Shown piece by piece: positions 1 through 64,000 of a stretch of DNA of 64,000 nucleotides (positions are counted from its first letter, which is position 1; each line of letters starts with the position of its first letter). The position numbers and the translations under genes were made by a program. The DNA comes from Verrucomicrobium sp. GAS474 (GTDB lineage: Bacteria; Verrucomicrobiota; Verrucomicrobiia; Methylacidiphilales; GAS474), in NCBI RefSeq assembly GCF_900105685.1, contig NZ_LT629781.1, positions 434,001-498,000 on the forward strand, read 5' to 3'. The notes under the pieces were generated by a model. That model was not told where the DNA came from. It ran no database searches and saw nothing but the letters and a program-made list of their open reading frames with translations.

Positions 1-360
1 GACGCGGTGACCGAGGCGGCGAAGCAGAGCGGCCAGAACTGGCTCCCCGCCATCGCCCCGCTGCGGAAGCCCCGCGATTTCTTCGCCGAGGTGCAGAAGG
101 CCCCGCTGAAGCTGATCGCCTCGCTCCAGCCCGAGGCCCGTCCGCTGAAGGAAACGCTCCGCGAGGCCCTCGCCGCCTCCTCCGGCAAGGCTCCCCACAC
201 CGTCGTGATCATGATCGGGCCGGAAGGCGATTTCACCCCCGCCGAGATCGGCGAGGCCCGGGCGAACGGTTTCCTCCCGGTCTCCCTCGGCAATCTGGTC
301 CTCCGCTCCGAGACCGCCGCGCTCTACAGCCTCGGCATCCTGAAGTACGAGCTGGAGTAG
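1..360 (+). CDS. rsmE: 16S rRNA m3U1498 methyltransferase RsmE, C-terminal part (cut by window edge)
   Basis: RsmE-type SPOUT methyltransferase, which N3-methylates U1498 of 16S rRNA using S-adenosylmethionine. The reading frame is open to the first base of the window, so the true start and the N-terminal PUA-like domain lie upstream; the GTG at 7 is not needed as a start. The visible 119 codons carry the C-terminal trefoil-knot signatures IGPEGDFTPAEI and VSLGNLVLRSETAALYSLG, which bind SAM in this family. It converges on rmlA with 18 bp between stops. Function is confident from the knot motifs; only the C-terminal half can be judged. Confidence 0.9.
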   Translation, partial: DAVTEAAKQSGQNWLPAIAPLRKPRDFFAEVQKAPLKLIASLQPEARPLKETLREALAASSGKAPHTVVIMIGPEGDFTPAEIGEARANGFLPVSLGNLVLRSETAALYSLGILKYELE

Positions 361-378
361 GGCGCTCCCGCCGCGTAT

Positions 379-1287
379 TTAGCGCACGCCTTCCGCCGCG
401 ATCATCCGCAGGTATTCCCCGTAGGACGACTTGCCGTACGCCTTCGCGTTCTTCGCGATCGTCTCCCGGTCGATCCAGCCCCGGAAGAGGCCGATCTCCT
501 CGAGACAGGCGACCTTCAGGCCCTGCCGGTTCTGCACGGCCCGGATGTAGTCGGCCGCCTCGATGAGGTTCTCGTGGGTCCCCGTGTCGAGCCAGGCGGT
601 GCCGCGGCTCAGGACTTCGACGTGGAGCGTCCCCTCGGCGAGGTAGCGGCGGTTGAGGTCGGTGATCTCGATTTCCCCGCGCGGCGAGGGGGTGATCTCC
701 CGCGCGTAGGCGGGGGCGTTTCCGTCGTAGAAATAGAGGCCCGGGATGGCGAGGTTGGAGCGGGGCTTCTCCGGCTTTTCCTCCAGGGAGAGCGCCTTCG
801 TCCCGGTGCCGTCGATCTCGACGACGCCGTAGGAACGGGGGTCGACGACGTGGTAGCCGAAGATCGTCGCCCCGGCCGTCCGGGCCGAGACGTTGACGAG
901 CATGTCGGTGAGGTAGGCGCCGTAGAAGAGGTTGTCCCCGAGGATGAGGCAGGAGGGATTCGTCCCGACGAAGTCGGCCCCGATCCGGTAGGCGTCGGCC
1001 AGGCCCCGGGGCTCGTCCTGGGTGGCGTAGCTCAGCGCGATGCCGTAGGAGGAGCCATCCCCGAGGAGCCGCTCGAAGAGGGGCCGGTCGTGCGGCGTGG
1101 TGATGACGAGGATCTCCCGGATCCCGGCCAGCATGAGGACCGAGAGGGGATAGTAGATCATCGGCTTGTCGTAGACCGGCATCAGCTGCTTCGAGAACGG
1201 CAGCGTGAGGGGGAAGAGCCGGGAGCCGGAACCCCCGGCGAGGATGATGCCCCGGCGGGCGGGGGCGGCGGCGAGGGGGGCGCTCAT
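379..1287 (-). CDS. rmlA: Glucose-1-phosphate thymidylyltransferase RmlA
   Basis: Makes dTDP-glucose from glucose 1-phosphate and dTTP, the first step of dTDP-sugar (typically dTDP-L-rhamnose) synthesis. The 302-residue product is close to the usual length of about 290. It has the nucleotidyltransferase signature GGSGSRLFPLT near residues 16-26, SKQLMPVYDKPMIYYPL just after it, GDNLFYG in the middle, and WLDTGTHENLIEAA near the C-terminus. The ATG at 1287 is chosen because the signature follows within 20 residues and it lies 26 bp after rmlB. The frame stays open far upstream, but that stretch overlaps rmlB and is not real coding. No Shine-Dalgarno is obvious. rmlC and rmlD are not in the window. 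Confidence 0.95.
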   Translation of the reverse strand: MSAPLAAAPARRGIILAGGSGSRLFPLTLPFSKQLMPVYDKPMIYYPLSVLMLAGIREILVITTPHDRPLFERLLGDGSSYGIALSYATQDEPRGLADAYRIGADFVGTNPSCLILGDNLFYGAYLTDMLVNVSARTAGATIFGYHVVDPRSYGVVEIDGTGTKALSLEEKPEKPRSNLAIPGLYFYDGNAPAYAREITPSPRGEIEITDLNRRYLAEGTLHVEVLSRGTAWLDTGTHENLIEAADYIRAVQNRQGLKVACLEEIGLFRGWIDRETIAKNAKAYGKSSYGEYLRMIAAEGVR

Positions 1288-1313
1288 ATAGTAATGGAAG
1301 GAGGGGAGATTTA

Positions 1314-2411
1314 CTAAACCGAAACGCCGCCGAGCCGTTCCCGCGCGTAGCGGGTCTCGGTGATGGCGTCGGCCCAGGGGCGGTTCTCGAGGTACCAGGC
1401 GATCGTCTTTTCGAGGCCGGTCTCGAAGGTCTCCTGCGGCGTCCACCCGAGGGCGGCCTTGATCTTCGCGCAGTCGATGGCGTAGCGGCGGTCGTGGCCG
1501 GGGCGGTCCTTCACGAAGGTGATCTGGTCGGCGTAGGGCTTCCCGTCGGCCCGGGGACGGAGGGTGTCGAGCGTGGCGGCGAGGCGGCGGACGAGGTCGA
1601 GGTTCTTCACCTCGTTCAGGCCGCCGACGTTGTAGACCTCGCCGGGCGCGCCGGTCGAGAGGATGAGGTCGATGGCGCGGCAATGGTCGGCGACGTGGAG
1701 CCAGTCCCGGACGTTCGTCCCGTCGCCGTAGACCGGGAGGGGCTTCCCGTCGAGGGCGTTGAGGATCATGAGGGGGATCAGCTTCTCGGGGAACTGGTAG
1801 GGGCCGTAGTTGTTCGTGCAGTGGGAGACGAGGGTCGGCAGGCCGAAGGTGTGGAAGGCGGCGCGGACGAAGTGGTCCGAGGCGGCCTTCGAGGCGGCGT
1901 AGGGGCTGTTCGGCGCGTAGGGCGTCGTCTCGCGGAAGGGCGGATCCTCGGGCTCGAGGGAGCCGAAGACCTCGTCGGTCGAGACATGGAAGAAGCGGAA
2001 GGCCGCCTTCGCCTCGGGGGCAAGGCCGTTCCAGTAGGCCCGGGCCGATTCGAGGAGGCGGAAGGTGCCGACGGCGTTGGTGAGGACGAAGGCCTCGGGG
2101 CCGTCGATGGAGCGGTCGACGTGGGACTCCGCGGCGAAGTGGACGACGGCGTCGATCCGATGGCAGGCGAGGAGATCGGCGACGAGGGCGCGGTCCCCGA
2201 TGTCCCCCTGGACGAACTGGAGCCGGGGATCGCCCTCCAGGTCGGCGAGGTTCGCCCGGTTCCCGGCATAGGTGAGGAGGTCAAGGTTGACCAGGAGGTC
2301 GGTGTCGGCACCGGAACCGGTTGCGGCGAGCCGTTCCCGGACGAAGTTGGAACCGATGAAGCCGCATCCGCCGGTGACCAGCAGGCGGCGAGGCGCATTC
2401 TTCAAAGACAT
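1314..2411 (-). CDS. rmlB: dTDP-glucose 4,6-dehydratase RmlB
   Basis: Extended short-chain dehydrogenase that converts dTDP-glucose to dTDP-4-keto-6-deoxyglucose with tightly bound NAD+. The product is 365 residues. The Rossmann motif TGGCGFIGSNF is near residues 13-23. VHFAAESHVDRS, the catalytic STDEVFG segment and YAASKAASD (Tyr-x3-Lys) follow in the expected order, then NNYGPYQFPEKLIPLMI. The ATG at 2411 is preceded by AAGGAA at a suitable distance, so it is preferred over longer readings. It is followed by rmlA (26 bp) and preceded by pdxH (68 bp), all on the minus strand, so one transcript is likely. Confidence 0.96.
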   Translation of the reverse strand: MSLKNAPRRLLVTGGCGFIGSNFVRERLAATGSGADTDLLVNLDLLTYAGNRANLADLEGDPRLQFVQGDIGDRALVADLLACHRIDAVVHFAAESHVDRSIDGPEAFVLTNAVGTFRLLESARAYWNGLAPEAKAAFRFFHVSTDEVFGSLEPEDPPFRETTPYAPNSPYAASKAASDHFVRAAFHTFGLPTLVSHCTNNYGPYQFPEKLIPLMILNALDGKPLPVYGDGTNVRDWLHVADHCRAIDLILSTGAPGEVYNVGGLNEVKNLDLVRRLAATLDTLRPRADGKPYADQITFVKDRPGHDRRYAIDCAKIKAALGWTPQETFETGLEKTIAWYLENRPWADAITETRYARERLGGVSV

Positions 2412-2479
2412 GGGGCGTTCCTTACAGGAATTGGAGCACGCCGTAAAGAGGGAGTCGGAAAAGAACGCCCCCTTTCCCG

Positions 2480-3169
2480 TTAAGGGGCGAGCCGCTCGAC
2501 CTTCCACGGCTTCCCGAGGGAATCGCGGCGGTAGCGGAGGCGGTCGTGGAGCCGGTTCGTCCTCCCCTGCCAGAACTCGATGCTGACCGGGGCGAGGCGG
2601 TAGCCGCCCCAGTGGTCGGGGACGGGGACTTCCCCGGTGGCGAAGCGGGCCTTCACCTCGGCCAGCTTGTTGTTGATCGCCTCCCGGCTCGGGATCACCT
2701 CGCTCTGGTTCGAGACCCACGCCCCGATCCGGCTGCCGAGGGGGCGGCTCTCGAAGTAGGCGGTGGTCTCCGGGCGGCTGATCTTCTCCGCGCGGCCCTC
2801 GATGGTGATCTGCCGCTCCAGGTCGAGCCAGCTGAAGGTGAGCCCCGCCCGGGGGTTGGCCGTCAGGTGGCGGGCCTTCTCGCTCTGGTAATTCGTGAAG
2901 AAGACGAAGCCCTGCTCGTTGAATTCCTTCAGGAGCATGATCCGGCCCCGGGGCTGCCCCTCGGGGGAGACGGTCGAGACGATCATGGCGTTCGGCTCCT
3001 GGATCTTCGCGTCGATGGCGTCCTGGAACCAGCGGGCGAACTGGCGGAACGGATTCGCGTCGAGGTCGTCCTCGGCGAGGCCCCGGAGGACATAATCGCG
3101 GCGGAGGGAACTGACGGCGATGTCGTTGAGCGTGGCGGGGCTGGAGTCGTTCGGCATCGGATTCACCAT
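2480..3169 (-). CDS. pdxH: Pyridoxine/pyridoxamine 5'-phosphate oxidase PdxH
   Basis: FMN-dependent oxidase that forms pyridoxal 5'-phosphate from PNP or PMP. The 229-residue product is close to the E. coli length (218). Family blocks appear in order: LRRDY at the N-terminus, GRIMLLKEF and FFTNYQSEKARHL (FMN phosphate binding), GAWVSNQSEVI, and the C-terminal FWQGRTNRLHDRLRYRR that binds FMN and substrate. A second in-frame ATG lies at 3157, four codons in; either start keeps every motif. It sits upstream of rmlB on the same strand, and the pairing with sugar-nucleotide genes looks incidental. Confidence 0.95.
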   Translation of the reverse strand: MVNPMPNDSSPATLNDIAVSSLRRDYVLRGLAEDDLDANPFRQFARWFQDAIDAKIQEPNAMIVSTVSPEGQPRGRIMLLKEFNEQGFVFFTNYQSEKARHLTANPRAGLTFSWLDLERQITIEGRAEKISRPETTAYFESRPLGSRIGAWVSNQSEVIPSREAINNKLAEVKARFATGEVPVPDHWGGYRLAPVSIEFWQGRTNRLHDRLRYRRDSLGKPWKVERLAP

Positions 3170-3344
3170 GGAACCAATTTAACCCCGGAATGGAGACCGC
3201 GCGAGGGGGAAAATCAGGCAGCGACCGCTTCCGGGTTTCCCGTACAACCCATATTCCCCTTCTCCTCCGCAATGTTACCTAGTCGCCGGTTTGTCACGCT
3301 CCTGTTATTGCGTCCTCGCGGGAATCCCTTCACACTCCCCGGCC

Positions 3345-4826
3345 ATGGCCCGAGACATCCTCACGACCCACGAAAAAGCGCTTCAGGTTAACCTCGATCC
3401 CAGGAAATACGGCACCTTCGCCGAGATCGGCGCGGGTCAGGAAGTGGCGCGGTGGTTCTTCCGCGTCGGCGCGGCGGCGGGAACCATCGCGAAGAGCATG
3501 TCGGCCTACGACATGACCTTCAGCGACGCCATCTACGGCCCCTGCCAGCGTTACGTCAGCCAGGAGCGGCTGGAGCAGATGCTCCACCACGAGTTCGACC
3601 TCCTCGTCGAGCGCCTGAACGAGAAGCGCGGCGCCGAGACGACCTTCTTCACCTTCTCCGACACCGTCCGCGCCCGGGGCTTCAAGGGCGGCGACGAGTG
3701 CCACGGCTGGCTCGGCATCCGCTACCAGCTCTCCCCGCGCAGCGCGCCGAACGAGCTGATCCTCCACGTCCGGATGCTCGACAAGGAGAACCTCCAGCAG
3801 CAGGAGGCCCTCGGCATCCTCGGCGTGAACATGGTCTACGGCGCGTTCCAGTATTCGCGCGGGCCCTACGCCCTCGTCGAGTCGCTCCTCGACGGCCTCT
3901 CCTCGGAGCGGATCGAGATCGACATGCTGAAGGTGAAGGGACCCGACTTCGCCGGCCTCGACAACCGCCTCCTTTCCCTCCACCTCGTGAAGCTCGGCCT
4001 CTCCCAGGCCGCCATCTTCGGCCCGGACGGCCACGCCCTCCAGCCCTCGGAGATCCTCTACAAGAAGGCGATCATCCTGGAGCGCGGCAACTTCCGCCCG
4101 ATCACGAAGGTCAACCTCGACATGCTCGAGAAGGCGCACAACCAGTTCAGCTCCGACCCGGTGAACAAGGACAAGAAGGTCATCGAGATCGTCGAGATTA
4201 CGATGAACAACCTCCTCAACCAGGGCCAGGTCGACCCCAACGACTTCCTCGAGCGGGTCGACATCCTCGCCGGGCTCGGCAAGACGGTGATGATCTCGAA
4301 CTACGCCGAGTTCTACAAGCTGAGCGCCTTCCTCAACCGCTACACGAAGGAGATGATCGGCATCGTCCTCGGCATCCCGCTGCTGCGGGAGCTCTTCAAC
4401 GAGGAGTATTACGCCGAGCTCTCCGGCGGCACGCTGGAGGCCTTCGGGCGGCTCTTCCGCAACCTCCTCCGCCTCTACGTCTATCCCGGCGTCGGGCGGA
4501 GCGGGGAGATCGTCGGCATCGAGAACATCGTCCTCCCCGAGACCGTCCGCGACCTCTACCGTCACCTCCTGAACAACGGCTACATGGAGGAAGTCCGCAC
4601 CGACCGCATCCCCGACATGCTCTTCTCCTCCCACGAGGTCGCCCGGAAGATCCGCGAGGGCGACGTCACGTGGGAGGACCACGTCACCCCGCAGGTCGCC
4701 GCGATGATCAAGGAGAACGCCTACTTCGGCTGGCGGCTCCCCGGCGCGGCCCCCCAGTTCAGCGAGGGAATCCTCGGCGCCAACGGGATTCCGATGGTGC
4801 CGGAGGGGACGAAGAATTGCCCGTAG
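3345..4826 (+). CDS. Conserved protein of unknown function (AEIGAGQEVARWFF family)
   Basis: A 493-residue soluble-looking protein with no signal peptide or membrane segment. It opens with a distinctive block (GTFAEIGAGQEVARWFFRVG, then AAGTIAKSMSAYDM). Homologues are widespread in Bacteroidetes, Verrucomicrobia and Acidobacteria. They are often labelled nicotinate-nucleotide adenylyltransferase or TonB-dependent receptor. Neither label is supported here: there is no nucleotidyltransferase HxGH motif, no barrel and no plug. The ATG at 3345 is used because the conserved N-terminus starts shortly after it; an upstream ATG at 3291 would add an unconserved 18-residue extension. It stands alone between pdxH (divergent) and a repeat element. 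Function unknown. Confidence 0.85.
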   Translation: MARDILTTHEKALQVNLDPRKYGTFAEIGAGQEVARWFFRVGAAAGTIAKSMSAYDMTFSDAIYGPCQRYVSQERLEQMLHHEFDLLVERLNEKRGAETTFFTFSDTVRARGFKGGDECHGWLGIRYQLSPRSAPNELILHVRMLDKENLQQQEALGILGVNMVYGAFQYSRGPYALVESLLDGLSSERIEIDMLKVKGPDFAGLDNRLLSLHLVKLGLSQAAIFGPDGHALQPSEILYKKAIILERGNFRPITKVNLDMLEKAHNQFSSDPVNKDKKVIEIVEITMNNLLNQGQVDPNDFLERVDILAGLGKTVMISNYAEFYKLSAFLNRYTKEMIGIVLGIPLLRELFNEEYYAELSGGTLEAFGRLFRNLLRLYVYPGVGRSGEIVGIENIVLPETVRDLYRHLLNNGYMEEVRTDRIPDMLFSSHEVARKIREGDVTWEDHVTPQVAAMIKENAYFGWRLPGAAPQFSEGILGANGIPMVPEGTKNCP

Positions 4827-4831
4827 CGCAG

Positions 4832-5126
4832 AAGCGGGCTTCCACATTCCCCAGCACTAAGACGCGTGGTTCCTCCCAAGCGGACAGGGGAACTAGCGGA
4901 CATGCTCTAGTGGACGACCTAATGCGGTGTCGCTCCGAACAGTTCAGGCCCATCTGACGGGGACTGCCGTCGCGGTAGCGACACTCGTTCCTCAGGGGAA
5001 ACTAACTGGCATGGCCGGGAGGCAAGCCCCTCTTGCGTCGTCTAACCCGTGCGGATCGCCTCCAGCTGTACAGGGTCTGTACCCGATCCCGAAGGAGCAC
5101 TCACCACCCCCTTCGCGACCCCTTTC
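4832..5126. repeat. Dispersed intergenic repeat, copy R1
   Basis: This fills the 312-bp gap between the convergent stops at 4826 and 5139. Its reverse complement matches 45247-45632 over nearly its whole length. It contains one copy of a 61-bp module (4965-5025, beginning TGCCGTCGCGGTAGCGACAC) that recurs twice at 45361-45499 and once at 58363-58423. It ends with the terminal unit CTGTACAGGGTCTGTACCCG followed by TCCCGAAGG, also seen near 21230, 45300 and 58460. Short reading frames here are not conserved between copies. I see no other gene in the gap. Confidence 0.85.
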
Positions 5127-5138
5127 CAAAGGTCAGTT

Positions 5139-6617
5139 CTAGCTCGCCCTCTTCCCCGCCAACGCCGATCCGGCAAAGCTGACGATGAAGTTCGCCGCCA
5201 AGGCGACGATACCGATATAGGCCCCGTAGGTGCCGCCGCCGATGTGGAAGGAATAGATCGGCTTCAGCCCGACGGAGTAGGCCAGCGAGATGCCGACGAC
5301 GATGCCGACGAGCCAGCCGACGAAGAGCGCCGCGCCGTTCATCCGGAACTTCCCCTTGGAATAGAGCGCGAAGAGGACGGCGGGGAGGATCTGGAGCATG
5401 CAGACGCCGCCGAGGAGCTGGAAGTCGATCGCATACTGGGTCGGCATGAGCAGGATCACGAGGAGGGCCCCGGCCTTCACGACGGTCGAGGCGAGCTTCG
5501 CGATCCGCCCCTCCTCCTGCGAGTCCATGCCGGGATGGATGAAGGGCTTCCAGATGTTCCGGGTGAAGAGATTGGCGGTGCCGATCGACATGATCGCCGC
5601 GGGGACGAGGGCGCCGATGGCGATGGCGGCGAAGGCGAAGCCGACGAACCAGGCCGGGAACATCTGCTTGAAGAGGAGCGGGACGATGTCGTTCTTCGTC
5701 TCGGGCGTCACCGTGATCCCCGCCGAGATCGCCATGTACCCCATGAGGGCGATGAGGCCGAGGACGACCGAGTAGGCGGGGAGGAGCATCATGTTCTTGC
5801 GGATCGTCCGGGCGCTCGTCGCGCTCAGGACGCCCGTCATCGTGTGGGGATACATGAAGAGGGCGAGGGCCGAGCCGAGGGCGACGGTGGCGTAGGGAAG
5901 GAACTGGGCGGGATGGAGGAGGAGGCCGGTCTTCGCGCTGGCCGCACCCGCCTTGAAGTGGGCGTCGGCGGCGTCGAAAATCGCGCCGTACCCGCCGAGC
6001 TTCGCCGGGATGATCGCCACCGCCGCGAAGACGACGACATAGATCATGATGTCCTTCACGAAGGCGATCATCGCCGGGGCGCGGAGGCCGCTGCTGTAGG
6101 TGTAGAGGGCGAGGACGACGAAGGCGATGAAGAGCGGGATATGGCCGGTCCCGAGGCCGAGGGCGGCGAAGACCGACTGCATGCCGACGAGCTGGAGGGC
6201 AATGTAGGGCATCGTCGCCACGATCCCGGTGAGGGCGACGGCGCATTCGAGCGGGCGCGATTTGTAATGGCCGAGGATCAGGTCGGCCGCCGTCATGTGG
6301 CCGCCCTCGTGGCAGACGGTCCAGAGCCGGGCCATGACGAGGAAGGCGAAGGGATAGATGAGGATCGTGTAGGGCACCGCGAAGAACCCGTACGCGCCGA
6401 CCGAATAGACGAGCGCCGGGACGGCGATGACGGTGTAGGCGGTGTAGAGGTCGCCGCCGAGGAGGAACCAGGTGATCCAGACGCCGAATCGCTTCCCGCC
6501 GAGGCCCCATTCATGGAACTGGGTGAGATCGGCTTTCTGCCAGCGGGAGGCGACGAAGCCGAGGACGGTGACGAGGAGGAAGAAGGCGACGAAGACCGAG
6601 AGGGAGACGGGATTCAT
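5139..6617 (-). CDS. Sodium:solute symporter (SSF family, monocarboxylate permease MctP-like)
   Basis: Integral inner-membrane symporter of 492 residues with about 13 hydrophobic segments, the usual SSF size and topology. The early blocks FHEWGLGGKRFGVWITWFLL and GGDLYTAYTVIAVPALVY are typical of the MctP-like branch, which imports short monocarboxylates such as lactate or pyruvate; the substrate here is inferred. Its upstream partner is the DUF3311 gene, 33 bp away on the same strand, a pairing that is common for this branch. The stop abuts repeat copy R1. Charged C-terminal tail, no truncation. Confidence 0.88.
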   Translation of the reverse strand: MNPVSLSVFVAFFLLVTVLGFVASRWQKADLTQFHEWGLGGKRFGVWITWFLLGGDLYTAYTVIAVPALVYSVGAYGFFAVPYTILIYPFAFLVMARLWTVCHEGGHMTAADLILGHYKSRPLECAVALTGIVATMPYIALQLVGMQSVFAALGLGTGHIPLFIAFVVLALYTYSSGLRAPAMIAFVKDIMIYVVVFAAVAIIPAKLGGYGAIFDAADAHFKAGAASAKTGLLLHPAQFLPYATVALGSALALFMYPHTMTGVLSATSARTIRKNMMLLPAYSVVLGLIALMGYMAISAGITVTPETKNDIVPLLFKQMFPAWFVGFAFAAIAIGALVPAAIMSIGTANLFTRNIWKPFIHPGMDSQEEGRIAKLASTVVKAGALLVILLMPTQYAIDFQLLGGVCMLQILPAVLFALYSKGKFRMNGAALFVGWLVGIVVGISLAYSVGLKPIYSFHIGGGTYGAYIGIVALAANFIVSFAGSALAGKRAS

Positions 6618-6650
6618 GGGAGGAGAAAAAGAGGAAAGGGAGTGGCGACC

Positions 6651-6824
6651 TTACTTCGCGTTCCGGTCGTAGAGATAGATCGCCAGGGAGGTGATCGGGA
6701 TCCAGACCAGCTGGGACCAATAGAAGAAGGGGAAACCGAGGAGCCGGGGCGCGTCGAGGTTGTAGGAGGAAACCCAGAGGATCGCCAGGCAGGGAATCAG
6801 GAGGAGGAGATGGAGCGGTTTCAT
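6651..6824 (-). CDS. DUF3311 small membrane protein (symporter partner)
   Basis: A 57-residue protein starting MKPLHLLLLIPCLAILW and ending IYLYDRNAK. It has two hydrophobic segments (about residues 5-19 and 38-51) separated by YNLDAPRLLGFPFFYWSQ, whose FPFFYW core is the hallmark of DUF3311. These proteins are typically encoded just upstream of an SSF permease, as here (33 bp). The likely role is an accessory subunit or assembly partner of the symporter, which is inferred from context. It is short enough to be missed by length cut-offs. The ATG at 6824 is the only reasonable start. Confidence 0.88.
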   Translation of the reverse strand: MKPLHLLLLIPCLAILWVSSYNLDAPRLLGFPFFYWSQLVWIPITSLAIYLYDRNAK

Positions 6825-6974
6825 GTTTTACACTTCTGGCATTGAGCTAAGCTCTCTTCGCGGGCAAAAGCAACTGTGGATGCGCGACACGGGTGACTGA
6901 ATCCCGGACGGAACGGGCCTTGTCTTGGGGGCCGATTCGCCCTACCCTGAATAGCCCCTTCTTTCCTCCTTCCC

Positions 6975-9900
6975 ATGTCCTCCTCCTTCGTCCATCTCCA
7001 CGTCCATTCGGAGTTCTCGCTCCTCGACGGGGCGTGCCGGATCGACGACCTCGCGGCGAAGGCGAAGGAGTTCGGGATGCCCGCCCTGGCGCTGACCGAC
7101 CACGGCAATCTCTTCGGCGCGATCGGCTTCTACCAGGCCTGCCTGAAGGCGGGGGTGAAGCCGATCATCGGCTGCGAAGTCTACATGGCCCCGGGCGACC
7201 GGCGGGAGCGGAAGGCGAACAGCGCCCGCGACGCCTCGACCCACTTCATGCTCCTCGCGAAGAACGAGGTCGGCTACCACAACCTCATCCGCCTCGTCTC
7301 CTCGGCCCACCTCGAGGGCCAGTATTACAAGCCCCGGATCGACAAGGAGATCCTCCGCGAGCACGCCGAGGGCCTCATCGGGACGAGCGCCTGCCTGAAG
7401 AACGAGATCGCCCAGCACCTCCTCCAGGACCAGGTCGAGCACGCGGAGAAGGCGATCCTCGAATACCAGTCGATGTTCGCCCCCGGCGACTTCTACCTCG
7501 AGATCCACCGCCACGGCATCCCCGGCCAGGAACAGGTGCTGAGGCACCTCGTCGCGCTCGGGAAGAAGCTCGGCGTGAAGCTCGTCGCCGCCAACGACGT
7601 CCACTACCTCACGAAGGACGACTCGGCCGCCCACGACGCCCTCCTCTGCATCGGCACCGGCGCCCTCCTCACCGACGAGAAGCGGATGCGCTACACGGTG
7701 AACGAGTTCTACTTCAAGTCCCCCGACGAGATGGCGGCGCTCTTCCACGACCTCCCCGAGGCCCTCGAATCGACGCTGGAGATCGCCGGGAAGTGCAACC
7801 TGAAGATCGAGCTGGGGAAGAACAAGTTCCCCGCCTACCCCCTCCCCGAGGGCCAGGCGACCGCCGAGGGCTATCTCCGCGAGCTCTGCATCGAGGGGGT
7901 GAAGAAGCGCTACACCGACCCGAAGACCGACACCCCGGAGCGGATGAAGGAGATCTGGGAGCGGCTCGACTTCGAGCTGAACGTCCTAGCGAAGACCGGC
8001 TTCACCGCCTACTTCCTCATCGTCTGGGACTTCATCGACTACGCGAAGCGGGCGGGCATCCCCGTCGGTCCCGGGCGCGGCAGCGCCGCCGGCTCCCTCA
8101 TCGCCTACGCCCTCGGCATCACCGACCTCTGCCCCCTCCGCTACGCCCTCTTCTTCGAGCGGTTCCTCAACCCCGAACGGGTCTCGCCGCCCGACATCGA
8201 CGTCGACTTCTGCTACAACCGCCGCCCCGAGGTCATCGAATACGTCCGGCAGAAGTACGGGGAACGCTCCGTCGCCCAGATCATCACCTACGGCACCCTC
8301 GGCGCGAAGATGGCGCTCCGCGACGTCTCCCGCGTCATGGGCCTCTCCTACGGGGACGCCGACAAGCTCGCGAAGATGATCCCGAACGAGCTCAACATCG
8401 AGCTCTCCGACGCTCTCGAGAAAAGCCCCGACCTGAAGAACGCCTACGCGAACGACGAGACGGCGAAGCAGGTCCTCGACACCGCGATGGCGCTGGAGGG
8501 CCTCACCCGGCAGGTCGGCGTCCACGCGGCGGGCGTCGTCATCGCCGACGGCGACCTCACCGACAACGTCCCCCTGACGCGGGACGACAGCGGCGGCGTC
8601 GTCACCCAGTGGTCGATGGAACACCTCTCCGAGGTCGGCATGCTGAAGATGGACTTCCTCGGCCTGAAGACCCTCACCGTCATCGACGACTGCCTGAAGA
8701 TGGTCGAGAAGAACCTCGGGAAGAAGATCGTCCCCGCCGACATCCCCCTGGACGACGCCCGCACCTACGACCTCATCTCCGCCGCCCAGAACGTCGGCGT
8801 CTTCCAGCTCGAATCGAAGGGGATGGGCGGCGCCTGCGCCTCGGTGAAGCCGAAGTGCATCGAGGACATCATCGCGCTCGTCGCCCTCTACCGGCCCGGC
8901 CCGATGGAGAACATCCCCCTCTTCGGCGACCGCAAGCAGGGCCGCGTCCCGCTCGAGTACCCGCACAAGCTCCTCGAGGCGAGCCTCAGGGAAACCTACG
9001 GCATCATCGTCTACCAGGAGCAGGTGATGCAGGCGGCGAACATCCTCGCCGGCTACTCCCTCGGCCAGGCGGACCTCCTCCGCCGCGCGATGGGAAAAAA
9101 GAAGTTCGAGGAGATGGAGAAGCAGCGCGCCCTCTTCGTGAAGGGCTGCGCCGAGACCAACCAGATCCCCGCCGAGGAGGCGAACACCCTCTTCGACACG
9201 CTCGAGAAATTCGCCGGATACGGCTTCAACAAGGCCCACGCCGCCTGCTACGGCGTCCTCGCCTACCACACCGCGTGGTTGAAGGCGAACTACCCGGAGG
9301 AGTTCCTCGCCGCCCTCATGTCGAACGAGCTCGGCAAGAACGAGAAGATCGCCGAATTCGTCGACGAGGCCCGCAAGATGGGGATCCCCGTCCTCCCGCC
9401 CGACATCAACGCCAGCTTCGGCCCCTTCACCGTCGAGAAGATCGAGGGAAAGAAGAAGCGGGCGATCCGCTACGGCCTCGCGGGCGTGAAGAACGTCGGC
9501 TCCGGCGCGATCGAGCAGATCGTCGCCGCGCGGGAAAAGAGCGGCCCCTTCACCGACCTCAAGACCTTCTGCCTCTGCGTCGATCCCCACCTCCTCAACA
9601 AGCGCCTCATGGAGAGCCTCGTCCGCGTCGGCGCGTTCGACAGCTTCGGCAAGAACCGCGCCACCACCGAGGCCTCCCTCGACGGAGCCCTCGGCGCCGC
9701 CTCGAGCACCGCGAAGGAAAAGGCGAGCGGCCAGACCTCCCTCCTCGACATGCTCGACGAGGCCCCCGCCCTCGACGCCGCCTCGGCGGGGCGCGGCGTC
9801 CAGGACCAGCCCGAATATCCCTCCGAAGACCTCCTCGGCTACGAGAAGGAACTCCTCGGCTTCTACTTCTCCGGCCATCCCCTCGACAAGCACCTCCCCC

Positions 9901-10523
9901 GCCTCCGCCCCTTCCAGACCACCACCGTCGACAAGCTCGCCGGAATCGAGGAGGGGACCCCCGTCCGCGTCGCCGGGATGATCACGAAGTTCGAGGTCAA
10001 GATCAGCAAGAAGACCGGGAACAACCTCCCCATCGTCACCTTCGAGGACCAGACCGGGAAGATCGAGTTCATGCTCATGGGCGGCCTCTACGAGAAGATG
10101 GAGAAGCCCCCGGCGGCGAAAGACCTCGTCGTCTTCACCGCCAACGTCACCTTCCGCGGCGAGGACCCGAGCCTCCGTGTCCAGGACTACTACTCCCTCG
10201 ACGAGGCCGAGAGCAAGCTGCTGAAGGGCCTCACCATCGACATCGACCTCGACGGCTGGGACCTCGTGAAATGGGACAGCCTCCACCAGCTCATCCTCGA
10301 CCACCCCGGCCCCGCCCGCCTCTACTTCCGCTGCACCCGCGGCCAGAACGGCAGCCGCCGGACGACCGTCCTGGAGCCGAGCGACCTCTTCACCGTCGCC
10401 CCCCGCCTCCAGTTCATGGACTCGCTGAAAAGCCTCCTCGGCGGCCCGAACTACGAGATCGTGCCGAGCCGCGACCTCCCCCGCGCGCGAAAGCCCTTCG
10501 TGCGGAAGCCGGAGGGCGGGTAG
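6975..10523 (+). CDS. dnaE: DNA polymerase III alpha subunit DnaE
   Basis: Replicative polymerase catalytic subunit, 1182 residues (E. coli 1160). The N-terminal PHP domain opens with FVHLHVHSEFSLLDGACRID. The palm acidic residues lie in SPPDIDVDF near residue 406, with the third acid in KMDFLGLKTLTVIDD. GYGFNKAHAACYG, a helix-hairpin-helix region and a C-terminal OB fold (VRVAGMITKFEVK then FEDQTGKIEFML) follow. The product ends about 100 residues after the OB fold, as in DnaE1-type enzymes. The start at 6975 gives the canonical beginning. It converges with adenosine deaminase, with only 6 bp between the stops. Confidence 0.97.
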   Translation: MSSSFVHLHVHSEFSLLDGACRIDDLAAKAKEFGMPALALTDHGNLFGAIGFYQACLKAGVKPIIGCEVYMAPGDRRERKANSARDASTHFMLLAKNEVGYHNLIRLVSSAHLEGQYYKPRIDKEILREHAEGLIGTSACLKNEIAQHLLQDQVEHAEKAILEYQSMFAPGDFYLEIHRHGIPGQEQVLRHLVALGKKLGVKLVAANDVHYLTKDDSAAHDALLCIGTGALLTDEKRMRYTVNEFYFKSPDEMAALFHDLPEALESTLEIAGKCNLKIELGKNKFPAYPLPEGQATAEGYLRELCIEGVKKRYTDPKTDTPERMKEIWERLDFELNVLAKTGFTAYFLIVWDFIDYAKRAGIPVGPGRGSAAGSLIAYALGITDLCPLRYALFFERFLNPERVSPPDIDVDFCYNRRPEVIEYVRQKYGERSVAQIITYGTLGAKMALRDVSRVMGLSYGDADKLAKMIPNELNIELSDALEKSPDLKNAYANDETAKQVLDTAMALEGLTRQVGVHAAGVVIADGDLTDNVPLTRDDSGGVVTQWSMEHLSEVGMLKMDFLGLKTLTVIDDCLKMVEKNLGKKIVPADIPLDDARTYDLISAAQNVGVFQLESKGMGGACASVKPKCIEDIIALVALYRPGPMENIPLFGDRKQGRVPLEYPHKLLEASLRETYGIIVYQEQVMQAANILAGYSLGQADLLRRAMGKKKFEEMEKQRALFVKGCAETNQIPAEEANTLFDTLEKFAGYGFNKAHAACYGVLAYHTAWLKANYPEEFLAALMSNELGKNEKIAEFVDEARKMGIPVLPPDINASFGPFTVEKIEGKKKRAIRYGLAGVKNVGSGAIEQIVAAREKSGPFTDLKTFCLCVDPHLLNKRLMESLVRVGAFDSFGKNRATTEASLDGALGAASSTAKEKASGQTSLLDMLDEAPALDAASAGRGVQDQPEYPSEDLLGYEKELLGFYFSGHPLDKHLPRLRPFQTTTVDKLAGIEEGTPVRVAGMITKFEVKISKKTGNNLPIVTFEDQTGKIEFMLMGGLYEKMEKPPAAKDLVVFTANVTFRGEDPSLRVQDYYSLDEAESKLLKGLTIDIDLDGWDLVKWDSLHQLILDHPGPARLYFRCTRGQNGSRRTTVLEPSDLFTVAPRLQFMDSLKSLLGGPNYEIVPSRDLPRARKPFVRKPEGG

Positions 10524-10539
10524 GGGCTCCTACGCCCCC
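10514..10539. terminator. Shared hairpin over the dnaE and adenosine deaminase stops
   Basis: GGGCGGGTAGG, loop GGCT, then CCTACGCCCCC can pair at 9 of 11 positions. The stem contains both stop codons (10521-10523 and 10530-10532 complement). The two genes end 6 bp apart, so a bidirectional termination or mRNA 3'-end stabilising role is plausible. There is no U-tract, so classical rho-independent termination is doubtful. Confidence 0.35.
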
Positions 10540-11579
10540 GCCTCCTCCACCAGCCGCTCGATCGCGGCGACGTGCGGCACGGCCTGGACGGCATGGAGGA
10601 GCCCTCCGGCCACCGCCGCCTCAAATCCGTTCCGCGCCAAGGTCGCCAGATCGCGGCGGCTGAACCCGGCGTCGAGCGCGAGGGCGGCGTACTCATCCTC
10701 CAGCCGGTTGCCGAAGAAGAACGGATCGTCGGTATTGATCGTGCAGCGGACGCCCGACCGATGGAGGACGCCGATCTGGTGTTCCTGGATCGAGGGGGCA
10801 ACCTTCAGTTTCAAATTACTGATCGGGCAGACGTCGAGCGTCACGCCGTGGTCGCGGAGGAGAGCCATGACCTCGGGGTCTTCGGCGGCGCGGACGCCGT
10901 GCTCGATCCGCGTGACTCCCAGGACCTCGACCGCCTCGCGGACGAAGGAGGCGGGGCCGAATTCCCCGGCGTGGGCCTTCGTGAACTTCCCGTTCTCCCG
11001 CGCCTGCCGCCAGATCCCGGAGGTCCACTCCTGGAGGGGGATCGTCTCGACCCCGTGGAGGTCGAGGCCGTCGAGCTCCGCCCAGTTCACCGCCTCGGCG
11101 ATTTCCTTGGGAAACCGGCCGTAATCGTCCCGGCAGAGCCCGAGGAAGACCCGGACCTCGAGCCCGGGGGCCGCCTTCCGGGCCGCCTCCTTCACGGCGG
11201 CGATGATTTCGGGGCCGCTCCCCGAGGCGTGGACGACGGCGGCGAGGTGGATGCTCGTCTCCACGTACTTCACATTCTGCTTCTGGCATTCGGCCAGAAC
11301 GAGTTCCGCCGCCTTCCCGTAATGCTCCGCCGAGGTGTACCAGGGGGCGGCATATTCGAGGATGAGGTCGAGGAACTGCTCGAAGCTCTCGTAACGGAAG
11401 TCGGGATGCCAGAAAGGAGGGGGCACGGCGAATTTGGCCGGGTCGAGTTCCCGGAGCAGCTCCCACGGCACCGACCCTTCCAGATGGAGGTGGGTTTCGG
11501 TCTTCGGCAGACGGGCGATGAAGGCAGCCAGAGCCGGATCAGCCTCGGCATAAGTGGGATGGAACGCGCGGGCACTCAT
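10530..11579 (-). CDS. add: Adenosine deaminase family protein
   Basis: Zinc amidohydrolase that deaminates adenosine (or a related purine) to inosine; 349 residues. Metal and catalytic motifs are complete: HLHLEGS at residues 30-36 (two zinc histidines), KAHAGE (His and catalytic Glu), RIEHGVR and NTDDP (zinc Asp). It lacks a signal peptide and should be cytosolic. The divergence inside the family means adenine deaminase or another aminohydrolase activity cannot be excluded. It faces away from the FlgM-like gene and converges on dnaE. Confidence 0.9.
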   Translation of the reverse strand: MSARAFHPTYAEADPALAAFIARLPKTETHLHLEGSVPWELLRELDPAKFAVPPPFWHPDFRYESFEQFLDLILEYAAPWYTSAEHYGKAAELVLAECQKQNVKYVETSIHLAAVVHASGSGPEIIAAVKEAARKAAPGLEVRVFLGLCRDDYGRFPKEIAEAVNWAELDGLDLHGVETIPLQEWTSGIWRQARENGKFTKAHAGEFGPASFVREAVEVLGVTRIEHGVRAAEDPEVMALLRDHGVTLDVCPISNLKLKVAPSIQEHQIGVLHRSGVRCTINTDDPFFFGNRLEDEYAALALDAGFSRRDLATLARNGFEAAVAGGLLHAVQAVPHVAAIERLVEEAGA

Positions 11580-11671
11580 AATTCCCTCGCTTTTTACCCG
11601 GGAAAACGCCTAGTTTCGAGCAGGAACTGTACCCCCGCCCCAGGGCCGGTGAAAGATTTCCTAAAAAAAGC

Positions 11672-11699
11672 TAAACTTTGAACCCCTTTCTGCCGAAGT
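11672..11699 (+). promoter_or_regulatory. Sigma-28 (FliA)-like promoter before the FlgM-like gene
   Basis: TAAACTTT at 11672-11679 and GCCGAAGT at 11692-11699 resemble the flagellar sigma-28 boxes TAAAGTTT and GCCGATAA. The spacing is one base longer than the enteric optimum. The ATG at 11707 lies only 7 nt after the -10-like box, so the transcript would be leaderless or nearly so; no Shine-Dalgarno is present, which fits. The assignment is pattern-based only. Confidence 0.45.
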
Positions 11700-11706
11700 A
11701 ACCCCT

Positions 11707-12024
11707 ATGGATGCAATCAGGCCAACTGTGACGGGCGCGGCGGGGGAGACCCCGGCGATAGCCTACGTCGGTCCGAGTTCATCCGGGAACCCTGTCGCGG
11801 AGGCATCAACCACCCCCGTTGACCAGGTTCAAATCTCCGACCAAGGCTCCAAGACGGCCGAATACATCAAGCAAGCCAGGAATCAATCCCCGGTGAACAT
11901 TGATCAAGAGACCATCAAGAAGCTCAAAGCGGCGATTGCTAAGGGAAACTATCCTGCGCCCGCCCTGATTCAGGGGTTGATCAACCTGACTGGGAGCGGC
12001 TTCTCCTCGGAGCAAGACGCGTAA
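11707..12024 (+). CDS. FlgM-like anti-sigma-28 factor
   Basis: A 105-residue hydrophilic protein with no signal peptide. The N-terminal half is Gly/Ser/Pro/Thr-rich and probably disordered. The block PVDQVQISDQGSKTAEYIKQ is followed by VNIDQETIKKLKAAIAKGNY and PAPALIQGLINLTG. This order (VxISxxA-like turn, then a helix with IKxAIAxGxY) is that of FlgM, which binds and inhibits the flagellar sigma factor FliA. No other flagellar gene is in the window, so the partner cannot be seen. The ATG at 11707 is the only methionine start. Confidence 0.65.
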   Translation: MDAIRPTVTGAAGETPAIAYVGPSSSGNPVAEASTTPVDQVQISDQGSKTAEYIKQARNQSPVNIDQETIKKLKAAIAKGNYPAPALIQGLINLTGSGFSSEQDA

Positions 12025-12140
12025 CGTAGAATTGTTTCTCGATCGTCCCGGAATGGATTTCGGGGCAATGTGGCGCTAAATGCCGAACGGGATTCCATCC
12101 CGCCCGCTTTTAGGCCCGCAGCCCTGCATGCGGTGTCCTA

Positions 12141-13308
<1,168 letters not shown>

Positions 13309-13317
13309 AAAAACCTC

Positions 13318-14322
13318 ATGAGCGCAGCGTCCACGGCACCGACTGCCCTCATCACCGGCATCACCGGGCAGGACGGCTCCTACCTCGCCGACCTCCTGCT
13401 CGGGAAGGGCTACGTCGTCCACGGGGTCGTCCGGCGGACCAGCTCCCTCGACCGCTCCCGCCTCGGCCATCTCTACGCCGATCCGGCCATCTACGGCCAG
13501 CGCCTCTTCCTCCACTACGCCGACCTCGACGACCCGACCCCCCTGCGCCGCCTCCTGGCGAAGATCGCCCCCGACGAGATCTACCACCTCGCCGGGCAGA
13601 GCCACGTCGGCCTCAGCTTCGAGATCGCCGAGAGCACCTGCGACCTCACCGCGATGGGGACCCTCCGGCTCCTCGAGATGATCCGCGACCTCCCCAAGCC
13701 GCCCCGCCTCTTCCATGCGTCGAGCAGCGAGCTCTTCGGCCAGCCCGCCGTCGCCCCCCAGACCGAGGCGACCCCCTGGGTCCCCGTCTCCCCCTACGGC
13801 GCGGCGAAGGCCTTCGCCACCCGGATGGTCACCATCTACCGGCAGACCTACGGCCTCCACGCCTGCAACGGCATCCTCTTCAACCACGAGTCGCCGCGCC
13901 GGGGGGAAAACTTCGTCACCCGGAAGATCTGCCGCGCCGCCGCCTCGATCAAGCTCGGCCTCCAGAAGAAGCTCTCCCTCGGGAACCTCGACGCCCTCCG
14001 CGACTGGGGCTACGCCCCCGACTACGTCCGCGGCATGTGGCTCACCCTCCAGCAAGCCGAGGCCGACGACTACGTCTTCGCGACCGGGGAACTCCACTCC
14101 GTCCGCGACCTCGCCGCCCAGGCCTTCGCCGCCGTCGACCTCGATTGGGAGCCCTACGTCGAGGTCAATCCCGCCTTCTTCCGCCCTGCCGAAGCCGCCA
14201 ACCTCGTCGGCGACCCTTCCCGCGCCCGGCAACGCCTCGGCTGGACCCCCTCCCGGACCTTCGGCGAGATCATCGCCGAGATGACGCAGAGCGAGTACGC
14301 CGCGCTGGCCAAATCGGCTTAA
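13318..14322 (+). CDS. Second Gmd-type GDP-sugar dehydratase (tandem paralogue)
   Basis: A 334-residue paralogue of the gene just upstream, starting 9 bp after it. It keeps the glycine motif [28 protein letters not shown], the catalytic SSSELFG, SPYGAAK and the substrate block [20 protein letters not shown]. It has diverged across the rest of the chain. All catalytic positions of Gmd are retained, so it is probably an active GDP-hexose 4,6-dehydratase or a related enzyme on a different GDP-sugar. It does not resemble the GDP-4-keto-6-deoxymannose reductases (Fcl/Rmd). It probably arose by tandem duplication. Confidence 0.85.
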   Translation: MSAASTAPTALITGITGQDGSYLADLLLGKGYVVHGVVRRTSSLDRSRLGHLYADPAIYGQRLFLHYADLDDPTPLRRLLAKIAPDEIYHLAGQSHVGLSFEIAESTCDLTAMGTLRLLEMIRDLPKPPRLFHASSSELFGQPAVAPQTEATPWVPVSPYGAAKAFATRMVTIYRQTYGLHACNGILFNHESPRRGENFVTRKICRAAASIKLGLQKKLSLGNLDALRDWGYAPDYVRGMWLTLQQAEADDYVFATGELHSVRDLAAQAFAAVDLDWEPYVEVNPAFFRPAEAANLVGDPSRARQRLGWTPSRTFGEIIAEMTQSEYAALAKSA

Positions 14323-14377
14323 TCGCTCCCCTGGGCCTCCTTCCGGAACCCGATCGACCCCTCTCTTACAGAGAGGC

Positions 14378-14407
14378 TTGACCCGGAGCCATTCACCCGC
14401 GTAATTT
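14378..14407 (+). promoter_or_regulatory. Candidate promoter of the efflux operon
   Basis: TTGACC at 14378-14383 and TAATTT at 14402-14407 with an 18-bp spacer, about 50 bp before the first TolC-type gene. Just upstream, CCTCTC-TTACA-GAGAGG forms a small hairpin that could end the gmd transcript. This is the best -35/-10 pair in the 134-bp gap. Confidence 0.45.
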
Positions 14408-14456
14408 GTTCATTCATATTGTGCTCGGAAGGATTTTACATTTTAAGGGTAAATAG

Positions 14457-16214
14457 ATGATCGCGAGGAAACCTCCCTCCCTCGGCGGAGCATTATCCCC
14501 GTGTTCTCTCCTCGTCGCGCTGGCGCTGGGGCTCTTCTTTTCTCCCCCCTTGAGTCGCGCCGCCGAGCCGCTCGACACCATCGCGACGAGCCCGGCGGCC
14601 TCGACGACCGCAACGGCGGCCCCTCCCATCGTCGTTCCTGGCCCCGTTCCCTCGGCCAGCGCCGCCACGGCGGCCAATGCGGCCAACTCGGCTCCGATCC
14701 CCGAGCCGCCCCCCGTCATCGTCATCCCCGACGCGACCACCGCCGACCCCGGCGCGACGCCGAAGATCATCGCCGCGCCGGTCCTCACCCCCCTCATCTC
14801 GAGCCGCCCCACCTACACCCTGAAGGACTGCGTCGACATCGCCATCCGCCAGAATTCGACCCTCCTCCAGGCGAAGAAAAAAATCGAGGCCGCCGTCGGC
14901 AGCATCATCCAGGCCCGCGCCGCCTTCTTCCCCCAGCTGGGCTACAGCGGCACCTACCAGTATCAGGAAAACCACTGGGCGACGATCGGCATCAACAACG
15001 GAAGCGTCGCCGCCACCTCCTGGAGCAACGGCTTCACGATCACCGAGAGCCTCTTCTCCGCCGGGGCCAACACGAACCGCCTCGGCATCGCCCGGCTGAG
15101 CCACTCGAACCAGCTCCTCGCCTACCAGGCCGCCATCGACGACACCCTCCTCTCGATCCGCCTCGCCTACTACCAACTCCTCCTCGACCAATCGAGCGTC
15201 GAGGTCCACCGGCAGGCGATCGGCCTCCTCGACAAGCAGCTGAAGAACGAGCAGAACCGCTTCGACGCGGGCCTCAACAGCAAGAGCAACGTCCTCCGCG
15301 CCCAGGTCACCCGCGCCAACGAGCTCCCCGCCCTCCTCAACGCGGAGAACGCCGTCCGGTCGGACTACATCGCCCTCAGCCAGCTCCTGAACATCCCCTT
15401 CCGGCCCGATGTCGACGAGGCCCCCTTCGGCGTCACCGGCTCCCTCGGCTTCGAGCCCCGGACCTACAGCCTGAAGGACACTGTCGCGAAGGCCCTCGCC
15501 ACCCGGCCCGAGCTCAAGGCCGCCGAGAACGAGATCGAGATCAGCCAGAAGCAGCTCATCGTCGACCGCGCGAACATCCTTCCCCACCTCAACGCCTTCG
15601 GCCAATACAGCCTCGCCAGCACGGGCGACGTCGACCATCCGAACAACTACCACGACGGCTACACCGTCGGCATCGCCGCCAACTGGAACATCTTCGACGG
15701 CCTCGCGACCTTCGGCAAAATGAAGTCGACCCGGGCCCTCATGGAGGCCGCCATCGCTTCCCGCGACCAGACCCGCCTCCAGATCGAGTCGGAGGTCCGC
15801 GGCGCCCTCAACGGCCTCGAGACGGCGGCGAACACCGTCGAATCGCAGGCCCGCAACGTCCTCGTCGCCCGCGAGAACTACATCCTCGCCAACGCCCAAT
15901 ACGACGCCGGCCTGAGCACCCAGCTCGACATCCTTCAGGCCCGCCTCGACCTCACCACCGCCCAGACCACCGTCTTCAAGGCCCGCTACGACTACCTCGC
16001 CGCCACCGCCAAGCTCCAGCGTTCCCTCTCCAGCCAGTTCGAGATCGTCAGCGACACCCTTCCCCCCACCGCGCCGGCCACCCAGGAAATCCCCACGCTC
16101 TCCGCCCCTGCCAAAACCGCCGCACCCAGCCCGACCCCGTCCCCCCCCCCCCTCCGCACCGCCCCTCCCGCGGCGAAGCCCACCGAAGGCCAGCCGCCGC
16201 TGCCCCAACCATGA
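14457..16214 (+). CDS. TolC-family outer membrane efflux protein (first of two)
   Basis: Outer-membrane factor of a tripartite export system, 585 residues. A signal peptide (about residues 1-35, hydrophobic core LLVALALGLFF) precedes an unusually long Ala/Pro/Thr-rich stretch to about residue 115. Two OEP repeats follow, starting YTLKDCVDIAIRQNSTLLQAKK and YSLKDTVAKALATRPELKAAE with intervening amphipathic strands and long helices. A second Pro-rich tail ends the protein. The stop overlaps the next start by 4 bp (ATGA at 16211-16214), so translation is probably coupled. It heads a five-gene operon with a second TolC, an MFP and an ABC pair. Confidence 0.9.
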   Translation: MIARKPPSLGGALSPCSLLVALALGLFFSPPLSRAAEPLDTIATSPAASTTATAAPPIVVPGPVPSASAATAANAANSAPIPEPPPVIVIPDATTADPGATPKIIAAPVLTPLISSRPTYTLKDCVDIAIRQNSTLLQAKKKIEAAVGSIIQARAAFFPQLGYSGTYQYQENHWATIGINNGSVAATSWSNGFTITESLFSAGANTNRLGIARLSHSNQLLAYQAAIDDTLLSIRLAYYQLLLDQSSVEVHRQAIGLLDKQLKNEQNRFDAGLNSKSNVLRAQVTRANELPALLNAENAVRSDYIALSQLLNIPFRPDVDEAPFGVTGSLGFEPRTYSLKDTVAKALATRPELKAAENEIEISQKQLIVDRANILPHLNAFGQYSLASTGDVDHPNNYHDGYTVGIAANWNIFDGLATFGKMKSTRALMEAAIASRDQTRLQIESEVRGALNGLETAANTVESQARNVLVARENYILANAQYDAGLSTQLDILQARLDLTTAQTTVFKARYDYLAATAKLQRSLSSQFEIVSDTLPPTAPATQEIPTLSAPAKTAAPSPTPSPPPLRTAPPAAKPTEGQPPLPQP

Positions 16215-17734
16215 AGACCTTCCGGGAACGCCGCCGCGCCGCGCCGGAGCTCGCCTTTCTCCTGGCCTCCTTTTTCCTTTCCTTCCCCCTCCCCGCAGTG
16301 GAGATCGCGACCACGCCGCCGCCGCTCGTCCCCGCGACCCCTTCGGCTTCGGCCCCCGCCACGGCGGTCCCGGCGGGGACGGCCGGCCTCACTCTCGAGG
16401 ACTGCTACCGGGAAGCCCTCCGCAACAACGCGCTGATCCGGAGCGCCCGCGCCGGATTTGAAAACGCGACCGGACAGAAAATCGTCCTCCAATCCCGCGC
16501 CCTTCCCACCCTCACCGCGCGCCTCTACGGGGGCATCCGGGGCGACATCGGGGACAAGCCCTCCATTTTCGCCATCCTCCAATCGAACTTCTACCAGGAA
16601 CTTTTCGACGCCAGCACCCCCGCCGCCTTCCGCAAGGGGCGGATCACCGTCGCCGTCGCCCAGCAGAACTTCTATATCACGACGACCAAGGAGCTGAACG
16701 CCCTCCGCCTCGCCTTCTACCAGGCCCTCGCCGCCCGGGAAAACGTCGCCGTCCAGCAATCGATCCGCACCCGCCTCCAGGCCAACCTCACCCTCCAGCA
16801 GCAGGCCGCCGCCGTCGGCCGTGTAGGCAAGCAGGAGGTCGACACCGCCTCCCTCCGCCTCGCCGAGATCGAGCCGACCCTCTCGATTGCCAAGGGCGAT
16901 TATCGCCAAGCCCGCATCGAACTCGCCACCCACATGGGCCGCGACCTCGATGCCGACTCGACCGAGGCCGCCCTCCCCGGCCGCTCCGACCTCGACTCGG
17001 GCCTTCCCCTGCCGAAGGGAACGCTCGAATCGGTCACCTTCCGGATCGATTACCAGGCCGAGACCGACTACGCCCTCGCCCACCGCCCCGACCTCGCCGC
17101 CCTGAAGCTCCTCATGGCCTCCTCCCAAAGCGACATCGAGATGACCCAGGGCACCCGGCTCCCCCTCGTCAGCCTCGGTGCCGGCCTCTCCTTCATTCCG
17201 CGGGGGCTCCTCAAGAAGCACACCGACGGCCTCCCCCTCACCACCCTCGGCGAGGGCATCGGGGCCAGCTGGCTGATCCTCGACGGGGGGGCCGTCCGCG
17301 GCGCGGTCGTCGACTACCAGGCCACCCGCGAAGGCTACGGCATCCTCCTGCGGCAGCTCCAAAGCGATATTCCGCGCGACCTCCGCCAGATCGCCGACTC
17401 CCTGCGAACCGCCTCCGCGATGGTCGACAGCAGCACCCTCGCCGTCGCCCTCGCCGAGGAGAACTACCGGGTCGTCGAGGCCCAGATCGCCAACGGCACC
17501 GCCGTCTCCCTCGACCTCCTCAATGCCCAGACCAATCTCCTCAACGCCCAGTACAACCGCATCAACGCTTTGCTTGAAAACAACACGGCGGTAGCCCAGT
17601 TTGACACCGTGACCGGACGCTATCTCGAATTCATCCCCCAGGAGGGCGTCCCCGATCCGACCCAAAGCAAGGAAAAAACCGCCCCGTCCGCCATCGCCAA
17701 GCCCCGCCCTTCCGGAACCTCCGCCACGCCGTAA
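16211..17734 (+). CDS. TolC-family outer membrane efflux protein (second of two)
   Basis: A 507-residue outer-membrane factor with a signal peptide (hydrophobic core ELAFLLASFFLSFPL). OEP repeats begin LTLEDCYREALRNNALIRSA and continue with YALAHRPDLAALKLLMASSQ. It is only distantly similar to the gene before it. The ATG at 16211 lies inside the stop of the preceding gene, a classic coupled arrangement. Whether the two TolC types form separate channels or serve different pumps cannot be told from sequence. The Lys/Pro/Ser-rich C-terminal tail is short. Confidence 0.9.
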   Translation: MKTFRERRRAAPELAFLLASFFLSFPLPAVEIATTPPPLVPATPSASAPATAVPAGTAGLTLEDCYREALRNNALIRSARAGFENATGQKIVLQSRALPTLTARLYGGIRGDIGDKPSIFAILQSNFYQELFDASTPAAFRKGRITVAVAQQNFYITTTKELNALRLAFYQALAARENVAVQQSIRTRLQANLTLQQQAAAVGRVGKQEVDTASLRLAEIEPTLSIAKGDYRQARIELATHMGRDLDADSTEAALPGRSDLDSGLPLPKGTLESVTFRIDYQAETDYALAHRPDLAALKLLMASSQSDIEMTQGTRLPLVSLGAGLSFIPRGLLKKHTDGLPLTTLGEGIGASWLILDGGAVRGAVVDYQATREGYGILLRQLQSDIPRDLRQIADSLRTASAMVDSSTLAVALAEENYRVVEAQIANGTAVSLDLLNAQTNLLNAQYNRINALLENNTAVAQFDTVTGRYLEFIPQEGVPDPTQSKEKTAPSAIAKPRPSGTSATP

Positions 17735-17778
17735 CTTTCCCCACCCCGCCGCGTCATTCCCCTACCCCTCCCCACGTC

Positions 17779-18948
17779 GTGAACTTCCTCCGCTCCCTCA
17801 CCGCCCGGATCCCCTACTTCCGGACCCTTTCCATCGCGCTGCTGGCCGTCGTCGCCTTCTTCGCCTACTCCTACTTCTCCCGCCCCGCGGCCGAGGTCTA
17901 CCGCGTCCACCGCGGCACCGCCATTGCGGCCGTCTACGGCACCGTCCGGATCGAGTGGACCTCCTCCGTCGGCGTCCGCGCCCAGAACAGCGGCTACATC
18001 CAGCTGAAGGACATCTCCCCCGGCCAGTCGTCGATCGGCCTCCACGTCCGCAAGGACCAGGTCCTCGCCACCATCGTCGACGAGGCGACCGCGCGGGAGA
18101 TCAGCCAGACCAAGATCGACCTCGACGCCGCCCTCGCGAAGCAGAAGGTCGGCCCCGCCGACGCCATCGCCCTCGAGGCCTCCCGCACCAGCCTCGCCCG
18201 CACCGAGAAGCTGAACGAGCTGACCCAGCTCGCCCCCGCCCAGATGGAGGGCGCCCGCAACGACGTGAAGCGCCTGGAGGACCTCGTCAAGGGCGAGCAG
18301 ATCCTCCTCGACCAGGCCGTCGAGACCAACCGCCAGAACCTGAAGAACTTCCAGGACAAGATGGCCCGCTCCCTCATCAAGTCCCCGATCGACGGCGTCC
18401 TCACCGCCATCGCCAATTCGGACAACGAGCTCGTCACCGAGGGCAACGTCGTCTTCACCATCGCCCAGCCGACCACCTACGTCAGCGGCCAGGTGAACGA
18501 GGAGGACGTCGGCCGGATCACCGACAAGCTCAAGGCCAAGCTCCGCCTCTACTCCTTCCCCGACATCGAGCTCCTCGCCAGCGTCACCTCGGTCCTCCCC
18601 TACCCCGATCCCGCCACCCAGCGCTACACCGTCATCCTCTCCCTCGACAATCCCCCGCCGAACCTCATGGCCGGCATGACCGGGGAGATGAACGTCATCA
18701 TCGGCAAGCGGGAGAACTCCCTCCTCATCCCCACATCGGCGATCCGCAACGGCCGGGTCTTCGTCGTCGGTTCCGGCGGCACCGTCTCCCCGCGCAACGT
18801 GAAGTTCGGCTTCCGCAGCATGGAGACCACCGAGATCCTCGAGGGCATCCAGGAAGGAGAGAGGGTCATCGTCGCCGACCAAGACCTATTCCACCCCGGC
18901 GACCACGTCCGCGCCCTCGAGATCAACCCCGACGCCACCGGCCATTGA
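17779..18948 (+). CDS. Periplasmic adaptor (HlyD/MacA-type membrane fusion protein)
   Basis: Links an inner-membrane transporter to a TolC channel. It has 389 residues with a single N-terminal membrane anchor (about residues 17-35). A biotinyl-lipoyl-like half-motif, a coiled-coil hairpin (roughly residues 110-200), the second half-motif ARSLIKSPIDGVLTAIAN and beta-barrel/MP domains follow, ending with EILEGIQEGERVIVADQ. A GTG start at 17779 is used; no ATG lies close to the membrane anchor. It sits 44 bp after the second TolC gene and before the FtsX-type permease, as expected for a MacAB-TolC-like export system. Confidence 0.9.
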   Translation: MNFLRSLTARIPYFRTLSIALLAVVAFFAYSYFSRPAAEVYRVHRGTAIAAVYGTVRIEWTSSVGVRAQNSGYIQLKDISPGQSSIGLHVRKDQVLATIVDEATAREISQTKIDLDAALAKQKVGPADAIALEASRTSLARTEKLNELTQLAPAQMEGARNDVKRLEDLVKGEQILLDQAVETNRQNLKNFQDKMARSLIKSPIDGVLTAIANSDNELVTEGNVVFTIAQPTTYVSGQVNEEDVGRITDKLKAKLRLYSFPDIELLASVTSVLPYPDPATQRYTVILSLDNPPPNLMAGMTGEMNVIIGKRENSLLIPTSAIRNGRVFVVGSGGTVSPRNVKFGFRSMETTEILEGIQEGERVIVADQDLFHPGDHVRALEINPDATGH

Positions 18949-19002
18949 TCCCGCCCCGCATCTGATGCCTCTCCCGACCGCCCCGCCCCCTCGCCCTTCC
19001 GC

Positions 19003-20244
19003 GTGAAGCCCTCCCTCTACATCGCCCTCCGCTTCACCGCCGCCCGGAAACGGTCCCTCGTCTTCAGCCTCTCCGGCGTCATCCTCGGCGTCGCCTTCTT
19101 CATCTGCACCCAGGCCCAGACGCAGGGATTCGAGAAATTCTTCATCGAGACCGTCCTCGGCACCTCCGGCGCCGTCACCGTCGGGGACCGCTTCCAGCCC
19201 CGCTACGACCCCCTCCTGAAGAAGGAGGACGGCGCCGCCGTCAGCGGCCAGCAATCCCGCAAATACTATTCCGGCGTCGACAACCCGGGCCTCGTCATCC
19301 GCTGCCTGGAATCGTACTCCTCTGTCCTCGCCGTCGCCCCCTACGTCGAGGGGAACGTCACCCTCCGGACGAACTTCAAGGAAGACGTCGTCAAGCTCCA
19401 GGGCATCGACCTCGCCGCCCAGATGCAGGCCACCACCCTCAAGGGCCAGATCATCGAGGGCGACATCGACCGCTTCAAATACCGCCCCTACGGCCTCCTC
19501 GTCGGCACCCTCCTCGCCAACAAGCTCCAGGTCCACGCGGGGGAGATCGTCTACGTCGCCGGGACCACCGGGAATCCCCGCGCCTTCACCATCGAGGGGA
19601 TCTTCCAGTCGGGCATCAACGCCGTCGACCAGACCCGCGTCTACGCCCACCTCGCCACCGCGCAGAGCATCCTGAACAAGCCCTACCAGATCACCTCCAT
19701 CGTCGTCCGCCTCCGCGATCCCCAACGCGCCCCCCAGATCGCCGCCCAGTTCGAGCAGCAGTTCCTCCACGTCTCCCGCAGCTGGCAGGACCGGGAGCAG
19801 GGGAACCTCGCCATCTTCCACGCCCTCCGCCTCTCCTCCGCCATCGTCGTCTCCCTCATCATCCTCCTCGCCGGCTTCGGCATCTTCAACATCCTCACCA
19901 TGACGGTCCTCAACAAGGTCCGCGAGATCGCCATCCTCCGCTCCATGGGCTACCGGCGCGGCGACATCCAGGCCATCTTCCTCTTCCAGGGCCTCATCAT
20001 CGCCTCGATCGGCTCCGCCGTCGGCTGCCTCATCGGGGCCGCCCTCACCTACACCATCTCCCTCATCCCCCTCCACATGCGCGGCATCATGAACACCGAC
20101 CACTTCGTCGTCGCCTGGTCGTCCTCCCACTACGTCTGGGCCGTTCTCATCGCCTTCGCCTCGGTCCTCGTCGCCAGCTACTTCCCCGCCCGCCGCGCCG
20201 CCACCCTCCCGCCCGTGAACACCCTCCGCGGCTCCGGCCAATAA
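19003..20244 (+). CDS. ABC transporter permease, MacB/FtsX type
   Basis: Inner-membrane permease of 413 residues. One membrane segment near the N-terminus (about residues 20-37) is followed by a large periplasmic MacB_PCD-type domain. Three C-terminal membrane segments form the FtsX domain, which contains MTVLNKVREIAILRSMGYRR, the usual coupling-helix region. Unlike MacB it has no fused ATPase; the ATPase is the next gene, 14 bp on, as in LolCD-type systems. A GTG start at 19003 is used. Together with the adaptor and two TolC proteins it probably exports a small molecule, peptide or lipid; the substrate is unknown. Confidence 0.9.
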   Translation: MKPSLYIALRFTAARKRSLVFSLSGVILGVAFFICTQAQTQGFEKFFIETVLGTSGAVTVGDRFQPRYDPLLKKEDGAAVSGQQSRKYYSGVDNPGLVIRCLESYSSVLAVAPYVEGNVTLRTNFKEDVVKLQGIDLAAQMQATTLKGQIIEGDIDRFKYRPYGLLVGTLLANKLQVHAGEIVYVAGTTGNPRAFTIEGIFQSGINAVDQTRVYAHLATAQSILNKPYQITSIVVRLRDPQRAPQIAAQFEQQFLHVSRSWQDREQGNLAIFHALRLSSAIVVSLIILLAGFGIFNILTMTVLNKVREIAILRSMGYRRGDIQAIFLFQGLIIASIGSAVGCLIGAALTYTISLIPLHMRGIMNTDHFVVAWSSSHYVWAVLIAFASVLVASYFPARRAATLPPVNTLRGSGQ

Positions 20245-20258
20245 AACAGAGTCACGCC

Positions 20259-20978
20259 ATGGACCTCCTCGCCGGCCACCCTCCCTGCCTCTCCGCCCGG
20301 ACCCTGGAACGCTACCTCGGCGAGGAGGAATCGCGCATCCACGTCCTGCGCGGCGTCACCCTCACGCTCGATCCCGGCTCCGTCCACGCCATCGTCGGCC
20401 CCTCCGGCTGCGGGAAAAGCTCGCTCCTCTACATCCTCGGCCTCCTCGACAACCCCGACGCAGGCCACCTCGAGATCGGCGGCGTCCCCGTCCTCTCCAT
20501 CGACGACAACGTCGCCTCGGCGAAGCGCAACGAGATGATCGGCTTCGTCTTCCAGTTCCACTTCCTCCTGGAGGACTTCACCGCCGCCGAGAACGTCATG
20601 ATCCCGATGCGCCGCCTCGGGAAGCTCACCGAGGCCGAGATGGAGGAGCGCGCCGTCCTGCTGCTGGAGGAAGTCGGCCTCGGCGCCAAGGCGAAGCGCC
20701 CCAGCCGCCACCTCTCGGGCGGCGAACAGCAGCGCGTCGCCATCGCCCGCGCCCTCGCGAACGACCCCCTCGTCCTCCTTGCCGACGAGCCGACCGGCAA
20801 CCTCGACTCCCTCAACTCCGACCGCGTCTTCAGCCTTCTCACCCGCGTCGTCCACAACCGAAACAAGGCCCTCCTCCTCGTCACCCACAACCCCGAGATC
20901 GCCGAGAAGTGCGACTGGGTCCACGAGATGAAGGACGGGCTGATCGTGAATACGACCCGGAACGAGCGGAAGGGATAG
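20259..20978 (+). CDS. ABC transporter ATP-binding protein, MacB/LolD type
   Basis: Cytoplasmic ATPase of the preceding permease, 239 residues. Walker A is GPSGCGKSS (residues 47-55), the Q-loop region is FVFQFHFLLEDFTAAEN, the signature is LSGGEQQRVAIARAL, and Walker B plus D-loop are VLLADEPTGNLDSLNSD, followed by the H-loop LLVTHNPEIAEKC. All catalytic residues are present. The ADEPTGNLD string is typical of the MacB/LolD/FtsE class. It is the last gene of the operon; a dispersed repeat follows within a few bases of its stop. Confidence 0.95.
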   Translation: MDLLAGHPPCLSARTLERYLGEEESRIHVLRGVTLTLDPGSVHAIVGPSGCGKSSLLYILGLLDNPDAGHLEIGGVPVLSIDDNVASAKRNEMIGFVFQFHFLLEDFTAAENVMIPMRRLGKLTEAEMEERAVLLLEEVGLGAKAKRPSRHLSGGEQQRVAIARALANDPLVLLADEPTGNLDSLNSDRVFSLLTRVVHNRNKALLLVTHNPEIAEKCDWVHEMKDGLIVNTTRNERKG

Positions 20979-20983
20979 GGGGC

Positions 20984-21275
20984 GGGGCAGCTTCGGGACC
21001 TGCGCGGTCGACCCTATACAGGGCTTCAGCACCGAGAAGGCGATATTGCTCCTTGGATGCTCCTTCCCATGGCTCGGCCCTCAAGGAGGTTAGATCCAGC
21101 GGAGTAGAGTGGACTTATGAGAGGCGAGCCTTTTGGATCGCGCCCTATCTACACCAAGGCCTATCAGACGGGGCGGTGCAGGAGGGGCGAAGCCCCTCTT
21201 GCATCTTTAAACGCGCGGGTTACATCCACCTGTACAGAGCCATGTACCCGGTCCCGAAGGGCTGCCCTTCCTCTT
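20984..21275. repeat. Dispersed intergenic repeat, copy R2
   Basis: This fills the 304-bp gap between convergent stops (20978 and 21283). Its ends are inverted copies of a terminal unit: TTCGGGACC...GGTCGACC...TACAGG on the left, and CCTGTACAG...GTACCCGGTCCCGAAGGGC on the right. The core (21024-21170) matches 58197-58341, including a 59-bp stretch (21053-21111) identical to 58225-58283. A perfect hairpin GAGGGGC-GAA-GCCCCTC lies at 21182-21198. It lacks the 61-bp module found in R1, R4 and R5. No gene is seen in the gap. Confidence 0.88.
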
Positions 21276-21282
21276 TGATCCC

Positions 21283-21771
21283 CTACCCCTTCGCCTGCTG
21301 CTTCAGCAGATCGCGGATCTCGGTCAACAGCACGATATCGGGCGCGGGGGCCGGGGCCTCCGTCGGCGCGGGCGTGGAGGGCTCTTCCGCTTTCTGGTTC
21401 GCCAGCACCAGCATCTCGGCCTCGAAGGCGCGGCGCGCGATGTTGATGAACTTCACCAGGAGGAAAACGCACAGCGCGACGATCAGGAAGTTCAACGTCA
21501 CGGTCAGGAAGTTCCCGTAGGCGAAGACGGGGATCGAATCGGCCTTGAGCTTCGCGATGGTGTCCCCCGGCTGCGCCTTGTCCGAGAGCGCCCAGAAATG
21601 CTTGCTGAAATCGGTGCTCCCCGGCGTCAATCTGCCGACAATCGGCATGACGAGGTCGGTGACGATCGAGTTCACGACGTTGCCGAAGGCCCCGCCGATG
21701 ATGACGCCGACGGCGAGGTCGACCATGTTCCCTTTGACCGCGAATTCCCGGAAATCCTTGAAGAAGCTCAT
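21283..21771 (-). CDS. mscL: Large-conductance mechanosensitive channel MscL
   Basis: Homopentameric inner-membrane channel that opens at high membrane tension to protect against osmotic downshock. The product is 162 residues (E. coli 136). It has the typical N-terminus MSFFKDFREFAVKGNMVDLA, the TM1 pore helix VGVIIGGAFGNVVNSIVTDL, a periplasmic loop, TM2 (LTVTLNFLIVALCVFLLVKF) and a C-terminal helix (IVLLTEIRDLLKQQ). An Ala/Pro-rich insert before the last helix accounts for the extra length. Single-gene unit; repeat R2 abuts the stop. Confidence 0.96.
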   Translation of the reverse strand: MSFFKDFREFAVKGNMVDLAVGVIIGGAFGNVVNSIVTDLVMPIVGRLTPGSTDFSKHFWALSDKAQPGDTIAKLKADSIPVFAYGNFLTVTLNFLIVALCVFLLVKFINIARRAFEAEMLVLANQKAEEPSTPAPTEAPAPAPDIVLLTEIRDLLKQQAKG

Positions 21772-21777
21772 GCCGCG

Positions 21778-21823
21778 AAACTAAACCGCCCCGCGACAGG
21801 GTGCAACCCTGCGGCGGGGCGGT
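21778..21823 (-). terminator. Rho-independent terminator of azoR
   Basis: ACCGCCCCGC (21785-21794) pairs with GCGGGGCGGT (21814-21823), with a nested AGGGT/ACCCT stem. Read on the minus strand, the hairpin is followed by TTTAGTTT. It lies 19 bp after the azoR stop and just before the mscL start, so it separates the two genes. Confidence 0.75.
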
Positions 21824-21841
21824 GGAGGAGAACGGCTCTCC

Positions 21842-22471
21842 TTAGAACGTATGGGCGATCTCGTCGGCGCGTCCCTTCGCCACGGCGACGGCGGCATCCT
21901 TCGCCTCGCCCCCGGCGAGGGTCGGCTCGACGAGGATCTCGCGGAGGTCGGTGACGCCGACGAAGCCGAGGACCTGGCGGAAGTAGGTGGTCTGGGCGTC
22001 GTAGCCCTCGGCTCCGGTGCCGGGACCATAGGCGCCGCCCCGGGCGTAGACGGCGACGGCGGGCTTCCCCGTGACGAGGCCGGTGTAGCCGGTCTCGGGC
22101 GAGAAGCTGAAGGTGAGGCCGGGCTGGGCGATGAGGTCGATCCACTGCTTCAGCTTGTAGGGGATGCCGAAGTTCCACATCGGAAGGGAGAAGACGAATT
22201 TGTCGGCGGCCTTGAACTGCTCCGCGAGGGAGACGATGGCCGTCCATGCGGCGGCCTGTTCCGGGGTGAACGGCTGGCCGTGGAGGATCGCGTACTTCGC
22301 GTCGAGGGCCGCGCCGTCGAACTCGGGGAGGTTGGCCGTCCAGAGGTCGAGCGTCTCGACCGTGTCGCCGGGATGGGCGGCCAGGTAGGCGTCGAGGAAG
22401 TGGCGGGCAACGGTCGTCGAGGCGGAACGCTCGCCCCTGGGCGAGGCGGAGATGTGGAGGACTTTGGACAT
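21842..22471 (-). CDS. azoR: FMN-dependent NADH:quinone oxidoreductase / azoreductase AzoR
   Basis: Flavodoxin-like flavoprotein that reduces quinones and azo compounds with NADH; 209 residues, usual length about 200. The N-terminal FMN site is LHISASPRGERSASTTVARHF. PMWNFGIPYKLKQWIDLIAQ and the ARGGAYGPG region are AzoR family blocks in the expected order. Cytosolic, no signal peptide. It is followed by its own terminator and is divergent from pyk with a 203-bp gap that shows no further gene. Confidence 0.95.
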   Translation of the reverse strand: MSKVLHISASPRGERSASTTVARHFLDAYLAAHPGDTVETLDLWTANLPEFDGAALDAKYAILHGQPFTPEQAAAWTAIVSLAEQFKAADKFVFSLPMWNFGIPYKLKQWIDLIAQPGLTFSFSPETGYTGLVTGKPAVAVYARGGAYGPGTGAEGYDAQTTYFRQVLGFVGVTDLREILVEPTLAGGEAKDAAVAVAKGRADEIAHTF

Positions 22472-22674
22472 AAGAGTGGAGAGGTTGGGGGTCTGGGTTG
22501 GGTTCGATTGGTTTCTTCCCTAGTTGTAACCCCGATTGGAGAAAAGCGGAAAGACCGTCTTTCTTCGCTTAGCATGCTTTTTGGGCATACCCCATTTTCA
22601 GGGGTAATTTCTCCCGCACTTGCCTTGCCCCCCGGCGCGGGCTTCAATCTTCCCACCCCCCCTTCCACTCTCCC

Positions 22675-24114
22675 ATGACCACCCCCCTCCTCCGCCGCAC
22701 GAAGATCGTCGCCACCATCGGCCCGGCCAGCCGGTCTCCCGAAATCATCCGGCAGCTGATCCGCGCGGGGATGAACGTCGCGCGGCTCAATTTCTCCCAC
22801 GGCTCCTACGACGACCACGCGCAGAGCATCGCCGCCCTCCGCGCGATCTCGAAGGAACTCGATACCCCCGTCACCCTCCTCCAGGACCTCCAGGGGCCGA
22901 AGGTCCGCGTCGGCGCGATGCCCGAAGGGAAGATCCTCCTCATCCCCGACGCCCTCGTCACCCTGATCCCCGAGGAGGACTACACCGGCCAGCCCGCCAC
23001 CATCCCCCTCGACTACCCCCACGCCCATGAGGAGGCGAAGCCGGGAACCCAGATCCTCCTCGCCGACGGCCTCTACGAGATGGTCGTCGTCGAGGTCGAC
23101 CAAGCGAAACGTTCCCTCCTCTGCCGCGTCGTCGAGGGCGGCACCCTCCAGAGCCGCAAGGGGGTCAACTTCCCCGCCCTGAAGCTCCGCCTTCCCTCCC
23201 TCACCGAGAAGGACAAGGAAGACCTCGTCTTCGGCCTCTCCCAGCACGTCGACTGGATCTCCCTCAGCTTCGTCCGCAGCGCCGAGGACCTCCGCCTGCT
23301 GAAGGCGATCCTGAAGGAACACGGGGCGACCCAGTCGATCATCGCCAAGATCGAGAAGCCCCAGGCCATCGAGAACCTCGAGGAGATCCTCGACGAGTCC
23401 GACGGCATCATGGTTGCCCGCGGTGACCTCGGCGTCGAAATCAGCCCGGAGAAGGTGCCGATGCTCCAGAAACGGATCATCGAGTCGTGCAACCGGCGCG
23501 GCCTCCCCGTCATCACCGCCACGCAGATGCTGGAGAGCATGATCAACGATCCCCGCCCGACCCGGGCCGAGACCAGCGACGTCGCCAACGCGATCATCGA
23601 CGGCACCGACGCCGTCATGCTCTCCGGGGAGACCGCCGCCGGGGCCTTCCCCGTCCGCGCCGTCGAGATGATGCACCGCATCGCCGTCGAGGTGGAGGCC
23701 GGGATCGACTTCAAGAGCTACCCCACCCTCCGGCGCGGCGACGCCGACGCCCTCGCCGAGGGGGCCAACGTCATCGCCCGCTCGATCGAGCCCCACAGCA
23801 TCGTCGTCCTCACCACCTCGGGCCACACCGCCCGCGCCGTCGCCGCCGAACGCTCCCGCACCCCCGTCATCGCCGTCACCGGGAACGAGCGGGTCTACCA
23901 CGCGCTCAACCTCTTCTGGGGGATCAAGCCGCTGCTGGAGCTCCCCTCCCCCGGCGCCCCCTCCGACTCCTTCGACGACCTCGTCCGCGATGCCGAGAAG
24001 GCGTTGCGGCGGCGGAGCCTCGCCCCCTCCGGCTCCCGCATCCTGATCCTCGGCGGCGTCCCGTCGAACACCCCGCGCGGGGCCAACTTCGTCAAGATCC
24101 ACACCCTTCCCTAA
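22675..24114 (+). CDS. pyk: Pyruvate kinase
   Basis: Last ATP-forming step of glycolysis (phosphoenolpyruvate + ADP to pyruvate + ATP). The 479-residue product is the normal length. It opens RRTKIVATIGPASRSPEIIR, then MNVARLNFSHGSYDDH. It has the signature IAKIEKPQAIENLEEI with its catalytic Lys, MVARGDLGVEI (metal-binding acids, near residue 245) and TATQMLESMI. The C-terminal domain is complete. The start at 22675 is the natural one. The DUF2721 gene follows after 19 bp. Confidence 0.97.
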   Translation: MTTPLLRRTKIVATIGPASRSPEIIRQLIRAGMNVARLNFSHGSYDDHAQSIAALRAISKELDTPVTLLQDLQGPKVRVGAMPEGKILLIPDALVTLIPEEDYTGQPATIPLDYPHAHEEAKPGTQILLADGLYEMVVVEVDQAKRSLLCRVVEGGTLQSRKGVNFPALKLRLPSLTEKDKEDLVFGLSQHVDWISLSFVRSAEDLRLLKAILKEHGATQSIIAKIEKPQAIENLEEILDESDGIMVARGDLGVEISPEKVPMLQKRIIESCNRRGLPVITATQMLESMINDPRPTRAETSDVANAIIDGTDAVMLSGETAAGAFPVRAVEMMHRIAVEVEAGIDFKSYPTLRRGDADALAEGANVIARSIEPHSIVVLTTSGHTARAVAAERSRTPVIAVTGNERVYHALNLFWGIKPLLELPSPGAPSDSFDDLVRDAEKALRRRSLAPSGSRILILGGVPSNTPRGANFVKIHTLP

Positions 24115-24133
24115 CTCCCCCAGCCTCACGAAT

Positions 24134-24643
24134 ATGATCGATCCCGCCGCCGCCCAGGCCCCGTTCTCCGCCCTCACCTTCATCGTCGCCCCCGCGCTGC
24201 TGACGAACGCGACGAGCGTCCTCGCCATGAGCACGATCAACCGCCACCTCCGCACGCGGGACCGGATGCACGAGCTCTACAAGCTTCCCGACCCGAAGGA
24301 CGAATCGGCCCCCGACCGCGCCCGGCGGATGCTCCACGTCGACCGGATCCAGCGGCAGGGCGAGCTCCTCCTCCACTCCCTCCACGCGATCTACATCGCC
24401 CTCGCCGCCTTCTCCGGCTCGACGCTCGTCACCCTCCTGGGGGCGAGCCTCGCCACCGTCTTCCCCGGCTTCGCCTACCATCTCTTCATCAACGTCGGCC
24501 TCGTGCTCGGCTGCGTCGGCGTCGGCGGGCTGATGCTCGGCAGCTGGCAGCTCTTCCGCGCCACCCAGCTCTCCCTCGTCAACATGCAGATGGAAGCCGA
24601 CGCCATCCGCAACCGCGGGGCGACGATTCAGCCGCTGGGCTGA
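24134..24643 (+). CDS. DUF2721 family membrane protein
   Basis: A 169-residue protein with three hydrophobic segments (about residues 10-35, 75-100 and 115-145). The block ALLTNATSVLAMSTINRHLR followed by TRDRMHEL is characteristic of DUF2721, a family of small inner-membrane proteins without known function. It sits 19 bp after pyk, probably in the same transcript, and converges on the AraC-type regulator. Confidence 0.85.
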   Translation: MIDPAAAQAPFSALTFIVAPALLTNATSVLAMSTINRHLRTRDRMHELYKLPDPKDESAPDRARRMLHVDRIQRQGELLLHSLHAIYIALAAFSGSTLVTLLGASLATVFPGFAYHLFINVGLVLGCVGVGGLMLGSWQLFRATQLSLVNMQMEADAIRNRGATIQPLG

Positions 24644-24661
24644 TCAGTCTCGCGTGATTCG

Positions 24662-25582
24662 TCAAAGGGCAGGGCTCCCGCCCTGCCCCGCCCGCCTCCA
24701 CCGCGTCGGCGGCATCCCCGCGCGGGCACGGAAATCGAGGGTGAAGTGGTAGGGCGAGGAATAGCCGAGCTGCCCCGCGATCTCCTTCACCGCGAGGGCG
24801 GTGTTCTGCAACAGATTCCGCGCGCGGCGGTGGCGGATTTCCATCCGGTATTGCTTCGGGGAGAAGCCGGTCTGCCGCTTGAACTCGCGGCGGAAATAGG
24901 AATAGCTGACCCCCATCTTCCGGGCGACCGACTCCGGGGAAACCTCAGGGCCTCCCTTCTCCCACTCGCCTTCGAGGAGCGCCTGCGCCTTGGAAACGAT
25001 GCCACTCGCCCGCGTCGAGAAAGTCGCCGCGCTCTGCGGCCGGAGGGGATTCCCGTGCCGCAACACCAACGCCAGGATCTGCGCCGCGCAGAGCCCGAGG
25101 CGGACGGGGAACCCGGGCGGCTTCCCCCGCGCCAGCCGGAGCGCCTCCGCCCAGAGCGCCTCGACCTCGCCGACGGCTTTCACCGCGTGGACCGGATGCC
25201 GCGCATCGAGGAGCCCCGCCGCGCGGAGCTGGTCGAAGTAGGTCCCGTTCACCTCGATCCACGACTCGGTCCACCCCGTCTCGACGGCGGGCCGGTAGCG
25301 GTGCCAGACGCCGGGGAAGAGGAGGAAAAGCGTCCCCGCGCCCAGCCGCCGCTTCAGCCCCGGGGCCGACTCGAAGAGGCCCCGCCCCGCGCTCAGGTAG
25401 AGGAGCTGGTAATCGGCGAGCGTCCGCCCCTGCTCCCACGAGAAAAGGCGGCTCTCGGGATGGCCGCCGGACGGGTAGACCGCGTGCGGCGGCGTCCGGT
25501 TCACCCCGCACGCCGTGGCGTAGAGTCCCCAGGCCCGATCCCGGGCGGGGACGGGGAAATAGCTGTGGAAGTTGCGGCTCAT
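24662..25582 (-). CDS. AraC-family transcriptional regulator (probable rhamnose regulator)
   Basis: A 306-residue regulator with an N-terminal cupin-like AraC ligand-binding domain (about residues 20-170) and a C-terminal pair of helix-turn-helix motifs. The first HTH is SPESVARKMGVSYSYFRREF; KQYRMEIRHRRARNLLQ and VKEIAGQLGYSSPYHFTLDF give the second. It is divergent from rhaA with 81 bp between starts, so rhamnose-responsive control of rhaA is likely (inference). The ATG at 25582 gives the complete domain; the much longer reading crosses rhaA and is not used. Confidence 0.9.
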   Translation of the reverse strand: MSRNFHSYFPVPARDRAWGLYATACGVNRTPPHAVYPSGGHPESRLFSWEQGRTLADYQLLYLSAGRGLFESAPGLKRRLGAGTLFLLFPGVWHRYRPAVETGWTESWIEVNGTYFDQLRAAGLLDARHPVHAVKAVGEVEALWAEALRLARGKPPGFPVRLGLCAAQILALVLRHGNPLRPQSAATFSTRASGIVSKAQALLEGEWEKGGPEVSPESVARKMGVSYSYFRREFKRQTGFSPKQYRMEIRHRRARNLLQNTALAVKEIAGQLGYSSPYHFTLDFRARAGMPPTRWRRAGQGGSPAL

Positions 25583-25591
25583 CCGTTTTCT

Positions 25592-25653
25592 TGTGTCATT
25601 TTTTATATGGAAAAGATCAGTTTGTCGATTTATCGCCTTTCCCATCTGTGTCA
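25592..25653. promoter_or_regulatory. Direct repeats in the AraC-type/rhaA intergenic region
   Basis: TGTGTCA occurs at 25592-25598 and again at 25647-25653, each followed by an A/T run, 55 bp apart. AraC-family proteins commonly bind direct repeats, and the 81-bp AT-rich region is the only control region for both genes. It is a candidate binding site, unproven. Confidence 0.35.
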
Positions 25654-25663
25654 AAAATAAGGA

Positions 25664-26926
25664 ATGAGTACTCCCGCCTCCGCCTATGCCCATGCTCAAG
25701 CCGTCTATGCCTCCCACGGCGTCGATACCGAGGCGGTCCTCGCCCGCCTCGCCACGATCCCCCTCTCCCTCCATTGCTGGCAGGGCGACGACGTCGGCGG
25801 CTTCGAGACGCCCGACGCCGAACTGAGCGGCGGCGGCATCCAGGTCACCGGGAACTATCCCGGCAAGGCCCGCACCCTCGCCGAACTCCGGCACGATCTC
25901 GACAAGGTCTACTCCCTCCTCCCCGGGAAGCACCGCCTGAACCTCCACGCGTGCTATGCCGACCTCGGCGGAAAGAAAGTCGGGCGCGACCAATACGACG
26001 TCACCCACTTCCAGAGCTGGATCGACTGGTGCAAGGCGCGCGGCCTCGGCCTCGACTTCAACCCGACCCTCTTCGGCCACCCCCTCGCCAACGACGGCGC
26101 GACCCTCTCCAGCCGCGACGAGGGGATCCGCCGATTCTGGATCGACCACAGCATCGCCTGCCGGAAGATCGGCGCCGAGATGGGCAGGCAGCTCGGCACC
26201 GCCACTGTCACCAACGTCTGGATCCCCGACGGCTCGAAGGACCTCCCCGTCGACCGCAAGGCCCCCCGCGAGCGCCTCGAAGCCTCCCTCGACGCGGTCT
26301 TCCAGGAAGCCCTCGATCCCCGGCACCACCTCGACGCCGTCGAGTCGAAGCTCTTCGGCATCGGCTCCGAATCGTACGTCGTCGGGTCCCATGAATTCTA
26401 CATGGGCTACGCCGTGAAGAACCGGAAGCTCCTCTGCCTCGACGCCGGCCACTTCCACCCGACGGAGAGCCTCGCCGACAAGATCTCCTCGGTCCTCCAG
26501 TTCGTCCCCGAGATCATCCTCCACGTCAGCCGCGGCGTCCGCTGGGACAGCGACCACGTCGTCCTCCTCGACGACCCGACGAAGGCGATCATGGAAGAGC
26601 TGGTCCGGGGCGATTTCCTCGGCCGCACCCACATCGGCCTCGACTACTTCGACGCCAGCATCAACCGCATCGCCGCCTGGGCCATCGGCGCCCGGAGCGC
26701 CCTGAAGGCCCTCCTCCTCGGCCTCCTCGAGCCGACCGCCCGGCTCCGCGCCGCCGAGGAAGCGGGCGACGGCACCCTGCGCCTCCTCCTCCTCGAGGAA
26801 ATCAAGACCCTTCCCTTCGGCCTCGTCTGGGACGAATACCTCAAGCGCCACGACGTCCCCACCGGCGACGCCTGGCTGAACGAGGTGAAGAACTACGAGA
26901 AGACCGTGCTCTCGGCACGGGCCTGA
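25664..26926 (+). CDS. rhaA: L-rhamnose isomerase
   Basis: Converts L-rhamnose to L-rhamnulose, the first step of rhamnose catabolism; 420 residues (E. coli 419). It has the RhaA N-terminus [36 protein letters not shown], the metal-binding region [13 protein letters not shown] and [40 protein letters not shown] and [18 protein letters not shown] follow. These include the expected His, Asp and Glu ligands. AAGGA directly abuts the ATG at 25664, too close for a standard ribosome site. rhaB and rhaD are not nearby. Confidence 0.97.
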
Positions 26927-26939
26927 TTCCCTGATTGGC

Positions 26940-26955
26940 GACCGGAAAACCGGTC
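26940..26955. terminator. Hairpin between convergent rhaA and larB
   Basis: GACCGG-AAAA-CCGGTC is a perfect 6-4-6 inverted repeat in the 27-bp gap, touching the larB stop (26954-26956). There is no U-tract on either strand, so it may serve as a weak bidirectional terminator or 3'-end stem. Confidence 0.35.
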
Positions 26956-27709
26956 ACCCCTTCGCGCCCCGCACCATCGAGGTCGCGAAGGCGGCCGCAC
27001 CGAAGCCGTTGTCGATGTTCACGACCGCGACGTTCGGCGAGCATGAATTCAGCATCCCCAGCAGCGCCGCGACGCCGCCGAAGGCCGCGCCGTAGCCGAC
27101 GCTCGTCGGCACCGCGATGACGGGGACGCGGACCAATCCGGCGACGACCGTCGGCAGCGCCCCCTCCATCCCCGCGCAGACGATGCAGGCCCGCGCCTCG
27201 GCCAAGACCGGGCGCTGGGAGAGGAGACGATGGAGGCCGGCCACGCCGACGTCGTACAGGCGGGTGACCGTGTTGCCGAGGAACTCGGCCGTGACGGCGG
27301 CCTCCTCCGCCACGGGAAGATCGCTCGTCCCCGCGCAGAGGACGGCGAGGGTGCCGGGGAAGGGAATCGTCTCGTGCTGGCGGAGGGAGAGGATGCGGGC
27401 CACCGGATGATAGGTGGCCGCCGGCACCTCGGCGAGGACGGCGGCGGCGGCCCCGGCCCCGGCGCGGGTGGCGAGGACATCGCCGCCCGCCGCCGCCATG
27501 CGGGCGAAGATTCCGGCGACCTCGGCGTCGGTCTTCCCCGCCGCATAGATCACCTCGGGCATCCCGGTGCGCAGGGCGCGGTGGTGGTCGACCTTCGCGT
27601 AGGCGAGATCCTCATAGGGAAGGTTGGCGAGCCGGGCCATCCCCTCCTGGGGCGTCGTCTTGCCTTGTTCAATCGCCGTCAACAGTTCGAGGAGGCTGGT
27701 CGGGTTCAT
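26954..27709 (-). CDS. larB: Nickel-pincer cofactor biosynthesis protein LarB
   Basis: LarB carboxylates and hydrolyses nicotinate adenine dinucleotide to start synthesis of the nickel-pincer nucleotide used by LarA-family enzymes. The product is 251 residues, the usual length. It has an N-terminal helical segment and a PurE-like (AIR carboxylase) domain with LAVLCAGTSDLPVAEEAAVT, CAGMEGALPTVVAGLVRVPV and PTSVGYGAAFGG, then a closing MLNSCSPNVAVVNIDNGFGA. It is third in the minus-strand uxaC-lacI-larB group (21 bp after lacI). larE and larA are on the divergent operon, so cofactor maker and user share one locus. larC is not in the window. Confidence 0.95.
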   Translation of the reverse strand: MNPTSLLELLTAIEQGKTTPQEGMARLANLPYEDLAYAKVDHHRALRTGMPEVIYAAGKTDAEVAGIFARMAAAGGDVLATRAGAGAAAAVLAEVPAATYHPVARILSLRQHETIPFPGTLAVLCAGTSDLPVAEEAAVTAEFLGNTVTRLYDVGVAGLHRLLSQRPVLAEARACIVCAGMEGALPTVVAGLVRVPVIAVPTSVGYGAAFGGVAALLGMLNSCSPNVAVVNIDNGFGAAAFATSMVRGAKG

Positions 27710-27730
27710 CGTTTGATATTATAGAGTCTA

Positions 27731-28747
27731 TCAGGTCGTCTCGCGAACGATCAACCGCGTGGAGAAGACCCGGGACCAGCCGCCCTTCGGTTTCTTCTCC
27801 CCGGCGATCTTGGCGAGGAGGACTTCGGCTCCCGCCTTGCCGATCTCGCCGGCGGGTTGGGCGATCGTCGTCAACGGCGGCCACGCGAGGGCCGCGGCGG
27901 AGCGGTCGTCGAAGCCGACGAGGGCGATCTCCTCCGGCACCCGTACGCCGCGGTCGTGGAGCCCGGCCAGGAAAGAGAGCGCGATGTGGTCCGCATGGAT
28001 GACGACGGCATCGGGCCGCGCCCGCGCCGGAAGCGCGGCGACCGTCCGGCCCGCTTCCCGCAACGCATCGATCTCCTCCCCCGGATAATCGAGGAGGAGC
28101 GGCTTCCGCCCCAGCGTGCGAAGGGCCGCCTCGTACCCGTCGAGGCGGGTCCGGTCGTCGGTCGGCCCGAGGAAGGCAATCCGCTTCCGGCCCCGCTCCG
28201 CAAGGAGGAGGACCGCCTCGCGGACGCCCTGCCCCCGGTCGATCTTCATCGCGTCGTACCGCGGCGGCAGTTCCCCGCGCGGATCGAGGATCACGTAGGG
28301 AAGCTGCGCCCTCACCAGCAGCGCGAGGAGGGCGGGGAGGACATGCTCCAGCACGTAGGGATCGTGCTGTCCGGAGCCGACCAGGACGACCCCCGCCGGA
28401 TTCTGGGCAAGCAGCTCCTGGACGAGCCGTTCGCCCCAATCGCCCCGCCGGGGCTCGAAGTGAAAGGCGACGGAGACGATGAACCCGGCCTCGCGGAGGC
28501 GTCGCTCGAGCCCGGCCACCTGGGCGAGCCGGGGCTCGTCGGCGGCGAAGGCGAGGACCGAGACGATGTGGCTCTTCGCGGTTTTCAGGCTCCGCGCCGC
28601 GAGGTTCGGCCGGTAGCCGAGCTTCCGGACGGCGGCCTCGACGGCTTCCCGCGTCTCGGTGCCGACGTAGCCCTTCCCCTTCAGCACCCGGTTGATGGTG
28701 CGGATCGAGACGCCCGCCGCCTGCGCCAATGCCTTGAGGGTCGCCAT
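27731..28747 (-). CDS. LacI-family regulator of the uronate locus
   Basis: A 338-residue one-component repressor. The N-terminal HTH is TLKALAQAAGVSIRTINRVL, with a hinge ending YRPNLAARSLKT, followed by a periplasmic-binding-type sensor domain to the end (IALVGFDDRSAAALAWPPLT is the conserved C-terminal block). It is 23 bp downstream of uxaC and 21 bp upstream of larB. A 12-bp perfect palindrome at 30219-30230 in the divergent control region is the likely operator. The inducer is probably a uronate or aldonate (inference). Confidence 0.92.
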   Translation of the reverse strand: MATLKALAQAAGVSIRTINRVLKGKGYVGTETREAVEAAVRKLGYRPNLAARSLKTAKSHIVSVLAFAADEPRLAQVAGLERRLREAGFIVSVAFHFEPRRGDWGERLVQELLAQNPAGVVLVGSGQHDPYVLEHVLPALLALLVRAQLPYVILDPRGELPPRYDAMKIDRGQGVREAVLLLAERGRKRIAFLGPTDDRTRLDGYEAALRTLGRKPLLLDYPGEEIDALREAGRTVAALPARARPDAVVIHADHIALSFLAGLHDRGVRVPEEIALVGFDDRSAAALAWPPLTTIAQPAGEIGKAGAEVLLAKIAGEKKPKGGWSRVFSTRLIVRETT

Positions 28748-28770
28748 GAGTCGCCAGCCGGTGAAACCGC

Positions 28771-30204
28771 CTACCCCTTCTTCGCCGCGAAGGCGGGATC
28801 GAGGTCGAGGCCGAAGTAGCCCCGGGCGTTCTCGAAGCAGATCTCGCGGACCATCGCGCCGAGGAGTTTCCCGTCGTTCGGGAGGAGCCCCTTCGCCACG
28901 TCATTCCCGATGAGGTTGCAGAGAAGGCGGCGGAAATACTCGTGCCGCGTGTAGGAAAGGAAACTCCGGGAGTCGGTCAGCATCCCGACGAAGCGGCGCA
29001 GGAGGCCGAGGTTCGAGAGGGCGTTGAGCTGCCACGTCATCCCCTCGGCCTGGTCGAGGAACCACCAGCCGCTGCCGAACTGGATCTTCCCGGGAATCGT
29101 CCCGTCCTGGAAGTTGCCGATCATCGTCGCGAAGACGTAATTGTCGGCGGGATTCAGGTTGTAGAGGACGATCTTCGGCAGCTCGTCCGTCGAGGCGAGG
29201 CGGTTCAGGTACCAGGAGAGGGCGGCGGCCTGCGGGAAATCGCCGACCGAGTCGACCCCGGCATCGGCGCCGACTCGGGCGCGAAGGCGGCTGTTGTTGT
29301 TCCGCAGCGCGCCGAGGTGGAGCTGCTTCGTCCATCCCTTCGCCGCGTCGAGGCGGCCGAGGAGGAGCAGCAGCCAGGTGCCGAACTGCTGCGTCTCGGA
29401 GGGCGTCGCCGCCGTGCCGCCGAGGGCTTTGGCGAAGATCGCGCCCGCCTCGGCGTCGGAGCATTCCGAGGCGAAGCACGATTCAAGGCCGTGGTCGGAG
29501 AGGCGGCATCCCTGCGCGTGGAAGAAATCGTGCCGCTGCTTCAGCGCCGAGACGAAGCCGTCGAAGGTGCCGGTGTCGGCCTGCGCCGTCGCGGAGAGCT
29601 TCGCACACCACGCCTTGAAGGCGGCGGGCTGGTCGACGACGAAGGCCCCGTCGGGACGGAAGGCGGGATAGACGCGGGTCTTCAGGCCGGAGGCGGCGAT
29701 CCGCGCGTGGTCGGGAAGGGGATCGGCGGGGTCGTCGGTCGTCACCACGACGGCGACGTTGCACTTCTCCAGCAGCCCGTGGACGGCGTAGCCGGGCTCG
29801 GCCAGCTTCGCGTTGGCCTGCTCCCAGATCGTGTCGGCGCTCGTCCCGTCGATGAGGAGATCGATGCCGAAGTAGCGCTCGAGCTCGAGGTGGCTCCAAT
29901 GGTAGAGCGGATTGCGGAGGGTATAGGGGACGGTCGCGACGAAGGCGTCGAACTTCTCCCGATCCGAGGCGTCGCCGGTGCAGTAGCGCTCGGCGACCCC
30001 GTTGGAGCGCATCGCCCGCCACTTGTAATGGTCTCCCCCGAGCCAGATCTCGTAGAGATTGCGGAAGCGGTGGTTGTCGGCGATCAGCTTCGGCGGGAGG
30101 TGGCAGTGGTAATCGTAGATCGGCTGGGGGGCCGCCTCGTTGAAGTAGAGCTCCCGGGCGGTTTCGGTCTCGAGGAGGAAGGTTTCGGTCAGAAAGGTTT
30201 TCAT
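28771..30204 (-). CDS. uxaC: Glucuronate isomerase UxaC
   Basis: Converts D-glucuronate to D-fructuronate (and galacturonate to tagaturonate); 477 residues (E. coli 470). Family blocks include FNEAAPQPIYDYHCHLPPKL with the HxH metal motif, LGGDHYKWRAMRSNGV, VVVTTDDPADPLPDH, GFVSALKQRHDFFHAQGCRL, ETQQFGTWLLLLL, LHLGALRNNN and SDSRSFLSYTRHEYFRR-type C-terminal residues. The ATG at 30204 directly precedes KTFLTETFLL, the usual start; an upstream ATG would run into the control region. First gene of the minus-strand operon, divergent from the larA-type gene. Confidence 0.97.
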   Translation of the reverse strand: MKTFLTETFLLETETARELYFNEAAPQPIYDYHCHLPPKLIADNHRFRNLYEIWLGGDHYKWRAMRSNGVAERYCTGDASDREKFDAFVATVPYTLRNPLYHWSHLELERYFGIDLLIDGTSADTIWEQANAKLAEPGYAVHGLLEKCNVAVVVTTDDPADPLPDHARIAASGLKTRVYPAFRPDGAFVVDQPAAFKAWCAKLSATAQADTGTFDGFVSALKQRHDFFHAQGCRLSDHGLESCFASECSDAEAGAIFAKALGGTAATPSETQQFGTWLLLLLGRLDAAKGWTKQLHLGALRNNNSRLRARVGADAGVDSVGDFPQAAALSWYLNRLASTDELPKIVLYNLNPADNYVFATMIGNFQDGTIPGKIQFGSGWWFLDQAEGMTWQLNALSNLGLLRRFVGMLTDSRSFLSYTRHEYFRRLLCNLIGNDVAKGLLPNDGKLLGAMVREICFENARGYFGLDLDPAFAAKKG

Positions 30205-30218
30205 TCTTGCCAATTTAG

Positions 30219-30230
30219 GCCAACGTTGGC
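30219..30230. promoter_or_regulatory. Palindromic LacI-type operator between uxaC and larA-type gene
   Basis: GCCAACGTTGGC is a 12-bp perfect palindrome with a central CG, the classic LacI-family operator form. It lies 15 bp before the uxaC start and 34 bp before the larA-type start, so one bound repressor could shut both arms. An outer CCAAT (30210-30214) and ATTGG (30233-30237) extend the symmetry, off by one base. Confidence 0.7.
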
Positions 30231-30263
30231 ACATTGGAGGACACATTCAATCAAATTAACGCC

Positions 30264-31592
30264 ATGCCCTGGTTTTCCCTCCAATCCGAATCGATTCCCC
30301 GCACCGAAATCGAGCAGGCCTGCGCCCGCCTCCTCGACGAGGCCCGCACCCGTATTCCCGGCAGCGCCAAACTGGGCCGCGTCCTCCTCCTCCCTCCCGA
30401 CCTCACCCGCGCCCACAGCGGGGCGGGCTGGATCACCGAGACCCTCTACAACCAGATCCTCGCCCTCAACCCCGCCGCCGACATCCACGTCATCCCGACC
30501 CTCGGCCAGCACGTGCCGCACACCGAGGAGGAAAACAAGTGGATGTTCGGCTCGATTCCCCATTCCCGAATCCACGCCCACGACTGGCGGGGCGGCGTCA
30601 CCCGCGTCGGCGTCATCCCGGCGGAGCGGGTGAAGGAGAGCACCGGCGGCAAGGCCGACTGGGAGATCCCCGTCGACCTCAACACGATGCTGATGACCGA
30701 GAAGTGGGACCTCATCATCAACGTCGGCCACGTCGTCCCCCACGAAGTCCTCGGCTTCGCGAATCACAACAAGAACTACTTCATCGGCCTCGGCGGCAAG
30801 GAGACGATCTGCGCCTCCCACATCGCGGCGGGCGTCTACGGCATCGAGAACAACCTCGGCAACCTCATCACCCCGCTCCGCGCCTGCTACAACTGGGCGG
30901 AGGAGCAGTTCCTCGGCCACCTCCCCGACGTCTACCTCCAGGTCGTGATGAAGCGCGACCCGCAGAACAAGCTCGTCCACACCGGCGTCTTCATCGGCGA
31001 CGACCTGGAGACCTATCTCCAGGCCGCGCGCCTCAGCCGCTCCGTCAACATCACGACGTTCGACAAGCCGATCAGGAAGATCGTCGCCCACATGCAGGGG
31101 GACGAGTTCCGCAGCACGTGGGTCGCCAACAAGGCCGTCTACCGGACCCGGATGGCGATGGCCGACGGCGGCGAGCTCCTCATCCTCGCCCCCGGCCTCG
31201 AACGCTTCGGCGAGCAGCCCGACGTCGACGCCCTGATCCGCAAGTACGGCTACGACACGACCCCGTGGGTCCTCGAGCAATACAAGAAGAACGCCGACAT
31301 GCAGGACCTGGCCCACGGCACGGCCCACCTCATCCACGGCACCTCCGAGGGCCGCTTCACGATCCGCTACGCCCCCGGCGGCGGCCACCTGAAGAAGGAA
31401 GACATCGAGCAGGTGAAGTTCGCCTACGCCGACTACGACGAGGCGGTGAAGCGCTACCCGATCGGCCAGCTCGCCGAGGGCTGGAACACGATGCCCGACG
31501 GCGAGGAGATCTTCTACATCAGCACCCCCTCCGCCGGCCTCTGGTCGACGAAGCAGAAGCTCGAACGCGCCTCCGACCACGAAATCGCCTAG
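30264..31592 (+). CDS. LarA-family nickel-pincer hydroxyacid epimerase (probable D-gluconate/D-mannonate 2-epimerase)
   Basis: A 442-residue LarA-superfamily enzyme. Characterised members racemise or epimerise 2-hydroxyacids with a Ni-pincer nucleotide bound to a lysine; D-gluconate 2-epimerases are among them. Counting from the ATG at 30264, the key residues are His106 (HDW), His160 (VVPHEVLGF), Lys170 (NHNKNYF) and His186 (ICASH). The spacings 160-170-186 equal those of His174, Lys184 and His200 in Lactobacillus LarA. With UxaC, an SDR mannonate oxidoreductase and an FGGY kinase alongside, mannonate-to-gluconate epimerisation is the best inferred role. A TTG at 30234 is possible but poorer; GGAGG at 30236 is too far from the ATG. 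Translation continues into larE after 9 bp. Confidence 0.85.
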   Translation: MPWFSLQSESIPRTEIEQACARLLDEARTRIPGSAKLGRVLLLPPDLTRAHSGAGWITETLYNQILALNPAADIHVIPTLGQHVPHTEEENKWMFGSIPHSRIHAHDWRGGVTRVGVIPAERVKESTGGKADWEIPVDLNTMLMTEKWDLIINVGHVVPHEVLGFANHNKNYFIGLGGKETICASHIAAGVYGIENNLGNLITPLRACYNWAEEQFLGHLPDVYLQVVMKRDPQNKLVHTGVFIGDDLETYLQAARLSRSVNITTFDKPIRKIVAHMQGDEFRSTWVANKAVYRTRMAMADGGELLILAPGLERFGEQPDVDALIRKYGYDTTPWVLEQYKKNADMQDLAHGTAHLIHGTSEGRFTIRYAPGGGHLKKEDIEQVKFAYADYDEAVKRYPIGQLAEGWNTMPDGEEIFYISTPSAGLWSTKQKLERASDHEIA

Positions 31593-31601
31593 GCAGACCC
31601 G

Positions 31602-32432
31602 ATGGAAACGGCGCACGACAAGCAGGCCCGGCTCGACGCCCTCCTCGGCGGATGGCGCGGGGAGGGCTTGCTGGTCGCCTACTCCGGCGGCGTCGATTCG
31701 GCCTTCCTCGCCTGGCGCGCCCACGCGGTCCTCGGCGACCGGATGAAGGCGGTGATCGCCGACTCCCCCTCGCTGGCCCGCCGCCACCTGCGCGAGGCCG
31801 TCCGCTTCGCGGCCGCCCACGGCATTCCCCTCGAGATCGTTCGCACCGCGGAGCTCGACAACCCCGACTACGCGAAGAACGACGCCGCGCGGTGCTTCCA
31901 CTGCAAGAGCGAGCTCTTCACCGTCATGGCGCGGGAACAGGCCCGCCTCGGCGGCCTCCACCTCGCCTACGGGATGAACCTCGACGACCGGGGCGATTAC
32001 CGGCCCGGGCAGAAGGCGGCCGAGCAGCACGGCGTCCTCGCCCCCCTCGTCGAGGCGGGGTTGACGAAGGCCGAGATCCGCGCCCTCTCCCGAGAGGCCG
32101 GCCTCGACGTCTGGGACAAGCCCGCCTCCCCCTGCCTCTCCTCCCGCATCGCCTACGGCGAGGCCGTCGACGCCGTCACCCTCGCGAAGATCGAGGCGGG
32201 CGAGGAGGTCCTCTGGGAACTCGGGTTCCGCCAGTTCCGCGTCCGGCAGCACGGCGAGATCGCCCGGATCGAGATCGCCCGCGAGGAGATGGAGAAGGCC
32301 CTCTCCCTGGCGGTCTTCGACCGCATCGCCCTCCAGTTCAAGGAAATCGGTTTTCGTTACGCGGCGCTCGACTGCATGGGGTATAGTTCGGGAAATCTCA
32401 ACCAGGCACTGACCCATGCCCCCATCCCCTAG
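31602..32432 (+). CDS. larE: ATP-dependent sacrificial sulfur transferase LarE
   Basis: Adds the two sulfurs of the nickel-pincer cofactor, in the well-studied form by giving up its own cysteine sulfur. The product is 276 residues. The PP-loop SGGVDS is at residues 28-33. CFHCKSELF and GMNLDDRGDYRPG follow, and Cys178 in KPASPCLSSRIAYG matches the sacrificial Cys176 position of Lactobacillus LarE. So this copy looks like the single-cysteine sacrificial type, not a multi-cysteine Fe-S type. It lies 9 bp after the LarA-type gene and overlaps the kinase start by 17 bp. Confidence 0.95.
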   Translation: METAHDKQARLDALLGGWRGEGLLVAYSGGVDSAFLAWRAHAVLGDRMKAVIADSPSLARRHLREAVRFAAAHGIPLEIVRTAELDNPDYAKNDAARCFHCKSELFTVMAREQARLGGLHLAYGMNLDDRGDYRPGQKAAEQHGVLAPLVEAGLTKAEIRALSREAGLDVWDKPASPCLSSRIAYGEAVDAVTLAKIEAGEEVLWELGFRQFRVRQHGEIARIEIAREEMEKALSLAVFDRIALQFKEIGFRYAALDCMGYSSGNLNQALTHAPIP

Positions 32433-33927
32433 CGCCGTCCTCGCCCTCGACATCGGAACCTCCTCCAGCCGCTCCGCGATCCACGACGCCAGCGGCCGCC
32501 GCCTCGTTCCGACGACGGCCCAGGAAAGCTACTCCCTCCGGACCTCGGCCGACGGCCGGGCCGAGCTCGAGCCCGAGGCCGTCCGCCGGGCGGTCTTCAA
32601 GATCGTCGCCGCGACGCTGAGGCAATACCCCGCCTCGGCGGCCCCGATCCTCGGCATCGGCGTCTCGTGCTTCTGGCACAGCATGATCGGCCTCGACGCG
32701 CGGGGGAAGGCGATCACCCCGATCTACACGTGGGCCGACGGCCGGTGCCGCGCCGACGCCGCCGCGCTGCGGAAGGGCGGCAAGGGTACCGAAGCCCGCC
32801 GCCACCGCCGGACCGGCTGCATGACCCGCGCCTCCTTCTGGACCGCGCGGCTCCGCTGGCTGAAGCGGACCGATCCCGGCCTCTTCCGGCGCGTCGCCCG
32901 CTGGGTCTCCCCCGCCGAGTGGCTCCAGGCCGAATGGTGCGGCGGCGCCACCGTCTCCCTCTCGATGGCGAGCGGCACCGGCCTCCTCGACGCGAAGACC
33001 CTCCGCTGGAACGCCCCGTTGCTGAAACAGTGCGGCCTCACCTCCGCCCATCTCAACCCCCTCTCCGACGCCCCCGGCACCCTCGCCCCCGCCGTGGCGA
33101 AACGCTTTCCCCGGCTCGGCAAGGCGAAGTGGTTCCCCGCCCTCGGCGACGGCGCGGCGAGCAACCTCGGCTCCGGCGCGACCGCCCCCGGCGTCGCCGC
33201 GATCAACGTCGGCACCAGCGCCGCGCTCCGCGTCGTGATCGACGGCGACGCGAAGGAGCGGGCCTCGAAGACCTTCTCCCCCGCCCCCTTCGGCCTCTTC
33301 GGCTACCGCGTCGACGGGACGCGCCGCCTCGTCGGGGGCGCGGTCAGCAACGCGGGGAACCTCCGCGCCTGGGCGCTCCGCGAACTCGCCCTTCCCGCCG
33401 AGGCGGCACTCGAAAAGGAACTGGCGAAGCGTCCCCTCCCCGTCCCCGGCCTCGTCGTCCTTCCCTTTTGGGTCGCCGAACGGGCTCCGACCTGGCCCGA
33501 GGACCTCTCCTCGGTCGTCCTCGGGATCACCCAGGCGACGACCGGGACCGACCTCCTCCAGACCCTCATGGAGGCGACCTACCAGCGCCTCGCCCTGATC
33601 GCCGATTCGGTCGAATCGGTCGTCAGGAAGGCCGGGACCAAAAAAGGCCGCTCCCTCACCTTCATCGTCTCCGGCGGCATCAGCCACTCGCCCGCCGCCC
33701 TCCAGCGGCTCGCCGACGTGCTGGGCCGCCCCGTCCGCGCCTCGGTCGAGCCCGAGGCCTCGCTGCGCGGCGCGGCCCTCTTCGCGCTCGAGCGGCTCGG
33801 GGCCACGCCGCGCCCCTCGAAGCCCGGCCCGCTGATCCGGCCCCGGCCCGCCGCCGCCCGCGCCCATGCCGCCGTCCGGGAGCGGCAGAAAGAACTCGAA
33901 ACCCTTTTCCAAAACCCCACCCCCTGA
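32416..33927 (+). CDS. FGGY-family carbohydrate kinase (probable gluconokinase)
   Basis: A two-domain ATP-dependent sugar kinase of 503 residues. The first ATPase motif is LALDIGTSSSRSAIHD near residue 10. GVSCFWHSMIGLD and YTWADGR bind sugar, GDGAASNLGSG and AAINVGTSAALRVV bind nucleotide, and FIVSGGISHSPAALQRLADV lies near the C-terminus. The family covers gluconate, xylulose and related substrates. Position behind a LarA-type epimerase and before a mannonate oxidoreductase favours gluconate. The start lies 17 bp inside larE, so coupling is likely. The last 40 residues are Arg/Ala/Pro-rich. Confidence 0.85.
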   Translation: MPPSPSAVLALDIGTSSSRSAIHDASGRRLVPTTAQESYSLRTSADGRAELEPEAVRRAVFKIVAATLRQYPASAAPILGIGVSCFWHSMIGLDARGKAITPIYTWADGRCRADAAALRKGGKGTEARRHRRTGCMTRASFWTARLRWLKRTDPGLFRRVARWVSPAEWLQAEWCGGATVSLSMASGTGLLDAKTLRWNAPLLKQCGLTSAHLNPLSDAPGTLAPAVAKRFPRLGKAKWFPALGDGAASNLGSGATAPGVAAINVGTSAALRVVIDGDAKERASKTFSPAPFGLFGYRVDGTRRLVGGAVSNAGNLRAWALRELALPAEAALEKELAKRPLPVPGLVVLPFWVAERAPTWPEDLSSVVLGITQATTGTDLLQTLMEATYQRLALIADSVESVVRKAGTKKGRSLTFIVSGGISHSPAALQRLADVLGRPVRASVEPEASLRGAALFALERLGATPRPSKPGPLIRPRPAAARAHAAVRERQKELETLFQNPTP

Positions 33928-33940
33928 TTCCTCCCCTCCC

Positions 33941-34771
33941 ATGACGACCCCCGCCGCCCCCTCGCCCTCCCGTTTCGATCTCTCCCACGCCGTCGCCGTC
34001 GTCATCGGCGCGACAGGCGTCCTCGGCGGCACCCTCGCCGAGGGCCTCGCCGAGGCGGGGGCGAAGGTCGCCGTCCTCGGCCGCAGCGCCGAGCGCGGCA
34101 CCGCCTGCGCCGACCGGATCAAGGCGAAGGGCGGCAACGCGCAGTTTTTTGAATGCGACGCGATCGACAAGGCGAGCCTCGCCGCCGCCCACGCGGCGAT
34201 CGCCGAATCGCTCGGCGCGCCGACGGTCCTCGTCAACGCGGCGGGCGGCAACGATCCGAAGGTGACGGTGACCGGCGACCGGAGTTTCGAGTCGATCGCC
34301 GCCGACGACTGGCGGGCGAGCTTCGACCTGAACCTCGTCGGCGGGGCGCTCCTCCCCTGCCAGGAATTCGGCCCCGCGATGGCGAAGCGGGGCGGCGGCT
34401 CGATCATCAACATCGCCAGCGTCTCGGCCCACCTCCCCCTCTCCCGCGTCATCGCCTACTCGGCGGCGAAGGCCGCGGTGCTGAACCTCACCCAGTTCCT
34501 CGCCCGCGAGTGGGCGCCCCACGGCGTCCGGGTGAACTCGATCACCCCCGGCTTCTTCCCCGCCGAGCAGAACCGCCGCCTCCTCTTCAACGAGGACGGA
34601 ACGCCGACCCCCCGCGCCCAGTCGATCCTCGGCCACACACCGATGGCCCGCTTCGGGAGGAGCGAGGAGCTGATCGGCGCCGCCGTCTTCCTGGCAAGCC
34701 CCGCCGCGAGCGGCTTCATCACCGGCACCGACCTCCGCGTCGACGGCGGGTTCCTGGCGCAGACGATCTAG
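33941..34771 (+). CDS. SDR oxidoreductase, UxuB-like (D-mannonate oxidoreductase)
   Basis: A 276-residue classical short-chain dehydrogenase. The cofactor motif is VVIGATGVLGGTLAEGLAEA near residues 20-39. LVNAAGGNDPKV follows, with catalytic Ser in IINIASVSAH and Tyr-x3-Lys in AYSAAKAAV. The C-terminus FITGTDLRVDGGFLAQTI is standard for SDRs. Length and the long NAAGG-to-DW insertion match the Bacillus YjmF/UxuB type that reduces fructuronate to mannonate. Genomic company (uxaC, kinase) supports this; the exact substrate is inferred. Start 13 bp after the kinase stop; last gene of the operon. Confidence 0.85.
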   Translation: MTTPAAPSPSRFDLSHAVAVVIGATGVLGGTLAEGLAEAGAKVAVLGRSAERGTACADRIKAKGGNAQFFECDAIDKASLAAAHAAIAESLGAPTVLVNAAGGNDPKVTVTGDRSFESIAADDWRASFDLNLVGGALLPCQEFGPAMAKRGGGSIINIASVSAHLPLSRVIAYSAAKAAVLNLTQFLAREWAPHGVRVNSITPGFFPAEQNRRLLFNEDGTPTPRAQSILGHTPMARFGRSEELIGAAVFLASPAASGFITGTDLRVDGGFLAQTI

Positions 34772-34805
34772 ACCATAGCGCGAGGAATCCCCGCGATCCC
34801 TGCCC

Positions 34806-35747
34806 TTACGCGCCGACGGTCGGATACCCGCGCGCTCTCCACGCGCTGAGGCCGCCGTTGAGGACGCGGGCCGACTTGGCGCCGAGCTTCTGCAGCCGCT
34901 CGACGGCGAGGACCGAGGCCTGGTCCCGGGGGCAGTCGCAGTAGGCGATCAGCGGGCGGTCGAGGGGGATCTCGTGCGCGCGCGACTCCAGCTCGCCGTA
35001 ATGGAAGCGGAGCGCGCCGGGGAGGCTCACCGGGTCGAGGCCGAAGTTGATCGGATGGCGGATGTCGAGGGCGACGACGTCGTCGCCGCGGTCGAGCATC
35101 GCCTTGAACTCGTCGACGGTGACGCCCTGCCGCAGCTCCTTCTCCAGCCGGGCCACGTAGCGGCGGCGCCATTCATAGCGGCCGATCAGGAAGAGGACGA
35201 GGAGGCCGGCGACGATCGCCGGGAGATGGGCGCGCAGCAGGGCGAGGGCGGCCTCGGGGCTCGGCAGCGCGGCCCGCAATCCCATCCCGGCCAGCAGCGG
35301 TACCGCGCCCCAGACCACGGCCCCGACGGTGTTGTAGGCGAGGAACTGCCGCAACGTGATCCCCGTCGCCCCGGCGAGCGGCGGGGCGAGCGTATTGAGG
35401 CCGGGGACGAATTTCGCGAAGAGGAGGGTCTGCGCGCCGTACTTGCCGAAGAGGTTCTTCGTGCTGGCGATGCAGGTGTTCGGCTTCCACGAAAGGCGGC
35501 AGATGAAGTGGAGGATGTGGACCCCCTTCGCCCGCCCGAGGAAGAACCAGAGGAGATCGGCGGCGAGGCAGGCGACGACGGTCAGCAGCAGGCACCAGCC
35601 GAAGCCGAGGCGGCCTGCGGTGACGAACGAGCCCGCCGCGATGAGGACCGGGACCGCCGGGATCGGGAGCCCGGCCTGCTCGACGAAGATCCAGAGGAAG
35701 AGCCCCGCGTAGCCGAGATCGGAGATGAAGGGGAGGTGATCGAGCAT
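34806..35747 (-). CDS. DedA-family membrane protein fused to a rhodanese domain
   Basis: A 313-residue fusion. Residues 1-200 are a DedA/VTT (SNARE-associated-like) membrane domain with FVEQAGLPIPAVPVLIAAG, KFVPGLNTLAPPLAGATGI (the family's re-entrant motif) and about four membrane segments. Residues from about 215 to the end form a rhodanese domain: VVALDIRHPINFGLDPVSLP, an active-site loop YCDCPRDQAS, then ARVLNGGLSAWRARGYP. DedA proteins are proposed lipid flippases; the rhodanese suggests sulfur or redox sensing on the cytosolic side (inference). The deacetylase ends 14 bp upstream; the two probably share a transcript. Confidence 0.92.
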   Translation of the reverse strand: MLDHLPFISDLGYAGLFLWIFVEQAGLPIPAVPVLIAAGSFVTAGRLGFGWCLLLTVVACLAADLLWFFLGRAKGVHILHFICRLSWKPNTCIASTKNLFGKYGAQTLLFAKFVPGLNTLAPPLAGATGITLRQFLAYNTVGAVVWGAVPLLAGMGLRAALPSPEAALALLRAHLPAIVAGLLVLFLIGRYEWRRRYVARLEKELRQGVTVDEFKAMLDRGDDVVALDIRHPINFGLDPVSLPGALRFHYGELESRAHEIPLDRPLIAYCDCPRDQASVLAVERLQKLGAKSARVLNGGLSAWRARGYPTVGA

Positions 35748-35761
35748 GGAGGGGAGGATGA

Positions 35762-36574
35762 TTAAAGCGTGGCGACCGCGCCCGCCGCGATTTCCCGGGC
35801 CTCGCCGTTCCACGTGATCCAGACGGGACGCGACGCGAGGTTCTGAACCTGCCGTCCGTCGACGCCGCAGCGGAGGGCGCGCTGGGCGCGGAGGTAGTCG
35901 GCGATCTCGATGTTCGTGGCGCACCACGCGTTCCCCTCCTTCGCGACCCGCTCGGCGAAGCGTTCGATCACGTCCCAGTTGTTGTCGTTCGGGAACTCGT
36001 AGCTGTGGCCCCAGACGTAGAGGAGGCGGAGCCGCGCCTGCCACGACTGCATCGGGGTGAAGAATTCCTCGGCCTTCGCGGCGAGGTCGTGCTTGTGATG
36101 GCAGGTGGGATGCCAGAGGAGGAGGTTCTCCGGGACGTGGAAGCGGCCATGGGACTCGACGGTCCGCGCGTACTCGATCCCGAGGTGGGGAAGGCGGGAG
36201 ACGACCTCCGGGCTGTGGGTCCCGAAGGGATAGGACATCCCCCGGACGGGATAGCCCGCCAGCGCCTCGAGGGCGGCCCGGTCGTCGAGGATCTCCCGCG
36301 CCAGCTCTTCGCGGGAAAGGGCGTCGAGATGGGGATGGGTCACCGAATGGGCCGAGATCTCATGCCCCGCGAAGAGGGTGGCGATCTCTTCCCGCGCCAG
36401 TTTCTTCTCCCGGCCCAGAACCCCCGAATTAAGATGGAACGTCCCCTTCAGGCCGTGGGCGTTGAGGATCTCGACGAGGCGGCGATCCTCGACGACGCCG
36501 TCGTCGTAGCTCAGCGTGACGGCGCGGCTGACGCCGCCGGGAAAGAGATCCAGCCGGATGGAAGGGAGGGCCAT
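35762..36574 (-). CDS. Polysaccharide deacetylase (NodB/CE4-like)
   Basis: A 270-residue NodB-homology protein with no signal peptide. The metal triad region is SYDDG (TFDDG in most CE4), followed by HSVTHPHL (HxxxH), YPFGTHSPEVV (motif 3) and a late HSYEFPN. Such proteins remove N- or O-acetyl groups from sugars. The cytosolic location suggests action on imported oligosaccharides or a non-wall substrate. It is between GH36 (57 bp) and the DedA-rhodanese gene (14 bp), all minus strand. Confidence 0.88.
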   Translation of the reverse strand: MALPSIRLDLFPGGVSRAVTLSYDDGVVEDRRLVEILNAHGLKGTFHLNSGVLGREKKLAREEIATLFAGHEISAHSVTHPHLDALSREELAREILDDRAALEALAGYPVRGMSYPFGTHSPEVVSRLPHLGIEYARTVESHGRFHVPENLLLWHPTCHHKHDLAAKAEEFFTPMQSWQARLRLLYVWGHSYEFPNDNNWDVIERFAERVAKEGNAWCATNIEIADYLRAQRALRCGVDGRQVQNLASRPVWITWNGEAREIAAGAVATL

Positions 36575-36631
36575 CCCCCCATTTTCCCGAAAACGGGACG
36601 CTTGGCCATCGCTTTTAAGCGACGCCCCCGC

Positions 36632-38728
36632 TCAAAAGGCGAGGCCGACCTCGATCTCCCGGCCCGGCCCGACGGGGAGGTCGAGACGCCACAGGCCGTT
36701 CCCGCAGGCCGCGGCATTGACCCCGGGCAGCGAGGGCATCCCGCCGTCGATCCAGAGATAGACGGGGCCCGTCTCGGCGAGGGTGAAGCGGAGCGTGTTC
36801 CCCGCCTCCGCCACCGTCCCGGGCGCCAGCGCGAGGGGCCCCATGTATTTGTCGGCCCGCCCCAGGACGACAGCGCGGGTCGCCTCGCCGGGGACGGCGA
36901 CCAGCCAAAAGAGCTCGTCGCCGAAATGATCGAGCGCGAGCGGGAACCCCTCGCCCGGCCGGAGGACCCGGAGCGTCCGATCCGCCCACCGGAAGAGGAT
37001 CGTCCGCCCGGAGGCGGGAGCCGCCGCCTCATCCTCGGCTTTCCCCTCGGAGACGAGGCGGTAGGACTGGCCCGCCTCCCAGTCCCGCCCGGAGAGGGTG
37101 CCCGAGACCGGCTGCTCCGGGGCGGTGAGGTTGTAGGCGATGAGGGCGACCGCCGACGGGGTGAGCGGGGCGATGGTCTTGAAGAGCGCCCGGTCCTCGT
37201 AGGTGTCGACGAAGAGACTGTCGGGAGCGGGGACGGCGGGATGGGCCGGCATGAGGAGCCGCCCGTCGGCGTAGCAAAGCGGGGCGACCTGGGCGGCGTC
37301 GATCTCGTCGGGAGCGTCGGAGAGGTAGATGGGGCCGCCGGAGAGTGCCTTGCTCCGGGCCATGAGCGGCCCGGCGAGCGCGTCGCTCGAATGGAACATG
37401 TCGTGGTCGCACCAGACGGTCTGGCCGAGCCAGAGGGAGTTGAAATAGGAGTTGGAGAGATGGTGCTTCGCCCGCCAGAGATCGCCCTTCTTGTAATCCT
37501 CGCTGCACCGGGTCAGCTGCGTCGAACGGGTGTTGAAGGCGCAGATGTTATTGTGGGCCATGCAGTTGATGCCCCCCAGGAAGCGCCGGCCCATCCCGGC
37601 CTCGAAGGCGGCGTGGCTGCGGCGCGTGGCGCTCACGGCGTTGGCGACGCGGCCCGAGTAGAAGACGACGTTCTTCGCCTCGCCGTCGGCCTTGATGAAA
37701 TCGAACCCGGCGTCGGCGATCGAATCGAGCCACGCGCGGTAGAACCGGTCGGCGGCCTCGGCGGAGCCGTCGGGAAGCCAGCGCCCCTTGTCGAACTCGA
37801 CGAGGGTGGCGGCGATGTCCGGGGGGAATTTTTCAGGCCCGTGGAGGCCGCCCCAATAGCCGCTGAAGTTGATCCAGAGGCCGAGCCAGTCGATCCCCGC
37901 CGCGCGGCGCGCCTCCTGCACCGCCGTCCAGCCGTTCGGGAAACGACTCGCGTCGGTGCCGAAGCTGACCAGGCGGTCGTCGGGCATCCCGTTGTTCCCC
38001 TCCTGCGTGTCGTGGAGGGCGCCGGGGAGGGAGCTGTCGAGGTGGCCGTCGTCAATCAGCACCCACCGGATGGGGACGCCCGATTTCTTAAGATCGGCGA
38101 AGGCCGAGACGAGGAGGGGCTCCGAAATGTCGAGCTTGTACTGCTCGAAGGTACACCAACCGAGATAGTGGAACGGCTCCGGGAGCGTCTTCCCCGCGCG
38201 GAGGCCGAGGCTGCCCGCGATGCGGGGATGTTCGGCGGCCTGCTCCCACACGCGGCGGCAGGCGCGGTAGGGATCGGCGTCCCGTGCCCAGGCCAGGAGG
38301 GGCAGGGTTTCCTCCAGCCCGGCGAGGCCGAAATGATCGCCCTCCAGCAGGAGCCCCTCCGCGTCGCCGCGCAGCCACGCCATGAGGAGATCGCTGACGA
38401 GGGGCAACACCGCGAGGTAACCTCCCCCGGCCAGCTCGACGAGGAGGAACATCCCGCCCCGCTTCAGGTTCTTCAACTCGGGGACCGGGAGCGGATGGCA
38501 CTGGTTGTACCCCTCGGGCCAAAGGTCGAGATCGGGCGCGATGGCGTGGCGCTGGAAGGGGGCGAAATAGCAGGCCTTCGCCATCGCGGGGAGACGGAGG
38601 CGGAGGCGGACGGGTGGCTCCGCATGCAAACCGGGAACGATGCGAACGGGAGACTCGACGAGTCCTTCGGCAGAGGGAGCGATGGTGCTGAGGTCGATTT
38701 CAGGGAAGTCGACGAGAGAGGCAGACAT
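36632..38728 (-). CDS. GH36-type alpha-galactosidase / raffinose synthase-like (Sip1) glycosidase
   Basis: A 698-residue protein without signal peptide. The TIM-barrel motifs of the raffinose-synthase/Sip1 branch of GH36 are present: RWVLIDDGHLDS, GFDFIKADGE (nucleophile Asp) and TVWCDHDMFHSSD (acid/base Asp), with GGPIYLSDAPDEID after it. Activities in this branch are alpha-galactosidase or galactosyl transfer; the substrate here is unknown. Being cytosolic, it would act on imported oligosaccharides. It lies between a PEP-CTERM gene and the deacetylase in one minus-strand group. Confidence 0.88.
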   Translation of the reverse strand: MSASLVDFPEIDLSTIAPSAEGLVESPVRIVPGLHAEPPVRLRLRLPAMAKACYFAPFQRHAIAPDLDLWPEGYNQCHPLPVPELKNLKRGGMFLLVELAGGGYLAVLPLVSDLLMAWLRGDAEGLLLEGDHFGLAGLEETLPLLAWARDADPYRACRRVWEQAAEHPRIAGSLGLRAGKTLPEPFHYLGWCTFEQYKLDISEPLLVSAFADLKKSGVPIRWVLIDDGHLDSSLPGALHDTQEGNNGMPDDRLVSFGTDASRFPNGWTAVQEARRAAGIDWLGLWINFSGYWGGLHGPEKFPPDIAATLVEFDKGRWLPDGSAEAADRFYRAWLDSIADAGFDFIKADGEAKNVVFYSGRVANAVSATRRSHAAFEAGMGRRFLGGINCMAHNNICAFNTRSTQLTRCSEDYKKGDLWRAKHHLSNSYFNSLWLGQTVWCDHDMFHSSDALAGPLMARSKALSGGPIYLSDAPDEIDAAQVAPLCYADGRLLMPAHPAVPAPDSLFVDTYEDRALFKTIAPLTPSAVALIAYNLTAPEQPVSGTLSGRDWEAGQSYRLVSEGKAEDEAAAPASGRTILFRWADRTLRVLRPGEGFPLALDHFGDELFWLVAVPGEATRAVVLGRADKYMGPLALAPGTVAEAGNTLRFTLAETGPVYLWIDGGMPSLPGVNAAACGNGLWRLDLPVGPGREIEVGLAF

Positions 38729-38792
38729 GACCCGAGAGGATGGGTCAACCGCCGTTCGCTTGTCAAAGCGGGAAGGGGATTTTAATTTTTGT

Positions 38793-40817
38793 TTAAATAA
38801 TCGCCTGAGAATCCTTCCGACGCTCCCGCACCTTCTTGGCAGTCCCGGCGAGGCAACATCCCAAGCCGAGAAGCGCCCACGTCGAGGGTTCCGGCACGGC
38901 GACGGCGGTGAGGGTGATCGAGTTGGTCAGGTAGTTGATCGTGAAGGCATTGTTGCCGATGACGATCTTCGTCCCGTCGGTCTCGCCGAGGAAGTAGCCG
39001 GTGGTCGTCCCGCTGCTCTGGGCCAACGTCAGCACCGTCCCGAGGGCGAGCGTGGTGCTGCCGAGGTCGGTCCCGGAGAGCGAGGCGATGCCCGAGCCGA
39101 GGACGAGGGTGCCGGTGACGGTGACGAGATCGATCGTCCCAGCATCGCTGTTCAGCTCGAACTGGAGCTGGGACGAGGTGGTGAAGGTCAATCCTCCCGC
39201 GAAGTTCAGCGTCCCGACCGCCCCGGCGTTGCCCGCGTTGACGATGGAAGTCCCCGCTGTTCCCGCGCCGACCGTCGTCGCGCCGTTGATCGTCCCAATG
39301 CCGCCGAGGATCGCGTTGCCGGTGGTGGTCGACTTCACGCTCACGACCGAACCCGAGGCGAGGCTGCCGTTCACCAACAGTGTCCCGGCGTTGACCGTCG
39401 TGGCACCGGTGTAGGTGTTGGTCCCGGAAAGGGTCCAGGTGCCGGTCCCCGCCTTGAGGATCGAGGTCTTGTTCGTCGTGCTGTTGTTGACGATGGCCCC
39501 GGCGACCTCGCCCGTCCCGGAGGTCGAGCCCTGGAGGGTGAGGGTCTTCGAGCCCGCGCCGGTCGCGGTAAAGTCGCTGGTGAACTTCAACGCCCCCGTC
39601 CCCGACTGGTCGAGCGTCGCGCCGCCGGTCGTCCCCGCGAGGTTGATGACACGGTCGGTGGTTTCCCCCGTGCCGGTATCGACGAGGGTCCCGGTGGTCA
39701 TCGTCGCGCCGATGGCGATGGTGCCGTTGGCGACCGTGACCGGAGCGCCCAGACTGCTCTTCGCGACGCCGCCGGAGACGCTGTTCAGCGTGCTCACGCT
39801 GAGCGTTCCCGCCTGGATCGCGGTCGCCCCGGTGTAGGAATTCAACCCCGATAGGGTCATCCAACCCGCCCCCGCCTTGATCACCCCCGCGCTGCTGCCG
39901 CTGAAGGCACCCGAGAAGAGCAGATCGACCGCCGCCGCACCGTCGGCGACGGTGAACGTCTTCGCCGACGCCCCCGACATGTTCGCCGCCATCGTCGACG
40001 TCGTGGCGCTGGCCAGCGTCACGACGCTGTTGCCGAACCAGCTCGCCGCCCCGGTCGTCCCCTGCAGTGTCCCGCCGGTCATCGTGATTGTCCCGTAGAT
40101 ATAGGTGTAAGCCTGGCTGAAGGTCCCCCCATTGAGGGTCAGCGCGCCGATCGTCACATTCTGGGAAGCCCCGGTGGAAGCCATCGCCCCGCTCTCCACG
40201 ACGATAGACGAGGCCGAGGTCGTCGGCTGCGTGCTGCCGGAAATGGCGAGGACGAGGGTCCCTGCGCTGACGTCGATCGCCCCGGCGTAGGTGGTGCCGC
40301 TGAGGGTCAGCGTCCCGGCCCCGGTCTTCGTGATCCCGCTCCCGCCCGTGGTGGTGATCGAGCCGCTGAGGGTGAGGTTCGCGTCGGTCTCGATCGTCGT
40401 GCTGCTCCCCAGGACGACGGGGGCGGAGACGACGTTCGTGTTCGCCGTCCGCGAGGCGTTGCTGACGAGGAGGGCGCTGCCGCTCGCCGCCTGGAGGGTC
40501 AGCGTGTTCGTCGCGCTGCCCGCGAGGGTGAAGAGGTAATTGCTCCCGTTCGTCGTGTTGTTGAAGGTGAGGGAGCCGAGGGTGATCGGCGCGTCGAGGG
40601 TGATCGTCTGGGAACCGGCGAGGTTCAGGGTCAGGTTCGCGACGTCGCCGATCGCATTGGGATAGGCCGTCCCGCCCCAGTTCGCCGCCGTGGTCCAGGT
40701 GTAGGCGGTCCCGGCGGCCGTCGGGGTCCACGTGTAGGTCGCCGCCCGGGCGGAGGTTCCCGACAGGACGCAGGCCAGCATGAGGGAGAAAAGCGATGGG
40801 AGGGAGATGGTTTTCAT
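38793..40817 (-). CDS. PEP-CTERM protein with autotransporter-associated beta-strand repeats (1)
   Basis: A 674-residue exported protein. A signal peptide (core FSLMLACVLSGTSARA) leads to a long Thr/Ser/Gly-rich beta-helical body. Several PATR-type repeats occur, for example GTGTWTLSGTNTYTGATTVN and the similar GAGWMTLSGLNSYTGATAIQ. The C-terminus is VPEPSTWALLGLG, a hydrophobic segment and a basic tail, the PEP-CTERM sorting signal cut by an exosortase. No exosortase gene is in the window. It is divergent from the GntR-type hybrid regulator with a palindrome between them, and upstream of GH36. Confidence 0.9.
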   Translation of the reverse strand: MKTISLPSLFSLMLACVLSGTSARAATYTWTPTAAGTAYTWTTAANWGGTAYPNAIGDVANLTLNLAGSQTITLDAPITLGSLTFNNTTNGSNYLFTLAGSATNTLTLQAASGSALLVSNASRTANTNVVSAPVVLGSSTTIETDANLTLSGSITTTGGSGITKTGAGTLTLSGTTYAGAIDVSAGTLVLAISGSTQPTTSASSIVVESGAMASTGASQNVTIGALTLNGGTFSQAYTYIYGTITMTGGTLQGTTGAASWFGNSVVTLASATTSTMAANMSGASAKTFTVADGAAAVDLLFSGAFSGSSAGVIKAGAGWMTLSGLNSYTGATAIQAGTLSVSTLNSVSGGVAKSSLGAPVTVANGTIAIGATMTTGTLVDTGTGETTDRVINLAGTTGGATLDQSGTGALKFTSDFTATGAGSKTLTLQGSTSGTGEVAGAIVNNSTTNKTSILKAGTGTWTLSGTNTYTGATTVNAGTLLVNGSLASGSVVSVKSTTTGNAILGGIGTINGATTVGAGTAGTSIVNAGNAGAVGTLNFAGGLTFTTSSQLQFELNSDAGTIDLVTVTGTLVLGSGIASLSGTDLGSTTLALGTVLTLAQSSGTTTGYFLGETDGTKIVIGNNAFTINYLTNSITLTAVAVPEPSTWALLGLGCCLAGTAKKVRERRKDSQAII

Positions 40818-40955
40818 GGAAGGGGAGGCTCAGTCGACGCATTGGCGCATTCGGCGCGTTTGCAATATTCTCTACCTCCAAGATAACTCCCTTCCTTCCC
40901 CGCCCGACATTCAATTCCCGCCGCCGCCATCGAATCAGATCGGGTTATTTCAACA

Positions 40956-40971
40956 AATTGTTTTAACAATT
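40956..40971. promoter_or_regulatory. Inverted repeat between PEP-CTERM gene 1 and the GntR-type regulator
   Basis: AATTGTT-TT-AACAATT is a perfect 7-2-7 inverted repeat in the 235-bp divergent gap. It lies about 82 bp before the regulator start and 139 bp before the PEP-CTERM start. It resembles the ATTGT...CAAATTG element before the two other PEP-CTERM genes. It is a likely operator for the adjacent regulator. I saw no further gene in the gap. Confidence 0.6.
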
Positions 40972-41052
40972 CGATGAGAACCCCGGGAACGGCCCCCTCC
41001 CGGGGGAACTTCCCCTTGTCGAAACGGCCCCCCACCCCCGAGACTGTTTCCC

Positions 41053-42936
41053 ATGGCCGCAGGGACCCTTGTCAACGGAGCCGAAGCCCTCCTCCGCGCC
41101 TGGCTGAAAGAGCACGGCATCGGCGAAGGGGACCGCCTTCCCTCGGAGCGGGACTTCGCGAAGACCCTCGGCATCCAGCACTACGCCCTGAACCGGGCGA
41201 TGGCCCGGCTGATCGCCGAGGGCCTCGTCGTCCGCGAGGGGTACAAGCTCTTCGGCGCGGCCCGGAAGGCCCCCGCCGCCGCCTTCGCCTGCCACCTGAT
41301 CCTCGCCCACCGCTCCCACTACCTCCCGAATTACCGGAAGATCGCGAAGGAACTCGGAATCGACCTCGTCGTCCACCGCTGGGAGACGACGGAGGAGATC
41401 GGCACCACGCTCCAGCGCCTCGACCCGGAGCGGACCGAGGGCATCGTCCTCGACCCCCCCTTCGGCTACGATCCCCACCATTGGGAGGAGGCGGCGACGG
41501 CCCTGGCGCGGCGCGGCGTTCCCCTCGTCTGCATCGACACCCCCGCGCGGGAGCTCTGCTCGATCCTCGGCGACCCGCCCCGCTCGCTCGCCCTGATCGT
41601 CGACCACCTCCACGGGCTCGGCCACCGGGAGCTCGCCCTCACGGCCCCCTCGCCGTGGACCTCCGCCCTCGCCGAAATCCTCGACACCTGGAAGAGTCTC
41701 TGCCGCCAGCACGGCCTCCCCGCCTCGGCGAAGCGGATCGCGAGCCCCGACCGGGCGATGCCCCTGCGGGAAGACTTCGTCGACCTGGCCGACCGCCTCG
41801 ACGCGGAATGGAGCGACGTGACGGCGCTGGTCTGCGCCCACAACGCCTCGAACATTCCCCCCCTGCTGGAGATCCTCTCCCTCCGCAAAAAGCAGGTCCC
41901 CCGCGACCTCTCCCTCCTCTCCCTCCGGGATTCGGCGGCGCTGCGGACCCTCGTCCCCCCCATCGGCGCCGCCGAGTCGGACATCAATCTCATCCGCGAA
42001 AACGCCTTGCTCATGGTCCAGTCGCTCGCCCGGAAACGGAACAGGCCGGGCGCCGCCTCCGCCCCGTTCCAGATCCGCATCCAGCCCCAGCTGATCGTCC
42101 GGGGATCGACGGCCCCCGGACCCGCCGTCTGGGAAAGAAAGCCCTCGGGAAAAGCCAAATCCCCCCCGCCGGGCGAGGCGCCGCACGAGAAAACGATCCC
42201 GCCCCGGCCCGAGTTCCCGCCCGAGGCCGAACTCGAGGCGATGCGGCGGCGTCCCTACGACCGAGTCGCCCGGATCGACGCCGCCCGCTTCCTCCAGCTC
42301 GACCTCCAGCCCCACATGAACCGGCCCCTGAACTACCGGCGCGGCTGGCTCGGCGACCTCCCGCTGAAGCACATCCCTCCCGGGCTCCACTCGATCCACG
42401 GCGTCCCCTTCCACATCCGGGGCGGCCCCCGCCGCTCCGATTGCGGGGCCGTCATCTTCCAGTCGACCGTCAACGTGCAGGGCAGCGCGAGGGAACTCCC
42501 CTCGGCCCTCCGCGTCCCGGTCGAGGCGAAGGTCCGCGCGCTCTACTTCCTCCACGGGTGCGGCTACGCCCGTTTCCTGAGGCCCTTCGGCGCGTACCGG
42601 TTTTACCGGGGCCAGAAACGGATCGGGGAAATCCCCCTCGTCCCCCTCGGCCAGCCCCCCGCCGAATATCCCTCCGGCGTCCTCTCCCCCGCCTTCCTCA
42701 AGGCGAACATCCAGGACTGGTGGTCCGACCTCCCCCACTTCGATCTCCCCGGGGCCCGCGTCGCCCCCTTCAACCAGAGCGAGCCGACCGACGCCGCCCA
42801 GCGCCACGCCTACCTCTACACGCTCGAATGGATCAACCCCGAGCCCGAAAAGCCCCTCGACGAAATCGAAGTCGCCATCGACCCGACCCAGTCGACCACC
42901 CTCGGCCTCCTCGCCATCTCCGCCCTCCGGGTGTAG
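41053..42936 (+). CDS. Hybrid regulator: GntR-type DNA-binding, LacI-like sensor and C-terminal beta-sandwich domain
   Basis: A 627-residue protein. Residues 1-70 form a GntR winged helix (GEGDRLPSERDFAKTLGIQ then NRAMARLIAEGLVVREG). Residues about 80-360 resemble the LacI/periplasmic-binding effector domain, ending IQPQLIVRGSTAPG. A Pro-rich linker leads to a third domain (about 390-627) with NRPLNYRRGWLGDLP, GVPFHIRGG, RALYFLHGCGYARF and YTLEWINPEPEK. Such blocks are seen in beta-sandwich modules attached to secreted glycosidases. That module is unusual on a regulator and may sense carbohydrate. There is no signal peptide. Divergent from PEP-CTERM gene 1. Confidence 0.82.
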   Translation: MAAGTLVNGAEALLRAWLKEHGIGEGDRLPSERDFAKTLGIQHYALNRAMARLIAEGLVVREGYKLFGAARKAPAAAFACHLILAHRSHYLPNYRKIAKELGIDLVVHRWETTEEIGTTLQRLDPERTEGIVLDPPFGYDPHHWEEAATALARRGVPLVCIDTPARELCSILGDPPRSLALIVDHLHGLGHRELALTAPSPWTSALAEILDTWKSLCRQHGLPASAKRIASPDRAMPLREDFVDLADRLDAEWSDVTALVCAHNASNIPPLLEILSLRKKQVPRDLSLLSLRDSAALRTLVPPIGAAESDINLIRENALLMVQSLARKRNRPGAASAPFQIRIQPQLIVRGSTAPGPAVWERKPSGKAKSPPPGEAPHEKTIPPRPEFPPEAELEAMRRRPYDRVARIDAARFLQLDLQPHMNRPLNYRRGWLGDLPLKHIPPGLHSIHGVPFHIRGGPRRSDCGAVIFQSTVNVQGSARELPSALRVPVEAKVRALYFLHGCGYARFLRPFGAYRFYRGQKRIGEIPLVPLGQPPAEYPSGVLSPAFLKANIQDWWSDLPHFDLPGARVAPFNQSEPTDAAQRHAYLYTLEWINPEPEKPLDEIEVAIDPTQSTTLGLLAISALRV

Positions 42937-42946
42937 CCGTTCCGCC

Positions 42947-43942
42947 TCACTCCTCCTCCACCTCCGGCGTGATCCAAAGATGGATCAGCCGATGCCGCCT
43001 CAGCACCGTCAGCCGCGACGTCCGCCCCGATTCCCGCAGCACCAAGAGCCGGTGGAGCTCATGGACCGAGCGGAGCTCCTCGTGATCGAGCCAGATGAGG
43101 AGGTCGTTCTGCTCCACCCCTGCCGCCTCGGCGGCGGAGCCCTCCTGCACTTCCTGCACGAGGATCCCCGACCGCTGCCGCAGCTGGTGGAAGCGGGCGA
43201 CCTTCTCGTGGATCGGGACGTCCTGCCCCGCCACGCCGATCCGGGCGCGCCGGATATGGCCCTCCTTGATCAGCCAGCTCACGATGAACTCGGCGGTCTT
43301 GCTCCCGATGGCGAAGCAGATCCCCTGCGCCGAGGCGATGATCGCCGTGTTCACGCCGATGACCCGCCCCCGCGCGTCGAGGAGGGGGCCGCCGGAGTTC
43401 CCCGGATTGAGCGCCGCGTCGGTCTGGATCACGTTGTCGATCAGCCGCCCCGTCCGCGCCGGGAAGGTCCGCCCGAGCGCGCTCACGATCCCCGCCGTGA
43501 CGGTGTGGTCGAAGCCGAGGGGATTCCCGATCGCGATGGCGATCTGGCCCACCTGGATCTCGCCCGATTCGGCGAACCGGAGGTAGGGAAGATCGGGCAG
43601 GTCGATCCGGAGGACGGCGAGGTCGGTGTCGGGATCGTCGCCGACGACCTCGGCGCGGACGCTGCGTCCGTCCGAGGTCTGGACCCGGAGACGCTCCGCC
43701 CCGTCGATCACGTGGCTGTTCGTCACCACGAGGCCGTCGGGGGAGATCAGGAAGCCCGAGCCGCTTCCGCCCCGTTCCCCTCCCTCAGTCCGGGCCTCGA
43801 TGTGAACGACGGCGGGACCGGCCCGCCGGACCGCCTCGGTCACCGCGCCCGAATAGGCGTCGAGGAGCTCCGGATCGGAAAACCGCCGCTGCTGCGTCCC
43901 CTCGGGCTCCCCGGGCCGCCCGCCCGTTAGTTCATTATTCAT
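42947..43942 (-). CDS. HtrA/DegP-like S1C serine protease with PDZ domain
   Basis: A 331-residue trypsin-like protease. The catalytic triad is visible: His in VVTNSHVIDGAE, Asp in DTDLAVLRID and Ser in NPGNSGGPLLD. One PDZ domain occupies about residues 235-325 (GILVQEVQEGSAAEAAGVEQ, then DLLIWLDHEELRS). There is no signal peptide or membrane anchor, so unlike most HtrA proteins it may be cytosolic. The start codon lies inside a 23-bp inverted repeat (43927-43949). Downstream of the MFS gene (59 bp) and convergent with the hybrid regulator. Confidence 0.92.
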   Translation of the reverse strand: MNNELTGGRPGEPEGTQQRRFSDPELLDAYSGAVTEAVRRAGPAVVHIEARTEGGERGGSGSGFLISPDGLVVTNSHVIDGAERLRVQTSDGRSVRAEVVGDDPDTDLAVLRIDLPDLPYLRFAESGEIQVGQIAIAIGNPLGFDHTVTAGIVSALGRTFPARTGRLIDNVIQTDAALNPGNSGGPLLDARGRVIGVNTAIIASAQGICFAIGSKTAEFIVSWLIKEGHIRRARIGVAGQDVPIHEKVARFHQLRQRSGILVQEVQEGSAAEAAGVEQNDLLIWLDHEELRSVHELHRLLVLRESGRTSRLTVLRRHRLIHLWITPEVEEE

Positions 43943-43949
43943 GAACTAA
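43927..43949. promoter_or_regulatory. Inverted repeat over the HtrA-like start codon
   Basis: TTAGTTCAT-TATTC-ATGAACTAA is a perfect 9-5-9 inverted repeat. The start codon (complement of 43940-43942) is inside it. It could be an operator overlapping initiation or an mRNA hairpin that masks the start. Confidence 0.55.
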
Positions 43950-44001
43950 TATACGCACTCCCCCGCCGGGCGCAAATGGAGGGGGATTTCCCCCCTGCCC
44001 G

Positions 44002-45210
44002 CTACGCTTCCGCTCTCTCTTGGCCGCCCTCTTCGGGCAACGCGCTCCCCAGGGTCCAGAATACCACGCTGAGGAGGACGCCGCCCAGCAGGCCGAGCGC
44101 AAGGTGGAAGGCGCTCCCGAAGAGGAGCGGGCAGACGACGCCCGAATCGAGCGCGAAGAGCATCATGAACATGAAGGTCTGGAAGGAGGAGGCGAGGCCC
44201 CGGATGCGGGGCAGCAACTCGAGCGAGAGGACCGTCATCGCCGGGGTGGCGAGGGCCGCGCCGAGCGAGTAGACGAAGATCGGGACGACCGCCCACGGCA
44301 CGCGGAGCGCCCCCCCGGCCAGGCCCGTGTAGAGGAGATTCATCCCCGTCCCGGCGAACATGATGAGGAAACCGGCCCGGATGGTGAAGGCGGGCGCGAA
44401 GCGGTGGCTCATCTTCCCCGCCGCGAAGGAACCGAGGGTCATGCCGCCGATCAGCGGGATGAAGAGCCACGCGAACTGGGTGACGGGGAGGTGAAGGAGG
44501 TCGAGGACGAAGGCCGGGGCGGCGGCGACGTAGAGCATGATCCCGAAGAAGCTGAACGCCGTCCCGAGGGACTGGAGGAGGAACCGGCCGTGACGGGCGA
44601 CGTGCCAGTAATTCGCGACGATGACGCCGAACCGGAAGGCGTGCCGCTCCTCCGGGACGAGGGTCTCCCGCAGGAACCGGTGGCAGGCGACGAGGAGGAC
44701 GAGGCCGAAGAGGGCGATGAAGACAAAGACCGAGCGCCAACCGAAGGTGGCCTGGAGCCAGCCGCCGAGGATCGGGGCGATCGCCGGGGCGAGGCCGAAG
44801 ACGACCGAGATGTAGGAGAGGGTCCGCTGGGCCTCGGCCCCGCTGAGGAAGTCCCCGACGACGGCCCGGCCGATGACCGGCCCCGCGCCCGCCGAGAGAC
44901 CCTGGAGGAGGCGGAAGAAGAGGAGCCAGCCGAGGCTCGGCGCGAAGACCGCCCCGACCGATCCGGCGACGTAGAGGTACATCGAGGCGAGCAGGACCGA
45001 ACGCCGCCCGAACGAATCGGAGAGGGTCCCGTAGAGGAGCGACATCACCGCGAAGGCGAAGAGATAGATCGTGAGGGTCTGCTGCACCGCGGGAAGGGTC
45101 GCCGAGAACTCCCGCGCGATGAACGGCAGGGAGGGAAGATAGGCGTCGATGCAAAGCGCCCCGAGCATCGTCAGGGCGGCAAGGAGGACAATCAGGAGCC
45201 GGTGGTTCAT
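44002..45210 (-). CDS. MFS drug/metabolite exporter, Bcr/CflA type
   Basis: A 402-residue inner-membrane protein with 12 hydrophobic segments. It shows LCIDAYLPSLPFIAREF in the first segment, typical of Bcr/CflA, then the MFS motif GTLSDSFGRRSVLLASMYLY (GxLaDrxGrr type) and a proton-antiport motif region RLLQGLSAGAGPVIGRAVVG. The ATG at 45210 is chosen because the longer reading would enter repeat R4. The substrate is unknown. Repeat R4 lies immediately upstream, so its promoter is probably in or beyond the repeat. Confidence 0.92.
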   Translation of the reverse strand: MNHRLLIVLLAALTMLGALCIDAYLPSLPFIAREFSATLPAVQQTLTIYLFAFAVMSLLYGTLSDSFGRRSVLLASMYLYVAGSVGAVFAPSLGWLLFFRLLQGLSAGAGPVIGRAVVGDFLSGAEAQRTLSYISVVFGLAPAIAPILGGWLQATFGWRSVFVFIALFGLVLLVACHRFLRETLVPEERHAFRFGVIVANYWHVARHGRFLLQSLGTAFSFFGIMLYVAAAPAFVLDLLHLPVTQFAWLFIPLIGGMTLGSFAAGKMSHRFAPAFTIRAGFLIMFAGTGMNLLYTGLAGGALRVPWAVVPIFVYSLGAALATPAMTVLSLELLPRIRGLASSFQTFMFMMLFALDSGVVCPLLFGSAFHLALGLLGGVLLSVVFWTLGSALPEEGGQERAEA

Positions 45211-45246
45211 GGGAACCGCCGAGCCTAGGGGCTGTCGTGCACTTTG

Positions 45247-45632
45247 GGAAGGCTGCGGAAGAAGGGGTCGCGAAGGGGCGGTGGGTGCTCCTTCGGGACC
45301 GGGCAGATGACCCTGTACAGGTGGAGGCGATCCGCACGTGTTGTAAGACGCAAGAGGGGCTTGCCTCCCGGCCATGCCAGTTAGTCTCCCCTGAGAAACG
45401 AGTGTCGCTACCGCGACGGCATTCTGCCCCTCCTGGACTTGCCTCCCGGCCCTGCAAGTTAGTTTCTCCCTGAGGAACGAGGTCGCTACCGCGACGGCAG
45501 TCCCCGTCAGATAGGCCTGAACTGTTCGGAGCGGTACCGCATTATGTTGTCCGCTTCGGGTAGAAAGGGTCCGCTAGTTCCCCTGTCCGCTTGGGAGAAA
45601 TCACGCGTCCCAGTGCTAGGGGAACGAAGCGG
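45247..45632. repeat. Dispersed intergenic repeat, copy R4 (inverted relative to R1)
   Basis: This occupies most of the 453-bp gap between the MFS start (45210) and the dehydrogenase stop (45664). It is the reverse complement of R1 (4832-5126) plus an extra 61-bp module. The end unit reads CTTCGGGACCGGGCAGATGA and then CCTGTACAGGTGGAGGCGAT. It is the only copy not lying between convergent genes. No gene is seen in the gap. Confidence 0.85.
45361..45499. repeat. Two direct copies of a 61-bp module inside R4
   Basis: 45361-45421 and 45439-45499 are each 61 bp long, start TTGCCTCCCGGCC and end TACCGCGACGGCA, with 17 bp between. The same module occurs once at 4965-5025 and once at 58363-58423. 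It contains GTCGC-NNNN-GCGAC, a small inverted repeat. Confidence 0.85.
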
Positions 45633-45663
45633 CTTGATTCGCACTGAGGAAGATAAAACGGAA

Positions 45664-46671
45664 TCAGGCGATCGTCGCCATCATCTCCTCGTCGACCTGG
45701 CCGTGGAGGGGAGCCCCGACCAGGTACCGTTCGCACTCGTCGATCGCCATCGCGGCGAGGCGGCGGCATTCCCCGTCGACGGCCCCGGCGATGTGCGGGG
45801 TGAGGACGACGTTCGGGAGGGTGTAGAGCGGGGAGTCGGGGGCGGGCGGCTCGGGATGGGTGACGTCGAGGAGGGCGTGGAGGTCGGGACGGCGGTAGAG
45901 GACCTCGATCAGTTCCCGCTCGTTGACGATGGCGCCCCGCGCGGTGTTGATGAAGGCGGCGTCGGGCCGCATCCGCGCGAAGTGATGGCCCCGGATCATC
46001 CCGACGGTCTCCGGGAGGAGCGGGGTGTGGAGGGAGACGACGTGGGCGGTCTCGAAGAGTTCCTCCAGGGAGACCTTCCGGACGCCGAGGGCCTGCGCCG
46101 CGGCGTCGGAGAGGAACGGATCGTAGGCGATGACCTCGACGCGGAAGGGCCGCAGGAGCGGGATGAGGTGCCGCGCCACCGCGCCGACCGAAATCAGGCC
46201 GACGACGCTGTCGTAGATCCCGGGCATGGGATGGCGGACCGGCCGCCGCGCCGCCCGCATGTCGGCCACGTGCCGCCACGCGAGCTTCAGGCTGAGGAGG
46301 ATCTGGGCGAGGGTGAACTCGGCGACGGTGACGGCCAGGACGCTGTTCGCCGAGCTGACGACGATGCCCCGCGCCCAGAGGGCGTCGGTGACGAAGCCCT
46401 TCACGCTTCCCGCCGCGAAGAAGATCGCCTTGAGGTTCGGCGCGGCGGCGAGGAAGGCCTCGTCGCAGCGGGGCATCCCCCATCCGCCGAAGACGACCTC
46501 GGCCTCGGCCAGGGCCTGCGCCGAGGCGCCCCCGCGCTCCCGGAGCGAGACGGCGTCGTCCATCGGGCACGGCCCGGAAACGATTCCCTCCAGCCGCTTC
46601 CGCTCGGCCGGTCCGTAGACATTCCCCCAGTAAGGGCGGTCGAGCAGGATCAACGCGGCGGGCTTTCTCAT
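45664..46671 (-). CDS. D-isomer-specific 2-hydroxyacid dehydrogenase
   Basis: A 335-residue NAD-dependent dehydrogenase of the SerA/LdhA fold. Catalytic Arg is in INTARGAIVNE, Glu in DVTHPEPPAPDSPL and His in LTPHIAGAVDGE. The nucleotide loop reads VGLISVGAVARHL, where the first and third glycines of GxGxxG are Ser and Ala. That still suits the subfamily but could weaken NAD binding. The ATG at 46671 overlaps the GH92 stop by 4 bp (ATGA), so the two are coupled. The substrate is unknown; a sugar-derived hydroxyacid is a guess from context. Confidence 0.88.
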   Translation of the reverse strand: MRKPAALILLDRPYWGNVYGPAERKRLEGIVSGPCPMDDAVSLRERGGASAQALAEAEVVFGGWGMPRCDEAFLAAAPNLKAIFFAAGSVKGFVTDALWARGIVVSSANSVLAVTVAEFTLAQILLSLKLAWRHVADMRAARRPVRHPMPGIYDSVVGLISVGAVARHLIPLLRPFRVEVIAYDPFLSDAAAQALGVRKVSLEELFETAHVVSLHTPLLPETVGMIRGHHFARMRPDAAFINTARGAIVNERELIEVLYRRPDLHALLDVTHPEPPAPDSPLYTLPNVVLTPHIAGAVDGECRRLAAMAIDECERYLVGAPLHGQVDEEMMATIA

Positions 46672-48659
46672 ACAGGATGAAGTTTCGCGATTTCGATTCC
46701 GGGGAGTTCGATCTTTCCAACGCCGCCCGAGCCACCGAAGCCGCCGAGGCCCTCGAAATGGACGTGTCCCTTCCGGCCCGGGCATTGGGGATAGAGGCCG
46801 AGGGTGGCCCAGACATACCAGGCCGCCATCTCGCCGTTGTCCTCGTCCCCGGGGAAGGTCTCCGGGGTGTAGAGCGTCGTCGCCACCGCGCGGACCCAGC
46901 GGGAGGTCTTCTCCGGCTCGCCGTTCAGGGCGTAGAGGAAGAGGAAGCCGTGGACCGGCTGGTTCGACTGGGCGTATTGGCCGAACCCGGCCTGGGCCAT
47001 CTCGGTCATCTCGTGGATCTCGAAGCCGTAGTGCCCGGCCTCGAAGGTCGGCGGGAGGGCCATCATCCGGTCGAGCTTCGCGCAGAGCGCCCGGGGCCCG
47101 CCGAGGAGGGAGGCGAGGCCCTCGGGATCGTGCGGAACGTTGAAGAGATGCTGCCAGGGGCCGCCCTCGACGAAGCCGCCGCCCCAGGAGAACTCGCGGA
47201 AGGGGGTCTTCCAGCTCCCGTCGGCCAGCCGCTCCCTCATGAAGCCGACGGAGGGATCGAAGACGTTGCGGTAATTCTGCGCGCGCCGGGCCATCTGCTC
47301 CGCCTCCGCCGTCCGCCCCAGGTGCCGGGCGACCTGGCCGACGCAGAAATCGTCGTAGGCGTAATCGAGGGTGCTCGAGACGGCGTAGAGATGGCGGTCG
47401 GAGGGGACGTAGCCGAGCCGGAGGTAATCGTCGAGCTCCCGCCGCCCGTAGCGGCCCGAATCGCTCGGGACCGTCGCGTTCTTCCAGAGGAACTCGAACG
47501 CCCCCTCGACGTCCCAATCGGTGATCCCGTTCGCGACGGCGTCGGCGACGACGGCGTCGTAATGGGTCCCGATCATGCAATCGCAGAGCCCGGGATTCGC
47601 CCACTTCGGGGACCAACCCGCCTGGCGGCAGGCGTTGAGCCAGCCCTCGAGCATCCGCTTCAGCGTCTCCGGGTAGAGGAGGACGAGGAGGGGATAGAGC
47701 GTCCGGTGGGTGTCCCAGAAGCCGTTGTCGGTGCAGAGCGGGCCGGAATGGATCCCCCCGTCGTAGGGGCTGTAATGGACGACCGCGCCCGCCTCATCGA
47801 CCTCGTCGAGGAAGCGGGGGAAAAGGAGGCAGCGGTAGAGGCACGAATAGAAGGTGCGGGCGCGCCTCTCTTCCTCCGCCGTCCCGGGGATTCCGAGATC
47901 GACGCGACCGAGGAGGGCAGTCCAGACCTCGGCCCCTTCGTTTCGGAGCGTGTCGAGGGAGCGGTCGCGCAGTTCCCGCGCCCACGCCGTCCGGGCCATC
48001 TCCCCGCTCATGAAGGAACCGGCGAGGCGGAGTTCGACCCGCCGGGCCGAGGCCGGGAAGGTCCAATAGCCTCCGTCGGGAAGCGGCGTGAAGGCCTCCG
48101 GGGCGACGTCGAAGGAACCGAAGAAATGGAGCCCGAAGACCTCGGGCGTGGCGTAGGTCTTGTCGCGGGAACAGCCGGTGAAGCGGTTCTCCCCCGCGCC
48201 GCCCCGGATCTCGTGGACGCCGCCGAAGTGGAGGCGGACTTTCAACGGCTCGGAGGCGTCCCCCTGCGGCGTGAAGACGAAGAGGGCGCCCCGCTCGGCG
48301 GGGCTCATCTCGACGAGGAGTCCGTAGCGGAGCGACTCGTACCGGAGCGAGGCGGGCTGGCATTCCAGGAGGCGGTAGGCCCCGGCCTGGTGCTCGATCT
48401 CCTCCCGCGCCGGGCCGCGGAAGGCGGTGACGAGGAGGCTCCCGTAATCGCCCATCCACGGGCTCGGCTGGTGGGTGAGGCGGATGCCCCAGACCTTTTG
48501 ATGGGCGGGGTGAAAAAGCCACGGCCCCTTCGCCGTCTGGAGCGACCAATGGTGCATTCCGAAGGGACGGGCGAGGAGCGGCAAGGTGTTGCCGACCGAG
48601 TAATCCTTTTCGGAGGCGGTCCCCTGGAGGGGATTGACGAAGGAGAGAAGGTCCCGCAT
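46668..48659 (-). CDS. GH92-family glycosidase (alpha-mannosidase-like)
   Basis: A 663-residue protein of the calcium-dependent exo-alpha-mannosidase family GH92. Signature blocks are LCTDNGFWDTHRTLYPLLVL, TLDYAYDDFCVGQVARHLG and FPGDEDNGEMAAWYVWATLG (the catalytic-acid region). HQPSPWMGDYG is near the N-terminus. There is no signal peptide, whereas most GH92 enzymes are exported, so this one may act inside the cell. Starts 8 bp after PEP-CTERM gene 2 and overlaps the dehydrogenase start. Confidence 0.92.
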   Translation of the reverse strand: MRDLLSFVNPLQGTASEKDYSVGNTLPLLARPFGMHHWSLQTAKGPWLFHPAHQKVWGIRLTHQPSPWMGDYGSLLVTAFRGPAREEIEHQAGAYRLLECQPASLRYESLRYGLLVEMSPAERGALFVFTPQGDASEPLKVRLHFGGVHEIRGGAGENRFTGCSRDKTYATPEVFGLHFFGSFDVAPEAFTPLPDGGYWTFPASARRVELRLAGSFMSGEMARTAWARELRDRSLDTLRNEGAEVWTALLGRVDLGIPGTAEEERRARTFYSCLYRCLLFPRFLDEVDEAGAVVHYSPYDGGIHSGPLCTDNGFWDTHRTLYPLLVLLYPETLKRMLEGWLNACRQAGWSPKWANPGLCDCMIGTHYDAVVADAVANGITDWDVEGAFEFLWKNATVPSDSGRYGRRELDDYLRLGYVPSDRHLYAVSSTLDYAYDDFCVGQVARHLGRTAEAEQMARRAQNYRNVFDPSVGFMRERLADGSWKTPFREFSWGGGFVEGGPWQHLFNVPHDPEGLASLLGGPRALCAKLDRMMALPPTFEAGHYGFEIHEMTEMAQAGFGQYAQSNQPVHGFLFLYALNGEPEKTSRWVRAVATTLYTPETFPGDEDNGEMAAWYVWATLGLYPQCPGRKGHVHFEGLGGFGGSGGVGKIELPGIEIAKLHPV

Positions 48660-48667
48660 GGGAGAGG

Positions 48668-50440
48668 TTAGGCAAGGGCGACGCGGCGGCGGCGGAAGGC
48701 GGCGGAGAACATCAGGAACACCGTCCCGCCGAGGAGGAGCGCCCAGGTGGCGGGCTCCGGCACGGCGGCGAGGTGGAGGATGACCTCGCCGGTGGTGCCG
48801 AAGTCGAGGCTCGAGGTGTAGCCCGTCAGGCCGGTGCTGGTGGCGAGGCTGAAGTTCGCGGCGCTCAGGCCCGCGTCGGTCAGGACGCCGTTCGAGTCAT
48901 AGGTCTGGAAGAGGACGTAGTCCCCCGCCTGCGCCCCGGAGAAGACGAAGGCGTTCGCGTTCAGCGTCAGGTCGTTCGAGGCGTAGTTCAGCATCACGAT
49001 CTTGTCGCTCGCATTCGAGGCGGCGAGATCGAAGACGAACTTCGCTCCCACCGCCATCGTCAGCACCGCACCGGTGGTGTTGCCGCCGTCGAAGGTGAGC
49101 GTCCCGACCGCGACCCCGTCGACGCCGCCCGGGGAGATGAAGTTGCCGGTCAGGACGTTGACGATGGCGCTCCCGCCGAGCGCGATGATGCCGGTGCCGC
49201 CGAGGGTCGAGCCACCGGCGGAGGCGAAGGTGACGTTGCCCGTGCCGAGGCCGCTCCCGGTCGTATTCGCCACCAGGATCGTTCCCGAGGCCGACTGGAA
49301 GACCGTGCCGCCGGTATAGGTGCTGGCCCCGCGCAGGATGACGGTCCCGGTGCCGCTCGCCGCCGTGCTGACGCCGGAGGCATTGTAATAGGAGGAGGTC
49401 CCCATCTTGGTCACCATGTTGGAATTAGCACCGAAGTCGGTGAAGCCGTTGGTGAAGGAGAGCGTGTTCCCCGCCGACACCCCGAGGCGCAGATACCCGG
49501 CCAACGTCTGGGAGGTCGCCGTCAGAGTTCCCGTGAACGAGAGGGTCGATGGGGAGCTCGCATAATTGCTGATCTGGGTCGATCCATAGATGAGCCCGCG
49601 ATTGGTGGTCTGGCTGGTCGCGCCGATGTAGTTAAAGGAGCTGCTGTTGCCGATACCGATCGTCGAGTTCGCCGCGCTCGCATTGCCGAGGCTCGAATTC
49701 ACGCCGGCGTTGCCGATCGAGGTGTAGGAAAGGGGGCCCCGGACCGCCGAATAGATGAAGGCCGCGTCGAAGCTGTTGTTATTGTTCGTGAGAACCAAAG
49801 GCATGCTCCCTCCATACGTCGACGTGGAGCCATACGTGGCGAAGGCAACGCCGATGCTCGCGCCGGAGCCGCCGCCGGTGATGAGGGAATTGATGACCAG
49901 CACCCCGACGGGCGACGCTGTAGCCGTCACGTTCGGATTCGACGCGTAGCCCATCGTATGAATCCCGTTGCTGAGATTCAGGATCAGGTCGCTGCCGAGG
50001 GTCGCGACCGAGCCCGCGGGGGAGGCCGCGGTGATGTTGCCCGTCAGATTGATCGTGACGTCCCCGAGCACGCCGTCGCCGGTGAGGGTCGGCTTCATCG
50101 TGGTGCTGGGGCTCGACGCCGAGGTCGAGCCGAAGGAGATGCCGCCAACGTCGTAGCTTCCCGCCGTCGCCGAGAGCGTGTTCGTCCCGCTCATGAGCCC
50201 GAAATCGAGGATCTGACTCGTCGAGAAGGCGGCGGAGCTCGTGTAATTGGAAAGGTTGCTCCAGACCCCGTTCCCCGTCCCGCCCGTGACGCCAGTCCCG
50301 TTCCAGGTCGCCGTCGTCGTCGCCACCCCGGTTTGCGGAGCCAGGAGCAGGGCCAAACCGCCAAAGGCCAGGGCGATTCCCCGGCGCAGTGCTGCAGCCC
50401 GGAAGAGGGGAGTGATGACGATGCGGGAGGTCGTTTTCAT
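48668..50440 (-). CDS. PEP-CTERM protein with autotransporter-associated beta-strand repeats (2)
   Basis: A 590-residue exported protein. A signal peptide (core GIALAFGGLALLLAPQTGVA) leads into Ser/Thr/Gly/Asn-rich beta-strand sequence with a PATR-like block (GASTYTGGTVFQSASGTILV). The sorting tail is VPEPATWALLLGG, then a hydrophobic stretch and RRRR. It shares a promoter architecture with PEP-CTERM gene 3 and heads an operon with GH92 and the dehydrogenase, only 8 bp downstream. Confidence 0.9.
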   Translation of the reverse strand: MKTTSRIVITPLFRAAALRRGIALAFGGLALLLAPQTGVATTTATWNGTGVTGGTGNGVWSNLSNYTSSAAFSTSQILDFGLMSGTNTLSATAGSYDVGGISFGSTSASSPSTTMKPTLTGDGVLGDVTINLTGNITAASPAGSVATLGSDLILNLSNGIHTMGYASNPNVTATASPVGVLVINSLITGGGSGASIGVAFATYGSTSTYGGSMPLVLTNNNNSFDAAFIYSAVRGPLSYTSIGNAGVNSSLGNASAANSTIGIGNSSSFNYIGATSQTTNRGLIYGSTQISNYASSPSTLSFTGTLTATSQTLAGYLRLGVSAGNTLSFTNGFTDFGANSNMVTKMGTSSYYNASGVSTAASGTGTVILRGASTYTGGTVFQSASGTILVANTTGSGLGTGNVTFASAGGSTLGGTGIIALGGSAIVNVLTGNFISPGGVDGVAVGTLTFDGGNTTGAVLTMAVGAKFVFDLAASNASDKIVMLNYASNDLTLNANAFVFSGAQAGDYVLFQTYDSNGVLTDAGLSAANFSLATSTGLTGYTSSLDFGTTGEVILHLAAVPEPATWALLLGGTVFLMFSAAFRRRRVALA

Positions 50441-50465
50441 AACAGGGGTTGCTTAAATCATGAAG

Positions 50466-50509
50466 CAAGCAATTTGATCCACAATCATCCCGCAATTCTT
50501 CCTATAGAA
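50466..50509 (-). promoter_or_regulatory. Conserved control region of PEP-CTERM gene 2
   Basis: On the coding strand, TTCTATAG (50509-50502) is followed after 16 nt by ATTGTGGATCAAATTGCTTG (50485-50466). Both elements and their spacing recur before PEP-CTERM gene 3. TTCTATAG starts 69 nt before the start codon. It could be a -10-like element or part of an operator (TTCTTC-CT-ATAGAA on the plus strand). Confidence 0.65.
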
Positions 50510-50556
50510 CGAATGCGCCCCCTGAGCACCCGGGTAGGTCCAAATGAAGGTTGTCG

Positions 50557-52890
50557 CTAACCGCGCACCGTGCCACAGGCGAGGAGACGGCGACGGGAAG
50601 CGACGGCGACAAACAGCGCCGACGCGAGGAGGAGAACCCAGGTGGCAGGCTCCGGCACGGCGGCGGCGACGATGAGATTGATCTGGCCGACGGTCGTGAA
50701 ATCGAGCGTGGCGGTGTACCCGTCGAGGCCGGTGCTCCCCGCGAGGTCGAAGTCGGAGGACTGGAAGTTGACCGAGGCAGCCGTCGACGTGTTGCTGCTG
50801 GAATAGAACTGGAAGAGGGTATAGGTCCCCGCCTGCGTCCCGCTGAAGTTGAAAGCGTTCGCCGAGAGGGAGAGATCGCCGCTGACGTAGCTAAAGAAGA
50901 CGATCTTGTCGCTCGTGCTCGAGGCACCGAGATCGAAGTTGAGCTTCGCGCCCGAGGCCAGCGTCACCACGTTTCCGGTCACCGCCGCCCCGGTGAAATT
51001 GAGGGTGCCGATCGAACCGGCGAGGCCGGGGGCGATCGCGCCGCCGCTGTTCACGATGACCTGGCCGCTGCCCAACGTCGTCGAAGGCGTGATAGTGCCG
51101 GTGCCGCCGAGAATGCCGGTGCTGTTCACCGTGACGAGACCCGTACCGGTGCCGCCGTTACTCGTGACGAGAAGGGTACCCGCGTTGATGGTGGTGGGGC
51201 CGTTATAGGTGTTGGCATTGCTGAGGATGAGAGCGCTCGTCAGGCTGTTCTGGACAACCCCCGTCACGTTCGTCTTGATCTGGCTGCTGATCGTGGTCGC
51301 ACCCGTTCCGGCTCCCGAATGGGTGACGATCCCGGTGTTGTTCACCGTGCCGGTCACCGAAGTCGTGCCGCCCGCCGCGCTGACCAGATTGAGGTTGCCG
51401 ATCTGGTTGAAGCCACCCGACATCAACGTGGCGCTCGTCGAATTGGTCGTCACGGTCACACTGCCCGTGCCGTTGATGGCGCCGCTTTCGGTCAGGTTGG
51501 TTGTCCCCGCATTCGTGACGTTGTTGATGAATTGAACGTCGCGACCATTCAGGTCGACTCCGCCGGTCAGGGTAAACGGCTGATTCGAGACGATCCCGTA
51601 GCTCGCGATGGTCAGCGCGCCGGTCGTGCCGCCCAGACTGATCTTATTCGTGAGGCTGGTCGTACCGAGATTCATGAGGGTCGCGGCGTTGGAGCCGGAA
51701 GAATCGCCCAGCGTGATCACGTTGGCGGAGGCCCCGAACGCGGAGGTGCCCCCGACGAGCAGCGTCCCCTTCTTCACCGTGACCGTTCCGACGAAGGCCG
51801 TGTTCTGGGCAGCACTGACGCCGTTGATATAGAGGGAAGAGGTGGCGCTGTCCTGGACGATGCCCGTCACGTTGGCCCCGAGGGCACTGTTGATGATCAC
51901 GCCGCCCTGCATATTCCCCGTAGTGATGACCGTGGTACTGCTGCCGTTATTCGTGATGGTCCCGGAGTTGTTGACGCCGCCCGTGAGGGAAACGTTGCCG
52001 GTCGCGCTCGAGTTATTGGCGATGACGAGGTCGTGGGCTCCGCTGATCGCGCCGCTGAAAGTCGCCGAGGCGCTCGTACCGCCGCTTGCCTGCCCCAGCG
52101 TGAGGGTGCCCGTGGTGGTGCCGAGGACGATGGCGTTGGCGATGGTGGCGTTGCTGTTGTTGGCGCCCATGAGCGCCGCCGAGCCGCTGCCGCCCGTACC
52201 GCCCAGAGAGATCGCCGTGGTCGTCGCCCCCGCCCCTCCCGACTTCAGCAGGACCGTCCCCGACTGGACCGCCAGCCCATCGGTGAAGGTATTCACCGCG
52301 AAGAGGGAAACCGTCCCCGCCGTGTTCACCTTCACGGCAGCGCCGCTGACGACGCCGTTGAGGACGATGCTCCCGGAGGCGTTCGTTCCGCCGAGCGTGA
52401 GGGTCTGGCCCGTGGCGACGGCGACCGTGCCGCTGAGGGTCAATGCCGAGGCATTGTTGACGAGGAAGCTCGAACTGTTATCGACAACCAGGTTCAGCTT
52501 ATTGCTGAAGGTCAGCCCAAAGTTGCCGCTGTTGTCGATCAGGATCGCCGTGTTGGCGAGGCCGTTGAGCGTCGCCGTACCGACCAGCTCGAAAGTCTGG
52601 ATCGCCGAGGGACTGATGGTGAGAGTCTGACCGAGGCCGTCAGCCAGCCAAAGCCCCTGCAGCGTCGTCGCGGCGGCGATCACCGGCTGATTCGTGAAGG
52701 TCGAGTTGAACTCGGCGCTGACCGTCGCCGAAGGAACGCCCGCCGACCAATTCCCGGACGTCGTCCAAGCCGTCGTCCCGCCATTCCAGACCGATTCCGC
52801 CGTGTCGGCCACGACCCCGCCGACACCTCCCAGGCAAAGGAGGACCGCCGCCCCGAGAAGGGAGCGAGAGAGGAGGGAGTGAGTTTTCAC
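50557..52890 (-). CDS. PEP-CTERM protein with autotransporter-associated beta-strand repeats (3)
   Basis: A 777-residue exported protein. A GTG start at 52890 is chosen because the next upstream possibility (TTG at 52920) lies inside a conserved control element and would add residues before the signal peptide. The signal peptide core is LLGAAVLLCLGGVGGVVA. The body is Thr/Ser/Asn/Gly-rich with PATR repeats such as NANTYNGPTTINAGTLLVTS. The tail VPEPATWVLLLAS plus SRRR is the PEP-CTERM signal. Divergent from the pilin-like cassette. Confidence 0.88.
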   Translation of the reverse strand: MKTHSLLSRSLLGAAVLLCLGGVGGVVADTAESVWNGGTTAWTTSGNWSAGVPSATVSAEFNSTFTNQPVIAAATTLQGLWLADGLGQTLTISPSAIQTFELVGTATLNGLANTAILIDNSGNFGLTFSNKLNLVVDNSSSFLVNNASALTLSGTVAVATGQTLTLGGTNASGSIVLNGVVSGAAVKVNTAGTVSLFAVNTFTDGLAVQSGTVLLKSGGAGATTTAISLGGTGGSGSAALMGANNSNATIANAIVLGTTTGTLTLGQASGGTSASATFSGAISGAHDLVIANNSSATGNVSLTGGVNNSGTITNNGSSTTVITTGNMQGGVIINSALGANVTGIVQDSATSSLYINGVSAAQNTAFVGTVTVKKGTLLVGGTSAFGASANVITLGDSSGSNAATLMNLGTTSLTNKISLGGTTGALTIASYGIVSNQPFTLTGGVDLNGRDVQFINNVTNAGTTNLTESGAINGTGSVTVTTNSTSATLMSGGFNQIGNLNLVSAAGGTTSVTGTVNNTGIVTHSGAGTGATTISSQIKTNVTGVVQNSLTSALILSNANTYNGPTTINAGTLLVTSNGGTGTGLVTVNSTGILGGTGTITPSTTLGSGQVIVNSGGAIAPGLAGSIGTLNFTGAAVTGNVVTLASGAKLNFDLGASSTSDKIVFFSYVSGDLSLSANAFNFSGTQAGTYTLFQFYSSSNTSTAASVNFQSSDFDLAGSTGLDGYTATLDFTTVGQINLIVAAAVPEPATWVLLLASALFVAVASRRRLLACGTVRG

Positions 52891-52917
52891 GCGCGTGGAT
52901 TTGCCTAAAGTTTGAAT

Positions 52918-52979
52918 CAAGCAATTTGTTTTACAATAACGTCGAAGTTCTCTCTATAGAATGGATTCTATAATGAGAA
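52918..52979. promoter_or_regulatory. Conserved control region between PEP-CTERM gene 3 and the pilin-like cassette
   Basis: Coding-strand (minus) order for PEP-CTERM gene 3: TTCTATAG (52961-52954), 16 nt, then ATTGTAAAACAAATTGCTTG (52937-52918), 17 of 20 identical to the element before gene 2. On the plus strand, TTCTCTCTATAGAA (52948-52961) and TTCTATAATGAGAA (52966-52979) are two similar 14-mers, the second containing a perfect TATAAT. The 214-bp divergent gap shows no gene. Confidence 0.6.
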
Positions 52980-53104
52980 TCTCAGAGAGATCGCTAAAGC
53001 TGGTTTGGGAGCAATTATTATGTTCGAGAGCGATGAAATCGGCTATTTGTAATACAGTAACAACCCGTGCGGCCTATTCTGGGGGGAATCAGGGAAGGCA
53101 CCTC

Positions 53105-53617
53105 ATGCAGACACTCTCTTCTCCTTCGCCCTCCTCTTCCCTGTTGTCCCCCATCTCCTCCCCCGCGTTCAGCCTCGTCGAAGTCCTCCTCGCGCTCGGC
53201 ATCTGCTCCTTCGTCCTCATCGCCCTCCTCGCCCTCTTCACCATCGGCCTCCACGACAGCCGGGAGTCGGGGGAAAAGATCGAGGCGGCCAACCTCGCCT
53301 CCCTCATCCTCTCCGCCCGGCGCGCCTCCCCCCTGGGGACCAACGGGACGATGGCGACCCTGGCGATCCCTCCCACGGCGCTCGCCCGCTCCTTCGGCGA
53401 CGCCTATGCCGGGGCCGACAAGTACGTCGCCCTCGACGGCACCCTCACCACCCCGGCGAAGGCCGCCTTCCGCATCCGGTGCAGCGCGGGGACGAACGCC
53501 GTGATGGGGGCCGACGTCGCCCTGGTCCACCTCTTCCTGAGCTGGCCCCCGCAGATGGCCCCCTCCCAACCCAACGTGAAGTCGTATGAATTCATCAGCG
53601 CCATCCCGCTCCGTTAG
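53105..53617 (+). CDS. Type IV pilin-like protein, Verru_Chthon cassette protein B type
   Basis: A 170-residue prepilin-like protein. The N-terminal cleavage/methylation motif is SPAFSLVEVLLALGICSFVL with the +5 Glu and hydrophobic helix. A short globular part with no cysteine pair suited to a minor pilin follows. The ATG at 53105 has GGGAAGG at a good distance and places the motif about 22 residues in, so longer readings are rejected. Its stop overlaps the next start by 32 bp. Order and sizes match the Verrucomicrobia-specific cassette. Confidence 0.8.
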   Translation: MQTLSSPSPSSSLLSPISSPAFSLVEVLLALGICSFVLIALLALFTIGLHDSRESGEKIEAANLASLILSARRASPLGTNGTMATLAIPPTALARSFGDAYAGADKYVALDGTLTTPAKAAFRIRCSAGTNAVMGADVALVHLFLSWPPQMAPSQPNVKSYEFISAIPLR

Positions 53618-54398
53618 CCTCCGCCGTTCCGCCCGGCGCGGCGGCTTCACCCTCGTCGAGGTCCTCGTCGCCATCACCGTCCTGACGCTGATCACCACCC
53701 TGCTGACGCAGATGATGGGGACGGCGCAGAAGGTCTCCAACGTCGTCCAGCAGCGGATCAACAACTTCACGAAGGCCCGCGCCCTGCTCGACCTCCTGGC
53801 GCGCGACCTCTCCGCGGGGCTCTACCGGAGCGACCTCGCCGTCTACCCCGCCGGAAGCCAGACAACGATCGCCTTCTACACCCTTCGCCCCGGGGCCAGC
53901 TCCGCCGCCACGCGGAACCTCGCCCTCGTCCAGTACTCCATCGACGCGACCTCGACCGACAGCATCCTGAAGCGGAGCGACCTCTCGATCGGCTGGGGCT
54001 CCCAGGCGAAGGACGTCTCCTTCGGCGACGCCACGCTCACGAACCTCGCCCGCGTCACGCCGAGCGATACCGCGAGCGGCGTCGTCGGCCTCCAGATCCG
54101 CTTCGTGATGGCCGACGGGACGACGCAGTCGACCTACGCGAACACCGTCGACAATCCTCTCCGCGCCATCGGCGTCACCCTCGCCGTCGTCGACGACGAG
54201 AGCCTCAAGCGGATGACCCCGGCGGAACTCCTCTCCCTGCGCGGGACGCTTGCCTCCGCCGCCCCCGCGAACTATACCGTGAAGGAAGCCTGGCAGAAGT
54301 CCCTCGACGGCTCCTTTGATTGGGCCGCCTATCCCGCCTCCCTCCGCAACGGCCTCCAGATCTTCGAACGCTTCGTCTATGTCTCTCCCGTCTTCTGA
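53586..54398 (+). CDS. Type IV pilin-like protein, Verru_Chthon cassette protein C type
   Basis: A 270-residue pseudopilin-like protein. The prepilin motif is RRGGFTLVEVLVAITVLTLI near residues 18-37, followed by a long coiled segment (MGTAQKVSNVVQQRINNFTK) and a beta-rich C-terminal domain resembling GspJ/PulJ in size. The start lies 32 bp inside the previous gene and its end overlaps the next gene by 20 bp. This tight packing suggests coupled translation and a joint structure. Confidence 0.8.
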   Translation: MNSSAPSRSVSLRRSARRGGFTLVEVLVAITVLTLITTLLTQMMGTAQKVSNVVQQRINNFTKARALLDLLARDLSAGLYRSDLAVYPAGSQTTIAFYTLRPGASSAATRNLALVQYSIDATSTDSILKRSDLSIGWGSQAKDVSFGDATLTNLARVTPSDTASGVVGLQIRFVMADGTTQSTYANTVDNPLRAIGVTLAVVDDESLKRMTPAELLSLRGTLASAAPANYTVKEAWQKSLDGSFDWAAYPASLRNGLQIFERFVYVSPVF

Positions 54399-57300
54399 CC
54401 GCCGTCCCTCCCTTCCGCCACGGGGGGAACGGAGCATGGCGCTGCTGGTCACCCTCTTCCTCATCGCGATCCTCTCGCTGATGCTCGTCGCGCTCGTCAG
54501 CCGGACCAGCCTCGACCACCAGGCGAGCGCCAACTACACGAAATCGCTCGGCGCCGAGCAGATCGGGATCGCCGGGCTCGAGATGGTGATCTCCCAGCTC
54601 CGCCAAGAGATGAGCAAGGACCAGCTCCCCGACCTCACCTACCCCGCCAAGCCTCTTTACACGAACGTCACCGCCGCCAACCTCTCTCCCCAGGCCCTCG
54701 GGACGAACAGCGCGATGCCGCTCCTCGTCAAGATCAGCACCAACGCCCCGTTCTTTACCGGGACGCGGACGAAGGGAACCCTCGTCGCCTCGACGATCAG
54801 CACGGCGACGGCCTCCCTCAACGGCCGCTCCCTCGGCATCACCCGCTGGAACGATCCCTACCTCGGCACGTTCCCCTCGACGAAGGCCCTTCCCTCCTGG
54901 GTCATCGTCACCCGCGGCGGTCCCTCCGACGGGACGAAGGCCCTCTTCGGCCCCGCCGGCGAGACGATCAACAACAGCGCCATCTCCAACACGAACTACG
55001 CCGTCGGCCGCTTCGCCTACGCCGTCTACGACACCAGCGGCCTCCTCGACATCACCATCGCCGGTTATCCCACCAACCTCGTTTCCGCGATCCAGGCCGT
55101 GGCGCTGAAGGGGACCCTGGCCGGGGCCGACGTCTCCGCCCTCGGGATCGACCCGAAGAAATTGACCACCTGGCGCAACGCCGCCTCCGCCGCCTCGGCC
55201 ACCTCCTACCTCACCTACGTCACGAACTTCGCCTCGACGAACGGCTTCCTGAGCGTCGCCAACGGGGACACCACCTTCCTCAGCCGCCAGGACCTCATCC
55301 AGGCCGCGCAGAAGGGAACCGCCGGGCTGACGACCGCCGCCCTCACGAACCTCACCGTCTTCAGCCGGGAACGGAATTCCCCCACGTGGCGCCCGCAAAA
55401 TCCGCCCGGCATCACTCCCTCCGTCAACTACACCACCCTCGGAACCGTCGCCACCTCGACCAACGTCTTCCCCCCCCTCGTCCGCTACACCACGACGAAT
55501 ACCATCACCAGCTACCGGATCAGCGGCTCCGGCTCCTCCAAATACACCTATCCCGTCAAGGCGGGCGACCCCCTCCTCTACACCCGTTTCCCCCTCGACC
55601 GCATCCGCTGGATCACCTCCTCCGGCCCCGCCGCCGGGGCGACCGACGAGGCGATCCAGGCCTGTTTCGGCCTGAAGTGGGACACCGCGCGCGGGCTGTG
55701 GCAATACGTCGGTTCGACCCTTCCCTACGCCTCCTCCCCTGCGGAACAATCGTCGATCAAGACTCTCGCCCAGGTCGCCGCCGAGACGAAACCCCGCGAG
55801 GCGAATTTCTTCGAGCTCCTCCAGGCGGGGATCCTCACCGGCTCCCTCGGCAGCGAGCTCCATCTCACCCCGCCCCTCACCGGTAGCGTCAACGGATTCA
55901 ACGCCAATACCTTCCACGAGAGTTCCTCCCTCCTTCACATTTTCCGGATCGGCGCCTCGATCCTCACCCAATACCAGCCCGACGCCTGCCCGGTCGTCGT
56001 CGAATACGTCCAGCCGAGCATCAAGATCGGCAGCACCACTTATCCCGCCGCCGGCAAGAGCCTCATCCCGTGGCAGGCATCGGGCATCGCCAACCTCCCC
56101 TACCTCAACATGATGACCGTCCTGGGCGGAACCAGCCCGGACAATGCCGCCAACATGGCCATCTACATGGTGTTCGGCCTTTGGAACCCCCATCAGGGGA
56201 CGGGGACCGTGACCTCGACGAATCGTCCCCCCATCCGTCTGCGCTCCATCGGCACCGTTTCCGTCTGCGATTTCTACGGCGGGTTTTCCCCCGGCGGCTA
56301 TTCGACGGTCCCCCAAAGCACCTCCGTCAACGCTGGCGCCATTCCGGGCTATACCCATACGCTCAACACCACGAACCTCCTCTCCACCGCGGGTGCCAAC
56401 GGGGTGAACGGCTTCGTCGATCCCCATGCGATCGCGCCGAACGACATGTCGGTCTCCGCTCCGGTCAGCACTCCCGCCGGCTCCTCCTGGGCCACATTCA
56501 TGGCCCCCGGCAACGTCACCTACGGCGGTTACCGTCTCCCCGACTTCAAGCTCAGCGCGACCTATGCGAGCAGCAACTTCTGGACTAACAGCCTTACCAT
56601 CTCCGGCAGCGGCACTTCCGCCATCACCAATTCCTCCTATACCAGCTCGATGAATTTCTGGGCCAACAACGACCCCGTCAACAACCCCTTCAACGTCTGG
56701 CTCGAGTACCAGAACCCGAAGGGCGTCTGGGTCCCCTACAACTACCTCAACGGGATCAACGACACCAACACCTGGATGGCGAAGACGCCCGGCTTCACCT
56801 TCGCGGGACTCGGCAGGCTCAACCCGAGCAACTCCATCGCCACTCCCGTCTCCATTTCCGAAACCACCGCGACCGATCCCGGAAACAACTACTACTACAA
56901 ATGCTTCTGGGAAGTACCCGATCCCCGCTCCCTCCGCTACAACTACACCCAATCCCAGTCCGCCGGCACGTCGGTCTGGCCGACCCATCTCAACGGCTCT
57001 TACTGGTCCTCGTCGACCGATAGCGCCAGCCAGACCCTGGGATGGATCGGAGCCCAGATCGCCCAGATCTACTTCGGCCCCTCGTGGGTCCCCGCTTCCC
57101 TGGCGCGAAACAACAATCAGGCCAACTTCGTCCGCGCCGTCGCCACCAGCGCCGCCGCCTACAAGGATCCCGACGGCGTCGCGCGGATCGCCGACAGCGG
57201 CCTCTTCGGCCTCACCACCCCGGCGACGGCGAACAACTGGGCGGGCGATCCCTACGCCTCCTCCAGCCTCGTCGTCCAGCGGGGCGTCTCCGACCGGCCG

Positions 57301-57915
57301 GTGATCCTGAACCGCCCCTTCGCCAGCGTCGGCGAGCTCGGCTACGTGAATCGCGATTACCCCTGGCGGACCCTCGACCTCTTCACCACGAACAGCGCCG
57401 ACGCGGGCCTTCTCGACCTCTTCACCGTCAGCCAGTCGAGCGACTCCGTCGCACGGGGCCGCGTGAACCCGAACCGCGCCCCGGCTCCCGTCATCGAGGC
57501 CATTCTGCGGGGGACGATCTCCGGCGTCGCCACCACGAACGCCCTCTCCAAACCCTCGACCATCGCCGGAAGCCTGACGAATTTCACCGCGACGGCGGCG
57601 AACACCCTTCTTGGCCGGGACCAGATCGCGACCCGCTTCGTCGCGGGCCTCAACGCGGCGAACTTCGCCACGACCGACGAGGCGAATGTGAAGGCCCTGC
57701 GCGAGAGCGTGACCCGCTCCCTCGCCGACGTCGCCCAGACCCGGACGTGGAATCTCCTCATCGACGTCACCGCCCAGGCAGGCCGCTACCCCCCGACGGC
57801 AACACGCCTCGACCAGTTCCAGGTCGAGGGGGAACACCGGTTCTGGCTCCATATCGCGATCGATCGGTATACGGGGGAGATTATTGATCAGCAGATTGAG
57901 CGGGTGAGTCAGTAG
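54379..57915 (+). CDS. Large pilus-like surface protein, Verru_Chthon cassette protein A type
   Basis: A 1178-residue protein. The N-terminus (residues 1-45) carries a basic Pro-rich stretch and one hydrophobic helix MALLVTLFLIAILSLMLVAL, like PilX/GspK proteins. A very long Ser/Thr/Asn-rich body of unknown fold follows, typical of Verru_Chthon cassette protein A. The C-terminus (RYPPTATRLDQFQVEGEHRF then IDQQIERVSQ) is well formed, so it is not truncated. The ATG at 54379 overlaps the previous gene. Role unknown; an extracellular fibre or secretion apparatus is the usual guess. Repeat R5 begins about 10 bp after the stop. Confidence 0.82.
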   Translation: MSLPSSDRRPSLPPRGERSMALLVTLFLIAILSLMLVALVSRTSLDHQASANYTKSLGAEQIGIAGLEMVISQLRQEMSKDQLPDLTYPAKPLYTNVTAANLSPQALGTNSAMPLLVKISTNAPFFTGTRTKGTLVASTISTATASLNGRSLGITRWNDPYLGTFPSTKALPSWVIVTRGGPSDGTKALFGPAGETINNSAISNTNYAVGRFAYAVYDTSGLLDITIAGYPTNLVSAIQAVALKGTLAGADVSALGIDPKKLTTWRNAASAASATSYLTYVTNFASTNGFLSVANGDTTFLSRQDLIQAAQKGTAGLTTAALTNLTVFSRERNSPTWRPQNPPGITPSVNYTTLGTVATSTNVFPPLVRYTTTNTITSYRISGSGSSKYTYPVKAGDPLLYTRFPLDRIRWITSSGPAAGATDEAIQACFGLKWDTARGLWQYVGSTLPYASSPAEQSSIKTLAQVAAETKPREANFFELLQAGILTGSLGSELHLTPPLTGSVNGFNANTFHESSSLLHIFRIGASILTQYQPDACPVVVEYVQPSIKIGSTTYPAAGKSLIPWQASGIANLPYLNMMTVLGGTSPDNAANMAIYMVFGLWNPHQGTGTVTSTNRPPIRLRSIGTVSVCDFYGGFSPGGYSTVPQSTSVNAGAIPGYTHTLNTTNLLSTAGANGVNGFVDPHAIAPNDMSVSAPVSTPAGSSWATFMAPGNVTYGGYRLPDFKLSATYASSNFWTNSLTISGSGTSAITNSSYTSSMNFWANNDPVNNPFNVWLEYQNPKGVWVPYNYLNGINDTNTWMAKTPGFTFAGLGRLNPSNSIATPVSISETTATDPGNNYYYKCFWEVPDPRSLRYNYTQSQSAGTSVWPTHLNGSYWSSSTDSASQTLGWIGAQIAQIYFGPSWVPASLARNNNQANFVRAVATSAAAYKDPDGVARIADSGLFGLTTPATANNWAGDPYASSSLVVQRGVSDRPVILNRPFASVGELGYVNRDYPWRTLDLFTTNSADAGLLDLFTVSQSSDSVARGRVNPNRAPAPVIEAILRGTISGVATTNALSKPSTIAGSLTNFTATAANTLLGRDQIATRFVAGLNAANFATTDEANVKALRESVTRSLADVAQTRTWNLLIDVTAQAGRYPPTATRLDQFQVEGEHRFWLHIAIDRYTGEIIDQQIERVSQ

Positions 57916-57924
57916 GGGGGGGCG

Positions 57925-58512
57925 GGTTGGGGAGTGCCCTTTGGGGCTGGCGCGGTCGACCCTGTACAGCTGGAGGCGATCCGCTTTATAGCCCAAGAGG
58001 GGCTTCGCCCCTCCTGGAACCTCCTGTTCTGAGGGCCTGAACTAGGCGGACGCGCTTTGGCGGCGCCTCGTCTCCTCACTGGATTAAAATCGGATGGTTT
58101 CAGTACGCCCGAGGGTACGTACTGAAGGGGGAGCGGTACCAATACACCCAGATTCCTATCGGGAGGGAAGCGTGTGGGAGAGAGGTCTTCAGGGGTTTCA
58201 GCACCGAGGAGATGAGATTGCTCATTGGATGCTCCTTCCCATGGCTCGGCCCTCAAGGAGGTTAGATCCAGCGGAGTAGAGTGAGCCTATGGAAGATAGG
58301 CCTTTAGGATTACGCCCCATCTACACCAAGGCCCATCAGACAGGAGGGTCCGGAGGGGCGACTGCCGTCGCGCTAGCGACACTCGTTCCTCAGGGGAGAC
58401 TAACTTGCAGGGCCGGGAGGCAACCCCTCCGTTCGTTCAAACGCGCGTCCGGCATCCACCTGTACAGGGCCATGTACCCGGTCCCGAAGGGCTGCCCCTC
58501 CCCCGCGACCCC
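57925..58512. repeat. Dispersed intergenic repeat, composite copy R5
   Basis: This fills the 597-bp gap between convergent stops (57915 and 58513). Both ends are inverted copies of the terminal unit (GGTCGACCCTGTACAGCTGG on the left, CACCTGTACAGGGCCATGTA on the right). The middle holds the R2-type core (58197-58341) and one 61-bp module (58363-58423), joining features of R1/R4 and R2. A perfect hairpin GAGGGGC-TTC-GCCCCTC is at 57997-58013. About 160 bp (58020-58185) is unique to this copy. No gene is seen. Confidence 0.88.
58099..58126. other. Perfect 9-bp inverted repeat in the unique part of R5
   Basis: TTCAGTACG (58099-58107), a 10-nt loop, then CGTACTGAA (58118-58126). There is no U-tract, so it is not a standard terminator. 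It may be a structural element of the repeat. Confidence 0.6.
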
Positions 58513-60426
58513 TTATCTCCCCGCCACCACCGGCACGATTTTCACCGTTAGCGTCGCCTGCGTTGCGGGGGCCTGGAGGTCGATACCCAGCCGATGCAGC
58601 TTCCCGGCGCGGCCTTCGTCCTTCAGGGTCTCGTTCGTCACGGTGAAGGGGAGGTCGGAGGTGATCTCGATCCGGACGGTCTCGCCTTCGCGGGTGACGG
58701 TCCAGACGCCGGGCTTTTCCTCGGTCGGGATTCCGTAGGTGACGACGGCGGTGCCGAAGTCCTGCGGGGAGGCGAATTCGACATGGTCGGCCACCGTCAG
58801 GGAGGTGCCGCCGCTCCGGACGTAATCGAAACGGCGGGTCAGGGTCTTGAGCGCCGGAACGGCGTAGCCCTTGGTGATGTCGAGGGTGACGCTGTCGGCG
58901 TCGTCGCCGAATTCCTTCGCCACCACCGCGGCCGCGTGGGCCGCCCCTTCCTTCTGCAGCTGCCCGGCCACCTTCGGCACGTCGTGGCCGTAGGAGTTGT
59001 TGAGCGCGATCTCGTACCGCTTCGAGCTGAAGGTCCGCCCGTCGTAGACCATGCTGCCGGGATCGACGAGGATCGGCTCCTTGGCGAGGACGAGGGTGTA
59101 GGTGCCGAGGTCGTCGTGGCCGTGGCTCGTCCCGTTGTTCCCGCCCTTGCACGAGAAGGAAAGGCCGGGCTGCCCCTCGGGCGGCCGTCCGACGAGGATC
59201 TGGCTGTCGCCGAACCAATCGCGGAGGCGGCGGCCCCGCAGGACGTCGTCGCCGGTCGAAAGCGGGGGGGCCGCCTCGTCGAAGGCGAGGTTGATTCCCC
59301 ACGCATAGAGGAAGGTGCAGAACATCCCGTCGAGCTGGAGGCTGGGGACGGTGTTGTCGCCGAAGCCGTAGCGGTGGTCGATGATATGGAAGAGCCAGAG
59401 GCTCGGCTGCTCCATGAACATGGAGTCCGAATAGGCGGGCCAGACGTTCGTGATCATCTCGAAGCGGCGGGGGAACTGGGCGACGAGGCGGATGTTGTCG
59501 CGGGAGTAAACGGAGACCTTCCCGTGAGTCGCCGAGAGGATCGCCTCGGCGAGGAGGACGTAGTGGCCGAAGCCGTACTTCCAATAGCCCATCCCCTCGA
59601 GGGAGTAGCCGTCGGCAGGGAACCCGGCGATGTAGAACTGGGTCTCCTTCTCGGCGGCGGCGATGATCTGGGCCCGTTCCTCGACCGAATCGTCGAGGGC
59701 AAGGGCCGAGCCGACGATGCCGCCGTGGACGACGGCGCTCCAGTTGTTCTGGTTGTTCGCCCACCACTCGATCGGCTTTTTCCCCTGGATGCTGTCGAGG
59801 TAGGGGGCGATCACCCGCTGCCGCACGAGGTCGCGGATCGTCTTGCGGAGGTCGGGCGAGAGGCGGTCCCCCAGCATCGCGTCGGCGGTGGCGAGGTTCC
59901 ACGAGGTCATCGCGGTGCCGAGGTCGTTGAATTTCGTGAACTTCGCGTGGCCGGAGAGGATCCAGCTGGTCTCGGAGCAGATCGCGGCCAGCTCCTTCTC
60001 GATCGCGGGGACGAAGCGGCCCTGGTTTTCCATCCCCTCGGCGAGGACGAGGTTCGCCAGGCGGAAGCGGCGCTGGGTGACGGCGTTGTCGATCTTGCGG
60101 TCGCCGCTCTGCGCCGACGCGGCGTAGAGGGCGGAGGTCACCTCGGGGACCGGCTCGGTCAGGTAACGGACCGCGAGGGCGGTGATCCGGGCGCGGAACG
60201 CCGCATCGGCACCGAGCGCCTCCCACGCCTTCCGGTCCTCGATCGCGGGGCCGACCCCCTTGGCGACGGGATCGAGGAAACCGGCGATCTCCTTGGCCCG
60301 CGCGGGATCGAAGACGGGGGGACCCGCCGGGGCCGCCTCCTGGGCCGCCGCTCCCGCGGGGAGCAACGAGGCAACGGAGAGGGAGAGGGCCGCCGCGCGA
60401 GCGAGGCCCAACGTCAAGAAACGCAT
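58513..60426 (-). CDS. Heparinase II/III-like polysaccharide lyase
   Basis: A 637-residue exported protein. A signal peptide (LARAAALSLSVASLLPAGAA) is followed by a helical toroid-type domain (about 30-340) with NNQNNWSAVVHGGIVGSALA and GYSLEGMGYWKYGFGHYV. A Hepar_II_III beta-sandwich domain begins SFSCKGGNNGTSHGHDDLGT and continues with ILVDPGSMVYDGR. Family members cleave uronate-containing polysaccharides (heparin, alginate, ulvan types) by beta-elimination; the polysaccharide here is unknown. Third gene of the minus-strand group after the CE7 and CBM-like genes. Confidence 0.88.
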   Translation of the reverse strand: MRFLTLGLARAAALSLSVASLLPAGAAAQEAAPAGPPVFDPARAKEIAGFLDPVAKGVGPAIEDRKAWEALGADAAFRARITALAVRYLTEPVPEVTSALYAASAQSGDRKIDNAVTQRRFRLANLVLAEGMENQGRFVPAIEKELAAICSETSWILSGHAKFTKFNDLGTAMTSWNLATADAMLGDRLSPDLRKTIRDLVRQRVIAPYLDSIQGKKPIEWWANNQNNWSAVVHGGIVGSALALDDSVEERAQIIAAAEKETQFYIAGFPADGYSLEGMGYWKYGFGHYVLLAEAILSATHGKVSVYSRDNIRLVAQFPRRFEMITNVWPAYSDSMFMEQPSLWLFHIIDHRYGFGDNTVPSLQLDGMFCTFLYAWGINLAFDEAAPPLSTGDDVLRGRRLRDWFGDSQILVGRPPEGQPGLSFSCKGGNNGTSHGHDDLGTYTLVLAKEPILVDPGSMVYDGRTFSSKRYEIALNNSYGHDVPKVAGQLQKEGAAHAAAVVAKEFGDDADSVTLDITKGYAVPALKTLTRRFDYVRSGGTSLTVADHVEFASPQDFGTAVVTYGIPTEEKPGVWTVTREGETVRIEITSDLPFTVTNETLKDEGRAGKLHRLGIDLQAPATQATLTVKIVPVVAGR

Positions 60427-60448
60427 GGGGTGGGAGGGAGCCCGGAAC

Positions 60449-61024
60449 TTAGGGATTCAGGACGACGGAGAAGTCGTCGAAGTCGGCCAGGGTCGAACGC
60501 TTGGAGAAGCAGTGGACGGCGAGGTTCAGCGAGGTCGTGTCGGCCGGCACCGTGACGTCGAAGAAATACTGGGTCCACGTCGTCGCCGAGGACGGGACGA
60601 GGGAGGTGAAGGCCTCGGCCGAGGGCGGCTTGATCACCTTGCCCGACGCGTCGAAGATGTTCACCCAGACGCCGATCCCGCTGTCCTCGACGCACCGGGC
60701 CCAATAGGAGATGCGGTAGCGCTTCCCGCCCTCGACCGGGATCTTGTCGCACTGCGCCCACGAGCCCGGCCCGCCCGTCGCCTGCTTCACCCGGAGCCCG
60801 GACTTGCCCGTGTGGGCCGCGTCGGGGCTGACCTGGCTGAGGCCCTGCGCCTCGTCGTCCTTCGCGAACGTCCAGTTTTCCTTGCCCGACTCGAAGCCCG
60901 CGTTGGGGAAGGGGACGGCACCGGCGGGGGCGGGAGGCGCGTCATCGGCGCGGGCGGGGAGGGGCAAGGCGGGGAACAGCAGGACACCGGCGAGGAGGAG
61001 GAGGGACGAGGCGCGTGAGTTCAT
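60449..61024 (-). CDS. Exported carbohydrate-binding-module-like protein
   Basis: A 191-residue protein with a signal peptide (SSLLLLAGVLLFPALPLPARA) and one jelly-roll-like domain: NAGFESGKENWTFAKDDEAQ, HTGKSGLRVKQATGG, GGKRYRISYWARC, and DTTSLNLAVHCFSKRSTLAD. This resembles CBM4/9-type modules, but no catalytic domain is attached. It may be a stand-alone binding protein that helps the lyase (22 bp downstream). Assignment rests on fold-like pattern only. Confidence 0.7.
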   Translation of the reverse strand: MNSRASSLLLLAGVLLFPALPLPARADDAPPAPAGAVPFPNAGFESGKENWTFAKDDEAQGLSQVSPDAAHTGKSGLRVKQATGGPGSWAQCDKIPVEGGKRYRISYWARCVEDSGIGVWVNIFDASGKVIKPPSAEAFTSLVPSSATTWTQYFFDVTVPADTTSLNLAVHCFSKRSTLADFDDFSVVLNP

Positions 61025-61084
61025 TGGGGTGGAAGGGCGGGGGTTGGGTTGAAATGAGGGAGCGGGAGCGGAAGATCGGGGCGA

Positions 61085-62443
61085 TCAGGGGGTCTTGGCC
61101 TGCTCGGCGATGTGGGCGAGGGTCAGCTTCTTCGAGTCGTTCCAGATCTGCGGCCCGATGTCGTGTCCGTTCTCGACGTGGTTCACGATCTCCTTCTTTC
61201 CGGCCAGGTTGTTGTAGGCGAGGTAGCCGCAGGTCGGAGGGCAGATGACGTCGAGGAAGCCGACCTCGACGTGGGCCGGGATCTTGATCCGGGTGGCGAA
61301 GTTCGACGTGTCGAAGTAGCGCATCGCCTCGGTGACCTTCGGGTCGTATTGGCCGTCGGCCCCTTTCGGGACGATCTTCGGCCAGCCCGCGATGCGGCCC
61401 GCGAGGAAGCCCGAGTGGTCGGAGAGGCCGGGGACGAAGGCGATCATGTAGGTGACGCGGGGCTCGAGCGCCGCCGCGGCGAAGGCGAGGCCGCCGCCCT
61501 GGCTGCCGCCGATGAGGATCAGGGTCTTCCCGTCCCACTCGGGCTGCTCCATCAGGAACTGGAGCGCGCGGAGGCTCCGGTAGTGGACGCCGAGGAAGTA
61601 GTAGGTGTCCCGCGAGTCGCGGCCGCGGACGCGGTAGTCCTTCAGCTCCCCGCCGTCGAGGCCGCCGTAGAAGGCGCCGGGCTGGCCGTTCGGGATGCCG
61701 TGGGCGTTGATGTCGGCGACGAGCATGCCATTCCCGTTCTTCGCCCAGCCGGCGACGCCGTCGAGGTTCGCGCTGCGGACGCCGGCCCCGGGGACGAAGA
61801 GGAGGGCGGGAAGGCTCTTCGGCGCGGCCCCGATCGGGCGGCCGTAGAAGCCCATGACGGGGTTGCCGATGCTGTCGGCCTGGAACTCGAAGGTCTCGAC
61901 GCCGGAACGGTTCGCCGGGGGCGGGACGGGGGTCAGCTTCGTGTTCATCGGGACCGCCGCCAGCTCCTTCTTCTTCGCGTCCCAGAAGGCGTCGAAGTCG
62001 TCGGGGACGGGGAGGCTCGGCTTGATCAGCGTCGGGTCGATCCCGCCCGCCGAGATCGCAGTGAGGAGGCCCTTGTCGCTCTTGAACTTCGCCTCGCAAT
62101 GGAGGAAGCCGGGCTCGCTCATCGTCCCGGTGATCGAGGCCTTGCCGTCGTGGACCGTCGCCGTCCCGTGGTCGAGGGGCGGGAGGACGCCGTCCTTCGT
62201 CAGCGTCCACTCGACGGCCCCCTCGGCGACCGGCTGCTGGTTCGTCAGGAGGGAGATATTGAAGGTGACCGTCTCCCCCTGGTGGTAGAGGGCGTCGGGC
62301 CGGTCGGCGGTCACCGTCAGCACCGTCTCGGCAGGGGTCTTCCCGTCGGAGGACGAGGCGGCGACGACATCTGTGGAGTATCCGATTTCCATGGCGAGGG
62401 CGAGGAGAGGGGTGAGGAGGAGGCGCAGGATGCGGCGTTTCAT
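61085..62443 (-). CDS. Exported acetylxylan esterase-like hydrolase (CE7/AXE1)
   Basis: A 452-residue protein. A signal peptide (MKRRILRLLLTPLLALAM) and a beta-rich N-terminal extension (about 40-130) precede an alpha/beta hydrolase of the AXE1/CE7 type. The nucleophile elbow is GGSQGGGLAF, Asp is likely in HVEVGFLDVICPPT and His in NGHDIGPQI. The oxyanion-side RGRDSRDTYYFLG replaces the usual RGQ. CE7 enzymes deacetylate sugars. The ATG at 62443 fits the signal peptide; a GTG 24 bp upstream is possible. A CTATAG box starts 68 nt before this start. Confidence 0.86.
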   Translation of the reverse strand: MKRRILRLLLTPLLALAMEIGYSTDVVAASSSDGKTPAETVLTVTADRPDALYHQGETVTFNISLLTNQQPVAEGAVEWTLTKDGVLPPLDHGTATVHDGKASITGTMSEPGFLHCEAKFKSDKGLLTAISAGGIDPTLIKPSLPVPDDFDAFWDAKKKELAAVPMNTKLTPVPPPANRSGVETFEFQADSIGNPVMGFYGRPIGAAPKSLPALLFVPGAGVRSANLDGVAGWAKNGNGMLVADINAHGIPNGQPGAFYGGLDGGELKDYRVRGRDSRDTYYFLGVHYRSLRALQFLMEQPEWDGKTLILIGGSQGGGLAFAAAALEPRVTYMIAFVPGLSDHSGFLAGRIAGWPKIVPKGADGQYDPKVTEAMRYFDTSNFATRIKIPAHVEVGFLDVICPPTCGYLAYNNLAGKKEIVNHVENGHDIGPQIWNDSKKLTLAHIAEQAKTP

Positions 62444-62497
62444 GTTTACAGGGATTCTTCTTATCACTGGGCTTCGATGCGAGCAAAGGCGACGAAA

Positions 62498-62511
62498 TTC
62501 ATACTATAGAA
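62498..62511 (-). promoter_or_regulatory. CTATAG-box site before the CE7 operon
   Basis: TTCATA-CT-ATAGAA (plus strand); on the coding strand it reads TTCTATAGTATGAA. TTCTATAG starts 68 nt before the CE7 start codon. Matches the sites before PEP-CTERM genes 2 and 3. Confidence 0.55.
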
Positions 62512-62560
62512 TACCCCTCTCCCCGCCCTGCGGCGCGGAGACCGCCGCCACCGCTATTCG

Positions 62561-63691
62561 CTATTTCGCCGCGACCCGTCGCCGTGTCGGCTTCGGCTTG
62601 GGCGAGATCGCCTCCTCCGCCTTGGGCTCGGGCGTCGGATTCGGCTTGGGCAGCGACATCAGGTCCTTCTTCGGGAGAACGGTCGCCCCGTCGATCCACG
62701 TGCCGTCGATCAGGAGCTGGCTGCGGGTCTCGGGGATGCCCCGCTCGTTGCGATGGATCATCCCGATGAGGAAGTCGACGGCGGCGCGGCCGATGAGAAG
62801 GTCGTTCTGGCAGACCCCGGCGAGGCTACCGTCGGTGGAGGCCAGGCTGAGGGAAGCCCAGCCGCAGGTCTCGGGACCGACGCCGAGCAGGGCGAAATAG
62901 TCGGCGACCGGCGGGTAATGGTAGATGACGACCTCGGGCTTGTACCGCTGGTACCATTTCTTGAACTGCGGCAATTCGTCGACCCGCGGCCCATCGTCGA
63001 GGATCAGCATCGGGACCTGGTCCTCGGGCCGGAAGCGGCGCTGCTCGGAGAGGAAGCCGGAGGAGAAATTCTGGTCGGTCCGCTCGTCGTTGACGCGGGT
63101 GGTGACGAAGGCGATCCGCCGGTAGCCGTGGGCGCGGAGGGCGCGGACCGCGATCCGGGCGGAGCGGTACTGCGCGTTGCTCACCAGATGAAGCCGCGGC
63201 CGGGAGAGGGTGTAGCCGAAGCAGACCGCCGAGAAGTTCTCCCAATCGAAGTTGATGTGGGCGCGGCTGAACGACTGGGGCGGGATGATGAGGCCCTGGA
63301 TGTTGCGGGCCTTCAGGATCTTCGAGAGCCGTCCGCTGCTGAGTTCCGAGAGGCGGAATTCCTCCATCTGGTATCCCAGCTCGGCGCACCGCTCCTCGCC
63401 TCCCTTGCGGTATTCCTTGAAGCCGCTCCACGGCTGACCCTTGCGGAAGACGGGGCCGATCCAGGCCAGCGTCCCCTGGTGGCGGACCCGCTTGATCCGC
63501 TCCCGGTAGATCGTGAGGGCGGAGAGCATCGGATCGGGCCGGTACCCCATCTCCTCGGCGATGGAGCGGATCCGCTGCCGCGTCGCCTCGGGAAGGCGGG
63601 GACTGTCGCGCAGGGCGAGGGAAACCGTCGTGATATGGACACCGGCCCGCTGCGCGATATCGCGCTGTCCGACATAGCCCGGAAGGATCAT
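62561..63691 (-). CDS. LacI-family regulator of the lyase/esterase cluster
   Basis: A 376-residue regulator. The N-terminal HTH is QRDIAQRAGVHITTVSLALR, with a hinge up to MGYRPDPMLSALTIY, then a periplasmic-binding-type sensor domain. The C-terminal block GRAAVDFLIGMIHRNERGIP is followed by TRSQLLIDGTWIDGATVLPK. A Lys/Pro-rich tail of about 35 residues is unusual. The ATG at 63691 places the HTH at residues 9-28. A perfect 6-2-6 palindrome (63692-63705) directly precedes the start, suggesting autoregulation. Divergent from an MFS gene. Confidence 0.9.
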   Translation of the reverse strand: MILPGYVGQRDIAQRAGVHITTVSLALRDSPRLPEATRQRIRSIAEEMGYRPDPMLSALTIYRERIKRVRHQGTLAWIGPVFRKGQPWSGFKEYRKGGEERCAELGYQMEEFRLSELSSGRLSKILKARNIQGLIIPPQSFSRAHINFDWENFSAVCFGYTLSRPRLHLVSNAQYRSARIAVRALRAHGYRRIAFVTTRVNDERTDQNFSSGFLSEQRRFRPEDQVPMLILDDGPRVDELPQFKKWYQRYKPEVVIYHYPPVADYFALLGVGPETCGWASLSLASTDGSLAGVCQNDLLIGRAAVDFLIGMIHRNERGIPETRSQLLIDGTWIDGATVLPKKDLMSLPKPNPTPEPKAEEAISPKPKPTRRRVAAK

Positions 63692-63705
63692 TTCTATAGA
63701 TAGAA
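63692..63705. promoter_or_regulatory. Palindrome abutting the LacI-type start
   Basis: TTCTAT-AG-ATAGAA is a perfect 6-2-6 inverted repeat adjacent to the start codon of the regulator. It is the most symmetric member of the CTATAG-box set and so the best operator candidate. Confidence 0.65.
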
Positions 63706-63775
63706 CGCGCCCCCTCAAAAGCGATTCCAAAAAGCCTCCCGCTTCTCGAAAACCGCACCTGATGGGAACGCAATA

Positions 63776-63785
63776 AACTATAGTT
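63776..63785 (+). promoter_or_regulatory. CTATAG-box site before the MFS gene
   Basis: AACTATAGTT, a 10-bp palindrome starting 65 nt before the MFS start at 63841, the same distance range (65-71 nt) as the CTATAG boxes before three other genes. Confidence 0.5.
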
Positions 63786-63840
63786 AGAGCATACTCGACG
63801 TTGGTTCCAGCCTTCCCTTCTGGAAAAATGGTTCCCATTC

Positions 63841-64000
63841 ATGAGTCTTCCCCTCACCGAAACCCCGGCGACCCCCTCCGCCGCCGCGCCGCATAAAATC
63901 TGGACCGTCGGCACCCTCACCTACACCTCGGCCGGGCTCGTCGCCCTCTTCTGCTGGCTCCTGTGGGGGGATTTCGCCTGGTCGATGCGGGACCGCTCGA
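63841..64000 (+). CDS. MFS transporter, N-terminal part (cut by window edge)
   Basis: The 53 visible residues contain WTVGTLTYTSAGLVALFCWL then LWGDFAWSMRDRS, the first membrane segment of a family of MFS transporters frequent in Verrucomicrobiota saccharide clusters. It is divergent from the LacI-type regulator of the lyase/esterase genes and probably imports the released sugars or uronates (inference). The ATG at 63841 begins shortly before the first membrane segment. Confidence 0.75.
   Translation, partial: MSLPLTETPATPSAAAPHKIWTVGTLTYTSAGLVALFCWLLWGDFAWSMRDRS

Follow-up and report, generated by a model that had tools for sequence, protein, structure and literature searches.

A predicted LacI-family operator shared by PEP-CTERM, pseudopilin and polysaccharide-degradation genes in Verrucomicrobium sp. 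GAS474

We asked what the short box CTATAG stands for in a 64,000-nucleotide stretch of the Verrucomicrobium sp. GAS474 genome (the window), where it occurs at positions 50502, 52954, 62504, 63694 and 63778. A first-pass annotation had placed it at a fixed distance before four genes of separate clusters, and had read it either as the operator of the adjacent LacI-type protein or as a promoter element of a special sigma factor. The boxes and their distances to the start codons (Table 1) were real, but most sites lay about 50-75 nt from the start rather than at a constant distance, one of them adjoined its start codon, and all the genes belonged to one cluster running ~18 kb beyond the window end. 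By itself, CTATAG was modestly enriched (5 copies in the window versus 1.46 expected, a number reached in 2 of 100 shuffles). With 64 CTATAG copies genome-wide, and 5 of the 14 copies of the longer word TTCTATAG within genes, a genome-wide promoter class was rejected. The word CAAATTGCTTG, considered as a PEP-CTERM leader element, was also rejected, having exact copies at PEP-CTERM genes 2 and 3 (PEP2 and PEP3) only.

CTATAG was not the functional unit; it belonged to a 14-bp inverted repeat, TTCTA-N4-TAGAA, of which ten sites were found where five had been counted. The palindrome TTCTAT-AG-ATAGAA, correctly annotated as directly abutting the ATG (63691) of the gene for the LacI-family regulator LacI1, was the sole exact copy in the 3.76-Mb genome. 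With at most one mismatch allowed, the genome contained 15 copies of the repeat, eight of them within one 31-kb stretch (Poisson P ~3e-15), far beyond chance; resampled intergenic sequence contained 0.10 copies on average and never more than 2. All eight clustered sites were intergenic, and four of the seven elsewhere fell in predicted genes. The genes behind the eight were three PEP-CTERM genes, two pseudopilin cassettes, one MFS transporter gene and two lacI genes, and the boxes before the CE7 esterase operon and MFS1 were weaker copies with 2 and 3 mismatches. These within-genome sites are not fully independent, because PEP2, PEP3 and PEP4 have a leader sequence in common and cassettes 1 and 2 are duplicates. 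At two mismatches the whole-genome count was uninformative (655 sites versus 1525 in the control). The second site between PEP3 and the divergent cassette (52966..52979) was absent from the annotation. Sites beyond the window are given in extended coordinates from locus L046, which overlaps the window at 63500..64000 and carries the cluster onward.

Table 1. Genes and predicted operator sites of the cluster
Feature	Position	Strand	Remarks
2-hydroxyacid dehydrogenase	45664-46563		further on past GH92 enzyme
GH92 enzyme	46668-48659		8 nt after PEP-CTERM protein 2
PEP-CTERM protein 2	48668..50440	-	
Candidate operator before PEP2	50496..50509	-	TTCTATAGGAAGAA on coding strand; 1 mismatch; 69 nt from first base of TTCTATAG to start codon (ATG 50440)
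PEP-CTERM protein 3 (PATR repeat)	50557..52890	-	
Candidate operator 1 between PEP3 and divergent pseudopilin cassette	52948..52961	-	TTCTATAGAGAGAA; 1 mismatch; 71 nt from first base of TTCTATAG to start codon (GTG 52890)
Candidate operator 2, same divergent region	52966..52979	+	TTCTATAATGAGAA; 1 mismatch; 139 nt to first cassette gene
Pseudopilin cassette of three genes, similar to Verru_Chthon cassette proteins B, C, A	53105..57915	+	matches below curated cut-offs
Heparinase II/III-like protein, operon gene 3	58513..60426	-	
CBM_4_9 protein, operon gene 2	60449..61024	-	
CE7-type esterase (AXE1), operon gene 1	61085..62443	-	
Candidate operator before CE7 esterase operon	62498..62511	-	TTCTATAGTATGAA; 2 mismatches; 68 nt from first base of TTCTATAG to start codon (ATG 62443)
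LacI1, LacI-family regulator	62561..63691	-	Pfam LacI and alignment to E. coli LacI
Perfect candidate operator adjoining lacI1 start codon	63692..63705	-	TTCTATCTATAGAA on coding strand; 0 mismatches; presumed autoregulatory site of lacI1
Degenerate candidate operator before MFS1	63776..63789	+	AACTATAGTTAGAG; core CTA-N4-TAG intact, 3 outer mismatches; start codon (ATG 63842) 64 nt from CTATAG, 66 nt from preceding AA
MFS sugar-type transporter 1 (MFS1)	63842..64000, continuing past window end to extended coordinate 65232	+	
Candidate operator before PEP-CTERM 4	extended 69870 = G000:C1:503870		beyond window
Candidate operator between 2-hydroxyacid dehydrogenase and LacI2	extended 73050 = G000:C1:507050		beyond window
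Candidate operator before MFS2	extended 74190 = G000:C1:508190		beyond window
Candidate operator before cassette 2	extended 81380 = G000:C1:515380		beyond window

LacI1 presented an N-terminal LacI helix-turn-helix (PF00356, 46.4 bits versus a cut-off of 27) and a possible C-terminal periplasmic-binding-like sugar-binding domain (PF13377, 25.2 bits with E 2e-5, just under the cut-off of 26.5). When it was aligned with E. coli LacI, I20, T21 and L25 of its recognition helix corresponded to LacI residues 17, 18 and 22, and L59 of its hinge helix to L56, with Leu instead of Ala at position 53. A recognition helix of the form [I/V/F]-T-L was found in 2 of the 13 LacI proteins of the genome, LacI1 (I-T-L) and LacI2 (V-T-L), both encoded within the 31-kb stretch. 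LacI2 is a paralogue 9.4 kb downstream, 50-53% identical to LacI1, with equivalent DNA-contacting residues and a site of its own.

The same site recurred around related LacIs of other species. A de novo search by blind enumeration before the own genes of [IVF]TL LacIs ranked TTCTA-N4 first, with TTCTA-N4-TAGAA recovered in 6 of 12 (shuffled maximum 3). Among 97 LacIs, LacI1 and LacI2 excluded, the full site with at most one mismatch preceded the own gene in 6/12 [IVF]TL proteins versus 0/85 others (Fisher P 9e-7). A second set, of 69 LacIs, gave a weak result for the complete 14-mer (3/19 versus 1/50, P 0.06), and the core CTA-N4-TAG alone generalised (11/19 versus 1/50, P 4e-7, a statistic computed after the weak 14-mer result). 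Replacement of T by S at LacI residue 18 was accompanied by TCAA-N4-TTGA (7/13 versus 0/31). The relatives' loci contained several sites each (UBA695, 5; G102, 6; G387, 8; Cerasicoccus frondis, 4; G003, 3; expected 0.02-0.28), located before PEP-CTERM, CE7, heparinase-like, MFS, 2-hydroxyacid dehydrogenase and lacI genes. The CE7 orthologues of UBA695 and LR76 had a perfect site, and the site at the lacI start occupied the same place in GAS474, the UBA695 orthologue and the Cerasicoccus homologue; in LR76 and G039, no good site preceded the start of the lacI1 orthologue.

The boxes are thus very probably operators of a local LacI-family regulon under autoregulated repression by LacI1 and LacI2, a prediction made from sequence. 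The clustering, the intergenic position, the recurrence at related LacIs and the agreement of the recognition helix with the arms give strong support to the first-pass reading in which the box is the operator of the neighbouring LacI-type protein and connects surface proteins with polysaccharide breakdown. LacI1 and LacI2 would bind as dimers to TTCTA-N4-TAGAA close to the transcription start. With no inducer present, they would block polymerase at the PEP-CTERM genes, the two pseudopilin cassettes, the CE7/CBM/heparinase-like operon, the two MFS transporter genes, lacI1 and lacI2. Once the target polysaccharide released a sugar or oligosaccharide, this would occupy the LacI C-terminal domain, so that the repressors would leave the operators and the whole set would be induced together. 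That the LacIs bind these sites, that they repress and do not activate, the nature of the effector, and an equal affinity of both LacIs are inferred. The outcome would probably be a joint switching-on of surface proteins and polysaccharide-degrading enzymes in this soil bacterium.

The other explanations can be weighed against the same observations. The special sigma factor proposed in the annotation, with CTATAG as its -10-like element and the distance reflecting a uniform 5' leader, is very unlikely. On the coding strand TATAG(T/A/G) does resemble TATAAT, most sites stand ~50-75 nt from the start codon, and TATAGC also occurs within the UBA695 sites. However, CTATAG was present in 5/10 sites here, 4/5 in UBA695 and 0/22 in five other genomes, where both palindrome arms were kept; its absence from most sites in other genera argues against a sigma-factor box. 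The contact of the lacI1 site with its ATG, an arm sequence that follows the LacI recognition helix, and the frequency of CTATAG and TTCTATAG noted above point the same way. Inspection of the upstream alignments by eye showed no conserved -35 partner. An operator that coincides with an ordinary sigma-70 -10 element, with TATAG read by RNA polymerase and the arms by LacI, is possible, at somewhat less than an even chance, and would refine the main explanation, not contradict it. Operators covering the -10 are a usual arrangement of repressor action, and site 52966 contains TATAAT and four other sites TATAG(T/A/G) on the coding strand, but the PEP4, MFS2, lacI2 and cassette 2 sites carry TATGCT, AATGCT, TAACCA and TATGCT at that place.

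It is also very unlikely that another transcription factor binds the palindrome and LacI1 and LacI2 are bystanders: lone sites do exist, e.g., one at 97873 beside an AraC-type regulator gene, but the blind search recovered the motif in front of the genes for LacIs of other species that share the helix, and where the helix differs the arms differ too. Least credible is that the sites are promoters copied along with duplicated genes, with no regulatory meaning. The common PEP2/PEP3/PEP4 leader, the homologous cassettes and the resemblance of LacI1 to LacI2 would fit such a relic, but the same arms, with different flanks and centres, precede unrelated genes both in this genome and in five or more others.

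Compared with the RegPrecise LacI-family local regulons (PMC4052901), the preferred LacI regulon has a similar even palindrome (mostly ~140-30 bp from starts in that set), autoregulation, targets around the regulator, and carbohydrate-enzyme and transporter genes. The palindrome is common to the regulator gene and neighbouring operons and is kept around orthologous regulators, as in a local regulon. It differs in lacking a central CG (0/37 sites in this genome and relatives versus 1173/1251 even palindromes), to which exceptions are reported, in a conserved unit of 14 bp versus 16-22, and in having PEP-CTERM proteins and pseudopilins among its targets; Verrucomicrobiota are unnamed in the text of that paper (PMC4052901). 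A literature search found no described LacI operators of Verrucomicrobia. In Proteobacteria, PEP-CTERM genes are controlled by sigma-54, PrsK and PrsR and likewise have a common upstream element, at an average of 71 nt to the start codon (PMC1569441). That element is a -24(GG)/-12(GC) promoter with a PrsR motif, whereas here it is a palindrome with a LacI-type candidate regulator. As a general PEP-CTERM element the palindrome was rejected: it reaches 3 of the 29 PEP-CTERM matches of the genome, all in this cluster. The authors of the sigma-54/PrsR study (PMC1569441) state that more regulators had yet to be found, in Proteobacteria and beyond. The tandem pseudopilin-like genes match N-terminal parts of the Verru_Chthon cassette models A, B and C (NCBIfam TIGR02598, TIGR02599 and TIGR02600), which are silent on regulation. 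We call the cassettes Verru_Chthon-like only, because all scores were below the curated cut-offs (32.6 versus 51.4, 39.9 versus 256.5 and 31.1 versus 332.3 bits).

The predicted regulon is a new, testable example of familiar LacI-type control, testable because Verrucomicrobium sp. GAS474 is a cultured isolate. PEP-CTERM proteins are common in Verrucomicrobiota, a dominant, poorly studied soil phylum, as are Verru_Chthon-type pseudopilins, and our literature search found no description of the regulation or trigger of either there. Since one predicted operator would tie both to a polysaccharide-degradation locus, they are predicted to be produced during growth on that polysaccharide, which would suggest that they bind or handle it. 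On balance, we favour the existence of a Verrucomicrobiota LacI subfamily that has a distinct hinge (PDPxLxAL) and uses operators lacking the central CG; recognition-helix residues 18 and 22 would reveal the arms of these operators (TL: TTCTA; SL: TTCAA; TR: TGCTA). In one branch of the subfamily, PEP-CTERM surface proteins and pseudopilin cassettes would be displayed in step with the uptake and breakdown of a specific polysaccharide, which would make it a first regulator of PEP-CTERM sorting cargo outside Proteobacteria. Such a short DNA code could map carbohydrate regulons across Verrucomicrobiota.

The genome of Verrucomicrobium sp. strain GAS474, an isolate from forest soil (PMC5786674), is a single contig of 3,763,444 bp, in which the window covers bases 434001-498000. 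The window sequence confirmed the CTATAG boxes reported before four genes in the first-pass annotation, together with their spacing and the palindrome that adjoins the LacI start. CTATAG alone was mildly unusual (5 copies in the window vs. 1.46 expected; 2 of 100 shuffles reached 5), and comparison of the sites showed that the box, although present, is not the motif itself but an overlapping part of the 14-bp inverted repeat TTCTA-N4-TAGAA. A whole-genome search allowing one mismatch found 15 copies of this putative operator, eight of them inside 484496-515393, a 31-kb stretch that begins at window position 50496 and ends ~17 kb beyond the window (0.06 copies expected from the outside density, P ~3e-15). 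All eight were intergenic, whereas Markov-resampled intergenic DNA contained 0.10 copies on average and never more than 2; outside the cluster, 4 of 7 copies fell within predicted genes. The CE7 and MFS1 boxes are weaker copies with two and three mismatches, the latter with the core CTA-N4-TAG intact, and bring the cluster to ten sites. Two lone copies elsewhere (see table) may be chance occurrences or distant targets.

Gene calling relied on codon usage, modelled from the window sequence, and Pfam and NCBIfam supplied the names. Sites were located before PEP-CTERM 2, which has a GH92 enzyme and a 2-hydroxyacid dehydrogenase after it; in the divergent region shared by PEP-CTERM 3 and a pseudopilin cassette (two sites); before the CE7-CBM-heparinase-like genes, lacI1, MFS1, PEP-CTERM 4, MFS2 and pseudopilin cassette 2; and in the gap that separates lacI2 from a 2-hydroxyacid dehydrogenase gene. 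All three PEP-CTERM genes with an operator have a common leader, with AATTGCTT ~22-23 nt after the operator, and are therefore partly one duplicated unit; the exact 11-mer CAAATTGCTTG is present at just two of them. The two cassettes are homologous and may form a new branch, since they matched the Verru_Chthon A, B and C models by their N-terminal parts only and below cut-off. GGCTATAAAGCGGAT, an interspersed repeat family, has 52 copies in the genome (control 0). The GATGGGAAC/GTTCCCAT inverted repeat, with arms ~70 nt apart, flanks the MFS1 operator and ends at the MFS1 start codon, a possible second regulatory element or hairpin.

Positions of features in the window, in the overlapping locus L046 and elsewhere in the genome (G000:C1)
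Feature	Position	Remark
Shared PEP-CTERM leader	window 50440-50496; window 52890-52948; L046:6322-6370	
Pseudopilin cassette 1	window 53105-57915 (+)	
Pseudopilin cassette 2	L046:13059-17821	
GGCTATAAAGCGGAT	window 57979-57993 (-); L046:12979-12993 (+)	downstream of the cassettes
GATGGGAAC	window 63759-63770	
GTTCCCAT	window 63829-63841	
Lone operator	G000:C1:598201-598214	1 mismatch; intergenic, upstream of nucleoside-hydrolase-like gene
Lone operator	G000:C1:97873-97886	1 mismatch; intergenic, between SDR and AraC-type genes

Similar arrangements were found around the closest relatives of LacI1: five sites in 17 kb in UBA695 (LacI1 relative 62% identical), six in 19 kb in G102 (two tandem LacIs, 61 and 60%), eight in 18 kb in G387 (52%), four exact sites in 17 kb in Cerasicoccus frondis (40%) and three in 7 kb in G003 (~40%), where 0.02-0.28 were expected. 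LR76 had one perfect site immediately upstream of a CE7 gene. The UBA695 sites precede heparinase-like/MFS genes, lacI, GH16/CE7 genes and a PEP-CTERM protein; two PEP-CTERM-type genes in G102 and one in G387, recognized by eye from the PEP motif and Arg-rich tail, also lie behind sites.

The first-pass annotation had offered two readings of the box, an operator of the adjacent LacI or a -10 element of a special sigma factor. What sets them apart is that CTATAG was missing from 22 of 22 operator sites in five of the related genomes, which speaks against the sigma factor. The supposed fixed distance proved to be a loose promoter-proximal placement, given the spread from first site base to likely start (~50-75 nt for most, 14 nt at lacI1, 139 or 157 nt at cassette 1). 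The operator may overlap a -10 element (TATAAT at 52966), compatible with the LacI reading. Judged by helix-turn-helix, palindrome, autoregulation and proximity, the system is a predicted LacI-family regulon, its operators probably common to LacI1 and LacI2. The position of the sites, over promoter-proximal DNA and at the start codon of lacI, fits a repressor that also controls its own gene, as local LacI regulators commonly do; the presumed inducer is a sugar derived from the polysaccharide on which the CE7, GH92, GH16, heparinase-like and deacetylase-like enzymes act. A published survey reported autoregulation for 72% of its LacI-family regulators and a central CG in 1173 of 1251 regulators with even palindromes (PMC4052901); in contrast, 0 of 37 sites here had this CG. 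LacI1 aligns a hinge Leu with E. coli LacI Ala53, which could be connected with the missing CG. In Proteobacteria, PEP-CTERM genes are tied to a sigma-54/PrsR element, with further regulators stated to be still to be found (PMC1569441). A search of papers available without subscription found none on LacI operators in Verrucomicrobiota.

In the alignment, the recognition helix of LacI1 has I, T and L at E. coli LacI positions 17, 18 and 22; among the 13 LacI-family proteins of the genome, only LacI1 (ITL) and LacI2 (VTL), both within the 31-kb stretch, carry an [IVF]TL helix. In a first set, the upstream regions of 99 LacIs collected from GAS474 and its relatives, the operator (one mismatch at most) preceded 8 of 14 [IVF]TL lacI genes vs. 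0 of 85 others, or 6 of 12 vs. 0 of 85 without the cluster's two LacIs (P 9e-7). An unbiased enumeration of every five-base inverted repeat with spacers of 0-8 ranked TTCTA-N4 first in the [IVF]TL class (6/12), any repeat reaching at most 3 in 100 shuffles. In a second set, which added 69 LacIs sampled throughout the phylum, the complete 14-mer was weak (3/19 vs. 1/50, P 0.06) and the core CTA-N4-TAG, picked for testing after that outcome and already visible in the earlier comparison, gave 11/19 vs. 1/50 (P 4e-7); these P values, like that of the first set, overstate independence because LacIs share descent. Distant VTL proteins had CTAAC(A/T)(A/T)TAGAC; the two outermost bases thus differ by subgroup. 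TCAA-N4-TTGA accompanied S at position 18 in 7 of 13 LacIs, and TGCTA-N4-TAGCA accompanied R at position 22 in 3 of 9, all TR. From these sequences, it appears that the operator arms can be predicted across Verrucomicrobiota from LacI recognition-helix residues 18 and 22 (TL CTA, SL CAA, TR TGC; examples are upstream regions L052, L114, L135, L149, L246; L025, L136, L047, with no CG at the centre), a relation that could become a code for mapping regulons.

Follow-up and report, generated by a model that had tools for sequence, protein, structure and literature searches.

A candidate LacI operator and a shared leader upstream of PEP-CTERM genes in Verrucomicrobium sp. GAS474

The control region of two neighboring PEP-CTERM genes of Verrucomicrobium sp. 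GAS474 is composite: a 14-bp dyad is followed by a leader that carries a 20-bp element. We consider it likely that the region of TTCTATAG is the dyad operator of a local, sugar-responsive LacI-family regulator, and that the 20-bp element belongs to a leader that arrived with a gene duplication and was preserved by constraint or local copying. The genes lie in the window, i.e. the whole 64,000-nt stretch of DNA that was analyzed (contig NZ_LT629781.1, positions 434,001–498,000), to which all coordinates refer unless they are given for the chromosome (G000:C1, or in kb). Genome-wide searches covered the 3.76-Mb chromosome, which is a single contig and 99.92% complete.

Both genes are on the minus strand and encode PEP-CTERM proteins with autotransporter-type repeats, P0001 (48668–50440) and P0002 (50557–52890, with a GTG start). 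The preliminary description had placed two similar 20-mers, ATTGTGGATCAAATTGCTTG (50466–50485, minus strand) and ATTGTAAAACAAATTGCTTG (52918–52937, minus strand), at a constant distance downstream of TTCTATAG; both positions were confirmed, and exactly 16 nt separate the two elements in both copies. A degenerate version of the 20-mer had 2 matches and gave 0 in 100 out of 100 shuffles. The upstream likeness of the two genes exceeds 20 bp and covers 66 nt, with a local alignment score of 30 (best of 1000 shuffles, 15) and 46 of 66 positions identical in a fixed 66-nt register. A third, weaker relative was found outside the window, upstream of the PEP-CTERM gene G000:C1:502006–503820, which scored 19 against the first gene (shuffle maximum 16) and 9, a chance value, against the second. 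A related sequence had also been said to precede PEP-CTERM gene 1, which was not borne out if that gene is the one at 38793–40817: its upstream region scored 7 against both others, with shuffle means of 7.5 and 8.1.

The 12-mer core of the 20-bp element, with up to one mismatch, has these two copies in the complete genome and no others. A block model of the region, used to search the genome with its 29 PEP-CTERM matches over the Pfam cut-off, returned three strong matches and one at an E-value of 5.6. The three carriers of the 20-bp block are paralogous PEP-CTERM genes, and the weak fourth match (62441–62517), upstream of the gene for an AXE1 esterase, retains just TTCTATAG and the next few bases. 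When enriched 8-mers were sought across 32 upstream regions of PEP-CTERM/PATR genes, nothing stood out; this set comprised 27 of the 29 PEP-CTERM genes over the cut-off, one weak match and four PATR-only genes, and the PEP-CTERM genes at 979194 and 1819172 were dropped from it because their starts were not settled. The 20-bp part is therefore confined to a few paralogues and is absent from other PEP-CTERM genes of the same genome, the very observation that the preliminary description had named as speaking against its PEP-CTERM promoter element. Nor is TTCTATAG a PEP-CTERM-specific companion, since its dyad also precedes LacI, transporter and esterase genes. What stands of the earlier reading is that the control regions are conserved beyond drift; what falls is the view that PEP-CTERM promoters generally carry the element.

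TTCTATAG makes up one half of the dyad TTCTAT-N2-ATAGAA, which spans 14 bp, and TTCTATA is present in 6 copies in the window, with 0.35 expected. Upstream of the P0001 gene the dyad, a putative LacI operator, reads TTCTATAGGAAGAA (50496–50509, minus strand; −69 to −56, 2 mismatches to the pattern TTCTATNNATAGAA), and the putative operator of the P0002 gene reads TTCTATAGAGAGAA (52948–52961, minus strand; −71 to −58, 1 mismatch). The latter intergenic region contains a second dyad, TTCTATAATGAGAA (52966–52979, plus strand; 2 mismatches), on the side of a divergent pseudopilin gene. The dyad of the esterase gene, TTCTATAGTATGAA (62498–62511, minus strand; −71 to −58), has 3 mismatches. The only perfect dyad of the genome, TTCTATAGATAGAA (63692–63705; TTCTAT-AG-ATAGAA), lies in the intergenic region between a LacI gene and an MFS transporter gene and abuts the LacI start codon. 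Counted from the start codons, the dyads begin at −69 and −71 (the two PEP-CTERM genes), −71 (esterase), −63 (the third PEP-CTERM gene), −61 (a second LacI gene), −59 (an MFS sugar transporter gene) and −14 (the first LacI gene). Of the five sites near the first LacI gene, four have AG as the central dinucleotide, and all four sites near the second have GC or GG; across the dyad sites AG, GC, GG and AA were found, and CG was not among them. No sigma-70-like promoter was found near the dyad sites.

Genome-wide, TTCTATNNATAGAA had 28 matches with up to two mismatches and the reversed control had 27. The dyad is thus no commoner than its control, and only clustering and placement carry weight. 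Eight of the 28 dyads fall within 31 kb, in front of PEP-CTERM, transporter, pseudopilin and LacI-regulator genes, and random placement of 28 sites put at most 5 into 31 kb in 5000 trials. Four of the eight are inside the window and helped to shape the pattern, so the four outside it, which were found afterwards, were counted apart: that stretch was expected to contain 0.11 dyads and has four (P = 5.8e-6), and when the site of the PEP-CTERM paralogue was left out the count was three, with 0.106 expected (P = 1.8e-4).

The cluster contains two LacI genes. The first (62561–63691, minus strand, start taken at the ATG at 63691) encodes P0005, the proposed binder of the dyad, which matches the LacI HTH family PF00356 with 46.1 bits (cut-off 27) and the sugar-binding-like domain Peripla_BP_3 with 24.6 bits, just under the cut-off of 26.5; its paralogue is located at 507 kb. 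The gene for the MFS transporter starts divergently from the first LacI gene (63841–64000, plus strand) and continues to G000:C1:499232. A GH92 glycoside hydrolase is encoded downstream of the first PEP-CTERM gene (46668–48659, minus strand; TIGR01180, 404 bits, cut-off 249.55), the AXE1 gene encodes an acetyl xylan esterase-like protein (61085–62440, minus strand; PF05448, 136.6 bits), and a heparinase-like protein was also identified. The GH92, AXE1 and heparinase-like proteins and the MFS transporters point to polysaccharide use. The pseudopilin cassette (52961–57915, plus strand) has genes that resemble Verru_Chthon B and C with scores under the cut-off, and one for a 1199-aa GspK-like protein. 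There is a second pseudopilin cassette at G000:C1:510558–515398 (minus strand), divergent from a 2037-aa open frame at 515497–521610. Both cassettes resemble Verru_Chthon B, C and A, with scores under the curated cut-offs, and each adjoins a dyad.

From the clustering of the dyads, their steady place before start codons, the perfect copy at the LacI start and the two LacI genes inside the cluster, we infer a LacI regulon. The gene at 62561–63691 would encode the regulator of the dyad, in an autoregulated local regulon, and the 507-kb paralogue probably also acts on the dyad. We propose that LacI sits on the dyad and covers a weak TATA-type promoter, which would result in repression, and that a sugar from the compound on which the linked hydrolases act would bind LacI and release it. 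PEP-CTERM surface proteins, pseudopilins, esterase, transporters and the regulator itself would then be expressed jointly.

LacI genes neighbor PEP-CTERM genes elsewhere in the genome. Eight of its 13 LacI genes (PF00356) have a PEP-CTERM/PATR gene within 5 kb, against 1.11 on average in random trials (0 of 3000 reached 8), and five have one within 1.5 kb (random mean 0.48, 0 of 3000 trials as high). A second system was found at 543–549 kb, where ACGCA-N6-TGCGT dyads precede three genes, namely LacI, PATR (1 mismatch) and PEP-CTERM genes, at 545646, 548129 and 549269 (G000:C1:536001–552000); with up to one mismatch, this sequence is absent from the other 134 kb scanned. At 2856 and 2049 kb one divergent intergenic region is common to the LacI and the PEP-CTERM gene, and the neighbor pairs at 3630, 1222 and 987 kb have no convincing common site. 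In the window, a palindrome AATTGTTTTAACAATT lies at 40956–40971, with a GntR/Peripla_BP_3 regulator gene on one side and the PEP-CTERM gene 38793–40817 on the other, perhaps another regulator/PEP-CTERM pair. Separately, we observed a textbook TTGACA-N17-TATAAT promoter upstream of the PEP-CTERM gene at G000:C1:3629206, together with a nearly repeated 19-nt stretch (ATCACATTCGAGTTAGATT and ATCACATCCGAATTAGATT).

Related genomes gave a mixed picture. The closest relative of P0005, with 62% identity (G039:C334, another family), is encoded between a P0001 homologue and a GH92 gene, so that the gene types of the GAS474 cluster recur together, and no significant dyad was found in its intergenic region (p = 0.28). 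Two dyads lie between a LacI gene of G042, with 58% identity, and a divergently oriented gene for a 1726-aa PEP-CTERM protein. Two relatives at 40% identity have TTCTAACTGTAGAA at −49 and TTCTCTCTGTAGAA at −46, respectively. Over 35 upstream regions of LacI relatives, which include those of the paralogues at 507 and 2856 kb from the same genome, the 14-mer matched with p ≤ 0.05 in five, and five control palindromes did so in 0–3 of the 35 each. Fisher's combined P was 0.027, and the bare core CTA-N4-TAG was not enriched in these regions (0.59). Among the matches listed for eleven relatives, 11 of 94 LacI genes were within 1.5 kb of a PEP-CTERM gene, with 1.82 expected; a twelfth genome (G024) had no PEP-CTERM match and was left out of this count. 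Five of the relatives were picked after pairs had been noticed and account for 9 of 27 LacI genes among the matches listed, and in the remaining six the pairing was not enriched (2 of 67 among the matches listed, 1.15 expected). The pairing is either lineage-dependent or masked, since the counts cover the matches listed. We suggest tentatively, as a wider view that has somewhat less than an even chance, that PEP-CTERM/PATR surface proteins of this order form units like polysaccharide utilization loci, each with its own LacI-family regulator and operator, in which exosortase-type cargo and pseudopilin cassettes would serve substrate-induced sugar capture and not a constitutive matrix.

The 20-bp element lies downstream of the dyad in the probable 5′ leader of the paralogous PEP-CTERM genes, within 55 nt for P0001 (50441–50495, minus strand; 20-mer at 50466–50485) and 57 nt for P0002 (52891–52947, minus strand; 20-mer at 52918–52937). 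From the dyad to the start codon these leaders score 21 against each other (best of 1000 shuffles, 11). When the leader of the third PEP-CTERM gene is compared with these two, one gives a score of 15 (1 of 1000 shuffles) and the other a chance value of 8; that of the esterase gene shows no likeness to the PEP-CTERM leaders. The whole 66-nt likeness could be a mere trace of tandem gene duplication, with a leader that has no function beyond its inheritance. All three genes are paralogous, with 53% over residues 35–586 and 46% over the C-terminal part, and a neighboring PEP-CTERM pair at about 3694.0–3695.1 kb of G000:C1 likewise has a 105-nt leader in common (score 51). Even so, we find duplication alone an unlikely explanation. 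As the preliminary description had stated, the coding regions are less alike than the control regions, with identity at 212 of 537 aligned residues and at 53% of the coding bases, and its proposal that the control regions are selected or copied agrees with what the leaders retain. Fourfold-degenerate sites of the two genes are identical at a frequency of 0.48, against 0.44 by chance (a further value was 0.58 against 0.49), yet the leaders keep long identical runs such as CAAATTGCTTG. As these sites are near saturation, the leader likeness is not plain recency of duplication and needs constraint or local copying; moreover, the dyad precedes unrelated genes too. In our preferred reading, the leader with the 20-bp element would have been inherited via gene duplication and retained by one of these two processes. 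At the 3694-kb pair, part of the preceding spacer recurs behind the second gene at 93%, and no Rfam family matched.

It is less probable still that TTCTATAG serves an alternative sigma factor as a −10-type promoter element common to the cluster and is not a repressor site. TATAG is present inside TTCTATAG, the distance to six start codons is near-constant, and neither an ordinary sigma-70 pair nor a sigma-54 signature was seen. However, the perfect copy of the dyad abuts the start codon of a regulator, similar dyads occur upstream of some LacI relatives, and neither a palindromic form nor clustering around LacI genes would be required of a promoter element.

About as improbable, or slightly more so, is a cis-acting leader RNA, in which the 20-bp element would form a hairpin that tunes translation of the PEP-CTERM genes. 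A possible hairpin ahead of the start codon, TTGCTTG-N10-TAAGCAA, is predicted at 50449–50472 (minus strand), although it is weak and its energy is not below that of shuffles; a similarly weak one, TTGCTTG-N10-TAGGCAA, may form at 52901–52924 (minus strand). Across the three leaders a 7-pair helix forms in 95.2% of cells, and both partners of one pair have changed, but these are three sequences only and 164 of 500 shuffles equal the helix. The folding energies are not clearly below those of shuffles (z from 0.18 to −1.67), there was no Rfam match apart from one sub-threshold chance match elsewhere, and no convincing copy was found in 59 (model R1) or 386 (model R2) other genomes. A widespread leader RNA was rejected on searches of 60 genomes (R1) and 387 genomes of the phylum (R2), the own genome included, in which only the own-genome matches were convincing and the best matches in other genomes had E-values of 0.06 and 0.08. 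Known riboswitches were likewise rejected, with no Rfam family matched. A sigma-54/PrsR promoter like that of proteobacterial PEP-CTERM genes is hardly credible, for although GG and GC are present in GTGGATCAAATTGCTTG, they are spaced by 8 and not 10 nt in one copy and the GG is missing in the other, the −24/−12 pattern GG-N10-GC was found neither in the 20-mers nor across the 32 upstream regions, of which none reached 9 of 12 matches and 5 reached 8 (shuffles 2.3, maximum 6), and PMC1569441 reports the known motif for Proteobacteria alone.

The proposed regulon resembles local LacI regulons of carbohydrate metabolism as outlined in Ravcheev et al. (2014, PMC4052901), with an even palindrome, a site that abuts the regulator's own gene and a local scope. 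According to the sections of that survey that deal with binding sites, LacI-family sites are usually even palindromes located mostly between −140 and −30, and autoregulation was noted in 72% of cases; the sites described here are mostly at −46 to −71 and are linked to hydrolases and sugar transporters. The same sections give a CG center for most sites and another center for 49 regulators, whereas the center here is AG or GC. Compared with those regulons, the first LacI gene has its site (−14 to −1) nearer to the start than usual, and PEP-CTERM surface proteins and pseudopilin cassettes are among the proposed targets. Verrucomicrobia has 0 occurrences in the main text of PMC4052901.

The known control of PEP-CTERM genes, as presented in passages of Haft et al. 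(2006, PMC1569441) and for Aquincola pepA (PMC9850573), is the sigma-54/PrsK-PrsR system of Proteobacteria. The former passages restrict the motif to that phylum and leave regulators and DNA motifs elsewhere to be discovered. Our case is similar to that system (PMC1569441) in that a common cis element lies upstream of several PEP-CTERM genes, and differs from it in that the element is a LacI-type dyad without the −24/−12 signature. Among the open-licence papers found on PEP-CTERM combined with LacI, Verrucomicrobia, promoter or operator, none treats LacI-type control of PEP-CTERM genes as judged by title or abstract. If our reading is true, a LacI operator would be a candidate for the control of PEP-CTERM genes outside Proteobacteria, the puzzling PEP-CTERM surface proteins would be connected with the utilization of specific sugars, and the short DNA site together with a named protein would form a directly testable pair. 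Polysaccharide utilization loci of Bacteroidota comprise substrate-specific surface proteins, hydrolases, a transporter and their own regulator. The cluster described here likewise combines surface proteins, hydrolases, a transporter and its own regulator, but its surface parts, unlike those of the Bacteroidota loci, are PEP-CTERM/PATR proteins and pseudopilins.
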